Shown piece by piece: positions 1 through 64,000 of a stretch of 64,000 nucleotides of DNA (its first letter is position 1; the number at the start of each line of letters is the position of its first letter). The stretch spans positions 27,380-91,379 of the forward strand of contig NW_025935099.1 of the NCBI RefSeq assembly GCF_000764305.2, given 5' to 3'. A program made the position numbers and the translations under genes. Origin of the DNA: Hyalella azteca. Taxonomy: Eukaryota; Arthropoda; Malacostraca; Amphipoda; Hyalellidae. The notes below the pieces were generated by a model. That model made no database searches, had not been told where the DNA came from, and worked only from the letters and a program-made list of their open reading frames with translations.

Positions 1-199
1 ATGTTGATGAATTTGAATGAAATGAATCAAATGAAACTGGTCAATGAATCGCAATGTGCATTAATAGTTTTTGCGTCAATTTAGGACTAACGATTATAAA
101 CGTTTTTATTATTTCAGAATCCATTCACACATCATTCAATAATGTCATAAAAGTCATTACATTACTAATTCACTCAGCACTGTTATCCCTTCAGAGGAA

Positions 200-330
200 T
201 CCCTTCAGAGGTTTGTGTTGACTGAGCACTGAGCAGACTTATATTGTGTTGACTGAGCAGACATGCATTGTGTTGACTGAGCAGACATATTTTGTATTGA
301 CTGAGCAGACTTAAATTCCAGCACAACTAA
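200..330. repeat. About 26-bp tandem repeat
   Basis: Four to five units around TTGTGTTGACTGAGCAGAC. Nothing gene-like is seen in 1-450. Confidence 0.85.
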
Positions 331-501
331 GCAGGAAGCAGACACTTTTTGTCAAACAGCCACCAGGCAATGGGCATTAATTATGGTTTAACAGAAAGGA
401 AATAACAGACAACTAAAATGACGCAATAGTTTAGTTGGAAACAGACCTAAAATGTGGCCCCATGCACCCCCAGAACCTCACCCCACACTCCCCTCCCCCA
501 G

Positions 502-622
502 GCTGCGGGAGGTGCTGCTGTACGTGGTGGCGGCGCTAAGCAAGAACAGCCCCCGCCACTTCACCCGGCGGTGGCCGCAGCTGAAGGAGGCCCTGAGGGA
601 AGCCCACGTCACCGGCGACGAT
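502..622 (+). CDS. Probable internal exon, unknown gene
   Basis: GC-rich island with acceptor CTCCCCCAG|G and consensus donor GACGAT|GTGAGG. It reads LREVLLYVVAALSKNSPRHF then TRRWPQLKEALREAHVTGDD, a plausible helical segment. Without splicing the frame would end at TAG 647-649, which lies in the first unit of a 65-bp repeat. I do not recognise the protein, and the phase does not fit the next candidate exon directly, so another exon may lie between them. Confidence 0.45.
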
Positions 623-635
623 GTGAGGGACTGCG

Positions 636-948
636 TCGCGAAGCACTAGCTTGTGTATCAGTCATATATCATAAATTTCAGTAATGGATAGTAACGGCCG
701 GCAGCACTAGCTTGTGTATCAGTCATATATCATAAACTTTAGTAATGGATAATAACGGACAGCAGCACTAGCTTGTGTATCAGTCAAATATCATAAATTT
801 CAGTAATGGATAGTAACGGCCAGCAGCACTAGCTTTGTGTATCAGTCAAATATAATAAATTTCAGTAATGGATAGTAACGGCCAGCAGCACTAGCTTTGT
901 GTTTCAGTCAAATATCATAAATTTCAGTAATGGATAGTAACGGCTATG
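636..948. repeat. 65-bp minisatellite, about 5 units
   Basis: Units contain GCACTAGCTTGTGTATCAG and AATGGATAGTAACGGC. The first unit overlaps the end of the open frame of the 502-622 exon and supplies its TAG. Confidence 0.9.
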
Positions 949-1180
949 CAGCATAAGGCTATTACTTGTAGGAGATACCGATGTTAAACGCTTAATTTAT
1001 TTTATGATGTATCGATTTTCTCTCCAAATATTGCATATTTTGTGATATTTTGTTGACATATTCGAATTTTCGTACCATTTTCTTCAAATGTATTCATTTA
1101 ACCATTCTAAAATTCAAAATTAATTTCTTTCATGCGTTTGGCATAAAATTTTATACAAAATATTCCATATTATGTTGNGA

Positions 1181-1400
1181 ACCTGTGGGTGCATGTAAGA
1201 ACCTGTAGGTGCATGTAAGAACCTGCAGGTGCACGTAATAACCTGTAGGGGCATATAAGAACCTACAGGTGCATGTATGAACCTGCAGGTGCATGTAAGA
1301 ACCTGCAGGTGCATGCAAGAACCTGCAAGTGCATTAAGAACCTACAGGTGAATGCAAGAACCTGTAGGTGCATGTAAGAACTTACAGGTTAATGTAAGAA
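1181..1400. repeat. About 20-bp minisatellite
   Basis: About 11 units of AGAACCTGCAGGTGCATGTA with substitutions; an ambiguous base sits just before it at 1,178. Confidence 0.9.
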
Positions 1401-1525
1401 TATGTAAGAATATGGTAAATGTAATGTTAATGTATTAATAATAATTAATATAATAATGATAATTAATTTCATTACAAGGGATTGCTGGTCATATTCATGC
1501 CTCCCCTCACCCTCCTGTGGGACAG

Positions 1526-1668
1526 GGTGAGGCTGGTGGAGTTCAGCGGCTGCGTGGGCCCCGCTGGTGTCCCCAGCCTCGCCACCGTGGGCTGCGACGC
1601 TTGGCTCTCCATCCGCATGGCGGCGCCCCTGGACCTCAGCGCCCTCGGGAGGACATGCAAGGACCTCT
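1526..1668 (+). CDS. Probable exon with F-box-like stretch
   Basis: GC-rich segment after GTGGGACAG|, ending GACCTCT|GTGAGT, a strong donor. It reads VRLVEFSGCVGPAGVPSL and ends PLDLSALGRTCKDLC, which resembles the end of an F-box (xxDLxALGRTCKxL). The frame is also open upstream to about 1,482, so the 5' border is uncertain. The last about 85 bases and the donor are repeated 106 bp downstream. Confidence 0.4.
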
Positions 1669-1783
1669 GTGAGTCTTAACCAGCACGGGACCGTGGGCTG
1701 CGACGCTTGGCTCTCCATCCGCATGGCGGCGCCCCTGGACCTCAGCGCCCTCGGGAGGACATGCAAGGACCTCTGTGAGTCTT
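1583..1783 (+). repeat. 106-bp tandem duplication of an exon 3' end and donor
   Basis: The segment starting CCGTGGGCTGCGACGCTTGG and ending in the GTGAGT donor occurs at about 1,585-1,677 and again at about 1,691-1,783, nearly identical. A third unit begins at about 1,784 and dissolves into the next minisatellite. Confidence 0.9.
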
Positions 1784-1797
1784 GCCCAGCACGGGAC

Positions 1798-2082
1798 CGG
1801 GGGCACCGTACTTGGGCACCGTACGTGGGCCGTACGTAGGCGACGTACGTGGGCACCGTACGTGGGCGCCGTACTTGGGCGACGTACGTGGGCACCGTAC
1901 GTGGGCCGTACGTGGGCACCGTACGTGGGCGCCGTACTTGGGTCGTACGTGGCGCCGTACTTGGGAGCCGTACGTGGGCCGTACGTGGGCACCATACTTG
2001 GGCGCCATACGTGGGCCGTACGTGGGCGCCGTACTTGGGCGCCGTACGTGGGCCGTACGTGGGCACCGTACTTGGGCGCCAT
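1798..2082. repeat. GTACGTGGGC-type minisatellite
   Basis: Roughly 22 short units alternating GTACGTGGGC, GTACTTGGGC and CACC spacers. CpG-rich and open in several frames, which explains the spurious ORFs here. Confidence 0.9.
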
Positions 2083-2175
2083 AATCATACATCGTACAGT
2101 CATACATCGCATAGTCATACATCGTATATATCGGAGAGTCATACATCGTATAGTTATATATCGGATAGTCATACA
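2083..2175. repeat. 15-bp minisatellite, left block
   Basis: Units of AGTCATACATCGTAT. The same repeat continues at 3,222-3,357, on the other side of an inserted element. Confidence 0.85.
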
Positions 2176-3180
2176 TGGAATTTAAAAGCAAAGAAAATCG
2201 CCAAAAATTTCGTCATTTCTTATAAGAGAAAACGTTTCGGAGTCCAGCTTCATCGTCAGGTCAAAACCTAGAACACAGGTACAAACAATTAGTAACCTAA
2301 AGTTCACATAAAGAAATTCGCATAAACTTAAGGACATTAGAACCAAAATAGAAAATAGAACGAGCATAAACGGGACAACTTGAGCAGAAGGTACTATCTA
2401 TTAACAATTTATAGAGGATAGGAATTAAAAGCAGCATTTAAACTGGGCTTCTGTTAAAAAATATACAATGATTCTAAAATTCTTAAGTCTGAAACATCGG
2501 TTATGAAAGCTAAAATTCTAAAGTCACTATTGGACACCGGGACGTTGCACTGCTCGGCATGAATACGTACGGCTGAATGAGGGGATGCGCAAGTATATTC
2601 CCTGTTTTATAACTCCTGCCCCTATATATGCTGTGCAAGCCTAGTGTACAAATTACGCAGATGCACACTGCGCACAAATATATTGATAAAATATGGACGA
2701 TCGCATAAGAACAGGGATAGGATCTTTGTACTAGGAAAACGAGCTAATTTTAAAATTGTTCACCAGCAATATATGAAAATTTACATTCGGGAGGTATTTA
2801 GTGAATAAATATTTAGATATTTAAATTCCTTTGCCATTGTCTCAGAAGCGGGGCCAAAGTAAGGAAAAGAACAAGTGACACTATTCCTAGCGTCAAGCTC
2901 GGGAACAACCTCAGCATATTGCTTAGCCAAGAATTTCTTAATTTGAGTATACACCAATTGTGATGGAAACCCATTTAGTGAAAAGATACTGCGCAAATGT
3001 TCAAATTCAATGGTTCTAATGTCCTTAAGTTTAGGTGATTTTTTTAATATGAATTTTAGATTACTAATTGTTTGTACCTGTGTTCTAGGTTTTGAACTGA
3101 CGATGGAGCTGGACTCAGAAACGTTTTCTCTAATAAGAAATAATGAACTTTTTGGTGATTTTCTTTGCTTTTAAATTCCT
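2176..3180. mobile_element. Non-autonomous element with about 170-bp terminal inverted repeats
   Basis: The left end GGAATTTAAAAGCAAAG and the right end CTTTGCTTTTAAATTCC are inverted. The complementarity continues inward for about 165 bases with mismatches (2,176-2,344 against 3,010-3,180). The interior has no transposase-like frame. It sits between two blocks of the same 15-bp minisatellite, so it probably inserted there. Confidence 0.85.
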
Positions 3181-3221
3181 GTTAATTTTGCGATTTAAGC
3201 AAACAAGTGTTTTTAATACCT

Positions 3222-3357
3222 GTAGTCATACATCGTATATCGCATAGTCATATATCATATAGTTATGTATCGGACAGTCATACATCATATAGTTATGTAT
3301 CGGACAGTCATAAATCGTATTGTTATATATCGTATAGTCACGCATCGTATAGTTATG
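3222..3357. repeat. 15-bp minisatellite, right block
   Basis: AGTCATACATCGTAT and AGTTATGTATCGGAC units, matching the block left of the inserted element. Confidence 0.85.
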
Positions 3358-3461
3358 CATTTAAATCGTTTGAATTGTTATTGACCTAATCATTTGTTTG
3401 CATTTCGTGATCGTTAGTGAGTCTGGGGGACGGCCAAGTTGGGGGAGTTATGCTTCTGGGG

Positions 3462-4091
3462 GAATGACATTGCAGTTTGTGTATCTTGGGGAATGACGCT
3501 GCAGATTGTACGTCTGGAGGAATGACGCTGCAGTTTGTACGTCTGGTGGAATGACACTGCAGTTTGTACGTCTGGAGGGATAACACTTCAGTTTGTGTAT
3601 TTTGGGGAATGACGCTGCAGATTGTACGTCTGGAGGAATGACACTGCAGTTTGTACGTCTGGAGGGATAACACTTCAGTTTGTGTATTTTGGGGAATGAC
3701 GCTGCAGATTGTACGTCTGGAGGAATGACACTGCAGTTTGTACGTCTGGAGGGATAACACTTCAGTTTGTGTATTTTGGGGAATGACGCTGCAGATTGTA
3801 CGTCTGGAGGAATGACACTGCAGTTTGTACGTCTGGAGGGATAACACTTCAGTTTGTGTATTTTGGGGAATGACGCTGCAGATTGTACGTCTGGAGGAAT
3901 GACACTGCAGTTTGTACGTCTGGAGGGATAACACTTCAGTTTGTGTATTTTGGGGAATGACGCTGCAGATTGTACGTCTGGAGGAATGACACTGCAGTTT
4001 GTACGTCTGGAGGGATAACACTTCAGTTTGTGTATTTTGGGGAATGACGCTGCAGATTGTACGTCTGGAGGAATGACACTGCAGTTTGTAN
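3462..4091. repeat. 87-bp minisatellite, about 7 units
   Basis: Units contain GGATAACACTTCAGTTTGTG and GGGGAATGACGCTGCAG, spaced 87 bp. Because 87 is divisible by 3 it is open for 211 codons on the minus strand; I see no reason to call that a gene. An N at 4,091 ends the array. Confidence 0.92.
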
Positions 4092-4094
4092 GGA

Positions 4095-4300
4095 TGTGTG
4101 TTCTGTGTGGAATTAATGAGGCCGTGCGTGTGTGTGTTTTGTGTGGGTTTAATGAGGCTGTGTGTGTGTTCTGTGTGGGATTATTGAGGCTGTGTGTGTG
4201 TTGTGCGGGATTAATGAGGCTGTTTGTGTGTGTGTGTTTTGTGTGGGATTAATGAGGCTGTGTATATGCGTGTGTGTTTTGTGTGGGATAAATGAGGTGC
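4095..4300. repeat. TG-rich about 30-bp repeat
   Basis: Units around TGTGTGGGATTAATGAGGC with variable TG runs. Confidence 0.85.
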
Positions 4301-5700
4301 TATATAATTAATGAATATATATATTATTAGTGTTTACGTGATTTTCTTTGTAACGCAATTAGTTTGATTTTTGCTGAACGAGTTTTAATTGATGAACATA
4401 ATTCTTGTATTGTCGCAGGGCAGAGCAGAGTCGCTCTCATCGCCTGAGCTAACTGCTGTCTCCTTCCTGGTCTCCTTACCTGTAACATTTAAACTATTAA
4501 TGCTGTTGTCAGTCCTTCTCATTTGCCTGCAGATCAAAACAAGCGTAATATTTGTTTGCGATGGAACAAACCTACGAATGATACGAATGCTCCCTGCACA
4601 ATCCTTGTCAGGAAGCCACTTAATTATCATGCCAGGAAACCAAATGACTGGTAAGAATCTATGTCTTACATTAGCAGATAACCGTACAATAATTTCTCAC
4701 AAACCTCGATCGTGTCAATTCGGACTATATATCTTTACAATGGATGACAGATGCTGCTGCATTTATGAACTACTTTTTGAAGTTTGTAATGAAAATATTG
4801 CTGCTGCAGTGCCTGTATAGATCAATATACTGTTCCGAATCCGTGAGCTGGTCGAACTATAGGAGTTAGGAACGTGTTGAATCTCATGCGGGAACTTTAC
4901 CACCCTTCATTGGATATCGCTTATTTCGATTTAACTACAATAAAAACCCAAGATTATGCTTTGCAGCGACGATTCAAATATTGTAGAAGTATTTCAACTT
5001 TTAGATGCAAACTCAATAAATTTGCCAGCATTTTCATTATAGAGAACGATGTAATGAATACGAGACAGCATGTGATGTTTTTAATATACTTAAATAAATC
5101 GTGTTGCCTTCAGAGATTACGAAAAAGTAATGAAATTAGCATGACTGCATTATCGCTGGACACTTGGGCGTTCAGAAGGCAAAGGATAGAGTAAGGGAGC
5201 ATTTTTCGGGTGTGGTTTGAATGTAGTCGTTCTACTAAGTTACCATTGATTAAAGTGTCTCTAGTAGAAAGTTTAAGGTTGGGGAAATGGTTTTGTCATC
5301 GCTTCCTACTAGCGCCAAGAATATTGGCAGAACGTTTTAGGGGCTTTCAAAGTAGCGAGACGGATCATGGGATCAATAAGGTTGATAATGTCATTAGAGT
5401 CAACGATTCTGAATGAACATATCATGTGAACAAGTTGAAGGTATTCAGGGAACGAAGAGAATGACTTACAACCTGTACTCCTGCATGTTCCTTCCGTAGC
5501 GCTGAGGATCGAGGTGCCTAGTGATTTTAAGAGCGGGAAAGATTTAAATGGTCTGTTCTTCATTCTATTTCTTAAGGTGTTGAAGGATAACGGAAACTGT
5601 TTCAAGGATGTGCCAGAGAGATTTGATTTTATTTATTATAAAATTCTTATTCCTGAGCCTGTAAAACTGCCAGAAGTGTTGATGCTGAGATCAAGAAAAG
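4301..5700. other. Intergenic, no gene recognised
   Basis: Several frames of 60-140 codons, such as 4,389-4,820 on the plus strand, have no motif I recognise and overlap frames on the other strand. No RALGAPA GAP-domain exon is visible. Confidence 0.6.
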
Positions 5701-5703
5701 GAA

Positions 5704-5848
5704 TGACATATATCATATACCATATACTATATACCATATATGATATACCATATGTCATATATCATATACCAAATATCATATACCATATACAATATACCAT
5801 ATACCATATACTATATATCATATACCATATAGCATATACTATATAGGG
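5704..5848. repeat. AT-rich CATATACCATATA repeat
   Basis: Short units of ATATACCATAT and ATATCATATACC; a cruciform- and slippage-prone tract. Confidence 0.9.
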
Positions 5849-6185
5849 TAACATGGGGCAGCGAGCCCACTGCGGGTCACGGGCCCATAACGGGTTTCTC
5901 GCTAAGTATGGCAGATATTGGTCCGTGTTCTCTACCGCCGGTCGACGTTTCACTGGGATGAAGTGTACGGATTTACGTTTGCTAAGTGTTTGCGTTATTA
6001 AGTTCTTTGCGAATAACTGTTTTAGTCCAGATAAAAATTTTTTTGCCGCTAAATAAAGTTTTTTTCCATTACTACAGATGAAAATTTTGAAATTACTTTG
6101 AATTATTTTTTCAAAGTAATATTTATAGGGATAATTTTGAGACCAAGTTTAGACTATTAGCTTTTAAAATAAAATGTTGACACGA

Positions 6186-6432
6186 NNNNNNNNNNNNNNN
6201 GCCCCCAGCCTGCGTCGCACCAGACAGGCGACCTGCGCCCCCAGCCTGCGTCGCACCAGGCAGGCGACCTGCGCCCCCAGCCTGCGTCGCACCAGACTGG
6301 CGACCTGCGCCCCTAGCCTGCGTCGCACCAGACAGGTGACCTGTGCTACAGCCTGCGTCACACCAGGCAGGCGACCTGCGCCTCCAGCCTGCGTGGCACC
6401 AGGCCTGCGTCGCACCAGACAGGCGACCTGCC
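6186..6432. repeat. 15-base N gap followed by 33-bp minisatellite
   Basis: N at 6,186-6,200, then about seven units of GCCTGCGTCGCACCAGACAG with spacers. The gap shows the array is not fully resolved in the assembly. Confidence 0.9.
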
Positions 6433-6649
6433 AATAATAGCTGCTAATATCAGTCAATAATAGCTGCTAACATCAAGATAAACCGCGATGCAGGGTTATG
6501 TCATGATATTAGCAGCTATTATTGACTTGATATTAGCATTAAAGAGAGGTTATATATGTAGCGATGCAGACCCTCACACCAGTCATAGACATCACCATGA
6601 TGCAGACATAACCTCTCGCCAGACAGAAGTTACCGTGATACAGACATAA

Positions 6650-6985
6650 CGCAGCTGTCGTCCAGGGACGGCAGGACGGAGCAATGACAGCTGTCGTCCA
6701 GGGACGGCAGGCTGGAGCTGTTGCAGCTGTCATCCAGGGACGGCAGGACGGAGCAATGACAGCTGTCGTCCAGGGACGGCAGGACCGAGCAATGACAGCT
6801 GTCGTCCAGGGACGGCAGGCTGGAGCTGTTGCAGCTGTCGTCCAGGGACGGCAGGCTGGAGCTGTTGCAGCTGTCGTCCAGGGACGGCAGGCTGGAGCTG
6901 TTGCAGCTGTCGTCCAGGGACGGCAGGCTGGAGCTGTTGCAGCTGTCGTCCAGGGACGGCAGGCTGGAGCTGTTGCAGCCATCCA
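6650..6985. repeat. 36-bp minisatellite, 9 units, within RALGAPA exon 25
   Basis: GACGGCAGG recurs at exact 36-base spacing from 6,665 to 6,953. All frames stay open on both strands. On the RALGAPA strand the unit encodes 12 residues. Confidence 0.95.
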
Positions 6986-9900
6986 GCGCATCGGAGGACG
7001 GCGCACAACATCGACGCGTCCCACGAGAACTTGCCCGAGAGATCGCGCATGATAAGTCATACCTGCGCGCAGACGGGTTCACTTGCAGCGCAACTACTTC
7101 ATTAATGATAGTGGGTTATCTAGTTGAATTAATATATTGTAAAGGAGTTACAAATTGACTCGTTGAATTGTCAGCATAAATTCAATTAGTTAGATAGCAA
7201 GCCGCAGCAATAGTTGTGGAAATTTGACACCTCGTCAAGAAAATTGAACTGCTGCCAAGAGCTGGTAACTATCTTCAATTACGTCGAGCCATCATCGAGT
7301 TTATCTGGTAGTAACAGACCTTGCGACTATATGCTAATCTAAACGCTATTTGTCGAATCAAACATCGTTTTGAGGAGTGGAAATATACTCTGAATTTTTT
7401 CCATTCTGCAGTACATCATCCATGGCTAACTATCGTCGGGGGATCAGACCATGCTGGGACTGGACAATTTGACATGAATGGCATGAAATAATGCATCGAG
7501 GGGAGCCTCATAGCGACCATTGCAGGCATCATGTTAGATAATTAATTCGCCCGGAACTCTTCATTAGTAAGCTGGAACCTCTCATCTGCCTCCAAATAGA
7601 AGATCCTAGACATCAGGCAGATACATTCCTGACGTTATCAATCGTACCTAAGCGTAGTTGCCACAGTTCTTCTGGCCGCAACAAACTGATGCTTAGCCTG
7701 ACTTTGCAAATGCGAGTCACTGAATTAGCCCCTCCTCGTACTCATGAGTTCACAGGCTAACTCTAGCCATTTTGTGGTAGCTTAATGTGCCGGCTATGTT
7801 GCGGCCCCCGTTAAAGATCAACAGCCAAATGGCAGGTTCTTGCATGTCCTTTTAATAGCCTGGTCGTCACCGTTAGTGGAATTTTCTATATAAACACTTC
7901 ACTTGCGACATTCTTTATAATTAAATCTTATAGAATCGTAGGTTTTGGGGTCATTGAGACATGCATGCCCCTCTCCCTCATCCTAATGACACGGGCAAGA
8001 TGGCACGACAAAAGAAGGTAGGGGGACTGCAATTCAAAGTCTCTCTAATAGCTAACAAGCAAAAAGATTCACATAACACTAGAAGAGATTTAACACATAA
8101 TACAAGTTGCAGCATCCATATTTTCGCAAAATAAATGCGCTAAATTGAGTCAGAGAAAATTTTGTAATTATGTTATTCATGCATTTGCATCAATATTTCA
8201 ACAGGCATTGACTATACAAGTAGATAGAATATTTTCAATTCTCGAGCGCATTAGGCAAACCTCAGTTGACGGAGTGACGAACCCAGCAACTCCGGGGCCG
8301 TGCAGAGCTGGCAGCTGCACCATTGAGAAGAGGCAATTGTTATTGAGGGCGGAGATCTGCACGTGAGGAGACAGGAAAACATCTCCAGTGGGTTCCTCAG
8401 AAGCACAGCCCGGCAGGTCGTCGCTCTCCACTACGAAAGAGGAGAGTCGCTGGGCACTGACGCCCAAAGGGCAGTGCCACAGGAGGTACAGGAGACGCTG
8501 GCTCATCTGCAAGGCATTGTCAAGGATAGTAATGTGGCAGGTCAGCTGATTATAATAAGATTATGCAAGAATAAAGTTCGTTACGGAAAAACCGCTCAAT
8601 ATAAGAGGTGACAACTGTGCTCAAATAACGGCCAAAATTTTAATGGAGTGATATATTTCATAGAAGTGAAGACATAGAAGTGCGTGCGACTTGCATTCCG
8701 TCACTCTTAAGGACGATAATGATGACCTAATAATTAATATGAGTTGACCGAAGAGTGCGTGTGACTCACAGGACATCACAATTACGCATGATAATGATGA
8801 TCTACTAACAATTATTGCACGCGACTCATGGTCCATCACCCGTAATGAGGTTAATAATGATCTATTAACCTCATTATTATTATCTTCTATTATCAATCGA
8901 AGACAGAAGAGTGCGTGCAGCTCACAGTTCTGGCTGACGGCCTGACGGTGGTATATAGAGACGCCAGGCGCGATGGTAATGATGATGATCTAATTAATAA
9001 GCCAAGACACAGCATCACCATCACCTCACACTTGTGCGGTGCTGAAGTCTGCCACGTACACCGCTAGTGCCTTGCTCAGCACCGTGCTGCTCGCACCACC
9101 CGCGCTCACCACATCCACAACCTGATACATCACATCATGTCATCATGATCACATTAACTTGCATCATTCCCTTGCTTCAATCGCAACTCAATAAGGAATG
9201 TAAAATCAAAGAAAACGACGACTATATCCACTACATAATTGATTATGAATTCGATGAAGATATCGTGAGTTGGCGTTTTCTTTATTTATACATTCTTAAA
9301 CGGCAATAGAGATTATTGAAATGAATGAATCTCAATCGAAAGAAAAATTAGACTCGTTGAAAACATGACCTGAATGAATTACCTTGAAGACATGTGCATG
9401 GGAGCTTAATGCCCTGTGAAGAAATTTTCAGAGTACCATACACATACCTCGTGAGAAACTGAGTTGAAGAAACTCCCTGCCTGCAGGATTCGAACTCCAG
9501 TCTCCCACACGCGAAGCAAAGCTTTACCGTTGAGGAGCTTCATTACCTGGGAGCTTCATTACCTCCTGCGGGAGCTTCATGACCTCCTGTGGGAGCTTCA
9601 TGACCTCCTGTGGGAGCTTCATGACCTCCTGCGGGAGCTTCATGACCTCCTGCGGGAGCTTCATGACCTCCTGCGGGAGCTTCATGACCTCCTGTGGGAG
9701 CTTCATGACCTCCTGTTGGAGCTTCATGACCTCCTGTGGGAGCTTCATGACCTCCTGTGGGAGCTTCATGCCCTCCTGCTGCAGTTGGTGCTACCACTGC
9801 CTCTTATCACTGGCAGTCTGGCACAGCACCGCGGTACAACTATAGTGCTATAGAACACCTGCAGTACAACTATAGTGCTATAGAACACCTGCAGTACAAC

Positions 9901-12900
9901 TATAGTGCTACAGTACACCTGCGGTACAACTATAGTGCTATAGAGCACCTGCAGTACAACTATAGTGCTACAGTACACCTGCAGTACAACTATAGTGCTA
10001 TAGAACACCTGCAGTACAACTATAGTGCTATAGAACACCTGCAGTACAACTATAGTGCTACAGTACACCTGCGGTACAACTATAGTGCTATAGAACACCT
10101 GCAGTACAACTATAGTGCNAAATAGGGTGACCAAGCCGAGTCAAAAATTCTCCCGGAAATACAAAATACACACTTCATTCATCAAATTTATATCAGGATA
10201 TTAATCAAAGAAAACAGCAAACCTGAATGATGCGCGGCGGCATATCGGGGTAGTGGTCGAGCAGAGCTTCGCTGTGGTCACTGAGCAGCATGAGCAGGTC
10301 TGCCGCAACCTGCCCCACCAACCGCCCGATCTGCGCAGCCATGGCTCTGTTCATTTGCTTGTTATACTAATTCTGCTTCACCATAACAGCTTCACTTGTT
10401 ATAATTCTGCTTCACTATAACAGCTTCACTTGTTATAATTCAGCTTCACTAAATCATCAGATATGTACTGACAACTGTGCGAGCACGGCTGCGGTACTTA
10501 AGTTTTAATATAGTCTCCACTATTGTCGTAAAGCATTTGCGCACAGAAAATATTTAGACGATTTGTTAGCTGAACGAGTCCAATCGACCACCGAATTTAG
10601 CAGCTAAATCAACGGTAATAGCAGTAATATTAGATGAAATGCAAAAACGTAAAAGTAAAACAGGGGGAAACATGCCACAAAATAATGAGTTAATACAAGT
10701 ATTGTAACTGATCTAAAACCACGTTATTGTAACATCAACAGTCAATTGATAACGCAATCACAAGCAACCAATCACATCAGGCCATCGAAAAATAAAAATC
10801 CCAAGNAGGAGTGTGTTGGCAGTCACAGCAACAAGGGGCAGGTGCGTAAAACAAAACAAGGTCAGTAAAATGAAAAAAAAAAAATACTCAAGCTACACCA
10901 ACAACAGAACGCTAACTCTACCACAAACTCCTGCTTTCATACCTCAGGTTACAGCGAAATTAGGCTGAAGCAACACCCATGTGAGCTGCAAGAGCTTTGC
11001 TAGGGATTTGCTATTAGTGATGTGCACGGTTAAATAAGTAAAAAACCGCAAATTAAATTAATAAACGAAGCATGGTTAGCTATAAACTGAATGACCAAAT
11101 GTGCAATTGTATTGTGCTCGTAATAATAGGCATGCCTTAAAAGATCTTCAGCGAAGACCACTCACGCAATGCGAGTTACTTGAATGCAAAGGAAGGAATG
11201 CAAAATCTACGGATTACTAGCCAACCCACACGTCAAAAAACGGCCACTATAATTTTTTGACAATGAAAAATTTCTAAACTAATGCTGAGGTGCGTACATT
11301 CAAATCTTAATAAAAATCTAGCAACCAAGATGTTTAATATACGTCTATTAAAACACGTAAAAGCATACACAAGGGAAAATATCCGCTAAAAAGAGCATAA
11401 ATTTCAAAAACTAAGTTAGCAGCACAACCAAGGTAAAAGCAATCAAAATATGTTAGGGTCGAGTCGGAAAAGTGCTCGAATGCTGTGATTAAGAAGCCGT
11501 AATCAACCGTTCGTAACAAATAGTCAAAAAATCCGCGAAGAAAAAATACGAACAGAGTATAACCATTTAATACGAAGAGCTTATTACCATTTAAAACGAA
11601 GAGCGTATTACCATTCAATACGAACAGCGTTTTAACATTTAATACGAATAGCGTATTACCATTGAATACGAACAGCGTATCACCCTCTGCGTGGCATGAC
11701 GACAAGTGTTACCTTGAGGGCGGCCAGCAGCACACTGACGGCGTCAGTAAGGCGGGGGTGTGGCGGCGGTTGGTTCAGTTGGTGGTAGAGACTCGAGGCG
11801 AGCGCACAGAGCGCCAGCGACCGCGTCCGCCAATAGCCGTCACGTTTGCCGCTTTTTAGCAGCACCGTTAGAATGTGATCCTAAATAAACAAACTTTATT
11901 ATTACTCTACGGAATTATGAAATCAATTATTATTTATTACTATACTGAATTATGAAATCGACGTTTTTGACGGGAATTAGATTTATGCGTGGAATCTCTG
12001 AGTGCACCAGGAAATTTAATAAGTACCAAAAATTATTCCATGTTTAGACAATTCTTGTCAATGATCTAAGTATTATTCAGAAGCTCATTAGTGCATATTT
12101 TCATGTAAAACTTTCTCACTTCGCTTTGACATCCAAAAAGTTGATGTGGAAGGTACCAAGCTGCTCACAGAGCTTAATGATGTTGATTTAAAGTAACACT
12201 ATTGAACGTTATCAAAGTAAGTGTTGCTATGTAACGTCAAGTTTATACCTTGACGTTAGAGCAGAGTAAAGTTAGAGCAGAGTAAAGTTAGAGCAGAGTA
12301 AAGTTAGAGCAACGCACACAGCGCCAGAGACCGCGTCCGCCAATAGCCGTCACGTTTGCCGCTTTTTAGCAGCACCGTTAGAATGTGATCCTAAATAAAC
12401 AAACTTTTATTTATTACTCTACGGAATTATGAAATCAATTATTATTTATTACTCTGCGGAATTATGAAATCAATTATTATTTATTACTCTACGGAATTAT
12501 GAAATCGACGTTTTTGGCGGGAATTAGATTTATACGTGGAATCTCTGGGTGCATCAGGGAATTTAAAAAGTACCAGAAATTATTCCATGTTTGGACACTT
12601 CTTTTCAACGATTTAAGTATGGTTCAGAAGCTCATTAGTGAATATTTTCATGCAAAACTTTCTCATTGCGCCTTGATATCCAAAAAGTTGATGTGGAAGG
12701 TACCAAATATCAATCTGCTCACAGAGCGTAATGAGGTTGATTTAACGAAAAATTATTGAACGTTTTCAAAGTAAGTGTTGCTATGTAACGTCAAGTGTGT
12801 ACCTTGGCGTTAGAGCAGAGTAAAATTGCTTGATCAGGTTGATTGAAGTAATGACTTGAAGTGACGCTCAAAAGTGAGTGTTGGTATATAGTGAAATAAT

Positions 12901-15900
12901 GACCTTGACGTCAGAGCAGTTCATGAGAGTGAAGGAGCCATGCTGGGGCTGCAGGACTGGCACGGTGGGAGACAGGGAGGCGAGGGGGAGGAGGGACCCC
13001 AGGAGGCTGATGGCTTCCTCGCGGGGAAAAACTCCGCCCTGCAACCGTTAACGCAAGCAGGTTCAGCTGATGCATTTACAATTGTAAACTTGTTATCCTA
13101 CAAGCATATTTAATATATTAGACGCTGCCGAACTATATATAGTTATAACTATGATATATTAGACGCTGGTATGCATAATAATACCGAAATAAGGAAAAAA
13201 TTCCGCGCCTTTGCATTTCATAGGATGAGAAGTTAATGTTAACCTAGACTCTTATGGTTGGAACGTGCTGTATTTCCTATTCATCTAAGAGTTAAATGCT
13301 AGTTATGGAAACGTACCTAACTTAAATAATGTGAAATACGATAAAAATTAAAAATGTCGCACCAATGTAGCAAAACTTCTTATTTTTTTTATTAAATTGA
13401 GTTTTTTATTTAGTATATTTCATACGGTATTATTAAATGCAGTTGCTAATTATCGTGTCAGCTGGAGCGCACCTGTTTGCCCTCAGGCGCGGCCACGACG
13501 GTGTTGGCAGCGAATATAAAGTCGAGCATGAGCATCGATGATCCAGGAAGTCCCAAGGAGAAGAAGTGTGGGCCACACGCCCCCACCAAGCAACTTATCA
13601 CCTCCTGCAACAGTAACAACAAACTTCACATAAAGATATCGCAACCTGACCGGAAAAGGGTTCCGGTTTTCCGATCTTTTGAAACCAGAAAAACGGCGAA
13701 TAAGCTTCTCAAATTACAGAGGATGTAGTTGCTTTAGCTTTGTAACTCTGATAACGAGGACTTGAGACCAGCTTTCTTGCGTCAAATGCATGATTGCTAC
13801 AGAAAATAGTAATCAGTGTCATCAAATGAATTTCAGGATCTCAGCACTTTGCTTTAGAATATTCTTCAAGGGGATCAACTTTAAAAACAAGCTCCAATGT
13901 GAATAGATTTTTTCATGAATGCATTATAGGGTGAAAAACTTAAGGACTTGGGACCTGAGGGACCTGGAGAGACGATGAAATTATGGATGGAAAAAGAAAA
14001 ATAATTGTACACTTTGAAAATGAAAATTTGAAAAAAATCGCCAGATGATCGCAGAGCAAAAGTGTTGCACGACTCTTAGATTAATTGCCAAAGTAGCAAG
14101 GAGCTCTCAATCAATCAGAAAGCTTAAAAAATATAATTCTTACCCGCACTGAAAACCTAAACGAATCGGAGGTTCGAAGTCTCATCAACAGTAAACAAAC
14201 AATAGATACAGCATGGCCAAAGATCAATCAATCGATAGACATTTTTCATAACAAAGAACCAATTATGAATATAAATATTGCTCTTTGGACAAGCAAACGA
14301 TAGTTAAAATCAACTGCAATTATCCGACAATACAATTAAAGTTATTTCCTTCGAGAAAGGTATGCACGTTTATAAACTGGATACAGTTGAAAAAAATGTT
14401 TGTGTTTGTTGAGGCTTAGCTAGTGTCAACTGGCAACGTATATACTAGTGAGGGGATGGCTGTCAACTGGCAACATATATACTAGTGAGGGGATAGCTGT
14501 CAACTGGCAACGTATATACTAGTGAGGGGATGGCTGTCAACTGGCAACATATATACTAGTGAGGGGATGGCTCTCAACTGGCAACATATATACTAGTGAG
14601 GGGATGGCTGTCAACTGGCAACATATATAGTAGTGAGGGCTGTCAACTGGCAACATATATACTTGTAAGGAGATGACTGTCAAATGGCAACGCTTATGCA
14701 AGTTACAAGGCTGACCTGATCTTGCCCCAGAAGCCCCTGATGCAGGGCACCGTAGAAGGCCGTGAGCAGGTCACGTGACGGCGGCAGGTCGTGACGGCGC
14801 ACCAGCATGGAGCACAGCAGACGGTACGCTAGTAACTTGCCGCGCTGGTACGCGTTAGGCAAGTTCAGCGCCTGCCCACAACACATACTTAACTCTTACA
14901 CTAATAAATACTTTTTGGACTTCGATTACAAAATTTTTATGATTTACCTGGTATAAATTATTAATTCTTACACGAATAACTTTTCTTTTGGACTGCGATA
15001 AAAAAATGTATGATTAACCTGGAATAAATTATCACTGAATACCCCCAGGATATTTGATAAATAATGAGAGAATGTGACTATGCCGCGAATTGTAAGTTCA
15101 GGCCTAGTGCAAAACACAAAATTACTATCAATATGGCAATCATCAAAAATATTAATTAACATCGCAGTGTAAAGGCAAAAAAGATAATTAACATAGCAGT
15201 ACCTGGAGATCTTCTCCATAAATTTCCATAAAAATCAATAAACGTGAACCAAACTGTGGTATGAACAGTAATTTAAGTTAAATTCGTATTGAATCATACT
15301 AAATACCATGAAGACAAAGTCTCCAAATCACTTGAAGTTACAAAGATCTTGAAATTAAACTTTATCGACACAAAATTCTAATGAAATATCAGTGTCAGAA
15401 ATAAGAATATCCGGCGTGAGGAACCTTGAGACACCAGGGGGCGATGAGGGTGATGGGGGGCACGAGCTCAGGAGGGGGAGGGGTGCTCTGGTTGTCCACG
15501 GAAATGCCTTGATTGTCCCGCAGCTGCACAACATCATAGATTAGTTAAGCTTCAGTTTTATTTATCCTTGACATAAGATATAAAATTAACAGCTCTGAAA
15601 GATGACTTAAGCTTGCTCTAGACACTTCATTAACGCAAATATGATCTAACCTGTAACTTAAATAACATTAAATTCCAGCACAAATAATAATATAAGTATG
15701 AGTAACTAGTTGGCAATGAAGAAAGTAAAGAGAGTGACACATGTGAGAAGTTCGTATTGAATGTCCGTTGAGATAATGTATGACATCGTCATGCCTGACC
15801 TTAATCTTAACGAAGGCGCTAACCTTAATTAGGCCTGACCTTAATGAGGACGTTAACCTTAATTAGGCCTGACCTTAATGAGAACATTTGAGAGGTCGGT

Positions 15901-18900
15901 GAGGTGCGAGAAGACCATGGCGTTGATGGCTGGAGAGACGACGGCCGTGTTGTTGGGGTCGCCGAGGAGCCCCAGGACGCGCTTCCACAGCACCACGGCC
16001 ACGTCAGGCAGCCACCCTCGCACCGACCCTCCTGCCATCACCGACTTCTGGTCGCATGACACGCCCTCACATGTGTCTGCCCAGGATAAAAGTCATGTAA
16101 CAAAGTTAAATGCAAATATACTAAAAGTATCTAGTCACCATGGATGAAAACTTCAAGACGAACCTAATAAATATGTCAGGACCTCTCACGTCTCTACTCA
16201 CGCCAGGCGTGTGATAAATTTAAATGTAAATAAACTTAAAGTATCTAGTCAATATGAATGAAAAGTAAGAGGAGCCACTTCGTTTAAGAGGAACATAATA
16301 ACATGCCAGCACTTAGCACGTGTCTTACAACAGTCAATCCCAAGTTACACATGCCTTAAAACATCAGCAAGAAAAAGCCATTAAAACCAAAGACCAAAGG
16401 ACCAAAGTTTCTCACACATAATTTTGGGGTTAAAACAAATGTCATCAAATTGAATTAATCTCATAAAACCTTAAATTCACCACGATTCAGAACTTAATTA
16501 ACAGACTATTGAAGGTATTACTTATTGAAACCTGAGCGAAATTACTAATGACCAGCTACACGCCTAGACGGCAAACTGATGTTAATTCCATTGATATTTG
16601 GTAAGACTAAACGAGTAATGTTTTCAGGCCATCCGAGCCCCCAGCCTACATGAATTGTTGGCAGAAGTAAATGAAATTGAGTGAAAACAACATTTCAGGT
16701 AATAAGAGTGAAACTTCCAAGCCTTAATTATATCACATTTTATAAACCAAGGTGAACTCTGGACTAGAATGAGAACAGCTAGCACCAGTCTCGTCAGTGA
16801 GCATACGTTCAAATAGTGATACTCAGCTTATTCATGTTTAAATAAACATTTACTTATTTTATCAATAAAGCAATGTTATATTTTAATCTAGAAATGCAAA
16901 CAACATATTTCTCCAACAGAGTTAACTTAAGTAGGCTATTCCTAACAACTTAATAGTACACTCGCCTCTATATTCAATCTAAACTTATTCCATTTTCAAC
17001 AGCACAATTAAAACGTAAGCTACAATTTTCAACTGTAATTTTAGAAGTTCTAAATTGAAGAAGCTGAGCTATTGTTAGTGTCCAACAATTCCTGCTTGTG
17101 TTGATGTACATATAATCAATTTAAGTTTTACTTAACACAATTAACTAAACATATTACCTTAAAACTGCCCAATGAAAACTGGGTGTGTAACAAAGTAACT
17201 GTCGTGGTAAAGTTTAAATGTACAACATCAACTGTAAAGAATGTAACCCATGCAAATAAACGATTATTTAGTCAAGTAACTAACATTGGTGCAGAGCAGA
17301 CGTAGAACGGCATTTCATAACGTGCTCGTATCTGTCATACACTGCACAGAAAAAAAAAACTTCATTAGATAATCATGATAAACATTAACTTCGGTTCAAA
17401 TAGATGACTACGAGTGTGGCAACAAAGCCAGAGGCAGCGCGGGGCAAACAACTGCCCTACTGTACATGGTACCTGCTATAATATGCAATAGAACAGAGGC
17501 AGCTAGACAAGCTGTAGTGCTTTATTCATGGTAAAGAATAGCATCAGCCAGAGAAAATACTTTTATGTTTTTAATGTAGACAAAAAATCCATTCGGATAG
17601 ACATTAAACTTTGATGTTTTTTATCCAAATAGAAATCTCCTCACCCAGGTATAAACTTGATTTTTTATGTAGATAAATGATTGCCTCAAGCTGATATTTA
17701 TTTTTTTATTTTTCGAATCTAGATAGAGTCAACTTTTATCTGGAGATCAGTCAATTAACCACCACATCACGATTTAAAGCAAATTATAAATGATTTTTGA
17801 AAGGGTACATAGATTCGAAACTAGGTAGTTCTTGAAGGAGTCCAAAATCTGACCTTTTCTCATGTGTAGATTGGAGTCTGACAGCACACGGACTAGTCTA
17901 GTGGGGCAGTTGTGGTGGTGCTGGTGGTGGTGATGGTTGTGGTAGTGACGGTGAGGGCATGTCGGCATCACCACATCCTGGTGGTGACCAACGCCCTCAC
18001 CACTCGACGGGTGGTGTTGTGAGGAGCTCGAACTGTTCATTCGTCTGCGGTGGTACTGTTCGCTTCCTGTTCAACACAGTTGAAGAGCTAGAAGCTAGAA
18101 TATTAAGTTTCACTAGCTTGAACATCAACAAATAAGTATTAAAGTAGGGAATATTCAATTGCAATGAACCTACATTTCTAAAACTTGATGCAAACATCTC
18201 TTCAACTTATCCACAGAATACTAGCGCATTTTATACATCAAACTCATAATTTGGTGTAAACAAACTTCCCTGTACATGGGTTGCTGACCTGTGAGCGACG
18301 TCTCCTCCGGCAGGTGTGGCAGGACCGCGGACGCTCCTACAGAGGGCGTGGCGCTGCCCCCTGCCTGCTGTTGCTGCTGCTTCACGCCGTTCCAGGTGCG
18401 ACTAAAGTTAGCGCTGCTGTGGCTACTGCGGATGCTCTGCACAAATACATGCAAGCGTCAGCACGGAAATGCGACCAAGTCATTACATTGTGTTAGAATT
18501 ACACACTTTTAATGACGATTTTAAATTAAATTTCGTTTTGTGAAACTTCCATCTTTTTTGGTTAAACAAACTACAGTGATATCGCTCCTGCTGCTTTACT
18601 TTATGGCACAAACTGAATTCTAATTCAAAAAGTTATTATATCCGGTATCGGGAAATGAAATTGAACGAGAATGTAAAGTTGAGAATGTAAAATTTCTTAA
18701 TGGCTGACCGCATTATGGCTCTTGCTGCCCCGCTTGATGGCGCGGCGCTCGTTGACGCGGTCCAGAGGCAGGTTGTTCACCTCAAGGCCGTACACGTGGC
18801 GGGCCAGACCACCGCATTACATTTGAGTGCAAAATTTAAAGGTACGAAATACGTATTCATTAATTACAAGGAACCATAAGTGTGGATGCATAGTGAATAA

Positions 18901-21900
18901 GCTTCACCTTGAACATACGCCATTAGTTGATTAGAGTGAAGACTTAACATGACCCTCAAACCAGCTCTATAGCTGCCCAGAGATCAACATTAATGATCGA
19001 TTAGTCAAATCATTAGCATAATTCAATTGATGTCACTATGTTTTTACTCACCGCCCACTCTTTGACAAGCTCGTCGAGATGTGAGAGGGATGAGAGGGTA
19101 GAGAGGAGCTGGTCCCAGAGCTCGCCACTCACAACTACACTCAGGTTGGCCTTGATCCACGACACTATTAGCGTCTGCACGGCGAGAAGAGAGTTTTAAT
19201 GCGTGGTTAAAACAAAATGCTTTTCCTTCAACATTTATTGGCAGGTTACTAATACAAACAAAAATTAAAACAAACAGGTCAAGTTAATATCGAAGTGTGA
19301 AGAAGTTAACTAACGGCATATTTGTTAAGAACGTAATTAAATACTATAAATCAGTTCAAGTACGGACACATGCATTGATAATATTTCGAATGTGTGACTG
19401 CGTTTACCTGGAAAAGAGCTGAAGCAAATCTGCCACCCAGGGAGTCTTCTTTTGGCTTGACATGGCGGCCACTGAGCGTCTGTGATGTGATGTGGAACAG
19501 CACGATCAGCAGCTGCTCCCTGCAACACACATTTGCTTCAATAATCAACTTCAATAGAGCACAAGTAGCAAAACTTATTCATAATACAGGAAGAACTTGC
19601 ACGATTATAGGATGCAAATGTATCAGCAGTACACATTTTGGCAGCAATTTCTTACATCGGGTAACGCTTAGTATATCAAATTGATAATTTATAACAGCTC
19701 TGACAAAAAAAATCTCTTACTATGAGAATTTTTTTTTTGTTTCATACACTAAGGGTACACTGACTAAACTATCATCTGCTCTTCACATGTCTTGCTTTCC
19801 ATGCCCGCTTACTACTCTAAGGACAAGCCTGTTGTCTTATTACCATGTCTTCCTTTCCATGTCTACCTACTACTCTAAGAGCACGCCTGTTGTCTTATTA
19901 CCATGTCTTCCTTTCCATGCGGGTGTTCATGACCATATATCGGTAGGTGTTGAGGACGTGCTTGCAGTGCTCGACCTGCTCGTCGAGCAGCAGCGGGTAG
20001 TCGGGCGATACCTGCAGCAGAAACACGTTCGCTGCGCTCGTCACGAACACTTGAAGCACGTTCTGAAAATCCAGAATATTTGGTGAGGTTAGCATTAGAA
20101 TATAGAAACATCAATAAAACCTGTCAGTAAATTTATAAGGCGAATTAATTATTTTGTGGGATCAATGATGCATAAATAAATAAATAAAAAACAAGCAATA
20201 AATAAAAAACAAGCAATAAATAATTTAGAGACATAACCAAATTACTAGTTGGACAGTGCCGGGAAGAACATTCGAATGTAAACAATGGATACAAGACAGT
20301 GGGATGAATCGAACAAAATTATTAAAAAGTAATAGAATTTCTTCGGCGATGCATGAACAAAACTTAATTCCCGCGCCACAACCGAAGAGGTTTATTTCCC
20401 ACTTGTAATTAGAATACGTTAATATCAAGAGTTTATACTATAAGAAGACAGATAACTCTGGATTTGTACGTTAAGAGGAACCAGTGCACGATGTATAGTT
20501 AAGTAATAGTTGCTTAAGCAATTAGGATGAGATGAAGCAGCGTGTAGACCTGCAGTCCTGCGCGGACGTTGTTGTCCCTGTTGATGGCCACGAGGTATGA
20601 GTCGCTGCGGCCGCGTCGCCCGCCGTCTGTTTGACTGCCAGGCGACTCCAGCTCTTCTGAGTCACACTCGCTAGGCTCCAGCAGGAAAATCGGCACGTCG
20701 CCAGTCTGTGAGATGATAACAAGAGCTTAAATGTTTTTAAAGAAGCCAATCTCCTAACAGAACTAAAAAATGCATTTGCAATATATTTGCAATTTATAAG
20801 GCACTGCGTAGGCTCAATGGTCCCAAATATCTAGCCAAGCCACTGCTCAGGCCCTTAAGGCAATTTATGGTTCGAACCAACAGAGTTTCTAGGCAACAGC
20901 ACCTCTTGTGAAACACAAAAAATACAGTACAATCTACAATTACTTGTAAGTACCAAATAAAAATGATGTAATGTTATAAGGAATAAGAATAAAATATACC
21001 TGGTAAACTACATACATTATAAAAAATTATAATTGCAAATAATCAACTTTAGTACAATGTATACAAAAAAAACAATCAAAAAATTAAATTTTTCGATAAA
21101 AAGCGCACATTTAATTCTACCTCATGAATACTTCACTACACTAAGCTAGGAAGACAATTGAATGTATAAGAGTTTGTTTGCCTCAAAACTGACCATTTGT
21201 ATCCAATCTCTGTAGCACAAGATGACCGTCTTGATAGCTTCAGAGTACCGGAAGCTCAAGCAGAGCGCCTGACGGAATAGCTCGTGTATGAAGTTGACGT
21301 TGGAGCGCGTGGAGAAGAGCACTTCTCGCACCAGTCGCGCCTCCTCGCCCGCACTCGCGTCACTGAAACCATTAATTCTTATTACTAAAACAAGCTCATC
21401 CTGCTTATAAGATAACACAATTAACGAGGCATTGCTACATGCTATAGTTCAGCTCTTGATCAATCCGTGCTGCAGGAATAAAAAAAAAAGACAATACAAT
21501 ACTTCAGGCACCGTATGCAATCATAATGCCGAACATTTTTTACATTTATTAGAGACTAAAATAGTGCTTAACCCACATTGAACATGAGTAGAAGGGGCTA
21601 AGCCACTATCATGTACTTCTATCACAACTTAGGCTATGATATATGGAGTTTAAAATGCGGAAATATAACATACAAAGACAGAAGGTTTGGTCGTACTTAG
21701 CGTAGTGAGCAGAAGACACCGAGTCCTGATCGCTGGTGCTGCCCGTGCCTTCTTGGGAAGTGTTCTCACCTCGACGTTCATCCCTGTCACAGTAAAAAAA
21801 AACACTTACACAAGTAAACATGAACCTTCTACATGTTAAGAAAATGAACACTACTAATTAACATGAATATTTAAGCAAATGTTAATCATAAATGAAATTT

Positions 21901-24900
21901 TTCGATAAAAAGAGCACATTTAATTCTATCTCAATAATACTTCACTATACTAAGCTAGGAAGACAATTGTATGTATAAGAGTTTGTTTTCTCAACAATGA
22001 CAATAACATCTGTATTTGTAAACATCCTGTCACAAGAATGAAGTTAGGTCAGACCCAGTATGTTGGCGTGACAGAGGAGGCTGTGTGGCAGGAGGCACAG
22101 ATGACACGTACTGACGCACCCAGCGTATGAGCACCACCTGGCAGGTGCCGTACAGGCTCTTGCCAGGACTGCTGCGTAGCTCTGGTAACTCTGCAAAACA
22201 TTCACTTATAAGAATTCAATTGTGAGCAACATGACTCCAATATCCATCTAGAACTAATTCAATTAACAGCCGATGCTCATAAACTGAATAATGTTAACAA
22301 GTTTTACTTTAGTTTATCCTAGAATTTCTTCTTATTCAATGTATAGAGATGTCTCTAAAGAATTTTTTCTACAGACAACTATCAATGAATTCTGTTAAGA
22401 AATTTTTAAATAATTACAGTCGATTAGACACTGTTGGTATATCGATTAGACACTGTTGGTATACTTATATACCTACATCCAACGCAAGAACTAAATTTGA
22501 AATCTATTAAGAGTTTAAGACCAAACATTTCTCAAAAGAGATTCGTTTGCCAAGCAAAACGTTACCTAGGTTGGGTCTGTAGAGCGAGTTGCTGGAGCTG
22601 AAGTTGGGGAAAATGTAGGGCAGGTAGACGGCCCGGAACATAGAGAAGAGGTACGAGAAAGCCACGTGGCAATGCTCTGTCTTGGTGCCGCCTCGCCACT
22701 CTACCTTCCGAACCTGCAGTACAACAGCTGCTCAGTGGCAACTCGCTCACTATGGCAACATTACGGCTATGTTTTAATGACGAAACATTACATTGTTGAC
22801 AGCCTTCCAGTGGAGAGAACATTGTAGTGTAAGCAAAATTTTTTTTATTGAAGCAACATTTTAGTGACGACAATACGCATACACACTAAACACAGAGGTA
22901 ATTGAGACTGCTATAGCAAAGTGTAGCAGTTTGAACTTAAATCCTTAACACGGAAAAATACAAAGCCTTAGCTTGCAGATACCATGGTTTCCATAAAGGG
23001 TAAGAATTACAAGTAGGCCTATCATTGTGATTGAAGTTACCAGCATGTCGTTAAACCAGCATCACATACCTGAGTGACCATGAAGTCCAGGAGAGAAGAA
23101 AGGAAATAAGCTGTGATGTCGTCAGGGGTTTTATCTGTGGATGAGGAGGGGATGATGGCCATGGCTTCAATGGGGGAAACTTTTGTGCCATCGCTGCTTG
23201 TAGTGGGGAGGACTGCGCGAGGGGGAGGAGTGGGGAAGCCAGGAACAAGGGAAGCAAACATGGCGTCCATGTCTGGGGTCTTGCTCTCGCCAACTATCAT
23301 GTACCATAAGATGAATAACCTGCAAGATGAGGGGTAAAGAAATTTTAAAGTGAGGACACTTACAATAGAGGCCACAAAGTTTGTATTTCATGAGAACAGG
23401 CTAATAATGGACTCAATACTAGAATTTGTAATTTTTTATAGCCGGATTTTGGGTTTAACGTTGAACAATTAGGACAAACTTGAAGTTCTCAAAGATTGCT
23501 AAATATTGAAATAAAAAATATTTTCCACAAAGAAACAGAAACTAATTTAGGAGAATGGAACTTAACTCACCGGCATCCTTCCCTGCGGAGCCTTATGTTA
23601 TTGCCCCGATGCAGGAGCTTCTTAAAGACATGGGTGAGGGCATTGCATTGCCAGCGTCGCGTGAAGAGCTGCGGCAGCAAGCACAGCAGTCGCTCCAACA
23701 CAAACAATGACTGCTCCAGGTCCTCTCTGTGAGGCCGCTGCTGGACACTGAAGCCTGGAAATCCATCCATTATGAGAAAAGAAAATACTTTTCAAGGTAA
23801 AGTAGAAGTTTTAGATATATATACTACATACCATCTTCTAAATGAACCAAAAACATATATTAAATATAATTAATATAGATTATCAAATCACCAGTCATAA
23901 ATCAAAGATTTAGCAGTAGCATTTATTTTATAAGTTATTTAACATTCTTTTCAAAAGTCATAAATTCTGATCTAACAGGTAAGGCTGAAATGATCATAAA
24001 ATTCTATTTGGTGACTTCATGTCAAATATGTAGACAAAGCTAAGAGCGTGTTACCCCAGTTAAATATACTACCATATAATTTTAGTGTTCTCCAAATCAA
24101 CCATTAAGACATCAAGTACAGAACCACCTATCCACTAACAACTAATGCAGGGTGCATAAGGATAATACAGTACAACTGCATTGTTATTTCAAGCCATTTT
24201 GCTACTAGTTTATAATAACGTAGTGAATGGTTACACACAGAACAGCAATCACTTGAAGAGTCAAGACATTATATATATGTACGTATATATACCTTTCTGC
24301 TGGAGTTGTGTCTCAAAGAAAATAAAGGCATCATAGAAGACGTAGAATACGGGGCTGTAGTTGGCATCCAAGAAGGATTTCAGTTCAGTCAGCTCACAGT
24401 TATCTGGAAGAAAAAACTAACTTATTTTCAACACACAATAAAGCTGATAGCTAACAAATGCAGCTAAACCATCAAGATCCATTAAGTGATTACCAAAACA
24501 ATAAGATTTATTAGGTGGTGTTATCATAATTTAACCAGCCAACCTTACTGTGGTACCATATTTTTTTTCTTTTTTTTTTTTTGTCTTTCCTCAACACTGA
24601 AGGTTATGATGAACATAGAAATTTAGGAAAATATATTTGAGGATCCAGATGCTTGGCAAATAGTATCAAATTTTATTCATACAAGTTATGAGTGTTCTGC
24701 AGTTGTGGCAGACAGAGACAAATTTTAATTTGCATACAATATATAATGGACCTTTAAAATCCTATTGTGAATATCCTGCTAAGGCTTTCCAAATTTGAAG
24801 GTTCCTGGTAAACAATAAAGTGCAGACAAGACAAAATGTGTTCTTCACTTTTTGCAAGAATCACTATAGGTAGACTGTCTCAAACTAGTCCTATAGGTAG

Positions 24901-27900
24901 ACTCACTCTCAGACTAGTCCTATAGGTAGACTCACTCTCAGACTAGTCCCCAATTCTCACACTAGTCCTTAGTAAGATAATATAATTAGGATACAACTCA
25001 TCTAGAATAACTGGGCTTTTTTAAGTTAAATAATCCCAGTATTTCTTGTGCCTTTGATATCTGTTGCCAAGAATATTTTTAAGTAGGTACAGTACCTATT
25101 AAAAGGCAAATTGCCTTTTAATAGGTACTAGGTAAGTTTGGCATATATTGTAGAATATTTGCCAAATGCTATTGGCTATCCTATGCTACTGTGCTTTTTT
25201 CAAAGTGGCATAGGTTTGTAAGTCTCATTCTTAAAAGCTTGTTGGTAATTTCAAGTCAAGTGCAAAAATTTTGAAAATCAGACCATTGCCAGTTTTGACA
25301 AAATTTCACACAAGTGCTGATTTTTTTTCTAAAGTAACTTAGCTATATTTTTTGCTAACAATATGGAAAATTAGAGAGGCTAGAGATTATCACATGGGGT
25401 GTTAAAAAAGTCATAGATCTTGTGGTGCATAATCTATTCAGGACAATCTGGATTGCTGCTGATTTTAAAAGTCATTCATAGAACTTGTGGTTGTCTTTAA
25501 AAAAATAATAGTCATAAAATTTGTATTAGTATTGTAAAAACTTTTTGAGTAGAATAATTTCAAACATACACAAAAATAGCTAATGACTTTTTAAAAGTTT
25601 AATGACCTGCATACAAATAGAAAGTTATTAATACCGGTAGCTCTCTGGTAGGTACTTATTTAGTTCATCACCATCAGAAGTAAGATTATATACCTACATA
25701 AAATATTTAAACTTGACTTATTTGTTTTTCCATAACTCACAACAACTCAGAATTGTCAAACCATTTTTTTGCCACTTTGATTTTGTTCTTTCAATGCCAA
25801 AATGATTAAGTACATCTCAAGCACTTTAGTTGCAACAGCATTCATAATGAAGAGAAAGGCAATACCATAATATAAAATATTTCTTTGTAGGAGTTTTAAT
25901 CTGATGAGGGAAATTAGTTTAAGAAAATTCAGAATCTGATTTTTTTTCAGTGTTTGGATTGAATAGCAATAATTTTGCAGCAGATTCTGCAATACAAGAG
26001 GCAGTGAAATGTTTAGTTTAGTTGTTGTCATGGCATTTATATTTGGTTTTGAATAAAAAAAATACACTTTCATGTATATGGACTATAATTTTTGCATTTT
26101 AATGGAGTAAATGGACAGTCATTAAAATTATCTAATTCAGAGAATCTTGACTCTTCTCTCATGCAAATATTGAATAATAAAGAATTAGGAGTTACTCTGT
26201 GGTGGCTAGGTGATATCTTATTCTGAATTGATAACTATCAGCAATATACCTATTTTGCCTTTCATAGTTACACACGCAGGGTTGACTAGTTTCTGTGCAA
26301 TTGGCAGACAAATAAATTTTGCTTGCTTGCTAGATGGTTCCTGGAAAGTATTATTATTTTTTTTTTGTGGATGCAAAGATAGCAAATAAATGTTTATGGC
26401 AAGAAAAGAGATAAAGTTTTTCTCTATCATCAAATAATTACTGAAAACAGGCTGCATTGATACCCAACAAAATAAATTATTGTGTAGGTAAGTTGGTAAT
26501 CCTACAATTTTCAGGAAACCAATAGAAGTTAATTTATGCTGGCCAATGGAATGATTGACTGGAACCAAATTGGTCCATGAATTTTGCCAGTGCATCACAC
26601 AAATTTTACAAAAATTACCAAACCACATTTTGTCATAGGCTTTTACTGATCGCAGCAAGCAAACTAAATTTGGTGCCTTGATAAATTGTTAACGTACTTC
26701 AAATGTTTAGTCAAGGAATGCTGCTGCAATAAAATAAATGAGCTTGCATCTGATGCAAATTGACAGAAAATGAATCCAAGAATTCACCAATTTTAGGTTA
26801 TTCTCATATAAAGAATAATTGTATTAAGTAGAATAATAATTTTTCCATTGGCATGGTCATTATTAAACACAGAGAAAGAAAATTATTTTATATTTTTGAA
26901 CATGTTACATTTTATTTTGATAAAAAAGTATAAATTACATGGGTACTATGAGAGTAATTTTTTTTGAATGATCACCCAGAGCTCTACAGAAAACTCCATT
27001 AGATAAACTGGATATGCCACAGAACAGGTCTGCAGTATGTGGATCATCTGGGACATTGTCTCTATCTGCCTTTGATGGCCGAATTGTCCAGTAAAATAAA
27101 CATTAACGGTTGCAAGAACCTAGACTCGTCAATGCAGCTACGATTCCCATAAGAGCACATTTAAAAATCTACAAGGAACAGCCACGGCTTTTAAATATTT
27201 ATGTCGGTCAGTATCAACACTCCAGCTGCAACTCAGCTTTGAGGCAACACGAGAGACCACGATATGTCCAATCACTCCAATGATTATAATACTGGCAATA
27301 ATGAAGATTCAAGTTCTGAGCACTGCACAATAATTATATTATTGTACAGCCATCAGCATAGTATGGTCACAGTCATTGTTAGTAGCGGTACAGTCCACAA
27401 TTACCAAAATCAGAAGTACGGCAATGAGCTCTGAGTAACCTCATCAACTATGAAGACAAATGCCACTACTGAAAAGTACGGTTGTGATAAAACAACCTAC
27501 GGCCAGACTGACCTGATTTTGATTGTGTTCAGACGTTCTTTTTCATGTACTAGAGATGTTTGTCAACATAGGATGTGAACTTGAACTTCCAATTTTAATA
27601 TGAAATGCACCAGTGTTTAATGGCAACCCTCTTTGTACAATATTTTTACCGTAAACTTTTCATACAAGAACTTACAACATGCCTCTACTGACCACTATGG
27701 ATGCAACCTGACTAAATTATATTAAAGCAATCTCTGATCAATCTATAAATAAAATTACCGCAATGTAAACAAATCACCAAAAATCATTATAATCATGTGA
27801 ATCATAATCCAAGAAGAAGTGTAATAGTGGCGGCTGTCTTTTACAATCCTAACTGATGTCTTTGGAGCAATAATTTTCTGTACATTTCCAATAAGTTTTT

Positions 27901-30900
27901 CTCTATCTTCAAAAAATTACTGAAAACAGGCTGCAATGACAATCAACAAAATTAATTATTGTGTAGGAATGTTGGTAATCCTATAATTTTATTGAAACCA
28001 ACAGAAGTTAAATTATGCATATTATATATAAGGCATATTATATTGATATAATTAGCCTCACTCAACAGTTGGAAGGATTTCTAGAAATAATGATTCATAT
28101 TTCTAAGACCAATCCAGTCTGGTAACTTGAGCCATTGTAGCTACTAGCTACTACTGCAGCTAGTAGTGTGGTTCCCCAATGCCTCTCCTTCTTGCAATCT
28201 CTAAGCTGCAAACTATTCAAAACTCTGCCCTTTGCATAGCCATGGGATCTCTTCAAATGGCCTCCACCTCCAACTTACACAGCAAAGCTGAGGTCTTACC
28301 TGTGACCGAACACCTCTCTCTGCTCTGTTCACAGTACCGTAAACTGGGGTAACTTTGACTCCCGGGGTAACTTTGACCACTTTTGGTTTTCTAACAAAAA
28401 CCCCCAAAACTCAAAAACTATTTGACATAGAAAAATTTTGTCAATGGGCATTAAAGGCCTAATACTGAGGCTACAAAAAAAAAGTGGTCAAAGTTATCCC
28501 AGTTTACGGTACCTAGCCAGTGCCCTACGACCACACCATCCCAGCTACCCTATCATCACCCAGACATCGGGGCCCCGTCCCATGAAGCACACGATTCAGA
28601 CCCACTTCCTCCCTTCATTCTCTCACCTGCTGAAGGAGGGGGTCCCTCCCTCTTGACTCCTACTCCACTGCCCTCAACACCCTGCACAGTACTGCCATCT
28701 CCTATTTGGCCTCAGCATCTCCTAACAAGGTTTTGCTGATCCCTGCCCCCTCTTTCTCATTCAGTGAGCTATCCCTCCCCAGGGCGGCCAGTAGCGCCCT
28801 TTTCCAGCTCCACTCTGGCTACTTATTGCAGCTCAACTTGTACCTTGCTTTCATTGGTGCAGCAAACCCTCTCTGCCCTGAGTACCTACAGCGCAATGGA
28901 TCATACCACCCATCACCTCTTCAGCTGCCCATTGCACCCCACCTTGCTAACCCCACTGGACTTCTAGTCTAACCCTGGACCAACTGCAGCATTCTTCTCA
29001 TTGCTCCCATCCTTCTCCAACATCATAGGATCCTCCTCTCCCGGAGCTGCCCTCTTTCCGGGGGCACTTCCGAGCAGCAGTCCAGGGCAATTAACAACAA
29101 CAACTGCATTGTATCTACAGTACTAGCTTGAGTAAATACTAGGGCAAATAAGAGTTACTGTGGAAGGTAAATTACAAAAAGTCTCCTCTTTGTCACCATG
29201 ATTTTAGCAAGCAGTTCAAAAACATCAGCTCATCATGAAAAGGAAATCTAGTATTAAAATCTTATAAACAAAATGAATTAGTGTAGTAGTTATTCATGGA
29301 TATATGGATTATCTTCATCTTGAATTCCACCCTGCTTTACAGTGTGAGTCTCAGTCCACTGTGCAGAGAGTGGATGAATATTGCAAGATCTTTGGCGACG
29401 CTTCAGTAGCAAAATTTATGCCTTCAGAAGATCTTGCCAACACATTTAGATTNNNNNNNNNNNNNNNNNNNNNNNNNNNNNNNNNNNNNNNNNNNNNNNN
29501 NNNNNNNNNNNNNNNNNNNNNNNNNNNNNNNNNNNNNNNNNNNNNNNNNNNNNNNNNNNNNNNNNNNNNNNNNNNNNNNNNNNNNNNNNNNNNNNNNNNN
29601 NNNNNNNNNNNNNNNNNNNNNNNNNNNNNNNNNNNNNNNNNNNNNNNNNNNNNNNNNNNNNNNNNNNNNNNNNNNNNNNNNNNNNNNNNNNNNNNNNNNN
29701 NNNNNNNNNNNNNNNNNNNNNNNNNNNNNNNNNNNNNNNNNNNNNNNNNNNNNNNNNNNNNNNNNNNNNNNNNNNNNNNNNNNNNNNNNNNNNNNNNNNN
29801 NNNNNNNNNNNNNNNNNNNNNNNNNNNNNNNNNNNNNNNNNNNNNNNNNNNNNNNNNNNNNNNNNNNNNNNNNNNNCACACAGCTCGTTCCAAGCTGTGT
29901 GCAAAAATTAAAATTTTCTTAATTAAAAGCTTAATAACTGTTAATTAAAAGCCTAATTAAGTAGTGCTCAATATTCAATAGTGTTCTAATTCAAAGCCGT
30001 GTCGTATTCCAATACAGCTCACACAGTGATCGGAATTTGAACACGTGGATGTCGGAATTACATATTAGTACAATTTGAAGCGCGGTCGGAATACGTCTCA
30101 CCACGTGCCAAATATAGTCACACACAGTGTCAAAATATAGGGATTTGGTAGCCTCACCAAATGGTAGCCTGGTAGGTTTGCATTCTAAAGGCTTTTAAAT
30201 AAATATGGCAACATTTTGTGACATTTCATCATTGCTGGTACGTAGTATGGTGTATTGAGAGTCACCTAAAGCAAACAGAACTAACTTGAGTAATGCATAC
30301 GCCATACGGTTATTTTATTATAGTTTTTAATTTCTGGATGCGTCCTTAATATGTCGGAATATACAGCGTTTACCCTATTTACAGATTGGGTTTTGGAATA
30401 AAGCACAATTAGAAACATCATAATGGTAGTAACCAAAATCTTGCAGCATTGAACTTTTTTTTTCATAGTTAGGGTTAAGACTTGTGGCAACAAATGCACC
30501 CACCAGCCTGATCTCTGTCAGAAAGCATTGAACTATCAGTATCCAAGCAAATATTTTGACAAAAATGGAAATCTTGGACTCAATGATAATTCCCAATGCT
30601 CGACTATCATCACATTTCTCTATAATTAGAAAAATTTCAAATTCAAGGTTTCTGTGTATGAATTGCATTAGTTAAATAATATTGAATGATTACCTATAAC
30701 TCTATATATAGTATAAGCTATAATTATTCAAGTAATTCAACAGCCATGCTGCCATAGCAGACCGCTGAATTCTGAAAGGGAACAAAATGCTTTCCACTTC
30801 GGCACTTCCAGAGTTCCAGTGTTGTGTAATGAACATCAAAGACAATCATTACAAACTCAGGCTGTAAATGGATTTCTAGGGAATATCTCTCTTAAGAAAG

Positions 30901-31060
30901 TAACCATTCAGCTCATAGCCTATTGCTATGATAGACTATAGTCAAATTTACCTAAAACTATCCTCAGGTGTTTTAGTCTGGTGGGCGTATCTTTCTTTGG
31001 GTCCACACATTTCTGTTGGCTTTTCTTCACATCGGCGGAGGAAGTGTTCTTTTTGAACAT
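6650..31060 (-). CDS. RALGAPA1: Ral GTPase-activating protein subunit alpha, multi-exon, C-terminus missing
   Basis: Whole-gene entry; exons are listed separately. The product is the alpha (catalytic) subunit of the RalGAP heterodimer, which with the beta subunit stimulates GTP hydrolysis on RalA/RalB in the cytoplasm downstream of insulin/AKT signalling (family knowledge). The call rests on collinear blocks recalled from vertebrate RALGAPA1, not on an alignment run here: N-terminal [74 protein letters not shown] and RDLSGKFSWD, in the right order. About 1,190 residues can be assembled before the last exon, against about 1,560 for the same part of the human protein; the difference lies mainly in the disordered central linker. 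The C-terminal GAP domain is not in the window. Oddities are an in-frame TGA and a frameshift in the last exon, an unclear acceptor at exon 13, and a stretch between exons 22 and 24 with no recognisable conserved exon. Confidence 0.93.
6653..7062 (-). pseudogene. RALGAPA1: RALGAPA exon 25, disrupted, with coding minisatellite
   Basis: Acceptor GCGCGCAG|GTA, then V-stop-LIMRDLSGKFSWDASML. Vertebrates have VRIIVRDLSGKYSWDSAIL, so the TGA at 7,057-7,059 replaces an Arg codon (CGA to TGA is one transition). After DASML this frame gives an unlikely sequence, while the frame one base over gives CAPSSDALDG, which resembles the vertebrate YGPPPVSGL; so one base appears to be inserted. From about 6,985 down the exon becomes nine 36-bp units encoding the 12-residue repeat CNSSSLPSLDDS. 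The exon's 3' end is not defined. It may be a genuine lesion, a consensus error near a repeat, or a decayed copy. Confidence 0.75.
7070..8250. other. RALGAPA intron 24, nothing recognised
   Basis: Non-repetitive DNA between exons 25 and 24; no exon-like open frame or known repeat seen. Confidence 0.6.
8261..8506 (-). CDS. RALGAPA1: RALGAPA exon 24
   Basis: Acceptor GCCTTGCAG|ATG and donor ACTGAG|GTTTGC, 82 codons, phase 0 at both ends. Encodes FLSPHVQISALNNNCLFSMV, matching vertebrate [20 protein letters not shown], and ends VAGFVTPSTE. Confidence 0.88.
9032..9121 (-). CDS. RALGAPA1: Possible RALGAPA exon 23
   Basis: Ninety bases, open in phase 0, with acceptor TGTATCAG|GTT and donor GCACAA|GTGTGAGG. 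Encodes SSTVLSKALAVYVADFS, weakly like vertebrate KSVLNCIYKVLHGCVYGAQ. GC content is above that of the surrounding intron. The match is short, so this is a candidate only. Confidence 0.4.
9540..9782. repeat. 21-bp minisatellite, about 11 units
   Basis: GGGAGCTTCATGACCTCCTG repeated every 21 bases; all frames open. It lies in the RALGAPA intron after exon 22. Confidence 0.93.
9832..10117. repeat. 30-bp minisatellite, about 10 units
   Basis: Units TACAACTATAGTGCTATAG plus ACACCTGCAG, ending in an N at 10,119; all frames open. Adjacent to the 21-bp array. Confidence 0.93.
10223..10366 (-). CDS. RALGAPA1: RALGAPA exon 22
   Basis: Acceptor AGAATTAG|TAT and donor ATTCAG|GTTTGC. Encodes VGQVAADLLMLLSD and LLDHYPDMPPRIIQ, matching vertebrate VAHVACNMLHMLVH and IYQPDSPLKIIQ. 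The acceptor sits inside the first unit of a 37-bp tandem repeat (10,358-10,450). Confidence 0.9.
10358..10450. repeat. 37-bp tandem repeat overlapping the exon 22 acceptor
   Basis: Two and a half units of CTTGTTATAATTCTGCTTCA with CTATAACAGCTTCA spacers. The first unit includes the start of exon 22 and its TAG acceptor. Confidence 0.8.
11555..11690. repeat. 24-bp minisatellite, about 5 units
   Basis: GTATTACCATTNAATACGAA-type units just downstream of the exon 21 donor. Confidence 0.85.
11713..11880 (-). CDS. RALGAPA1: RALGAPA exon 21
   Basis: Acceptor TTTATTTAG|GAT and donor CTCAAG|GTAACA. Encodes DHILTVLLKSGKRDGYWRTR then SLALCALASSLYHQL, matching vertebrate ELIIKTVLSSARDE and RCVALCSLGIWICEEL. 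The 5' part of this exon and its upstream intron flank are duplicated at 12,310-12,815. Confidence 0.93.
12253..12312. repeat. 16-bp tandem repeat
   Basis: GTTAGAGCAGAGTAAA repeated three and a half times at the junction between the two copies of the exon 21 duplication. Confidence 0.88.
12310..12815. repeat. Tandem partial duplication of RALGAPA exon 21 and flank
   Basis: This block repeats 11,808-12,255 in direct orientation with small differences, spaced about 500 bp apart. It includes the exon 21 acceptor and the first about 27 codons (DHILTVLLKSGKRDGYWRTR then SLALCAL), after which it runs into a TAA and has no donor. It lies in intron 20. Confidence 0.9.
12904..13038 (-). CDS. RALGAPA1: RALGAPA exon 20
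   Basis: Acceptor CGGTTGCAG|GGC and donor GTCAAG|GTCATT. Encodes REEAISLLGSLLPLASLSP and ends NCSDVK, matching vertebrate RVEAQVLLGSLVCFPNLY and QFTDVK. Confidence 0.9.
13473..13604 (-). CDS. RALGAPA1: RALGAPA exon 19
   Basis: Acceptor CTGTTGCAG|GAG and donor AAACAG|GTGCGC. Encodes [20 protein letters not shown], matching vertebrate [20 protein letters not shown]. Phase 0 at both ends. Confidence 0.95.
14425..14695. repeat. 38-bp minisatellite, about 7 units
   Basis: GTCAACTGGCAACATATATA and CTAGTGAGGGGATGGCT spaced 38 bp, in the intron after RALGAPA exon 18. Confidence 0.92.
14716..14871 (-). CDS. RALGAPA1: RALGAPA exon 18
   Basis: Acceptor TGTGGGCAG|GCG and donor GATCAG|GTCAGC. Encodes YQRGKLLAYRLLCSMLVRRH and RDLLTAFYGALHQGLL, matching vertebrate [20 protein letters not shown] and RDFLTHFYNIMHCGLL. 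A 38-bp minisatellite lies right after its donor. Confidence 0.95.
15425..15523 (-). CDS. RALGAPA1: RALGAPA exon 17
   Basis: Acceptor TTGTGCAG|CTG and donor CTCAAG|GTTCC. Encodes LRDNQGISVDNQST and ELVPPITLIAPWCLK, matching vertebrate IRDNLGISTDNLTS and VLIPPLRILTPWLFK. Phase 0 at both ends. Confidence 0.94.
15874..16076 (-). CDS. RALGAPA1: RALGAPA exon 16
   Basis: Acceptor CCTGGGCAG|AC and donor ATTAAG|GTCAGG. Encodes [20 protein letters not shown] and KRVLGLLGDPNN, matching vertebrate [20 protein letters not shown] and RRMLGILGDVN. The 1.8-kb intron before it holds no further exon I can recognise. Confidence 0.95.
16080..17850. other. RALGAPA intron 15, no exon recognised
   Basis: AT-rich DNA without repeats. 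Exons 15 and 16 have matching phase 1, so nothing needs to be missing, but a poorly conserved linker exon could be overlooked. Confidence 0.6.
17854..18066 (-). CDS. RALGAPA1: RALGAPA exon 15, Ser- and His-rich linker
   Basis: Acceptor TTGAACAG|GA and donor AGAAAAG|GTCAG, 213 nt, phase 1 at both ends. Encodes MNSSSSSQHH, then a His-rich tract (HRHYHNHHHHQHHH) and RLVRVLSDSNLHMRK. No sequence match is expected in this fast-evolving linker, so assignment rests on phase and order. The His run could bind metal or simply reflect repeat slippage. Confidence 0.65.
18289..18436 (-). CDS. RALGAPA1: RALGAPA exon 14 (linker)
   Basis: Acceptor TTTGTGCAG|AGC and donor CTCACAG|GTCAGC. Encodes SSHSSANFSRTWNGVK then QQQQQAGGS; vertebrates have a related KSFSRGW motif before a low-complexity linker. 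Starts in phase 0 and ends in phase 1. Confidence 0.82.
18709..18821 (-). CDS. RALGAPA1: RALGAPA exon 13, 5' boundary unclear
   Basis: Encodes LARHVYGLEVNNLPLDRVNE, matching vertebrate [20 protein letters not shown], and ends at donor AATGCG|GTCAGC in phase 0. No AG lies within about 60 bases upstream on the coding strand, and the 8-9 residues expected before LAR are not visible. The upper coordinate is approximate. A small deletion, an assembly error or an unusual acceptor could explain this. Confidence 0.75.
19052..19174 (-). CDS. RALGAPA1: RALGAPA exon 12
   Basis: Acceptor CCGTGCAG|ACG and donor TGGGCG|GTGAGT. Encodes [20 protein letters not shown] and LLSTLSSLSHLDELVKEW, matching vertebrate [20 protein letters not shown] and LLSVLSSLTYWEELATEW. 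Confidence 0.95.
19408..19519 (-). CDS. RALGAPA1: RALGAPA exon 11
   Basis: Acceptor GTTGCAG|G and donor TTCCAG|GTAAACG. Encodes EQLLIVLFHITSQ and DSLGGRFASALFQ, matching vertebrate EQMLLVLLRVTES and MTLAGRLAGPLFQ. Confidence 0.93.
19784..19915. repeat. Tandem copies of the exon 10 3' end
   Basis: CCATGTCTTCCTTTCCATG and TACTACTCTAAG recur in about 58-60-bp units. One unit boundary is the exon 10 donor, so an extra copy of the last about 17 coding bases lies in the intron. Confidence 0.85.
19902..20062 (-). CDS. RALGAPA1: RALGAPA exon 10
   Basis: Acceptor ATTTTCAG|AAC and donor GACATG|GTAATA. Encodes NVLQVFVTSAANVFLLQ and [20 protein letters not shown], almost residue for residue like vertebrate AVLQVFIINSSNIFLLE and [20 protein letters not shown]. 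Its 3' end and donor are tandemly copied in the adjoining intron. Confidence 0.95.
20550..20705 (-). CDS. RALGAPA1: RALGAPA exon 9
   Basis: Acceptor TCTCACAG|ACT and donor CTGCAG|GTCTAC. Encodes TGDVPIFLLEPSECDSEE, an acidic Ser-rich linker, then DNNVRAGLQ (vertebrate EQNIRAGTQ). Phase 0 at both ends. Confidence 0.9.
21194..21362 (-). CDS. RALGAPA1: RALGAPA exon 8
   Basis: Acceptor GGTTTCAG|T and donor AAATG|GTCAG. Encodes VLFSTRSNVNFIHELFRQAL and KTVILCYRDWIQM, matching vertebrate [20 protein letters not shown] and VVKVYQEWIQ. This is one of the clearest exons for identification. Confidence 0.95.
21697..21783 (-). CDS. RALGAPA1: RALGAPA exon 7
   Basis: Acceptor GTGACAG|G and donor GCTAA|GTACGA. 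Encodes a hydrophilic Ser/Glu-rich linker, ERRGENTSQEGTGSTSDQDS, like the low-complexity stretch at this place in vertebrates. Identity rests on order and phase (2 in, 2 out). Confidence 0.8.
22055..22190 (-). CDS. RALGAPA1: RALGAPA exon 6
   Basis: Acceptor TTTTGCAG|AG and donor ACTGG|GTCTGA, a weak donor chosen because its phase 2 fits exon 7. Encodes CQVVLIRWVRQYVSS, matching vertebrate ARVIVIRWLVSFW. Confidence 0.85.
22566..22713 (-). CDS. RALGAPA1: RALGAPA exon 5
   Basis: Acceptor TACTGCAG|GTT and donor CCTAG|GTAAC. Encodes VAFSYLFSMFRAVYLPYIFP followed by NSLYRPNL, matching vertebrate [20 protein letters not shown] and NSLYHPVL. Phase 0 in, phase 1 out. Confidence 0.92.
23070..23319 (-). 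CDS. RALGAPA1: RALGAPA exon 4
   Basis: Acceptor CTTGCAG|G and donor ACTCAG|GTATG. It opens RLFILWYMI (vertebrate RLFLLWLQA) and closes TPDDITAYFLSSLLDFMVTQ (vertebrate DLTSYFLEALLKYIVIQ). The middle is Pro/Ser-rich. Confidence 0.92.
23571..23754 (-). CDS. RALGAPA1: RALGAPA exon 3
   Basis: Acceptor TTCCAG|GC and donor TGCCG|GTGAGT. It encodes LFTRRWQCNALTHVFKKLL and GNNIRLRREGCR, matching vertebrate [20 protein letters not shown] and SLKIRREGVR. Ends in phase 2. Confidence 0.93.
24293..24403 (-). CDS. RALGAPA1: RALGAPA exon 2
   Basis: Acceptor TTCTTCCAG|AT and donor AAAG|GTATAT. It encodes DNCELTELKSFLDANYSPVF..TQLQQKG, matching the vertebrate [20 protein letters not shown] block. Enters and leaves in phase 1. 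Confidence 0.92.
24865..24955. repeat. 31-bp tandem repeat, 3 units
   Basis: CTATAGGTAGACTCACTCTC with AGACTAGTC, in intron 1. Confidence 0.85.
25091..25129. repeat. 39-nt perfect palindrome
   Basis: AGTACCTATTAAAAGGCAA, one A, then its exact reverse complement. It would form a 19-bp hairpin. Confidence 0.9.
26411..28018. repeat. Two diverged copies of an unclassified dispersed repeat
   Basis: TTACTGAAAACAGGCTGCA and ATTATTGTGTAGG plus GTTGGTAATCCTA recur in the same order at 26,411-26,545 and 27,892-28,018. Similarity is roughly 85% by eye. Terminal structure is not clear. Confidence 0.75.
28165..29095 (+). mobile_element. Dead Jockey-like LINE, 3' end of pol
   Basis: The conceptual sequence QTIQNSALCIAMGSLQMAST, EHLSLLCSQ, then YLASALRPHHPSYPI and SGPRPMKHTIQTHFLPSF is typical of the region after reverse transcriptase in Jockey/RTE-type LINEs; further on CP.YLQ.. 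and FSCPLHPTLLTPLD recall the terminal zinc-knuckle region. Frames shift several times and stops occur, so it is inactive. A MITE interrupts it at 28,337-28,509. Confidence 0.8.
28337..28509. mobile_element. 173-bp MITE, TA target site, nested in the LINE
   Basis: The ends CCGTAAACTGGGGTAACTTT and the inverted AAAGTTATCCCAGTTTACGG are bounded by TA on both sides (28,335-28,336 and 28,510-28,511). Removing the element and one TA restores the LINE reading CAG TAC CTA (Q-Y-L), which confirms the borders. TA duplication points to a Tc1/mariner-type source. Confidence 0.92.
29453..29876. other. Assembly gap (424 N)
   Basis: Run of N in RALGAPA intron 1. Frames drawn across it are meaningless. Confidence 1.
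30952..31060 (-). CDS. RALGAPA1: RALGAPA exon 1 (start codon)
   Basis: Begins MFKKNTSSADVKKSQQK and ends [10 protein letters not shown] plus one base, then donor G|GTAAAT. The vertebrate protein starts MFSKKPHGDVKKS and has [11 protein letters not shown], so the start codon at 31,058-31,060 is well supported. It ends in phase 1, which fits exon 2. Intron 1 is about 6.5 kb and carries the N gap. Confidence 0.93.
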
Positions 31061-31615
31061 TATTCAATTTTCATGCTACCTCAAATGGTGAATAGAATGC
31101 ATTACCATAACAAAATGAACCATCACAGACACGACGCAACCAGGGCTTTCATCGTATTCTGTGGCACCAAAACAGGCAGCAAGTTCATCATATACAATGT
31201 GTTCGATTCCATAGACAAAGGTATTCGAAAAAGTGAAATTATTGAATTTGCTGTGCCTATTTTTTTAATAAGGGGACATAAAACAAGTAGGACTAATATT
31301 TTTCATACATGCATACAATAGCTAATATGTCTTAAACTTGAAACATGTGTGATCATTATATGAATGAAACAGCAGAGCAGCAGAGATATTCGTGACTGGT
31401 CCTGGCTCAGAGAAATTTTAGTAGGAAAAACATTATTATGTGTTTCCTCAAAAAAGTTACTTGAAAGAATGATCTAATGACAATGAAAATGCGAAAGGGG
31501 CAATTTAATTAAAATACGGAGTCGCTTGAGATGAATCGAACAATTGCAACATAAATAATAAAGCAAACATTTTGGGGGTTCATTAATTTCTTCTTTTTAA
31601 TTGCGCCCGAACAAT
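31061..31615. promoter_or_regulatory. Interval between RALGAPA start and the recoded gene
   Basis: This 555-bp stretch should carry the RALGAPA 5' UTR and promoter and the 3' UTR of the next gene, which is also on the minus strand. There is no N, and I see no clear TATA box or repeat boundary. If the two genes come from different genomes the join is here. Confidence 0.45.
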
Positions 31616-34600
31616 TCATACATTTTGATATTCCGCTTCATACACTTTCTTCAATTTTACTTTTTGCTGGACAGATAGCGCCTTTTAAACAGCGCTAGGC
31701 AGTGTTGATTGCAATTCTGAAATTCTTTCGTAAACTTTTTTCATTTAGTTTCTAAGTATCAACATCCGCACTATCGAGAAAATCATAGCAATAGCCGTCA
31801 CAATAATGACTAAATGCAGAACAAGCGGATGGCGCTCGACTTAATGAGTAAATGTTGTTAAAATATATATTCCTTTCTTATTCGTCGGTCGACCCTGGAT
31901 TACTTCAACGCGATGCCAAGCTGTAACAAATTCGGACATTGACTTCTTGTAATGGAGTTTGCATTCCCACACTCCTGCGTCACTTAACATAGCTGAAGTG
32001 ATGACCATGGAATCTTCTGTTCTTATGTCTACATTTGGAATAGTTTAGTGGATCTTGCCATCGTGATACCATTCCATGACCAGGTCATATTCTTAGAAAA
32101 GTTCAAGACCAGAACTGCCACATCGCAAAGAAAAAGTCTCGCCTTCATGGACAACCAAGGTGTTTTTCGGGGTCTCTACCGTTACACCTATGATGAGAAG
32201 AATTTAGTCTATTCCCGAGGTAAGCGTTACTAAGAATGACCACACTCCGGAATGCCGTGGAGCGCTATCATAAATGAACAAGTCGTCGTCCCGAACTTCT
32301 ACGTTCAACAGATTGGGTGCAGGTGACATCAAGGAATAAACTGACACAGGAGGTGCAACGTGCTTCGAGTTGTTTGAAGTTATCTTGAAACTATTGAACA
32401 ACCATGAAAATTAGGCTTATTTATCAGATTATTTGATTTCGTAGTAAGTTTTCATTTTTACTGACAGCATACGAGTTTCACCTGCCGAAAGTCGGACCGA
32501 ATAATTAACATACAAAATTTGTCGCTTGATTTGCTTAATGATTTCAGAACCTAAAGAGCCACATGGATGCAAATTGCAAGTCCTGGATTCTCGCTGATTG
32601 CCCCCACAGGGTATGCCGTACATGGAAGGTGGGGGGTTTTGGCAAAGACGAACTCTGTGGCCCCATCCTCCTCCGCATGAAGCGTTGCAGCTCCAAGGTG
32701 ACCACGAAGACCAACCTCCCCGTCGAGGAGCGTTGAACATGTCAGGAGGTATATTTTTACACGTTGAGACTACCAAGCCTTTATCTTACTATGAAAATGT
32801 CAAGAAATTAGCCTGTAGTTCGGGCATTTTTATGTAGCCATTTAAAACAGCGATTAAACTAGAGGCAGTTCGGTTTATTTGTACATGAAGATCTTTCCTC
32901 GTCTAGTGAAGAAACCAGTCACGATTGCGATCCTCGGCGGGGGTTTTATATGATAAAAATTGCAATCTTGCTGGATGTACAATAATTGAAGCCACTTTTT
33001 CCAAATTGTATAAAAAATCGATTGTAAAGCCATAAGAGTCTGATGGAGAGTGTTTAAATACGTAGAAATCATTTTTCGATTGAATTTTATAGTACATCAC
33101 TTCGTTTTTTAGCGGATTGTTCACGCTCTTCTGCGCTTCGAACACTAAACATTTTTAATCGTGTTTGGAGGGTGCAGGAAAATTAATTATTGCAAACTTA
33201 TTATGTGCCTTAGGATATGGGTAGAGACAGGGCTAAATTTATACGTACTTGAGGGTGTCGGTCATAGGACTGAGTCTGTTCTGGAAGTTTGGTGACAGAT
33301 TTCCTTCCTCGAACAACTACCAACTTGTGTCAGTCCTTACAAGCTCAAATCTTTTGTAATACGATGCGTGCAAGAGATTCGGAGTCATAAAAACTGATTT
33401 CGGGATTCTGTCAGTGAAATTCATTATTGCAGATTCTTCTTCTCCAAGCTAAAACTTGATTTTACTGCCATATTGTCCAGTCAACGTGAGACACATTTTT
33501 ATTTTGGGGCCTTGATAATTTGAAAGACGAATTCCAAACTTCAAAGTGTGCTTCTCTGTATTCGGTACGAAGTAAATTTTTTGCATATCAGGTTGCCTCT
33601 CGTAAGAAGCGTCTATGGGGAAAAGAATAAATTTGTAACCTACTTCATCATTGCATAAGCGTTCCACCTGCTCTACCTAGTCAGCTGTTTCAAGGCATGA
33701 CGACTTGCATGTCGAGATCATTTCATCGCAAAAATCTTTTGCTCCAAACAGGTCAACGTAACACCAAGGCTTATGAGGATTAACCTTGATGGAAGTCAAT
33801 ACATCGTAGTTGATGTTCCGACAAGTCGTCTGATCATCCGAAGATGTGTACGAAAACGTTCTAGATTCAGGGAGCATCGAAGCGCGTTTAATGGATTCGA
33901 AATCTTTGTTCCTCGTAAATTCTTGGAAAGAATTAGGAATTACCACGTTTTCATGGTAGCGCATTGATGTGATTGTCCAGCTGAGGCAGGGCCGCCCAGA
34001 GTTTGTAAAAAATACAGAGCCCTTGTAGGCTTCATCTAACGTGGTGCAGAGGGGACGTTGATCGTATGAACTGCGAGAAGGCTCACAACCTTCACCCAAT
34101 ATTTTGAATGTAAGAGGTGTCTTAGAGTGGATCGGCTCTGGATGATAAGGCATTAGTTGCCAGAAACGACCATAGATTCCACGATATGAAGATATCGTTT
34201 ATTATTTTGCTACCTAAATGTGAAGAAACCTTTCAGTATCCGAAATTTTAATTTCCAGTTTGATTTGAACTGGTCTATCTAAGTCAAATGAGTTCACTTG
34301 GATATGTTTTTCAACAACATTTTCACACTCTGGTACGCCATCCAAGTTAATAACTATCAATTTCTGACACAGAATGACGGTGGTAACTTTCTTCGTTACT
34401 CCCACGAATACCCCTCTTACAGGGTAGTCGAGTTTCCAACCTCTCGGCTCATAGAAAAGAAAATCGTAAACGTAAAGAGCCGCACTCGCTGGGTAAACTT
34501 CTAAATGTAAAGTGCGGTCGTTAGCACCTGGTAAAAGTTCAAGTTTGGGAGGAACTCCTCCTGGTGTAAATGGAAGATCATCTTCTGCTAAGCTAGCATG

Positions 34601-35866
34601 GAATCTCATGTACTGCCAGATATTCGTTAAGGGCATAACATAATGAATTTGCCTGTAGTTGACGCCATCAAACGGGTAGGGTATGTAACCTTGAAGGCAG
34701 TTCTACCATTCTTGGTTGATTCGTTTCAGGGCGAACAACAATGATGATCGTGTATAAGGAGTTTGAGTTATTGTGAAAAATTTAAACTTTTCCCAGGGAT
34801 CTACATCATAACTATTGAGCGATAGAAGAGAATATTCAGATCCCTCGTAAGACATTTTAAACTTTGTTGTCTTTTTTGTTTTTTGAATTTGTATGTTAAA
34901 ATGCATCCACTGATACGACATGGAAGTCGGATCGAAGTTTTTTGCTGATGAAGATCGCTCAGCTCTTGGGGTCTCATCACGCGCGACATATTTTTCACGC
35001 ACTACTGAAAGATCTGATCCTTTGAAGGAAATTGTAAGTTTGGCAGTTTGTGCTGCGTCGTGGGACAAGGTCAACTTCAGCTGGAAGCTGGTCAAGTCAG
35101 CTGCGTCCGCAAGTCTCATGGCGAAGGATATGTTCAATTCGTCGCCGTAGGGAGGAATGAAGTAGGCCGTTGGAAGCACATTATTTTATCGATAAATAAA
35201 TTATGTAATCGGCGTGACTACAATCTGTTTATCTATTCCTTCAATCACTTGTGGTAACTCCAGCCCAGCTCGAAGCGGTAAATCGCAAGGGATTTATTAG
35301 TTGTCTATGGTCATGCAGCTAAATCGATTCCAGCGGTTGCGTCTCACGCAAGAACTTGAGCAGTCGTCTTGTTTTAAAAAGGTCACATTACCTTGCATCT
35401 CTTCGCCAACAAAAGAAGAAGTGCTTCGGTAAACGCTTCTGCAATACTTTATCGCACAAGACTCCAGCACGGCTTTTCCCTCTTGCATTCGAAAGCACGA
35501 GGGCTCGTCGAAAAAATTCTCTTAATTCTGGCACTCAGTCGAATTTTCGAAGCGTTAACCTTAATATTTTGGATCGTCCAAGAACGAATATTTTTAGGAA
35601 GGCTGAATTCTAGACGGTACATGGGACCATTAAACGCATTTATGGCCGTGCTTTGTGATGCTTTTTCCCCCGCGGTATTCAACTCCCGCACGCGTCAGCA
35701 AACACGGAGCTTGAAAAGCCGGGAGCCCTGGAACCGCGTCCAGACTTGGTATGGAAAACCACCCCACACTGAAGGCCTTGCTATGCGCCGCCAGCGCTGC
35801 CGTGCATTGCCATGCGAATATCACACTAAGGGCATGCGATGCCAAGCAACGATGACGGAGTTACAT
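31616..35866 (-). CDS. Kringle/TSP1/Ig membrane receptor with about 32 in-frame TAA/TAG codons
   Basis: One frame of 1,416 codons ends at TGA 31,616-31,618. In order it shows kringle 1, a beta-rich region, kringle 2, another beta-rich stretch, a TSP1 repeat, two Ig-like domains, a transmembrane helix (HPLVLHLVIIVTAIAMIF) and a Lys/Glu-rich tail of about 50 residues: a type I receptor or adhesion protein in form. I count 24 TAA and 8 TAG codons in frame, no internal TGA and no frameshift. Some lie within domains, e.g. in kringle 1 just before the core Trp (KCV-stop-W) and in Ig 2 on both sides of the MEWYHDGKIH core. Doubled stops (TAATAA, TAGTAA) read as QQ. About 40 ordinary CAA/CAG codons are also used. 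Reading TAR as Gln gives natural sequence throughout; Glu cannot be excluded. The start is uncertain: the frame stays TGA-free to about 36,395, and ATG 35,864-35,866 is only a convenient choice. The region appears intronless from at least 35,640. I do not recognise an orthologue. Confidence 0.75.
31757..31832 (-). other. Transmembrane helix of the receptor
   Basis: HPLVLHLVIIVTAIAMIF followed by SIVRMLIL, about 24 hydrophobic residues, just after Ig 2 and before a charged tail ending at the TGA. Confidence 0.85.
31880..32380 (-). other. Two Ig-like domains
   Basis: The first has SVYSLMSPAPNLLNVEVRDD and RHSGVWSFLV; the second has LVVHEGETFSLRCGSS, MEWYHDGKIH and SDAGVWECKLHYK, with the usual Cys, Trp and D-x-G-x-Y/W-x-C landmarks. 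Three TAA codons interrupt the stretch. Confidence 0.85.
32557..32722 (-). other. Thrombospondin type 1 repeat
   Basis: GGWSSWSPWSCNASCGGGW, HRVRLCQNPP, YGIPCGG, RTCNLHPCG: the WSxWSxWS motif and six cysteines of a canonical TSP1 repeat. No stop lies inside it. Confidence 0.95.
33707..34048 (-). other. Kringle domain 2
   Basis: YKGSVFFTNSGRPCLSW, then TTCRN, KPWCYVDLFG and DFCDEMISTC give all six kringle cysteines in order. The stretch between the conserved blocks is longer than usual. No stop codon lies inside this domain. Confidence 0.9.
34214..35180 (-). other. Two beta-rich domains of unknown family
   Basis: Alternating hydrophobic strands, e.g. ELNISFAMRL, FQLKLTLSH, WMHFNIQIQ, HLEVYPASAALYVYDFLFY and VQIKLEIKIS. 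They recall lectin-like or methyltransf_FA-like sandwiches, but I cannot assign them. A single TAG (after INQEW) separates the two standard-code segments. Confidence 0.5.
35441..35704 (-). other. Kringle domain 1 (spans in-frame stops)
   Basis: Begins at CLLTRAGVEYRG and has the kringle signature GHKC-x-x-W, then ECQN, PSCF and LESCAIKYC, corresponding to CRNP, PWCY and WEYCDIPxC. Five TAA codons fall inside it, one immediately before the core Trp. Confidence 0.85.
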
Positions 35867-36400
35867 CAGGCTCGTGTTTCTTGAGACTTGAATTTCAGGC
35901 GAGAGGACGAGCAGTTTTTGATCAAGGACGGAAACATGGAAATAACTGAAACATATTGCCGCCCTGTTAGTATCATTGATACAATTTCTAATATAGGTTG
36001 GATTACTGCTGAAGTTTTTGGGTGAATAATTTTACAGCGTGCTGGCGGTCCAGTGCTACGCACACCACATTTTACATAAAGATTTTTTTCTAAACATAAA
36101 TGCGTATGTTTCTTTTGCCCGCTATTTTCGTAATGCTCTCGTAATACCAGTTAAATATTATCTCTTTGTTTTACATCTCTGAAAAATAATATGCACAATA
36201 AAATTACATATGAGGATAAATTAGCCGTGATTTTCGAAGCCTCGTGTTAAAACTACTTAACATGCTTGATTGATGGAAAACTAGAAATTTCTGCTAAAAT
36301 TTGCTAACAAATCGAAAAAGCTTAAAATTTGTTGCGGTAAACAAATAAAGGTTTTTGATTATTATGATCTTGAGACCCGAATAATGAATCTGACTCATTT
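35863..36400 (-). other. Possible 5' part of the receptor gene in another frame
   Basis: A frame one base off the main one is free of TGA from about 36,400 to a TGA at 35,863-35,865 and free of all stops from 36,150. It reads HLCLEKNLYVKCGVRSTGP, PPARCKIIHPKTSAV and SLIKNCSSSRLKFKS. It looks like coding sequence with paired cysteines and may be an upstream exon joined by an intron covering the GC-richer stretch 35,710-35,860. Not proven. Confidence 0.35.
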
Positions 36401-36409
36401 CAACATAAT

Positions 36410-37370
36410 TAATTTCGAAATTTATTGAAAAGCCTCGATCGAGAAACTCAATTTGACCGTTAATCTGTTTATAAATGTGAGTGTATACATTATTTAAGTG
36501 TATCAAACAATGTACAAGTATATTACACAAGTTTTTGTTTTACATTCGTTGAGACTGGGATAAGGCTCCTCAAAATCTAGTTTATAAAAATGAATGATAG
36601 AAAATAAATTCTGCAGAAAATGGAACGATATTGATATCGAGAACTTTACTTCTTTGAAATAGTCGAAAAAGCTGCAATTTTACCCCAGAAATAAGTTCAT
36701 AATGTACGCATTGCTTTAGTGGGAAAGTTAAAAACTCAGACCAAATAATTTTTTGGAAAATTCAAGTTAAAAAAATGCGAAGGTTTAGACAATAATGCCA
36801 AATGCTGCAGAAACTATAATACAAGAAATAAGTTAAGTTCGTTTAATTAATGCGTAGTTGCGAATCAAATTATTATTGGAAACGACCGCAGAAGCAAGGA
36901 ATCGTTAATTGTGCTTGTGCAATAATGTAGAATTGATGTGCTGGACGACACAGGAAATTATATTGTTAGAAAATGAAGAGATCTTTAACAAATGGTACTT
37001 TATTTCTAATGAGTTCATATTTTCGAGTCAGTCGCTTGTACGTATAATCGTCCAACTTTTGGCTAGGTTTGAATATCTACCGGGCTTATTATGTTGTTTT
37101 TTATTACTTACCTGGGATGATTAAATCTTAGTCTGATCCAGATAAGTGACCACGCAGAGCTGACTTCGTTTAAGCAATTTATGTATATTTGGCTTCTGCT
37201 TAAATGATATTAGCATGTAGCGTGTCTTGGCAAGCATAACATTTTCCTGGTAACATCAAAGCATCCATACCTGGATTGATATTTCTCTCAAATTCATGAA
37301 CCAGTTCACAACATCATAACTATTAGCACCTAAATAGTTTCTTTGCTATGGAGCATCGCTTAGGAATGTT
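36410..37370. other. No gene recognised
   Basis: AT-rich DNA with frames under 80 codons and no motif. Confidence 0.6.
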
Positions 37371-37379
37371 GGCTGCAGC

Positions 37380-37862
37380 GTGCGACACCCATAGTACCGC
37401 GCCACGGAGGTGTGGTTAAAGAAGATATCCTGCCTGCTGCACCCATGCAGCCTCACCCTCCAGCAGCGCCAGCAGCGGTGCTGTCCGCACTCCTAATATC
37501 CTATGTTGTCCTGCGGTGGTGTTACCGGCTTTCTGCGCACATATTTTATCCTGACATAGAGTAACCGCACTCCTACTCCATATACAGCGGTGGGCTAGAG
37601 CACTCCAACTTGAAGCTGCGATGGAGATACCAGACCTTCTACTTTGTGTTGCGGTAGAGAGAATGCTTTATTTGTTGATGGAGCTGCCTGCACTTTTACC
37701 TTATCCTTCGATGCTACTTTCTGCACTCTTACACTTTTCTGCGGAGTTGCTGTCCATACTTATAATTTATTCTGCAGTGGAGCTACGAGCACTCCCACAT
37801 TATCCTGCGATGCTGGTATCTGAACTCCTGCTTCATAATTCAGTGCTGTACCAGCATTAAAA
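37380..37862. repeat. Degenerate tandem repeat rich in CTGCACTCCTAC
   Basis: Variants of CCTGCGGTGGAGCT and GCACTCCTACATTATCC recur about every 40-45 bases. The 79-codon plus-strand frame at 37,621-37,860 is only this repeat. Confidence 0.65.
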
Positions 37863-40800
37863 GCTCAACCTGATGCGCTGCAAACATGACTTCGCTCCTT
37901 ATTGGAACAACAGGTTTTATACCAGTAAGTCGTCTGTATACTTCTTTAGCAGCTACAAGAACTGATCGCAGCGATTACATAGTTCTTTAAAAAATTTTGC
38001 CACATATCTATACTATTTCAAATGTTCTTTTTTAAAACAAGCCGAAACTCCCAATCCGAAAATGACCTTTGTTTTATTAAATAACTTCACAATTTTCTAT
38101 TATTCAGTCAAGAATATATACTTTAGCACTACTTCCGTTGTTAAAGAGAACATATCGAATTTTTTATCATACGTGTATATCCTTCAAACAATACGCATTC
38201 CGACCCTAATGGCTCCTTCCTTGCGAATCCCGACCCCTTCCGAGGCTCCTCCTGTCACTCGTTCGCCAGTGCGTATCGGCATCGCACGGGGATGTAGCTC
38301 TGAAGCTCCTGTAGCTGCAGTCAGTAGCTCCATCTTCCTTTTGAGGATTTCCTTATCTCCCTGATGTCTTGGAGGAATCGTGTCCTGTGCCTTTCACACT
38401 CAGCTTCAAATTTACAATAAAAACTTGATGCGGTGAAGAGGAAATGCACTTTAAATCTCACCAGGCAGCTTAAAGTTGGAGTGCGCTCAACATTTGTCCC
38501 TTTTTCTATTTGTTGTCCCTATTTCCATGGAATTGTCTATGACCTATTAAGATACCATCCATAGATTTAAGGGACTCAAGGTATTTTTGAGGAAATATCG
38601 ATTAGTTTTAAGTATTAATCTAAGGTCTAATTAGCACACATTCCTTAAATTTGGCCTGTGAATAGGCAAGAAATTTTGTACACTTAAGTATTTCAGAAAA
38701 ACTTTCTATGTAAGCGAGTTTCCGAATTGCTTCATCAATCCTAATTTTATCTGAATGTTTGGTTGCATTTATGGGAAGGCATTTAAGTTTATCGAGGGAT
38801 ATTATCACAGCTTTGAAGTAATAATACCAAATTGTTTTTCTGCGTATACGGTAAGGAATCAACTGCTTTTCTCGCTATCACAACCTTGACGATGATATAC
38901 GCCTCGCAATAATAATCTCTGCTTTTGAACCTTGACCTGCGTAAATCAGCTGCGGTTTTGGAAAGAATAAGTTTTTTTTTCACATTTCAATATCATCGTG
39001 CTAAGTTTCGGTATAATGTATAATCTTAAGTAAAGTCTTATTTTGGTGCATGACTTCGCCTACCAAGGTTTAAGGTTTATGTGTTATAACTTATACATAT
39101 ATAGTCGTAAATTTAGTTCATCTTGGATGCACCGGGGTAAATTTAATCATATTAATTCTTACATTGATAAAATTACAAAATTCAAAACATCTGTTTACAG
39201 ACAATGAAGAAACGGCTTTTGGTTGTACAACATGCATCATTATTTATTGTAATTGACGTTGTGGACGTTGCGATTGGGCTAATTTGAAATTATCTTTTAG
39301 GCTAACCGCTGTAATTTCTCACGAAATATGATGGTTGTACGGGCAACGAAAGTAGCGTTTAAACATAAACATAACTATCTACCCTTTTCAAATAATATCG
39401 TTTTGACTACCTCATAAAGAAAGGAAATGCATACAACCTCAGCGTAGAATGCTTTGCAGCCAATACGGGCGCTATGCCATCCAAATGGAGTAAAGATATA
39501 CTTTACAAACTGAATTCATTACAACAGATCCCTTCCTCATTCCCCAAGTTTTACAGCCATCGTTATATTTACTCTGCAAATACCAAGAGATTCCCGATGC
39601 GCGCGCTTACAAATGGTAATCCGATAATGGGTTCCTTGTCGCCAGCGCGAAGCCTTTTTTCTTAATGGAATTGAGGCAATTGCAGCGAATTCACGAGGTG
39701 TTACTGGATTAAATAATTGAAGCGGCGCTGGCGAGGCCTCGAACAACTTTAAGCAGGGCTCTCAATTAAGGAATTAAAACTTTCTGATAAATTCAGACCC
39801 TTCTCAGTGACTGCATCGCACTGGACCGTGACTCACATGAGCGGCTGTGATCTAAATTCTATACCAGCACAGGAGCCAAACTTGATGAAGATGGCGTGGC
39901 TGTACTGTTATCATCAGTTGTCTTGGCAGTTTAATGGAAATTTTTTTAAATTTCAATGTTTTTGACAAAAATTACAGGTAACAGGCTTATAAAAATTGCG
40001 AAAAAATATTAAAAAGCAAAAAGGACATTGGAATTATGCCACATGAAATAACTGCAAGCATGGCTCGATGAAGAAACATGCGAGATAAAATTCACGTATT
40101 TTTCTTTGTTCTCGTAGAATGTATCTGCACTTGTATGTGAATTAACTAATTTGTTTACGGTATTTTAATTAAGAAACTGATTCCAGAAATTTTTTTACAC
40201 GAGATTCGTACACGTTTTACGCATTTCCAGAAAATTTTGAAACCAATCTGTGGGATTACAGAGAAATGATAAGCCGTCTTTAAAGCGGGTGCCTCGACGC
40301 GGGCTAAATATAGCAGCCATGGCTAGAGGGTTATGAGAGGGGAGATGGAGAAGAGGGGAGATGGAGGAGAGGGATGAAGTGTGAGGGTAGGAACAAGATC
40401 GCTGGTCCAGCGACTAAGACGCGGAAGGTTCGATGCAGCGACGGTTGGAACAAAGGGACTCTGAACACGAGAGTTAACCCAAAGATTTGGCGCCATGCGA
40501 TAACAGGGAGAGATTAAGGCGTCTATTTTAACTTGATTTAATATAAGTTTGTAATCTAATAGCAGTGAATAGACCATAAGAATTAATAGGTTAACATAAT
40601 GAGAGTTTATTCTCTTTAGAGTCAACAACCACAGCTGAAGAGGGGCGTTGACTTATCATTAAGATCAATAAATTTATATCCGTCCACAAGTTATAGGCAA
40701 AAATGCATGCGAAATTGTTCCCTCCAACTATCATATCGTTCTTCATAATTATTTTTCCGAAGCCACGGATACAGAAATACAGAACATTATCGCTATTGAT

Positions 40801-43800
40801 AGGGTTTGAGCGCAGGGTCTAACGTTCAACGTGTTGCTACTGACTTACAAATTACATTATATTATGAACGAATATTGTCCACACTGCTGTTTCCACTGAT
40901 ATTTCAGAAACTCATAAGTCATATATAACTAAAAGTGTATTTTATTTTAGAGGTGTTATATGACTCTACTCAGAGGCTGGCTGAGGTTAACTGCTCATAC
41001 GTACATAGAGAAAATTCTGACTCGGAGTGTAGCATTTAATTCAGCCGGCAGAGAGCTGTGCAATTGCTGCCTCCCTTGGCCACGTAGTATTCCTGTGAGG
41101 TAAGCATCTCAGGGGCTTAATTTCCAAAACTAAAATTCAGATCACCACTCAATATTGAGCACGATTTAGGAATGCCAGTTTCAGGACAGCAACCAAGTTA
41201 TGAGAAGTTTTGTAAAGTACAGAGCAGAGCAGGCTGATTAGCGCTGCTAATGGAGGGGGAAAGTTTTTTTACCCTGAAATCTCACTGATTGCTAAGGAAA
41301 CACTTCAATAAGGAGTCTACACTATTTAACTATTTATTTTCTAATTTTTATACACATAGTTTATTATTCAAGAATGGTTTAAAACAATATTTTTGTTTAT
41401 AAATGTGTCAATACTACTATCGGTAACATTAGGACGCATTGGAAGTGGAAATTACCAATAGATTTAAACTTAAAATCGAAAAGAAAACTTTGAGAAACTC
41501 TGTCCTAGAGAAATAGATTTCTTCCTTCCCTTTTGTTTGTAGCAAGAAACTAGATTTAAGTCAAGAGGCCGCCATGCAAGTTAAAGTTTTACCCCAGCTC
41601 TGCCACCAGTGTTCCTCCAGCAGTGACAAGTGGTGGATGTGTATCTTAGCGCCGTGCCAGACTGTGATAAAGCTGCGAGGATGCGTCACTGGCGCTGAAT
41701 AAAACAGTCAGACGGCTTTATTGAGTTCATAGATTTATCTTCTGATAACAATTTTTTGTAGAAAGTACTGGGTTTATTCGATTCAAGTTCGTTTCGAAAC
41801 ATTAATTCATCTCTTTCCAAAATTCCTGTGAAAATAGTAAAGCTTGCACACCCTTCCATCCCGCGTTGTGCATCCTGCTGATTTATTTGAAATTTTCAGC
41901 AGCAGCCTGCAAGTGGATAATAGACGGACAATTTGAGGAGCAAGTGGACGTTTTGCTGCGCTAAGTGAGTAGACCTTCCCCTCAATTTATTAGCTTTTAT
42001 GCTCACTGACGGCTCGCAATTTAAACCTGGAAAGAGTTATTTTTTAATCCTTCCTTTTTTATTTTTGTGAAAAGTGGAATGTTTATTTGATTAAATGTTT
42101 TTGTTGTTGCTCTCATTTGTTTCTAAATTAATATTGTTAGAATAAATGATGAAGATTTTCATTTCCGTACAATCAAAGATCTTTTTGGCACTTGTAATTC
42201 AAGGAAAACCCAAGTCCTGGGCGTAATAAGGAGGAAACGTTAACGTAACTTCAACAAAATTTAATGTTCACGAAGAAGCTAGGCCTACGCGCATTTTTTT
42301 AGACAATAGATAAAAGTTTAGTCTCCCCTAGTCGCTGAGAGCGTTCTTGCTTTAATATGTAAAATCTTTCCAAATGCTCAAATTGCTCCAGAAAGTAACA
42401 TTATTTACAGGGCCATCTGCACTATCTCTTACATTTATTTGATAAGGTTCACTACAGAGGAGTGTAGATTTTTTTTTGGTGATATTTGCTGCAAGGACTC
42501 CTTATAAATTTGCAGCTTAACTTCCGTGTCCAGACGACAGCAACTGCAGTTCGTTGGACGCAGTGCGCTTTTTCTTGGTCTCGTTATAGTTGTCGGTGAC
42601 ATCGCTCGAGTGAACTGAGATCTCGGGACATTCCGTGCGAAATTTACAGATATTTCTTAGTTTGAGACGCACTATGAACGCATTTCTTTCAGTTTGGGTC
42701 ACTAATTGAGGCTGTAAACGCATTTTTTTTCCAATGCGAAGCCAATGAAAAGATAGGCTTCAAGTAATACTGCATTAAAGTTGGTTTGGCGACGTCTTCT
42801 TGGCTTTATCAACGGTCTTAAAAAACAAGTTTCTAAGTCAGAGAACTATAGCATTGCTGATTGGATGCGAATGCTCATAACTCATAGGAGCGGAAAGCTC
42901 GAAAACTTTTTGGGCTTTCGAGATGCGACAAGTTACCCAAGTTCATGAGAATTAAATAATGACTCACAAAATACTCCATATTATAATAACCATTATGAAA
43001 CATTGTCAAACCACGTGGGTCGGTAAAGAGGTAGGTACGCTTTAACGGATGGCTTCGCGATGTTAAGGATTTTCGTGACTGGTACCGTCTTGCCGGTAAA
43101 TATATCAATTTTGGTGCATTGAAAATTGTTTCAGTTCAGTCAGTTGGAGCCTGCAAACTTACATCGGACACTTGGGAGGAAGACACTCTAAACATCGTCC
43201 ACTATGGCCACATTCCAGACAGGAAAGAGAACTCGCCTACATATGCTCCGCTTGTAATTATAGGGCAAACTAACTTGCCCACAAGGCGCTGATGCTTGCT
43301 AGCGAGACATTATTGACACCCTTACAGTGGATGTAGCCTTTGATACTGTGCAGAAGTGAAATTAGCATTAAGTGACTGGTAGACAAGCTCGAAACACGAG
43401 AGTAGGCTGGTGTCTGCACCGTGCTTCTGGTCTGAGATAGGTACCTACTGGGAGACCCAGTAACTGGTAGGTAGGAATACATGCTAGACATCAGTATGAC
43501 TTGGAGAGAAATGGTATTTAGGTATAGGTAACAAAAATTCTTAAGGAGTTAGAATATTTCTTGGCTAGTCAGGTTATTTAATAACGTAAGTCTTTCCTGC
43601 AAGTCTTAAACGGCTTCCCCCGAATTTAGGAGGGGGCTCTTGGTGATCTATGACATCTCTGCCAGCCTAATTAATGACGTCTTCCCCTGAATATTTCACC
43701 TCTTACCGTGATAGATGTCCGGCGAGCAATTAAGGGTACGGATGAGGGGTAACTGAGGGGAATGCTGTCCCGGTAAGTTGAATATCTCACACTTTTAATT

Positions 43801-43890
43801 GTAAACTGGTGGAATGGCCGGTTGTTTTGTTTCACTTTAAATTAAATCTTTTTTTAAGACTCAAAATGAATCTCATCTAAAATTCGTCAT
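37863..43890. other. Long stretch without a recognised gene
   Basis: Frames of 60-100 codons (e.g. 38,620-38,862 minus, 42,517-42,723 minus) show no family motif. If TAR were sense, the first would extend to a TGA near 38,460, but that length is expected by chance. Confidence 0.55.
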
Positions 43891-44019
43891 TCACTTAAAA
43901 TTTGTTTAAGATTGTAAACTTTGTTTTACGGTTAAAACTGCATTTTCCCATAGTTAAGCGGAAGAAGAAATTTTGTAAAGACAATAGTAGAGGTGTCACT
44001 GGCCACGCTTGTTGCCACT

Positions 44020-44125
44020 GGCCACGCTTGCAGCCAGCAGCACGCTTGCAGCAGCAGCGCATTTGCAGCAGCAGCACGCTTGCAGCAGCAGCACGCTTGC
44101 AGCAGCAGCACGCTTGTAGCCAGCA
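44020..44125. repeat. CAG-rich tract with GCACGCTTG units
   Basis: CACGCTTGCAGCAGCAG repeated about six times. Open in all frames; encodes Gln/Ala/Leu-rich peptides depending on frame. Confidence 0.85.
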
Positions 44126-44810
44126 AGGCCTCTCCCTACCCCTCGTTGTCCCTCACTTCTATTTTTTTCCTTTCTCTTGCTACCCGTCCTTTCTATTCTC
44201 GGAAAAATTTTTTTGCTTCTTAGTTACATATATCCACTCCACATCTGGTTTCAGCAATACTTCTCGATTACCCTTTAGATTTTTCCCTTTTAGTAATATT
44301 TTTTATTCCATATTTTGCGTCTAATTTTTTAATGAACTGCGGGAAATTTTTCGCATCGTTGATAGTTTTAGTTTTCCTTTGTTAATTTCAATTGATTTGT
44401 CTTTTAGCTCATGTCGTATTAAGGGATTTGAATTTGCTTCCGTAGTCAAAGTAGGGAGTCGAATTAGCCAGAGTTGTGATTCAATTACGGGCTTTCGTAC
44501 AAGTCAGACTGCCTATCTTGGCTCTAAATTCTCACGAGTCTTTGACCAGGCATCGTACAAGCAAAATGGCAAGTCATAATTATTCATTCCTGGTGGAGCT
44601 TAAAAGAAGAGTCGCGGTGGCGCTTATAGAGACGAGTAATTCTTCAACTCCAGCTAGTGCAGCGGCAGGAGTTTCTTCATCTGATCGAGTTCTAGTAATT
44701 TACATGTTCGCTGTTTCACTGTCGTTTAGTTTGCCTCAATGCTGCTATTGATTCCTTGAGCTACTTTAATTCTATTTTCCGCACTGTAATTCTGTTTCCA
44801 CAGTACTCTA

Positions 44811-45152
44811 GCTAAACAAATTGATCAACTAACTAATCAAGTCAATAACTTGAATGTTGAATTCATTGTCAGAGGGTGGTCTCCGGAATTTACAATTTCT
44901 TTAGCCGTGACCATCACTTGTCAAAAATTTATTTACGTTTGTAACGTCGAGTCACCAAATATTTTTTTTTATATAGATACCTATTTCTCTCTAGAGAACC
45001 TACATTATACTGATTTTTCTGCATTTAAAATTCATGACCGTCATATAAGCTCTGAGACGCATCAAAATCTCAAGTTCGTTAATTCTGTTTTAGTCGTAGA
45101 TTTATGTCCTCATCTGATTCATATTCTCGACTTGGCCAATGTTCATAGGTAA
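44811..45152 (+). CDS. Possible exon, coiled-coil start
   Basis: After TTTCCACAG the frame reads STLAKQIDQLTNQVNNLNVE with heptad spacing, then a mixed 90-residue stretch up to a TAG. No homology is recognised; possibly part of a retroelement gag or a host gene. Confidence 0.2.
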   Translation, partial: AKQIDQLTNQVNNLNVEFIVRGWSPEFTISLAVTITCQKFIYVCNVESPNIFFYIDTYFSLENLHYTDFSAFKIHDRHISSETHQNLKFVNSVLVVDLCPHLIHILDLANVHR

Positions 45153-45986
45153 TATTATCCCGTCAATTACAATAAACCTCGTTACTTTTGCCTTGCAGTA
45201 TTTCGTATTTGAGAGCCTGCGTCTCACGCCGTTAATTACTTGTGATTTCCTGTCAACTTAACCATTTGTTACGTCGCAGTGAAAACGTGAATCCATATAC
45301 CCAAGTTTATAATAATGATTCGAATCACGCCGCTTAATGACACTGGTAAGATCAACGCAAAAAGTATTAACGGGATTCTCAGATTCCAATAAATATACTC
45401 TGGATAATTTCTTGGCTTATTTATCCGATTGCCTTGCCCGTGGCGATCTAAACTCGTCACAAAATCTACCTCTTCTTACTTCGTCGACCTCCCTGCACTG
45501 CCTCTCCCTGTTCCTACGCTGCTCCTCATTCGTAGTCTCCAACTTTATGGGAATGATCGTTTTCCAATACATTGTTTTAATGTCGTACCAATTATTGGTT
45601 TTGATGTCATGAATCAACAGTCGTATCTCATGTCCAATTATTCTTATTCTCCCCCAGATAACTAGATTTATCTCTCCGTCATCGTTCCATAGAATAAAGC
45701 CGAATTCTAAGTCCTCTACAAGAAATAAAGATTTTCAGAGTGTGTGGCAACTTCAAAATTTTATTTCTTGCGCCATATTTGCCATAAAGCTGCTTGCTTT
45801 CTGTTAGATTTAATTTGTGTACAAGGCTTCCTGCATTTGGGACACGATATGATAAGCAGGCATTTTATTCTATTTCTCTGGGGGTATTTCCTCGATTAGT
45901 GCCATCGGTTGTCTTCTTCTTTGAGAAGAGCGATGGAAAAGAATTGGCGGAACGCCTGAAATGGCTTCCTATGTGAGACATAAATT

Positions 45987-46470
45987 ATGCAGGAAACTGT
46001 GAAAAGTGGGAGACTAGATTTCCTCTCCATCTTAATTTCTGATTTTATTTTGCTGCCATATTCCTTTGATCTATTTCTTAAATCAATCTGTGAAAATTCT
46101 TTACTTAAAATTAAGTTACTCTGTTTGTTATATTTGCCTAATCAACCACCAGCTGGGGAGCTATTTTCATATTTTACGCGTTTAAACAAAAAGAGAAATA
46201 AAGTCTTGACGATTTCAAAATTTTGTCAGGCTCTGGAAGGGACCACCTGCTGCCAGTCGGTGGTCTACCTGCCAGTTTGTCTTTTTCCTGCTCTTGATAT
46301 CGCCTGTCCAGAAAAAAAATTTCTTCGTGTCCAGTTCGCGAGGTCAACTGCTCTGTGGGGTCATGGTAAGGAATTAACCTCATCTTCTGCTGGATTGAAT
46401 CTCGACTTTCTCTGCTCTGGTCTGCTGCTGCTGCTGGAATAACTCGCGTATTTCGCTGGCTGACGGTCAA
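45987..46470. other. Overlapping open frames on both strands
   Basis: A 151-codon plus frame (45,987-46,442) and a 98-codon minus frame (46,174-46,470; Gln/Arg/Glu-rich, RTGHEEIFFLDRRYQEQEKD) overlap. Neither is recognised. The minus one has the more soluble-protein-like composition. Confidence 0.2.
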
Positions 46471-46479
46471 CTTTTTTGT

Positions 46480-49400
46480 CTGCGTCTTATATACCGCTTG
46501 TTACTATTTCAGGATGTAATCGAGGTGTTTATCATTTCAGAGTTTTTTTTAGTTTACTTTTTCCAGTTTTTTTATCATAAATTGCTGCTCTGATACCAGC
46601 TCCTTCTTGCATCGTGTCCCAGTTTCTGGCTTAGTTAAAAATTGGTAGGTTATTGGCTAGCAAAGATTGTGTTCAAATTTTGTGTAAGAGCTGTCCCACA
46701 GTTTATGGATGGATACGCTCATTCATTGAGTGAATCAATGCAGTGATGCACTACTCCTCTGTTGACGGAGACTCGTTGATTCAGGTTCTTTCTGGTCCTG
46801 ATTTTTCGTTGATATAATTGGAGGTTACACTGATTGGATTTATCACTATTGATTAAATATTAAAACACCGATTGATTTTCTCGTAACTTTGAATAGGTTC
46901 GTTACATTTTGTATCGCTGTGACTTCAATGCACAGTGATTCAATATTCAGATCACAGTTTTGAATGCTAGACGCTAACCTTTAAGAAGATAATTAACTCC
47001 AACACAGCAAGTTTGACAGCATTTTGGAAATTTTAGAAATGCCCCATCAAGACAAAGCAGAATAAAAGTTGATCTTAGTGCAAATGCGTAGTCTTTTTGA
47101 TTAATTATTAATCGACCAAATATTCATCTGCTAGCCCATATGCGGCACTGATGTTCAGGCGCTGCTCTGTTGAAATAGGTTCCTGAATATCTTCTCTCGA
47201 AGTTCTGAAACTCGCGCTGAACGGAAGCTTCCCCACTCCGTAATGGATTCTTCAGCTGCCATTCCCGCGGGATTCAAGATTTCGGGTCAGAGAGCATCAG
47301 CTACTTGCGAGTTATTCAGCGGGCGGACCTTAGATTGTTGCTTTCTGCTATCCTAATTTTGGATCTGAAGGTATTGGTTCGTTGAATTGTATCATGTAGC
47401 TCATGAATTGTATCATCCTAGGAGGAATATTAAGAAGAATGCGGAACATTTTCTTTGCTGAGGAGTTACTCGAAATCTTGCATTTGCATGAAAATTCTAA
47501 AGTTTGTTCCATGACATGTCAATGTTTAGTGTTCCATTACTGTGATTTTTGTCAGAATCCTCTTTTTGAGAACCTTCCACCAGCATTACGAAAATATTCT
47601 CTCAATTCTAATTGTTGTAACTTTTCAAAACAATGAGTTGCATCATGTACCCATGTGAGAAGAAGAGACCATGGCCGATCGTGGGCGCGCTTCCTTAAGG
47701 CCCTAACAATTGAGCTAACACTCGACGTCGTCGACAAATCGTATTTCGTCTAATCCCTTCTGATGCATGGGACATTTTAGCGCCATGTAGCCGAGGACAT
47801 GCTTATCTCTGCGCGTGCTGGTGGTGAACAATGTCTTGTACGCCTGCGCGAATGGGCGTGTACTGTAAATACGTGACTTGAAACATGCATGCACATCGTG
47901 GTGCACATGTGCTATAACGACCCAGCCCCACGATGTGGTCACGGTATCGAGAATTCTGTTGACAATTAACAATTCTGCTAATTTGGCCCTGATATAAACA
48001 GACCGCTCGAAATGACGGTACCGGCATTAGGATAGGGAAAGAACAGTTCTTATAGCTTTCTAAGGTCGGAGTACTGGGACCAGGTATACGTGACCAGACT
48101 AATCGGAAACGAAGTATGGAAACACGATTAATTTTACTCGGCTACAACCACGTCCTGCTTTTCAATCCCACTCGATGTAGCCCTCGGATTCAAATAAATT
48201 TTTAACACATCTCCGGGGCACGCCTTTAAGCATGTCTGCTTGTTTCTAACGGTTTTCATTGGTGACATCGTCGTGTGGTACGTTGGTACCATATCCGTAT
48301 GTACCATATCCTCCTACACAATACCACGTTGCACAATGTGCAACATGGTTTACCCTGAATGCAAGCAACAGTTGCAGTCAGCCATATTAACGGACGGGTA
48401 ATTTGGTCGGCCAATGTTCTTTGCGCTGTCGTGGCCTAATTGATGCACTGGCGTGGATTCCCTGAGCGGCATTGCCTGCAAAAAAACCGTATCCTACAAT
48501 CATCGTAATTTAGGGCTCATATCAGCGACTCGCGTGAATGTACTATTTAAATAAGCGTCTCGTGACTTATTCAAAATAATTATATATAGGTATATAAGTG
48601 GACGCTGTTTTCTTTATAGTATTAGGATTAATAATTTAATAACATTTTAGTTTTCTTTAAAGTAGGTATTAAGGATTAATTAATAATGCGTCAACAGCAA
48701 AGGAAAGTTGTAGGCTGTATTAACGAGAGTTGTGTCGAAGTATCTTATTTTGGTAATACTGAAGGAAACATAACTCTCAATATTGTCTTCATGCTCATTT
48801 GTTGAGCATTCCCTTCTTGTGTTGGCAATATTCTTCCCCTAAGCAAATTACCTCCACGCTAATACAGTCATTGAAAGATTGAATTCTCCACACACAACTC
48901 CACGCAAACCACAGTTGGTTCGTAGGCTTCCATCACTATTATTGCCTCGGGTTTCATATCTCGTGCGTTGCGTAAGTAGATTAAGTTATCTTCTATGATG
49001 CGAATATGATCCTTTGGGTTATGCTATAACTGTGGTACTTTATTAAGGATTTTGTTAGCATTACTTTCAGTGAGATCCGCTTCTTAATTTTTATATGTTA
49101 AGTGATTACATGGTTCTATGTTTCTGTATATGTTCGTCGTTAGCAATTTAACCCTGAGGAAGCAAACGAAAAGAAACTCGTCCGATGAGGATATTTCTCT
49201 TGTTTAATCCTGTTCATTACGATCTGGTGCGAGCGTTTACGAGGCGACGTTATTCTTCATTCCAGGGCCCTATAGATGTTTTTACCTGCTTATCCGCTCT
49301 TAATTTGTGGAAAAGTCCTCAAATAATTTAAAACCATAGACCATATTGAGCTTCAGCTGCTTACATGTGGCTATTTAGGACTTGTTGACACACGTATACG

Positions 49401-49900
49401 CTCGTTCATGTATAAAATATGGTGGGAGTAGAACAATTCCTTGATCGTTTTGAAATTAGACTTGATTTAAATAGATCTGTATTTCAGAAGACGTCGAACC
49501 GAAATATCAAACTATGAAATTTCGTATTTTTTACTGTTATATCTAAGTCCTCCACGGCTACCAGGAACGGCGATCGCAACCTCTCGACATCATAGCTTTC
49601 GATCAGTTCGTGATTATATTTTAATAAATTTGGATCTGGCCTCCTAAATGAGATGGTAGCACGTTCTCTTTAAGAACATACTCTGTGACCGAATTATGAA
49701 TAATATGCGTTTAAAAAGTACTTTTTTTAAAGACCATGCACACTTATAAAGGGGCTGGTGTCTCCGATGTTACACATGTACAATGAATTTATTATATTTT
49801 TAAATATTGGAAAAATGTAAGTTTTTTAAATTATTAAAAATAGGAATTTTTTATTATTTTTTTATTCTGTCAATTGATTCGTGCGTTGTCTTCGACTATA
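46480..49900. other. No gene recognised
   Basis: Short frames only. Around 47,715-48,027 a minus-strand stretch (TTSWGWVVIAHVHHDVHACF) is open for 85 codons but has no known motif. Confidence 0.5.
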
Positions 49901-49945
49901 CGCTAGTGTTCAAAATTTCAGATAAATTGGACAGGTAGAAGTATG

Positions 49946-50606
49946 TTAAATATCGATTAACAGATTTGCAGCAGACAGACAAGCAAGAAGTGAAGTTAAA
50001 GAGAAGTGTGGTGAAAATTGAAGTGCAATATATAGGAACGCAAAGGTTCTAAGGTGCAGATTTGCGCTAATAACCTGTATATATATACGTTCTACAATTC
50101 GTATGAGGCATAACTTCATTTGAGCCCAAATCACCTCATCGTTTCGATTGAAAATAATGGGATGTGACTGAAGTATAGGATGGAGTGTGAGAAGCTCAAA
50201 CGGAGTCAGTATAGGCATGTTGAAGACTCGCAATGTTTTTTCAGTGACAGGCAGATCATTTGAAAATTCTCGAAAAATTATGTTGAAAATGTTGAGGAAC
50301 CTACTGCGGTGGTTTCAGGTATGAATGGTAATGGGGATTATATAGTTGAAGTGTACGTATTATGATTTTAGTAGCAGTGAATTTTGTTTTATAGTAGACG
50401 AAGTATTGATTGGAATATAGTACCGTGAGAGATGATGCATCTGTTGCACATGGGCTCATTGAAGCCAGAAGTTGGTTAAGCGAGAATAAGATGAAACGGA
50501 GATTTTCTCTATACTTTATTTTGTTGTCATTTGATGATGATATTGGACGTTGGTCGTAAGATTTGCGTAAATAAGTTTTCGTGAGTAAATTGGGAGTGTG
50601 CGCCAT
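49946..50606 (-). CDS. Two adjacent minus-strand open frames, possible gene
   Basis: 50,301-50,606 (101 codons, starts MAHTPNLLTKTYLRKSYDQR) and 49,946-50,233 (95 codons, with hydrophobic FAFLYIALQF and LTSLLACLSAANLLI) use different frames. They could be two exons of a membrane protein, but no clear splice pair or homologue is seen. Confidence 0.2.
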
Positions 50607-52113
50607 ATTGTTTGCAGATGAAAGTCTTGACGTATATAGTTAGCCTCCTTCCAAGAACCGGATTTGTTATAAACGTTGTTTGGTTAACAGCTGTCGTCGT
50701 GTTTAACTGAACTTATAAATAACATTACAATGTTTCAAAGATGTCCAGTATTGTCCCTACCCAAATCTTGAGATGTATATATTATGCGGTGAGTTTCAGT
50801 TGAGATGTATTACGGAATACCAACCGGCGATAACGACGTTGCACGTGATAGATAATCTCTGAGATTTCATGAAAAATGTCTTTACAACCATGATAATATA
50901 TGCTGGTCAAATTTTTTAATTAAAATAACAAGTTTTTAAGCTCGCATTTGGTAAAAAAAATTGATAAAAAATTTCGCCTTTGGATCAAACTCCTAATCGT
51001 GAGAATATTAATTATCTTGAAATCGCGCTCAATTTTTACATTGAGTGGGTAATCCTGGAAATATTGGAAGCTAGATTATACCAGGCAACAGGTACGACAG
51101 AAGTGAAGGAGGGAAAAGATTCTTCCACATCGTTTACTAGTTCGTCAATTCACGAATGCAGTTGTATAAAATGTTCATGATTGTAGTAGCGGTCATTGAA
51201 AATGAGTGTTTATTGTGGGACGGGCCAAAACATAAAGAACGCGTTCTCTTGTCCTATGATGCATTTGTGTATTCACTCCCTTAAGTCATATACGTATAAG
51301 TCTTGAATGAATAACGTAAATATATAAATACGTCTTACTAGTTGTAAGTAATTAAGAATATGAAATTTTGTTTTCAAACTTCCAGCTGTTCACACTATAG
51401 GAATTCTAAGGATATCGTTAAACTTAAATTTCGGCATAAACTCGTACATTTGGCTCGAACGATCTCTGAAAATTTTTAAGACAAGTTGGGTTAACGTTAC
51501 GGGGTTATGAGGCCTTCTTTCACGTTTCACGGCCGCTCTCGAGCAAACTAAATGGCTAACTGCAAAGCAGGTTGGAATGGACGCATCAGTTGAGAACGAC
51601 GCAGACGGAGAGAATTTCTGAAACCTCGGATTCATGGATCATGCATCAGCTAGCGAAAAAATATTCATTTATTCGCGCTCCGTATCATCTCGGTATTGAG
51701 GTAGTCCACAACACAGCAAAAATTCGAGAGGGTTACGACGGCTTTTTGACACGCAAACATTTGCAACTTTCACCATATCCTTTATATGAGCGCGAATTTT
51801 TAAAGCAAAACAGGCGTGGTGCCAACTTTCTCGATGCATCGTACGCCCTAAACGGCAGATGGCCGCTGTGAGGTATCATTGATGGTTTAGTTTTTGTAAG
51901 CTTGATCGCCGACGGCACGACTCGAATTTGCCGTACTTCATCGGTCAAAAATTACTTCAAACTTGTAAAACTTGTGTCTGTATTTTCTTCAACTTAGATC
52001 TATTAAGGTTTCTGTTGAATAATACTTAAGTTGTTTCGGACCTTGATGTTTTTGAATTTTTTATTATTAATTACTTATTTATAGAAAAACAGTGTGAAAT
52101 TTCCATACAAAAA

Positions 52114-52427
52114 TCAAGCTGTTGCGTGAATGGCTGTGAGCCGTGAGCTCTGACAGACACAAATCAGTCCGTGGCAATTTTGAAGGAGGGATGTTAATAT
52201 GTGGGGGCGGTGCTCTGGTGGGCATATTTTAGTATAGCGTCCACAATTCTCATCCGTTCTGTCAATGATGTCGGCACTATAAGTCTTCACGCTCATACAG
52301 CACGCGCTTGAAAGTTTTGCACCATTTAGAATGCAGCGAATTGTTGGTGAAAACATACCTAATTGTTCCATTTCTATTTTCTGATGCTTGCTCAGGTCAG
52401 AATTTCTATTATTAAACGCAAAATCTG
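52114..52427 (-). CDS. Cys-rich open frame, hypothetical
   Basis: About 105 codons between two TGA codons, with eight cysteines (TIRCILNGAKLSSACCMSVK, NCGRYTKICPPEH, QNCHGLICVCQSS). The spacing does not match a family I know. Confidence 0.22.
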
Positions 52428-54423
52428 ATCAGATAGGATTCCATCCGTATAATACGTTAATTGGAACACCGCAGACTCGGAAATGATAGGTACTTTATTA
52501 CGTTAACATTCAAGAACAATCTCTGCCATTTCCGCTCTTAGCTCAGTGAGAAAGACACAATTTACATAACTTGCAATAATCCATTCTTTGCAATGTGCCC
52601 CCTTTCCGCGATGACTAAATGACATTAAATCCGGGAGAAGTGAGTATGTTTTTGAAGACAGAGAGATCGACGGTGTTATTTGAGCATCCAGACGTCCGAG
52701 TTGCTACCGTTCTATACACAAATTGTGAACAATTTTTTAAGAGGGCAAAATCACACCTAATACGATTCTTAACGCTGCTGAACCAAGTGGACATGGTAGA
52801 AATTTGTCGAACATGATTCCGCAAATGCTGCGGTCAACAGAACTAGAATAATTTTGGGACATTATGTATTTGACAAGCATTTCGGATGTTTCAATGTAAG
52901 GAAGTAAACATTTTTAGCTTAACAATACAATTAATGTAAAATTGGACCTGTTTAATTGGACACTTCGATCATATTTAAAAAAACGCCGTCGAAAAAATTG
53001 AACCTCGGCATTTCAAACAGAATTTTCAGAGGGATCTTCACTAAAGCATTGGAAGAACTGAGTACTGCTTTGTTCTATTACTCTACCAACGCCCAACAGC
53101 TTTTTTTTAAAGATATTGGCAGCCGAGCACAGTTGCCTCGAGCGAACAGGCATCTCCTCCAAACGGTCAAGATCCTTTCATCCAGTCTTTAGGAGTCTTC
53201 TGGGAGGGTTACAATGCTGTTGATGTTTCGCGATTGTTTGTTGACTTTTGTTTGATAACATAATAGCACTTTTAAATGATAACTAATTAGTTCACTAACA
53301 TTTGCGCTAATAATTCATACATGGATGCCGAGTGTCGACCAGCGTTAACTCAGGTTGCCTGCCATATATGGAAACGTATTGAGCACTGTTGATAAATTTT
53401 GACGTCTCATGCTGAGCAAATGGTCAGCTGGGCTAAATGGTTAGCTAAATGGTCAGCTGTATAGCGTCAAATGGTCAGCTGTTACCTGACGCTACATAAT
53501 AAAAATTACAGAAACCGGGTGTAAATTTATAACTTGATTCATTGTATACGTCATGGTTAACTCATTGTGCTTGTACACAAATACCTCAATGTTATTTTTA
53601 GTTGATCTCGTTCTGAATGGCGCGGGTGTAAGTTCCGTGATTGCCTCAGCTGTTCACCTGGTCGGAAACTCGGAATACAAAGATATAAAACCATATGACG
53701 ACAGTAACTTTTGCTTGAAGTGGCTTGTGATTTATTTAGGATTGCAATATCGATTTGTAATTCATTTCTCGTTACAGCGTCGTGGATAAACCCGCACATC
53801 TTCCTCCATCGACCTTGGCTTTGTGGTTTGGAATTTAAAATTAAGTATTTGTGCCTGGTAATTCCAAGTGGATGTGTGCTTCAGATTTATTTCTGTCCTG
53901 TTTTTTTCACTTGAATGAATTTGAGGTCGGTGTTGGAGCGGAGGCTTGACGGGAAAGATTGTCGACAATAACCAGTAACGTTGTAACCGGGTTACATATT
54001 TATTTTTATCGCATAATAAATCCTCAAATTTTCAATTTATTCATAATTATATTATACCAATATTTATGTCATATTTTTAGGGTAATTATAGCTATCTTGT
54101 CTTATTTTAGGGTAAGGGAACGACCTCTTATAGTGAACACGTGGTCTTGGCATGACTGGCTGCAATACTTCCGGCGAGTCGTTGTACATATTGTATATAA
54201 ATATAGTAGGGTGTTAGGAAACTGAATTTCACTAATCGTTGGAGTTCTTGTGTTACTGTCTACTCTCAATTCATTTCCTTCTTCGATTAATCAAGTTTTG
54301 TTCATGACGCATTAATGTTCCATTATTGTGTTTTGTATAGTACATATGTTTATTCAATTACTTATACTTTTTTATTTTCTTAGTTATATTTTATCTTCCC
54401 ATGTTCCTTAATTCCTTGTTTTA

Positions 54424-54533
54424 AGCGCATTTTCTCATTTATAGAAAAAATGCACTATTATGCTCGTCATGCACGTCTGTCTCTCCGTCTGTCTGTACGT
54501 GACTTCATGTTTTCGTCGACGAGAAAATGCGCT
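54424..54533. repeat. 110-bp inverted-repeat unit
   Basis: AGCGCATTTTCTC at the left and GAGAAAATGCGCT at the right are exact inverted 13-mers enclosing about 84 bp; a small MITE or a structured element. Confidence 0.75.
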
Positions 54534-54952
54534 CTCTGTAACTCACTGTAGTGAGTACTGAGTTATATTTTTTGTTACTCTGTACATTTTCTGGAATTGT
54601 AATCTGATTTTCAATATAAACCTGCAACCTTCGCTTATTATTTATTCATGGCCTCTGCGCTAATAATTGAGTTGCATGAGAGACGCAAGAAGGTCTTATA
54701 GGGTTGACCTCGCCCGCAAACGCGCCGACAGCAACATCTACATTTTTGAAGATCACTGGCTAAGGAGCCCTAAATCTCGAGTCCAGCGTAACGATGCGCA
54801 TTACGAGTGTTAAATTAATCATACAACAGCTGTTCTGCTTTTTTGAATGAGTTCTAATTTCATTTCGCGGAATTTTAGAAGCAAGCGCCGATGCTTCAGC
54901 GATATCCACCTAGGATTCTGTTCTGTAAAAGTTTTTTTCGAGTTCGCGTGGG

Positions 54953-54980
54953 ACATTTAGTTGTATTTACAACTAAATGT
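54953..54980. repeat. 28-nt perfect hairpin
   Basis: ACATTTAGTTGTA, TT, TACAACTAAATGT. A related half-copy follows at about 55,004-55,021. Confidence 0.88.
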
Positions 54981-55021
54981 TTTATGTTAAACTTTTCTGA
55001 AGTTGTATTTAGAACTAAATG

Positions 55022-58000
55022 TGAAAGTAATTGTCTTTATTGGTAGGGGAGTAATCAGAACGTGTACTAGTGGTAGGCTATCAGCTTCTAAAAGAACTGT
55101 AGCCTGGATTTATCAACTTTGATTGAGTTTGACCAGTTTTTGAGTTTCTCACTTTCCCGTAGGGATATGTTGGAATTTATGTTGGAAGCTCTCCCACAAC
55201 AAATGATTAAGCCTCGATTTGAAAGCTTTTCTGATATGGTTCCTTGCTCCGAGTCTATGATTCAGTACATTCAGTATGAACAATTTGCTTTACGGCAAAT
55301 TGTAAAGCAAAATGCAGATTTGCACTGCATTTGCATAACCTACAAATGCAATTTTTGATATTCGCATAGTTCCATTGAAATAAAAAACATTCAGAACAAA
55401 ACGAGTCCTGAACACTTATTGAAGCACTGCGATCGTCTTCCCTGACATTATTTCTTAAACTGCGAAAAAATAATGTGCCGAAAAACGTTTTTGCATGCTA
55501 TTCCTCCTTGTTGATCACCCGAAAATGTATCATGACGGACCTTATAACCCATGTTCATTCTTAAGTAAGTGACTTGTGAGTTGCTCCACACGGAGGAATA
55601 AGGTGGCCAGCAAATATTAAGAAGATATTGTACCTATTGTGCTCTTATTTTATGTATGAAAAATATTTTTTACTTAATTTACTGCAGGAGATTGGCGTCA
55701 TTATTTTTGGTTGTCAAAGCTTCGTATCGCAGCTCATGTTGTTTTTTACCTCGCAAAGCAGTCTTAGTTAAGGTTCTTCTTTAATTTGAGATTAAAAGAT
55801 ATTCATCTAGTCCGTAAATTAACTGCCACGTGTCGTTTAGTTGGAGGGTGCGATCGAGGAAGTGCTTACCGCGATGCGACGCCTCGCCGGCCTCCATCTC
55901 CGTGTAGCGGATAAGCCATATCACTTCCACCAGCGTGAACTTAATTGCTTACGGAGAGCTTTCGGTTGTTCTGCATGTATTGTCGCCTCCGTGGATTTGT
56001 AGAGGTATTGCACGCATCTCGGGTTATCCTGGAAGACACCACTGCAAGCCAAGAAGTGGCAAGATAGAACACTCTATTTCGTGGAGCGATTGTTCGCTAA
56101 TTCTCTCAGTGACAATTGACTGTTTGAGTGAGAATTGCTAAGCATCAAACGTTCGGTAATCGCGCCCAGCTGAAATGGTACATTTTTCGTTGAAGTTCGT
56201 TGCCGGGGTCTCAATAAATGAAAGAAAGATTTATCGTCGTCATAATTTTCACATTCACGAACGAACTACTTCATTTGGACAATATTTATTCAAATCGTGG
56301 AAATGCGCAACTATGATGATGGTGAAAAGGTGTGGTTTTTTGTTTTTTTCTCAATGGTGAAAAGGTGTGAAAATTGTTAGGCTTTCTGTAAATTTTATGC
56401 AGAGGGCGTAAAATGATGCCTGCTGACCGAGACGTATTGTGTAAAGGAAAACCTATGAATGAATTAATTACAGTAATCCTCTATCACTAAGTTTTCCAGA
56501 ATAAAGCTGATAAAATGCAAAATTTGCTGTGGAATCTAATTCGTTTATGCCGAGGAAGCTACTGCAAACTGATCCTTAACGAGTACTATGCAGGAATATC
56601 AATGTTCATCAGAAGTTAGATTCTAGGTTGACAATGAGCCATTAAATAATACAAATAGATTTAACACTCAATTAAAACTTCATTCGTGTAATGACGTCGA
56701 ATTTTAGTTGCCTAATATTTTTCCTTATATTTTTTTCAACTTTGATATTGTGTTGGTGGTAGTTTTTTTTTGTCGCTATTACGCTGTCAGAAGGCAGGAG
56801 CCGATTTTTTTCATCAAATTTTAGCTTTTTATTTTACTCCAGGTATTGAAATGATATTTCGTCTTTTTTTTCTATATATATCCAATAGTTATTTGATAAT
56901 CATCATGATCCTCAGAATCAAAAGAGTTTGACATGGGCCGGGATGTTACAACTTGACTTCCCATTCAAATTTAAGGATTGCACTGCAAGAAAAGTGGTAC
57001 CGGTAATATTATAAACGATTTTTTTAGTTTTGTCTCTATTACAGAAGTTTGTGCATAGAAGTTGTATATCTAGAATTGTGAGTGAGCGCACTAAACGTTT
57101 TAGGTCTTGTCAGAAGCTTCGTCGCGGCTGTCGAGGAGACGCCTCAAAGTTACGTCGGGCTGATGTAGAAGCCAATAAAGATTCAATTTAATTAGCGACA
57201 CCTCTTACCGTGTTATGGGCAAACTTATGGAGTAATTAGGAGGTTGTGAAGGCACAAGTGCTGGCTGTCGGTAGGTCGCTATGTCCGTCACAAAAGTAAA
57301 ATCAAGTCATGTCGTTTGCATGGAATTTGATGGCGACTGTCGGTTGTGTTTAGGCGGCGCTTGTTTCTGGGCAACCCATATAACTTCCTGGCATTGATTC
57401 GTTGAGTGGCTTTGTGTGGTCGTATGTGATTGTAGTGGTGTAAAATATTTTAGTGGTTAGTGAGGGAACTTAGGGAACTTTTTCCTTGCGATCTGAATAT
57501 TTTTTGAACGATAAGCGTCTATTTTTTGCCAGCAGTATTTCAAGTTTTTGCCGCTACTGCTACGGTTCATTTCGGAGCAATTGACAAGCCTCATTTATTT
57601 AAGATGGGCGGGAAAATGCTGGGCGTGAGGAAAATTTCCATAAATACGTACGGCAAATTTAATTAATGGTCTGCCTGTAATAAAGAAAAATGCTCGTGGA
57701 TGATCGAAATTAGAATGCAAACTGCTGAAAATGAAGCAATCAATACGAAAGGAAAATTTAAGTTTTATAAGTTGTGCATTTTATGCTTAAATTGACTGTC
57801 GATGCCTAAATACTAAACAAGTCACGTGATTCTTCGTTGAAAATCTGAGTTGGAATCTCTTTTTTTTTCTAAATTTCTCACTTAAGTATACTTATCCATG
57901 TTCCAACAGTACTTCATATTTTCCGCCAGAATTGTGGATTTCTCTTCAGATAGCATGACCTCGTGGTAGTGTTTTTGCTGCACTCGATGCCCTTATTTGT

Positions 58001-60800
58001 GCAGCGGCCGCTCTGTCAGGCCTCCAAGTCTAAATTCTTTCCAAGAAACGCCTCACTAAATAGAAGCCTTTCTGAAGGCCTCGCTGGTGTTTGTGTATCA
58101 CGTGTTTGGTTGAGTTTGAGCTCGAAAAACATCGCAACATCTGGCAATCAACGATCGGGCGCAAATTGAATCTGGTTCACAAGGCTCTCTGACCTCTGGC
58201 GTGGCTTAACGTATTTATGAACTGAGTTCACAGCGAGGTGGGCCGCGAATGCTGCATTCTGCCGCAGATTCACTCAGAGTGCGTATGAAGTATATTCCGT
58301 TACAAGAACATATTTCTCTTGTGTCACCGGTAAGGTAGTAAATCTTCCTAAATTAGTGAAGCACTCTTTGTTTATTCCGCAGGATGTATGAAAAATTTAC
58401 AAGGTGAAAAAAAAGACTAAAATGAAACGATATTTCTGCAATTAACCTTGAAACTGAGTATATAGATTTCAATGCAAACACTATTTTCATGGAAATGGTT
58501 TTCGGAAAGATAATTTGTAAGCGTTATTTTGTGAGCGTGAACTCGGAGCAGCCAGTCCGTCATTCGGAAATAGCAATTCAAATTGAAACTGGTATGTTAA
58601 AGCTAGTCCCTTTCACGCTCAAACGTTCTACCGTGATGAAAACTCTGAAAACGACATAGGTTATTAAAATTCGGCACGGCGCTGTATTTCATTTTTCTCA
58701 GCTTTCAAATTTTTCAACTCCTCAACTCTCGAGTCTCTAATTAAAACTTCTAAAAATGTCCTAGAAGCTCTCGCGAACGTATGGTCGCGATGATGGAGGT
58801 TTTGATAAGAGCTACGACTTCGACGGAAAAATTTTCTCGCAATAATTCTAACCAAAAGCTCTATAGTGTAGAATTTGCATCGAAAAAGCTATTTATAACC
58901 GTCTACTTCAATGAATAGTGCAATTATTTAGGAGCTTGTAATTTGTCGTTTGATTGTCGAAATCTAATTTTGAATTATTGAACACCCGATTCTATGTTAC
59001 CGAAATAATTGATTAGCATTCTAAATCACAGTCGACTCGTACCGTTATGCAAAATAATGAAATTTAGAAATTGTTTCATAATTAATAATAAAGAAGCAAT
59101 TTTCATCTGAAGCAAAATAATTTTTTGAAAACATATTACTGAATTCACTTGGAACATCAATTAGTTCACACAAATTTAATGTTTCGTGTTTCTACGCTAC
59201 CGTACATATGAAAATTTCCTATAGCAGAAGAGCGTTCCTTGTATAAGTCGCTAATTTATTCTGACTATCGAGGGCGCATCATCTGGTCAGAAAAGTTGAA
59301 CTGAACGTGCATACTATTGTTGTATCGCTGTGAACTCGAATAATTTATTCGAGACCCCCAATATGTATAATCTACTTATTTTAATAAGCATGACATCTTG
59401 AACGATAGGATTTATCAAATTTGATTCCATTTGATTTGATGGTCTGAACCATTTTCTTTGCCCCTTTGCTGAGACCATCATGGCTTTTAGATAACTTAAA
59501 TAAAATGTTGAAGGGACAATTTTGTCACGAATAAGCATTTTTCTCACCGTTCGGTACAATTTATTTTCTTCTGACGTATTCCAAGCAGTGCTTATTTTTC
59601 AGCCGTCCTATATAGTTTGAATCCAGTCCCTATTTATTGCTGTATTAATACTGAAGGTAGGCTGTATGCTGGTAGCATAGATTTAGGGTTACACGATATT
59701 TACCGAGCATATAAACTCTAGTTTCATGGACGGTTTTGTCTCATTGACTTATCGTAGAAATTCTCTATAGACGTAACCTATTTCCGTGAAGCTTATACGA
59801 ATCCCCCATGCGCGTCTCAAAACAACAAAATGCTGTTATTTTCTGCTCATAACTTATTCATTGAAGCTCCTACAAGTATTTTTGTGCCTAGTTTTTATGG
59901 TCTCATTTCTGCCTCTGTGTTGTATACCACCACTTCGAAGAGGGTCTAATGAAAATTCGGCGTTTTATTAATTTTGTTTTCGTCCTTATTAATTTTCGTC
60001 TGCGCAATGACAAAGATCTAATCTTAATCATACGATAATGAGCTTAATCGTTCGCAGTCAATCCGCCTTCATTCTAAAGGCCCTTATAGTGGTTATAAGG
60101 CCAGCCACCTTCATGATTAAGGCCCTTTGGTGGTTGTTCTTATGACGAACCCTACTTATGGTTCATCATAAGTACCATAGTAAGTAACTCATCATAAGTA
60201 ACTCATTCAACATTCCGTATATAATTCTACATTCCGTATATATATCATTAATCATCACATGAATTATATCATTATAAATTATTTTCTTTTTTTTACTGGT
60301 AATTGATCCTCAGTTTACGTAGATACAAAGTGAATTAACGTAAAATGTATAATGCAACTATTCATTGAAATGCTATGAAAAATAACGGTAGACAGCACAT
60401 GCAAATAAAGTTGTTAGGCGATTGGCGTGGACGTGGACTAAAATCAATGGAGTTATTTGTCTAGGAGCTCAATACAAGGAAAGATAGGAAGTAAGAGAGT
60501 TATTTTTGAAAAAGTGTAATCTACCTAGAGGTTATCACGGGCGAGCTGTGCCAACGAGAATAGAACGAGTCGTACAAACATTTGTCAGCTTCCCGTTTTA
60601 CGAGAATAACTTGCACAAAAAAAATAAAATTTTCGTATGTGTACTAGATTCAATAACAAGAAATAAGTTTGAACCTGCTAGAGCTCCCCAAAAATAAATA
60701 ATAATAGATTCATAGAGCTTAATTTTTCCAGATTTTTTGGAGCGCTAATTGGTTTAAAAATTCGATGAAGCCTTGACGTCATTAATTGAGTTTTTACAAA
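55022..60800. other. No gene recognised
   Basis: Frames under 82 codons. Two of them (55,119-55,358 plus; 58,664-58,855 minus) lengthen if TAR is sense, but their sequences match no family I know. Confidence 0.5.
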
Positions 60801-60823
60801 ATGCCCGTAACCTAACTATATTT

Positions 60824-61216
60824 TTAAATATTCAGCCGACGCTGCACCGTCGTTGGGCAACAAACTTTTAAACAAGCAACTTGTGCATCGTATAACGAAA
60901 TTGGCTTAGATTTTTCAATTTTATAGTCGCTAGAAGAAAATAAAAATATTATTTCGTTATGTTTTACTTCCATTTGTCCGTTATATCTCTTTAAATTATT
61001 TCTTAATGTTATTGGCCAGTTGACCAGAAATTGAGAAAATTTGCCAGTTGCTTCCCCCTCTCGTTCTTGTAAAATTTCTCGATATCTGACTTTGTCCCAA
61101 GCGTCGTCCTTGTTGTCGAGATCAATGTCTAAGGATGCATAAGATCCTTTGCGGCACAGCCGACGGCAAAGATCCCTACCCTTCTTACTGCGGACCCATG
61201 TGATCCTCTTGGCCAT
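60824..61216 (-). CDS. Hypothetical protein, 130 codons
   Basis: Starts MAKRITWVRSKKGRDLCRRL and is basic at the N-terminus, with several Cys. The upstream in-frame sequence, which contains one TAG, reads STLLLLASST-stop-ANCQPSY, like a signal peptide cut before Cys. The stop is TAA; reading on, three more TAR codons precede a TGA. Family unknown. Low confidence because frames of this size arise by chance. Confidence 0.3.
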   Translation of the reverse strand: MAKRITWVRSKKGRDLCRRLCRKGSYASLDIDLDNKDDAWDKVRYREILQEREGEATGKFSQFLVNWPITLRNNLKRYNGQMEVKHNEIIFLFSSSDYKIEKSKPISLYDAQVACLKVCCPTTVQRRLNI

Positions 61217-61439
61217 TTGTGAGCAACTTATGCCTGCGTAAGAAGGTTGACAATTTGCCTAAGTTGAGCTTGCAAGTAGCAGTAAAGTTGAGGAAAAGCG
61301 CGAGTTTTAAGCTCGGCAACTTGTCACGATTTGCCTCAGGCGCGCCTCTAGCTGTTCACCGTGTCGTAATAAAACACCCAAATGAATCAGAAGCGGTAAA
61401 TTCTGGCGCTGAGGGTAATCGAGAGAAATTTTATTGATC

Positions 61440-64000
61440 TGCCATAAATCTTGTTGAATTAACATAACGGCTCAATGAATAGTCTCCACGAAAAATATTA
61501 TATCGCTTTAATCAAATTAAAAAAACCATATAAATCGCTTGAATCCAGTGAGAATCAAAGGCACCATTTAAATACCGTCTGCATTTATTTGGTCGTTTCA
61601 TTTCCTTTTACTTGCATAACGAAGCGAAGCTTTTTTGAGTAAGATTCTTGAACAAAGGTGCGAAGGAAATTCTTTCAACTTGAGATACTTGAGCCTCTCA
61701 CGACAATGAGACGCTTTTAGAAGTACGCGCATGATCTGAATTTCAAGTGTTACTTCTCACTTGGCTTTCGCTTAGATCACATTGAGAGTTCGAAATGCAA
61801 ATTTGCACATTTTAATTTTTGCGATAACTTCAACGAGCTAAAACTGTTCTGCCATTTATTTTGAAGTGAGATCTATACTTTATTTTTAATTTGTATACTT
61901 CCCACTACTATGACATATTTTGTTATAGCTGCTGCTTTGAAAAATAGTGCATAGCTCACACAGTGACATTATACGTGGTCTCAGACAAACGCCATCTGAC
62001 GCTGCTCTTACACTGCGCCTCCCGCCGGGCACCGCAATATTCCTTTGACATTATTACGTTGACTTTTGTTCCATAAATAATTCAAAGAAACATTTTAAAG
62101 ACTAAACATTCCATTGACTGCAATTGGTGTGGCGTCGCTCAGCTCAGTATAATACTTAACACATGGGACTTGGATTGACAATCGGGTCTCTTAATAGAAA
62201 GATTAAGTGCTCTTCAACGTATGAATGCATTATCATGTCCTAGAAAAAGTTCTGTCATTAATTATAAAATCATCTAGAGTTGATGCCCGCGATGCAGAGA
62301 AGCCATGAGTGAACCCATACTCGCGTACTACGTTTTGAATTTTATAAGTTACCTCGCTCGATTGTTTTTTATGAATGACACTAATAATAATACCATGCAT
62401 GTACTCGGTCGCTCAAGATACGATGTAGCAATAAAATATTAAATTTTATTTGCATAACTGCGATACATGTGAGATCGCCACAAATATCGCTGTTCAGTAG
62501 ATGATCAAATAGCGGTTTCAAAAGATTTATTTTCTCCTCGTTTTGTGGAAACAGTGTTTCAGTGCTGTTCTTTTCAGTATAAAAAGTACGGGGCGTAGAT
62601 TTCGTAGTTAGAAAATTAAGTTTTTTCTCTATACTCTGTCGCATAAAGGTGATATAAAGGCTAGCTTCTTCCGTTCTGCGCGTTTTACGTGCTTCAGACG
62701 ATGAAGAAGTACGTACGAGTTTTTGTACACCGACTCGTATAATAACTTACCCTTACTGAGCCCTTATTCTTTGTTTACTCTTATCAGGAGAGTCCTCTTC
62801 TGAAGTGATGTAATTAATAACTGGAATCTTGTCGTCCGCTTCGGTATTAATTAGCTTGCGCAAATGTTATTACGACGTTTGAACGATGCAATTGCATTTT
62901 AGTAACATAACATGATTTGAAAATTACGAACAAAATTATTAGGGACATCAGCAAAAAAAACTATTACCGAGTTAGCGTTTATAAATAAACAAGCGAATCT
63001 TCGTACGGATACCGCATTGAATTCCACTACAGATCTATGAAGAGCACATGAGCTTACACGTGAACATTAATTTATTATAAATGCCGTAATAAGTTTTGTA
63101 CCACACATCATCAACTTTAAAAAAAGATCAACACGAAATAGCATTCCATTGAAAGTGCCAATTGCGGAGGTTAATATATGATAAGTTGGCAAGCTCCATA
63201 ATTGAAATGAAGTAGCAGCAAACATTGCGTGTCGAGTAAATTAGACGACTGAATGTAATGAGACAACTGAAGTGGGACGACAGACGTTCTGGTGACAGTT
63301 TGCCTGAAGTCGGGCCGATCAAGTGTCTCCAGGTTATCGGTAATCGCTGCGAAATAGTTTGACTGTGATGGTGAAAGTCACAATCCTTCATGGTTTATAA
63401 TTATATTGTAATAAATTATTAAAGTAATAGCGTTATAATTATTTTCGCAAAATCGAGGGTTTAGGCTCTTACGAAAATATCTATACTGGGTAATTTTATT
63501 TTTTTAGATAACGCATCTAAACAGAAACGATGATGTCCTGACTCTAATATTAAATTAGATGAACTTTGGAACCAACATCCGGCCATTAAAAACTATTGAA
63601 AACTTTTGTGTTTGAAAGTGTAGATATTTTTCACCGAAATTAATCATAGTAAATAATTTGCTCGCAGATTAAAAAATTATTCATTCGTAAATTGTAAAAT
63701 TTGAATCATTATAAATAAGCACAAACGCGTTTGGACGGCCTCGGGGCGGCTTGGTCACAGCTCGTTGGGGCTGAAATCTGTTAAGTGGAAGCAGAGAATT
63801 GTGACGAAAATGAGTGGCCAGCGTCAGGCGTTGGTGCGATTCTGCACAATCTGCTCCATGAATGACACTTCAATTAAGATGTCGCTGATTGGGTGCTTCA
63901 CTCCCCCAACCTACGCTGTTCGTCTCAACGTTTGATCGTCCGTCGCGCGGCAAAAACTTCTAGCTCCACCGCCTTGACAATCACCAACAGAAATGTTCTG
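61440..64000. other. No gene recognised
   Basis: AT-rich, frames under 90 codons, no repeat arrays seen. Confidence 0.55.

Follow-up and report, generated by a model that had tools for sequence, protein, structure and literature searches.

The nuclear code of ciliates, dasycladaceans and hexamitids is NCBI table 6, in which UAA and UAG are sense codons (Gln) and UGA is the sole stop, and in the organisms that use it tRNAs with UUA and CUA anticodons exist. Phages are also known that possess suppressor tRNAs and stop-recoded late genes, and in animals readthrough usually concerns one stop per gene and yields a minority product. Readthrough of stop codons is described for mosquitoes and other animals, for instance, in PMC5100048, and in the open-licence PMC text no report was found in which stop codons serve as regular sense codons of a nuclear animal gene. 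The locus described here lies in a window of 64,000 nucleotides from the freshwater amphipod Hyalella azteca, a 100% protein match identifying the genome, and consists of a receptor-like frame crowded with UAA and UAG. Judging from the sequence, we consider it an even call that in this gene the amphipod reads UAR as Gln, perhaps with a restriction to certain tissues or stages, and stops at UGA.

The frame occupies positions 31616..35866 of the minus strand, from an ATG at 35866 to a TGA at 31618-31616, and comprises 1,416 sense codons (1,417 with the stop), without introns. A codon count reproduced what the preliminary description had reported, namely 24 in-frame TAA, eight TAG and no TGA, no visible frameshift across the 1,416 codons and a terminal TGA; it is, in other words, a long frame with conserved domains that has TAR inside and TGA only at its end. 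The ~25 TGA that had been expected are reduced to 16.7 when the base composition at each codon position is taken into account, and the seven ORFs that had been placed in this phase become nine by arithmetic (ORFs of ≥60 aa, from 32204 to 35845). The five remaining frames of the same stretch contain 23–47 TGA apiece, and an antisense artefact is ruled out by the 58 stops of the opposite plus frame. Likewise, a chance open frame is ruled out by the length of the TGA-free run, which reaches 1,592 codons (36394-31616) vs a runner-up of 372 in the 64 kb and a longest run averaging 438, with a maximum of 654, when the 91-kb contig is simulated 60 times by a third-order Markov model. The use of the ATG at 35866 as the start is an assumption, the open frame continuing upstream through a TAR-rich and probably non-coding extension (35867..36394, minus strand) with nine TAR in its first 150 codons. 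The other codons counted in the frame include 31 CAA, 15 CAG, 15 CGA and 23 TGG, and TAR-TAR pairs occur three times (codons 190/191, 555/556 and 1026/1027). The codon-position asymmetry is modest, four of ten 150-codon chunks exceeding the 5% chi-square limit of 12.6, a comparison that stands without a usable empirical background. By genome search the frame is single-copy.

With TAR translated as sense, the predicted protein displays a succession of domains whose animal-type character, pointed out in the preliminary description, was borne out, as was the presence of stops inside the first kringle and the Ig region. A signal-peptide-like N-terminus, judged by eye, whose codon 2 is TAA (35786..35866, this and the following features being on the minus strand), precedes kringle 1 (residues 58-142; 35441..35695), recognised by Pfam PF00051 with 36.7 bits (cutoff 34.3) and resembling in PDB the kringles of HGF and ROR1; its six cysteines are retained and five TAR fall within the Pfam match, at residues 79, 91, 102, 104 and 115, the first of these being in the C-x-x-W motif. 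Kringle 2 (~residues 607-720; 33707..34048), whose limits were drawn by eye from the translation, has no TAR; Pfam kringle stretches number two at E ≤ 1 and one at E ≤ 0.01. The thrombospondin type 1 (TSP1) domain (residues 1053-1102; 32561..32710) scores 28.5 bits with Pfam PF00090 (cutoff 21.6) and its region matches PDB thrombospondin-1 with E 3.4e-22. The immunoglobulin domain (residues 1232-1303; 31958..32173), with two TAR (1258 and 1274), is found by four Pfam Ig models at E 3.3e-5 to 7e-4, all four under their curated cutoffs, so that the proposed Pfam search of the TAR-as-sense translation places kringle and TSP1 above threshold and Ig below. A transmembrane segment (~residues 1347-1367; 31766..31828; hydropathy peak 2.86 at residue 1348) is followed by a tail of ~49 residues with two TAR.

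A protein search with the whole frame returned eight matches, each covering 4–7% of its length, at the TSP1 region according to the Pfam domains of the matches (one perhaps at the Ig), and no full-length relative, the parts outside the domains being orphan; residues 1-1040 had no relatives in a search that requires shared exact words and that distant relatives may escape. Searches for viral relatives and for relatives in prokaryote genomes gave none. Structure prediction of residues 150-583 yielded a mean pLDDT of 32 in one run and was not used further. The domain types are those of HGF/plasminogen and ROR (kringle) and of thrombospondin and UNC5 (TSP1), from which the amphipod frame differs by the order kringle-kringle-TSP1-Ig-TM, by being intronless and UAR-coded and by the lack of any full-length relative found.

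As to the meaning of TAR, the kringle score is 36.7 bits with Q, 36.4 with E, 37.6 with K, 36.7 with S, 36.5 with L, 32.8 with Y and 29.1 with W. Tyr and Trp thus appear unlikely, and A-to-I editing (TAR → Trp) is rejected by its worse domain scores, whereas Q, K, S, E and L are not separable by these scores alone. The third base of TAR (24 A : 8 G) is distributed like that of CAR (31:15; Fisher p 0.61) and unlike what mutation would predict (p 0.02). Gln, already proposed in the preliminary description, is the likeliest meaning, and it is favoured because the body of the suppressor tRNAs found in the same genome is Gln-like.

These tRNAs, sought at the suggestion of the preliminary description and found with both the UUA and the CUA anticodon, are clustered on contig C4613 with a third having the anticodon UCA, all three with a Gln-like body (ARAGORN, Rfam). 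The UUA tRNA (C4613:69560-69631, minus strand) has the highest Rfam tRNA score of the eight compared, 73.5 bits; on the same strand the CUA tRNA (C4613:68613-68684) scores 67.8 and the UCA tRNA (C4613:82826-82896), one base short, 60.6, and five host tRNA-Gln taken for comparison score 67.3–69.3. The UUA and CUA tRNAs form a complete cloverleaf with 21/21 stem pairs and have a run of TTTT or longer at most 10 bases downstream. They differ from two host tRNA-Gln at 16–20 of 72 bases, the D arm being that of host tRNA-Gln and the T arm being different, and their stem changes are four to five two-sided compensatory ones and none one-sided. Read from the sequence, these compensatory changes are a record of selection on tRNA structure and no lone stray anticodon mutation. 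Five further loci of the genome matched by the suppressor tRNAs, at 76–77%, are tRNA-Gln with CUG or UUG anticodons. Taken by itself, the suppressor-tRNA pattern does no better than chance (one match vs one in the reversed control); the case depends on the full tRNA at the locus. By their cloverleaf and tRNA-Gln body, the UUA and CUA tRNAs are candidate Gln-type nonsense suppressors.

The frame could then be Hyalella azteca's own gene, translatable only where UAA and UAG stand for an amino acid, the likeliest being Gln, and its reader would come from the same genome in the form of the C4613 cluster, with one tRNA for UAA (anticodon UUA) and one for UAG (CUA). Were these tRNAs expressed and charged, ribosomes would pass all 32 UAR and halt at UGA, the product being a 1,416-residue single-pass membrane protein with two kringles, a TSP1 and an Ig domain; were they absent, the TAA immediately following the ATG would halt translation at once. 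Since codon 2 is TAA, expression of the tRNAs would therefore serve as an on/off switch. Charging with Gln, expression, restriction to a tissue or stage and an adhesion or receptor role of the protein are what we infer. It may further be, although we hold this only tentatively, that two dialects coexist in one nuclear genome, the standard genes and a hidden UAR=Gln set readable only with dedicated suppressor tRNAs; the receptor would be the first seen of this set, switched at the level of decoding and missed by standard annotation.

Native decoding meets several difficulties. This is the sole UAR-coded frame recognised here, and a single gene gives little selective reason to maintain suppressor tRNAs, unless there are others of its kind. 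Wherever the suppressors act, readthrough would also affect the host genes that end in TAA or TAG, and the UCA tRNA would read UGA, the frame's own stop. The GC3 of the frame (0.42 vs 0.57–0.60 in four host NACHT frames) and its codon usage (total chi2 142 on 41 df vs two host genes) are unlike those of the host genes compared, and codon periodicity is modest. The left flank (24-30 kb) is near the edge of the compositional range of 66 host segments, at rank 0.98. In favour of a native gene, the frame and its right flank fall inside this range.

The same compositional differences, together with the orphan nature of the frame outside its domains, would suit a gene of foreign origin, brought in recently from a UAR-sense eukaryote such as a ciliate living on the amphipod and now dead, the tRNAs serving another purpose; UAR as Gln with UGA as stop is, in the accounts consulted, the ciliate pattern (code 6). 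We regard this origin as possible but doubtful. Arg usage in ciliates is dominated by AGA, whereas CGN makes up 45 of the 70 Arg codons of the frame. The absence of TGA and indels limits neutral divergence since insertion to ≤0.9–4.7%, the 0.9% bound assuming 0.1 indel per substitution. A six-frame Pfam search between 36.3 and 51.3 kb found no domain, and neither polyA nor target-site duplication was noticed by eye. Kringle, Ig and TSP1 are animal-type in appearance, and PMC9670195 describes the CRMPs of Tetrahymena as lacking the kringle of their apicomplexan counterparts. Furthermore, the UUA and CUA tRNAs would be left without explanation.

That ciliate DNA was misjoined to an amphipod contig is suggested by the draft state of the assembly and by a 424-N gap 1.7 kb left of the frame, but appears rather improbable. 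No N interrupts the sequence from the frame through two amphipod repeats, one (49699..50017) 14 kb from the frame and common to contigs C2558 and C4613, so that the window and the tRNA contig have a host repeat family in common, the other (54410..54575) common, by repeat comparison, to three sampled host loci. A standard-code NACHT gene lies ~33 kb leftward on the same contig, past the gap, and the right flank is not gene-dense. The alpha-tubulin expected of a ciliate did not appear: none of the 96 matches in the assembly has more than two TAR without TGA nearby, that is, none is UAR-coded. Here too the tRNAs would lack an explanation. A spirotrich nanochromosome was likewise rejected, as by eye no telomere repeats were found in the right orientation.

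A species-wide ambiguous code, with UAR read as Gln within many Hyalella genes but terminating translation close to the ends of mRNAs, would mean that the wrong genes had been sampled. It has in its favour the suppressor tRNAs of the nuclear genome, the context-dependent stop codes reported to occur in ciliates (PMC4967479) and the TAR found inside the matched stretch in 20 of 74 NACHT rows; in all three of these that were opened, the TAR stands at the frame end. This reading is nonetheless very improbable, given that Gln in the other Hyalella azteca genes opened is CAR in 137 of 137 codons (44 + 93) and TAR in none, that none of the 74 NACHT rows has more than two internal stops and that no TAR-rich, TGA-free row exists among the 96 of tubulin. 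Moreover, four host NACHT frames terminate with TAA, TAA, TGA and TAA and the one on the contig of the receptor-like frame with TAA. Hence, of the UAR-sense/UGA-stop code first proposed, what is supported is its use within this frame, and its extension to the genome is not, the host genes examined neither using TAR for Gln nor having TGA as sole stop. The preliminary description had not anticipated an amphipod host with the standard code.

A neutral pseudogene or processed copy, to which the stops and the missing introns might point, is scarcely credible, since such a copy should have TAA, TAG, TGA and indels in due proportion but shows 0/32 TGA (P 1.3e-5 to 9e-5 if mutations were random single steps) and no visible frameshift, the six cysteines of kringle 1 are kept, RIP-like or CpA mutation is ruled out (TA/AT 0.76, CpA 1.03) and a genome search in which nine candidates were scored found no parent gene.

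If native decoding is true, code switching would be gene-specific within an animal, such genes would escape gene finders by design and the tolerance of a cell for suppressors of its own stops could be tested in a standard laboratory test animal. Were recent transfer the right explanation, the transfer of a UAR-coded gene would still be unusual, and it would not account for the suppressor cluster with its three anticodons.

Compared with the systems mentioned at the outset, the amphipod frame would share with table 6 the sense reading of UAA and UAG and the termination at UGA, with UUA and CUA tRNAs present in the genome; unlike table 6, which covers the whole nucleus, it belongs to a genome whose other examined genes are standard, with TAA and TGA ends. 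With the stop-recoding phages it has in common that some genes abound in one or two of the stop codons and that suppressor tRNAs for these codons accompany them, translation being otherwise standard; the difference is that this is a cellular animal genome, with no Pfam domains in the 15 kb to the right. Finally, as in the readthrough described for mosquitoes and other animals, ribosomes would pass in-frame stops in an animal, with the difference that here the stops are 32 and all of them would need efficient passage.

Re-reading of the sequence bore out the preliminary description of a 1,416-codon frame with about 32 TAA or TAG codons inside and a TGA at its end: the frame at window positions 35866–31616 of the minus strand (the UAR frame) begins with ATG, has 1,416 sense positions and a terminal TGA and contains, in phase, 24 TAA and eight TAG codons (collectively TAR) and no TGA. 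The TGA deficit thus stands, whereas the expected number, previously put at ~25, is 16.7 when computed from the frame's own codon-position composition; the other five frames across the same DNA have 23–47 TGA apiece. The TGA-free run extends over 1,592 codons, as against 372 for the runner-up in the window and ≤654 for the longest run in 60 simulated contigs. The codon-position asymmetry of the frame is modest (4 of 10 chunks >12.6), a point against the rejection of decay (below), in a test that has no usable background. Runs of N occupy the contig start (1–4974 of L006, a stretch of contig C1291) and window 29453–29876, 1.7 kb left of the frame.

With TAR translated as Gln, the check originally proposed, the Pfam search of the frame yielded kringle (two stretches, E ≤ 1), TSP1 and Ig matches, every Ig match being under its curated cutoff, and the PDB sequence matches were thrombospondin-1, HGF, ROR1 and UNC5. 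The stops said to fall within kringle 1 and the Ig region are indeed located there, five in the former, one of them within a C-x-x-W motif, and two in the latter. The N-terminus looks, by eye, like a signal peptide and residues 1347–1367 resemble a transmembrane helix in hydropathy.

Genome-wide searches covered 519 Mb in 4,890 contigs, the window corresponding to C1291:27380–91379. The UUA anticodon-arm pattern of tRNA-Gln was matched once, as was its reversed control, and the match is a complete tRNA (anticodon tta by ARAGORN, 73.5 bits by Rfam). A DNA search with this tRNA returned eight places, all of whose sequences were examined: three, clustered on contig C4613 (68.6–82.9 kb) at 93–100% identity, have the anticodons UUA, CUA and UCA, so that both anticodons predicted for this assembly, UUA and CUA, are present, and the remaining five, on C323, C3723 and C2991 at 76–77%, are ordinary tRNA-Gln (four CUG, one UUG). 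In the UUA and CUA tRNAs the stem pairs are intact (21/21 each) and T-runs lie downstream of the genes. Compared with one CUG and one UUG host tRNA-Gln, 16–20 of 72 bases differ; 4–5 stem pairs carry substitutions in both partners, and no pair has one in a single partner. The D arm is identical, the T arm differs, and the acceptor arm is as in vertebrate tRNA-Gln. An 8-kb stretch next to the UUA gene has repeats like those of the window and contig C2558, and neither a TGA-free frame >355 codons nor a further tRNA was present in it. These common repeats and the tRNA structure indicate that C4613 is amphipod DNA with structurally conserved, putative suppressor tRNAs distinct from the normal host Gln tRNAs; judging from the tRNA body, their amino acid is putatively Gln. 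The third tRNA (C4613:82826–82896, minus strand, locus L036) shares the Gln-like body of the other two but lacks one base (60.6 bits), and its UCA anticodon would read UGA.

Among the host genes inspected, a UAR-sense code was not encountered beyond the UAR frame. None of 44 Gln codons is TAR in the C1291 NACHT frame and the six exons read of a semaphorin-5-like gene with normal introns (C382:1–10000, L009), which use the standard code, nor is any of 93 in four NACHT frames, ending in TAA, TAA, TGA and TAA. No row of 74 in the NACHT search has more than two stops; TAR is present in 20 and is the frame end in all three of these inspected. The α-tubulin search gave 96 rows, 20 with any stop; in no row did more than two TAR occur without a TGA. 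Therefore, the standard code holds in every host gene inspected and, as far as the α-tubulin search sees, the assembly is without contaminating ciliate tubulin.

Since the UAR frame needs UAA and UAG as sense codons and the tRNAs would read exactly these two in a genome otherwise standard, the frame and the UUA/CUA tRNAs are most simply components of a single system. The main alternative, that the frame is a recently acquired foreign gene, would account for the frame itself but leaves the C4613 suppressor tRNAs unexplained. As to the genomic setting, the repeats found 49.7 and 54.4 kb into the window are also present on other contigs and no N separates them from the frame. Window 36400–41400 is unique save for 52 bases. 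Judged against 66 host segments taken from two contigs, the tetranucleotide composition of the frame and its right flank is within range, and that of the left flank (window 24–30 kb) and of the first 12 kb of the window is at the upper edge (ranks 0.98–1.00). Minisatellites are dense in window 1–25000, where 43 of 52 tandem repeats begin. A standard-code NACHT frame of 653 codons is found on C1291 ~33 kb left of the UAR frame, the best 20 of its 25 protein matches being all from Hyalella azteca; the top one, P0009, is 100% identical to contig C3273 over residues 1–628 of 688, which identifies the genome as that of H. azteca. The NACHT family is large in Hyalella (intronless frames of ~630 codons, 65 scored candidates in the genome) and on C1291 (22114 and 23799–25757, stretch L008) includes a partial tandem copy.

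Neutral decay, against which the preliminary description had argued, is rejected because TGA, expected from the codons present to make up 25–30% of random stop-creating mutations, accounts for 0 of 32 (P = 1.3e-5 to 9e-5) and no frameshift was seen in the frame. Furthermore, the TAA:TAG ratio (24:8) is in line with CAA:CAG (31:15) and departs from the mutation expectation. Were the frame unconstrained, its divergence could be at most 4.7% from TGA alone, or 0.9% assuming 0.1 indels per substitution. RIP-type mutation is excluded by normal RIP-type indices.

Returning to the proposed single system, codon 2 of the UAR frame is TAA and, if the ATG before it is the start, no product would be made without suppression; expression would then depend on the C4613 suppressor tRNAs. 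Because ordinary genes would have to be spared, suppression would presumably be confined to some tissue or stage. Since UGA terminates the frame, the UCA copy fits poorly; either this copy is perhaps in decay or the tRNA set may be broader than this frame alone. Searches of the open-licence PMC literature brought up no account of an animal nuclear gene in which UAR is sense; related accounts (PMC5304391, PMC10553269, PMC11687900) include those on context-dependent stops in ciliates (PMC4967479), stop readthrough in animals (PMC5100048) and the CRMPs of Tetrahymena (PMC9670195).
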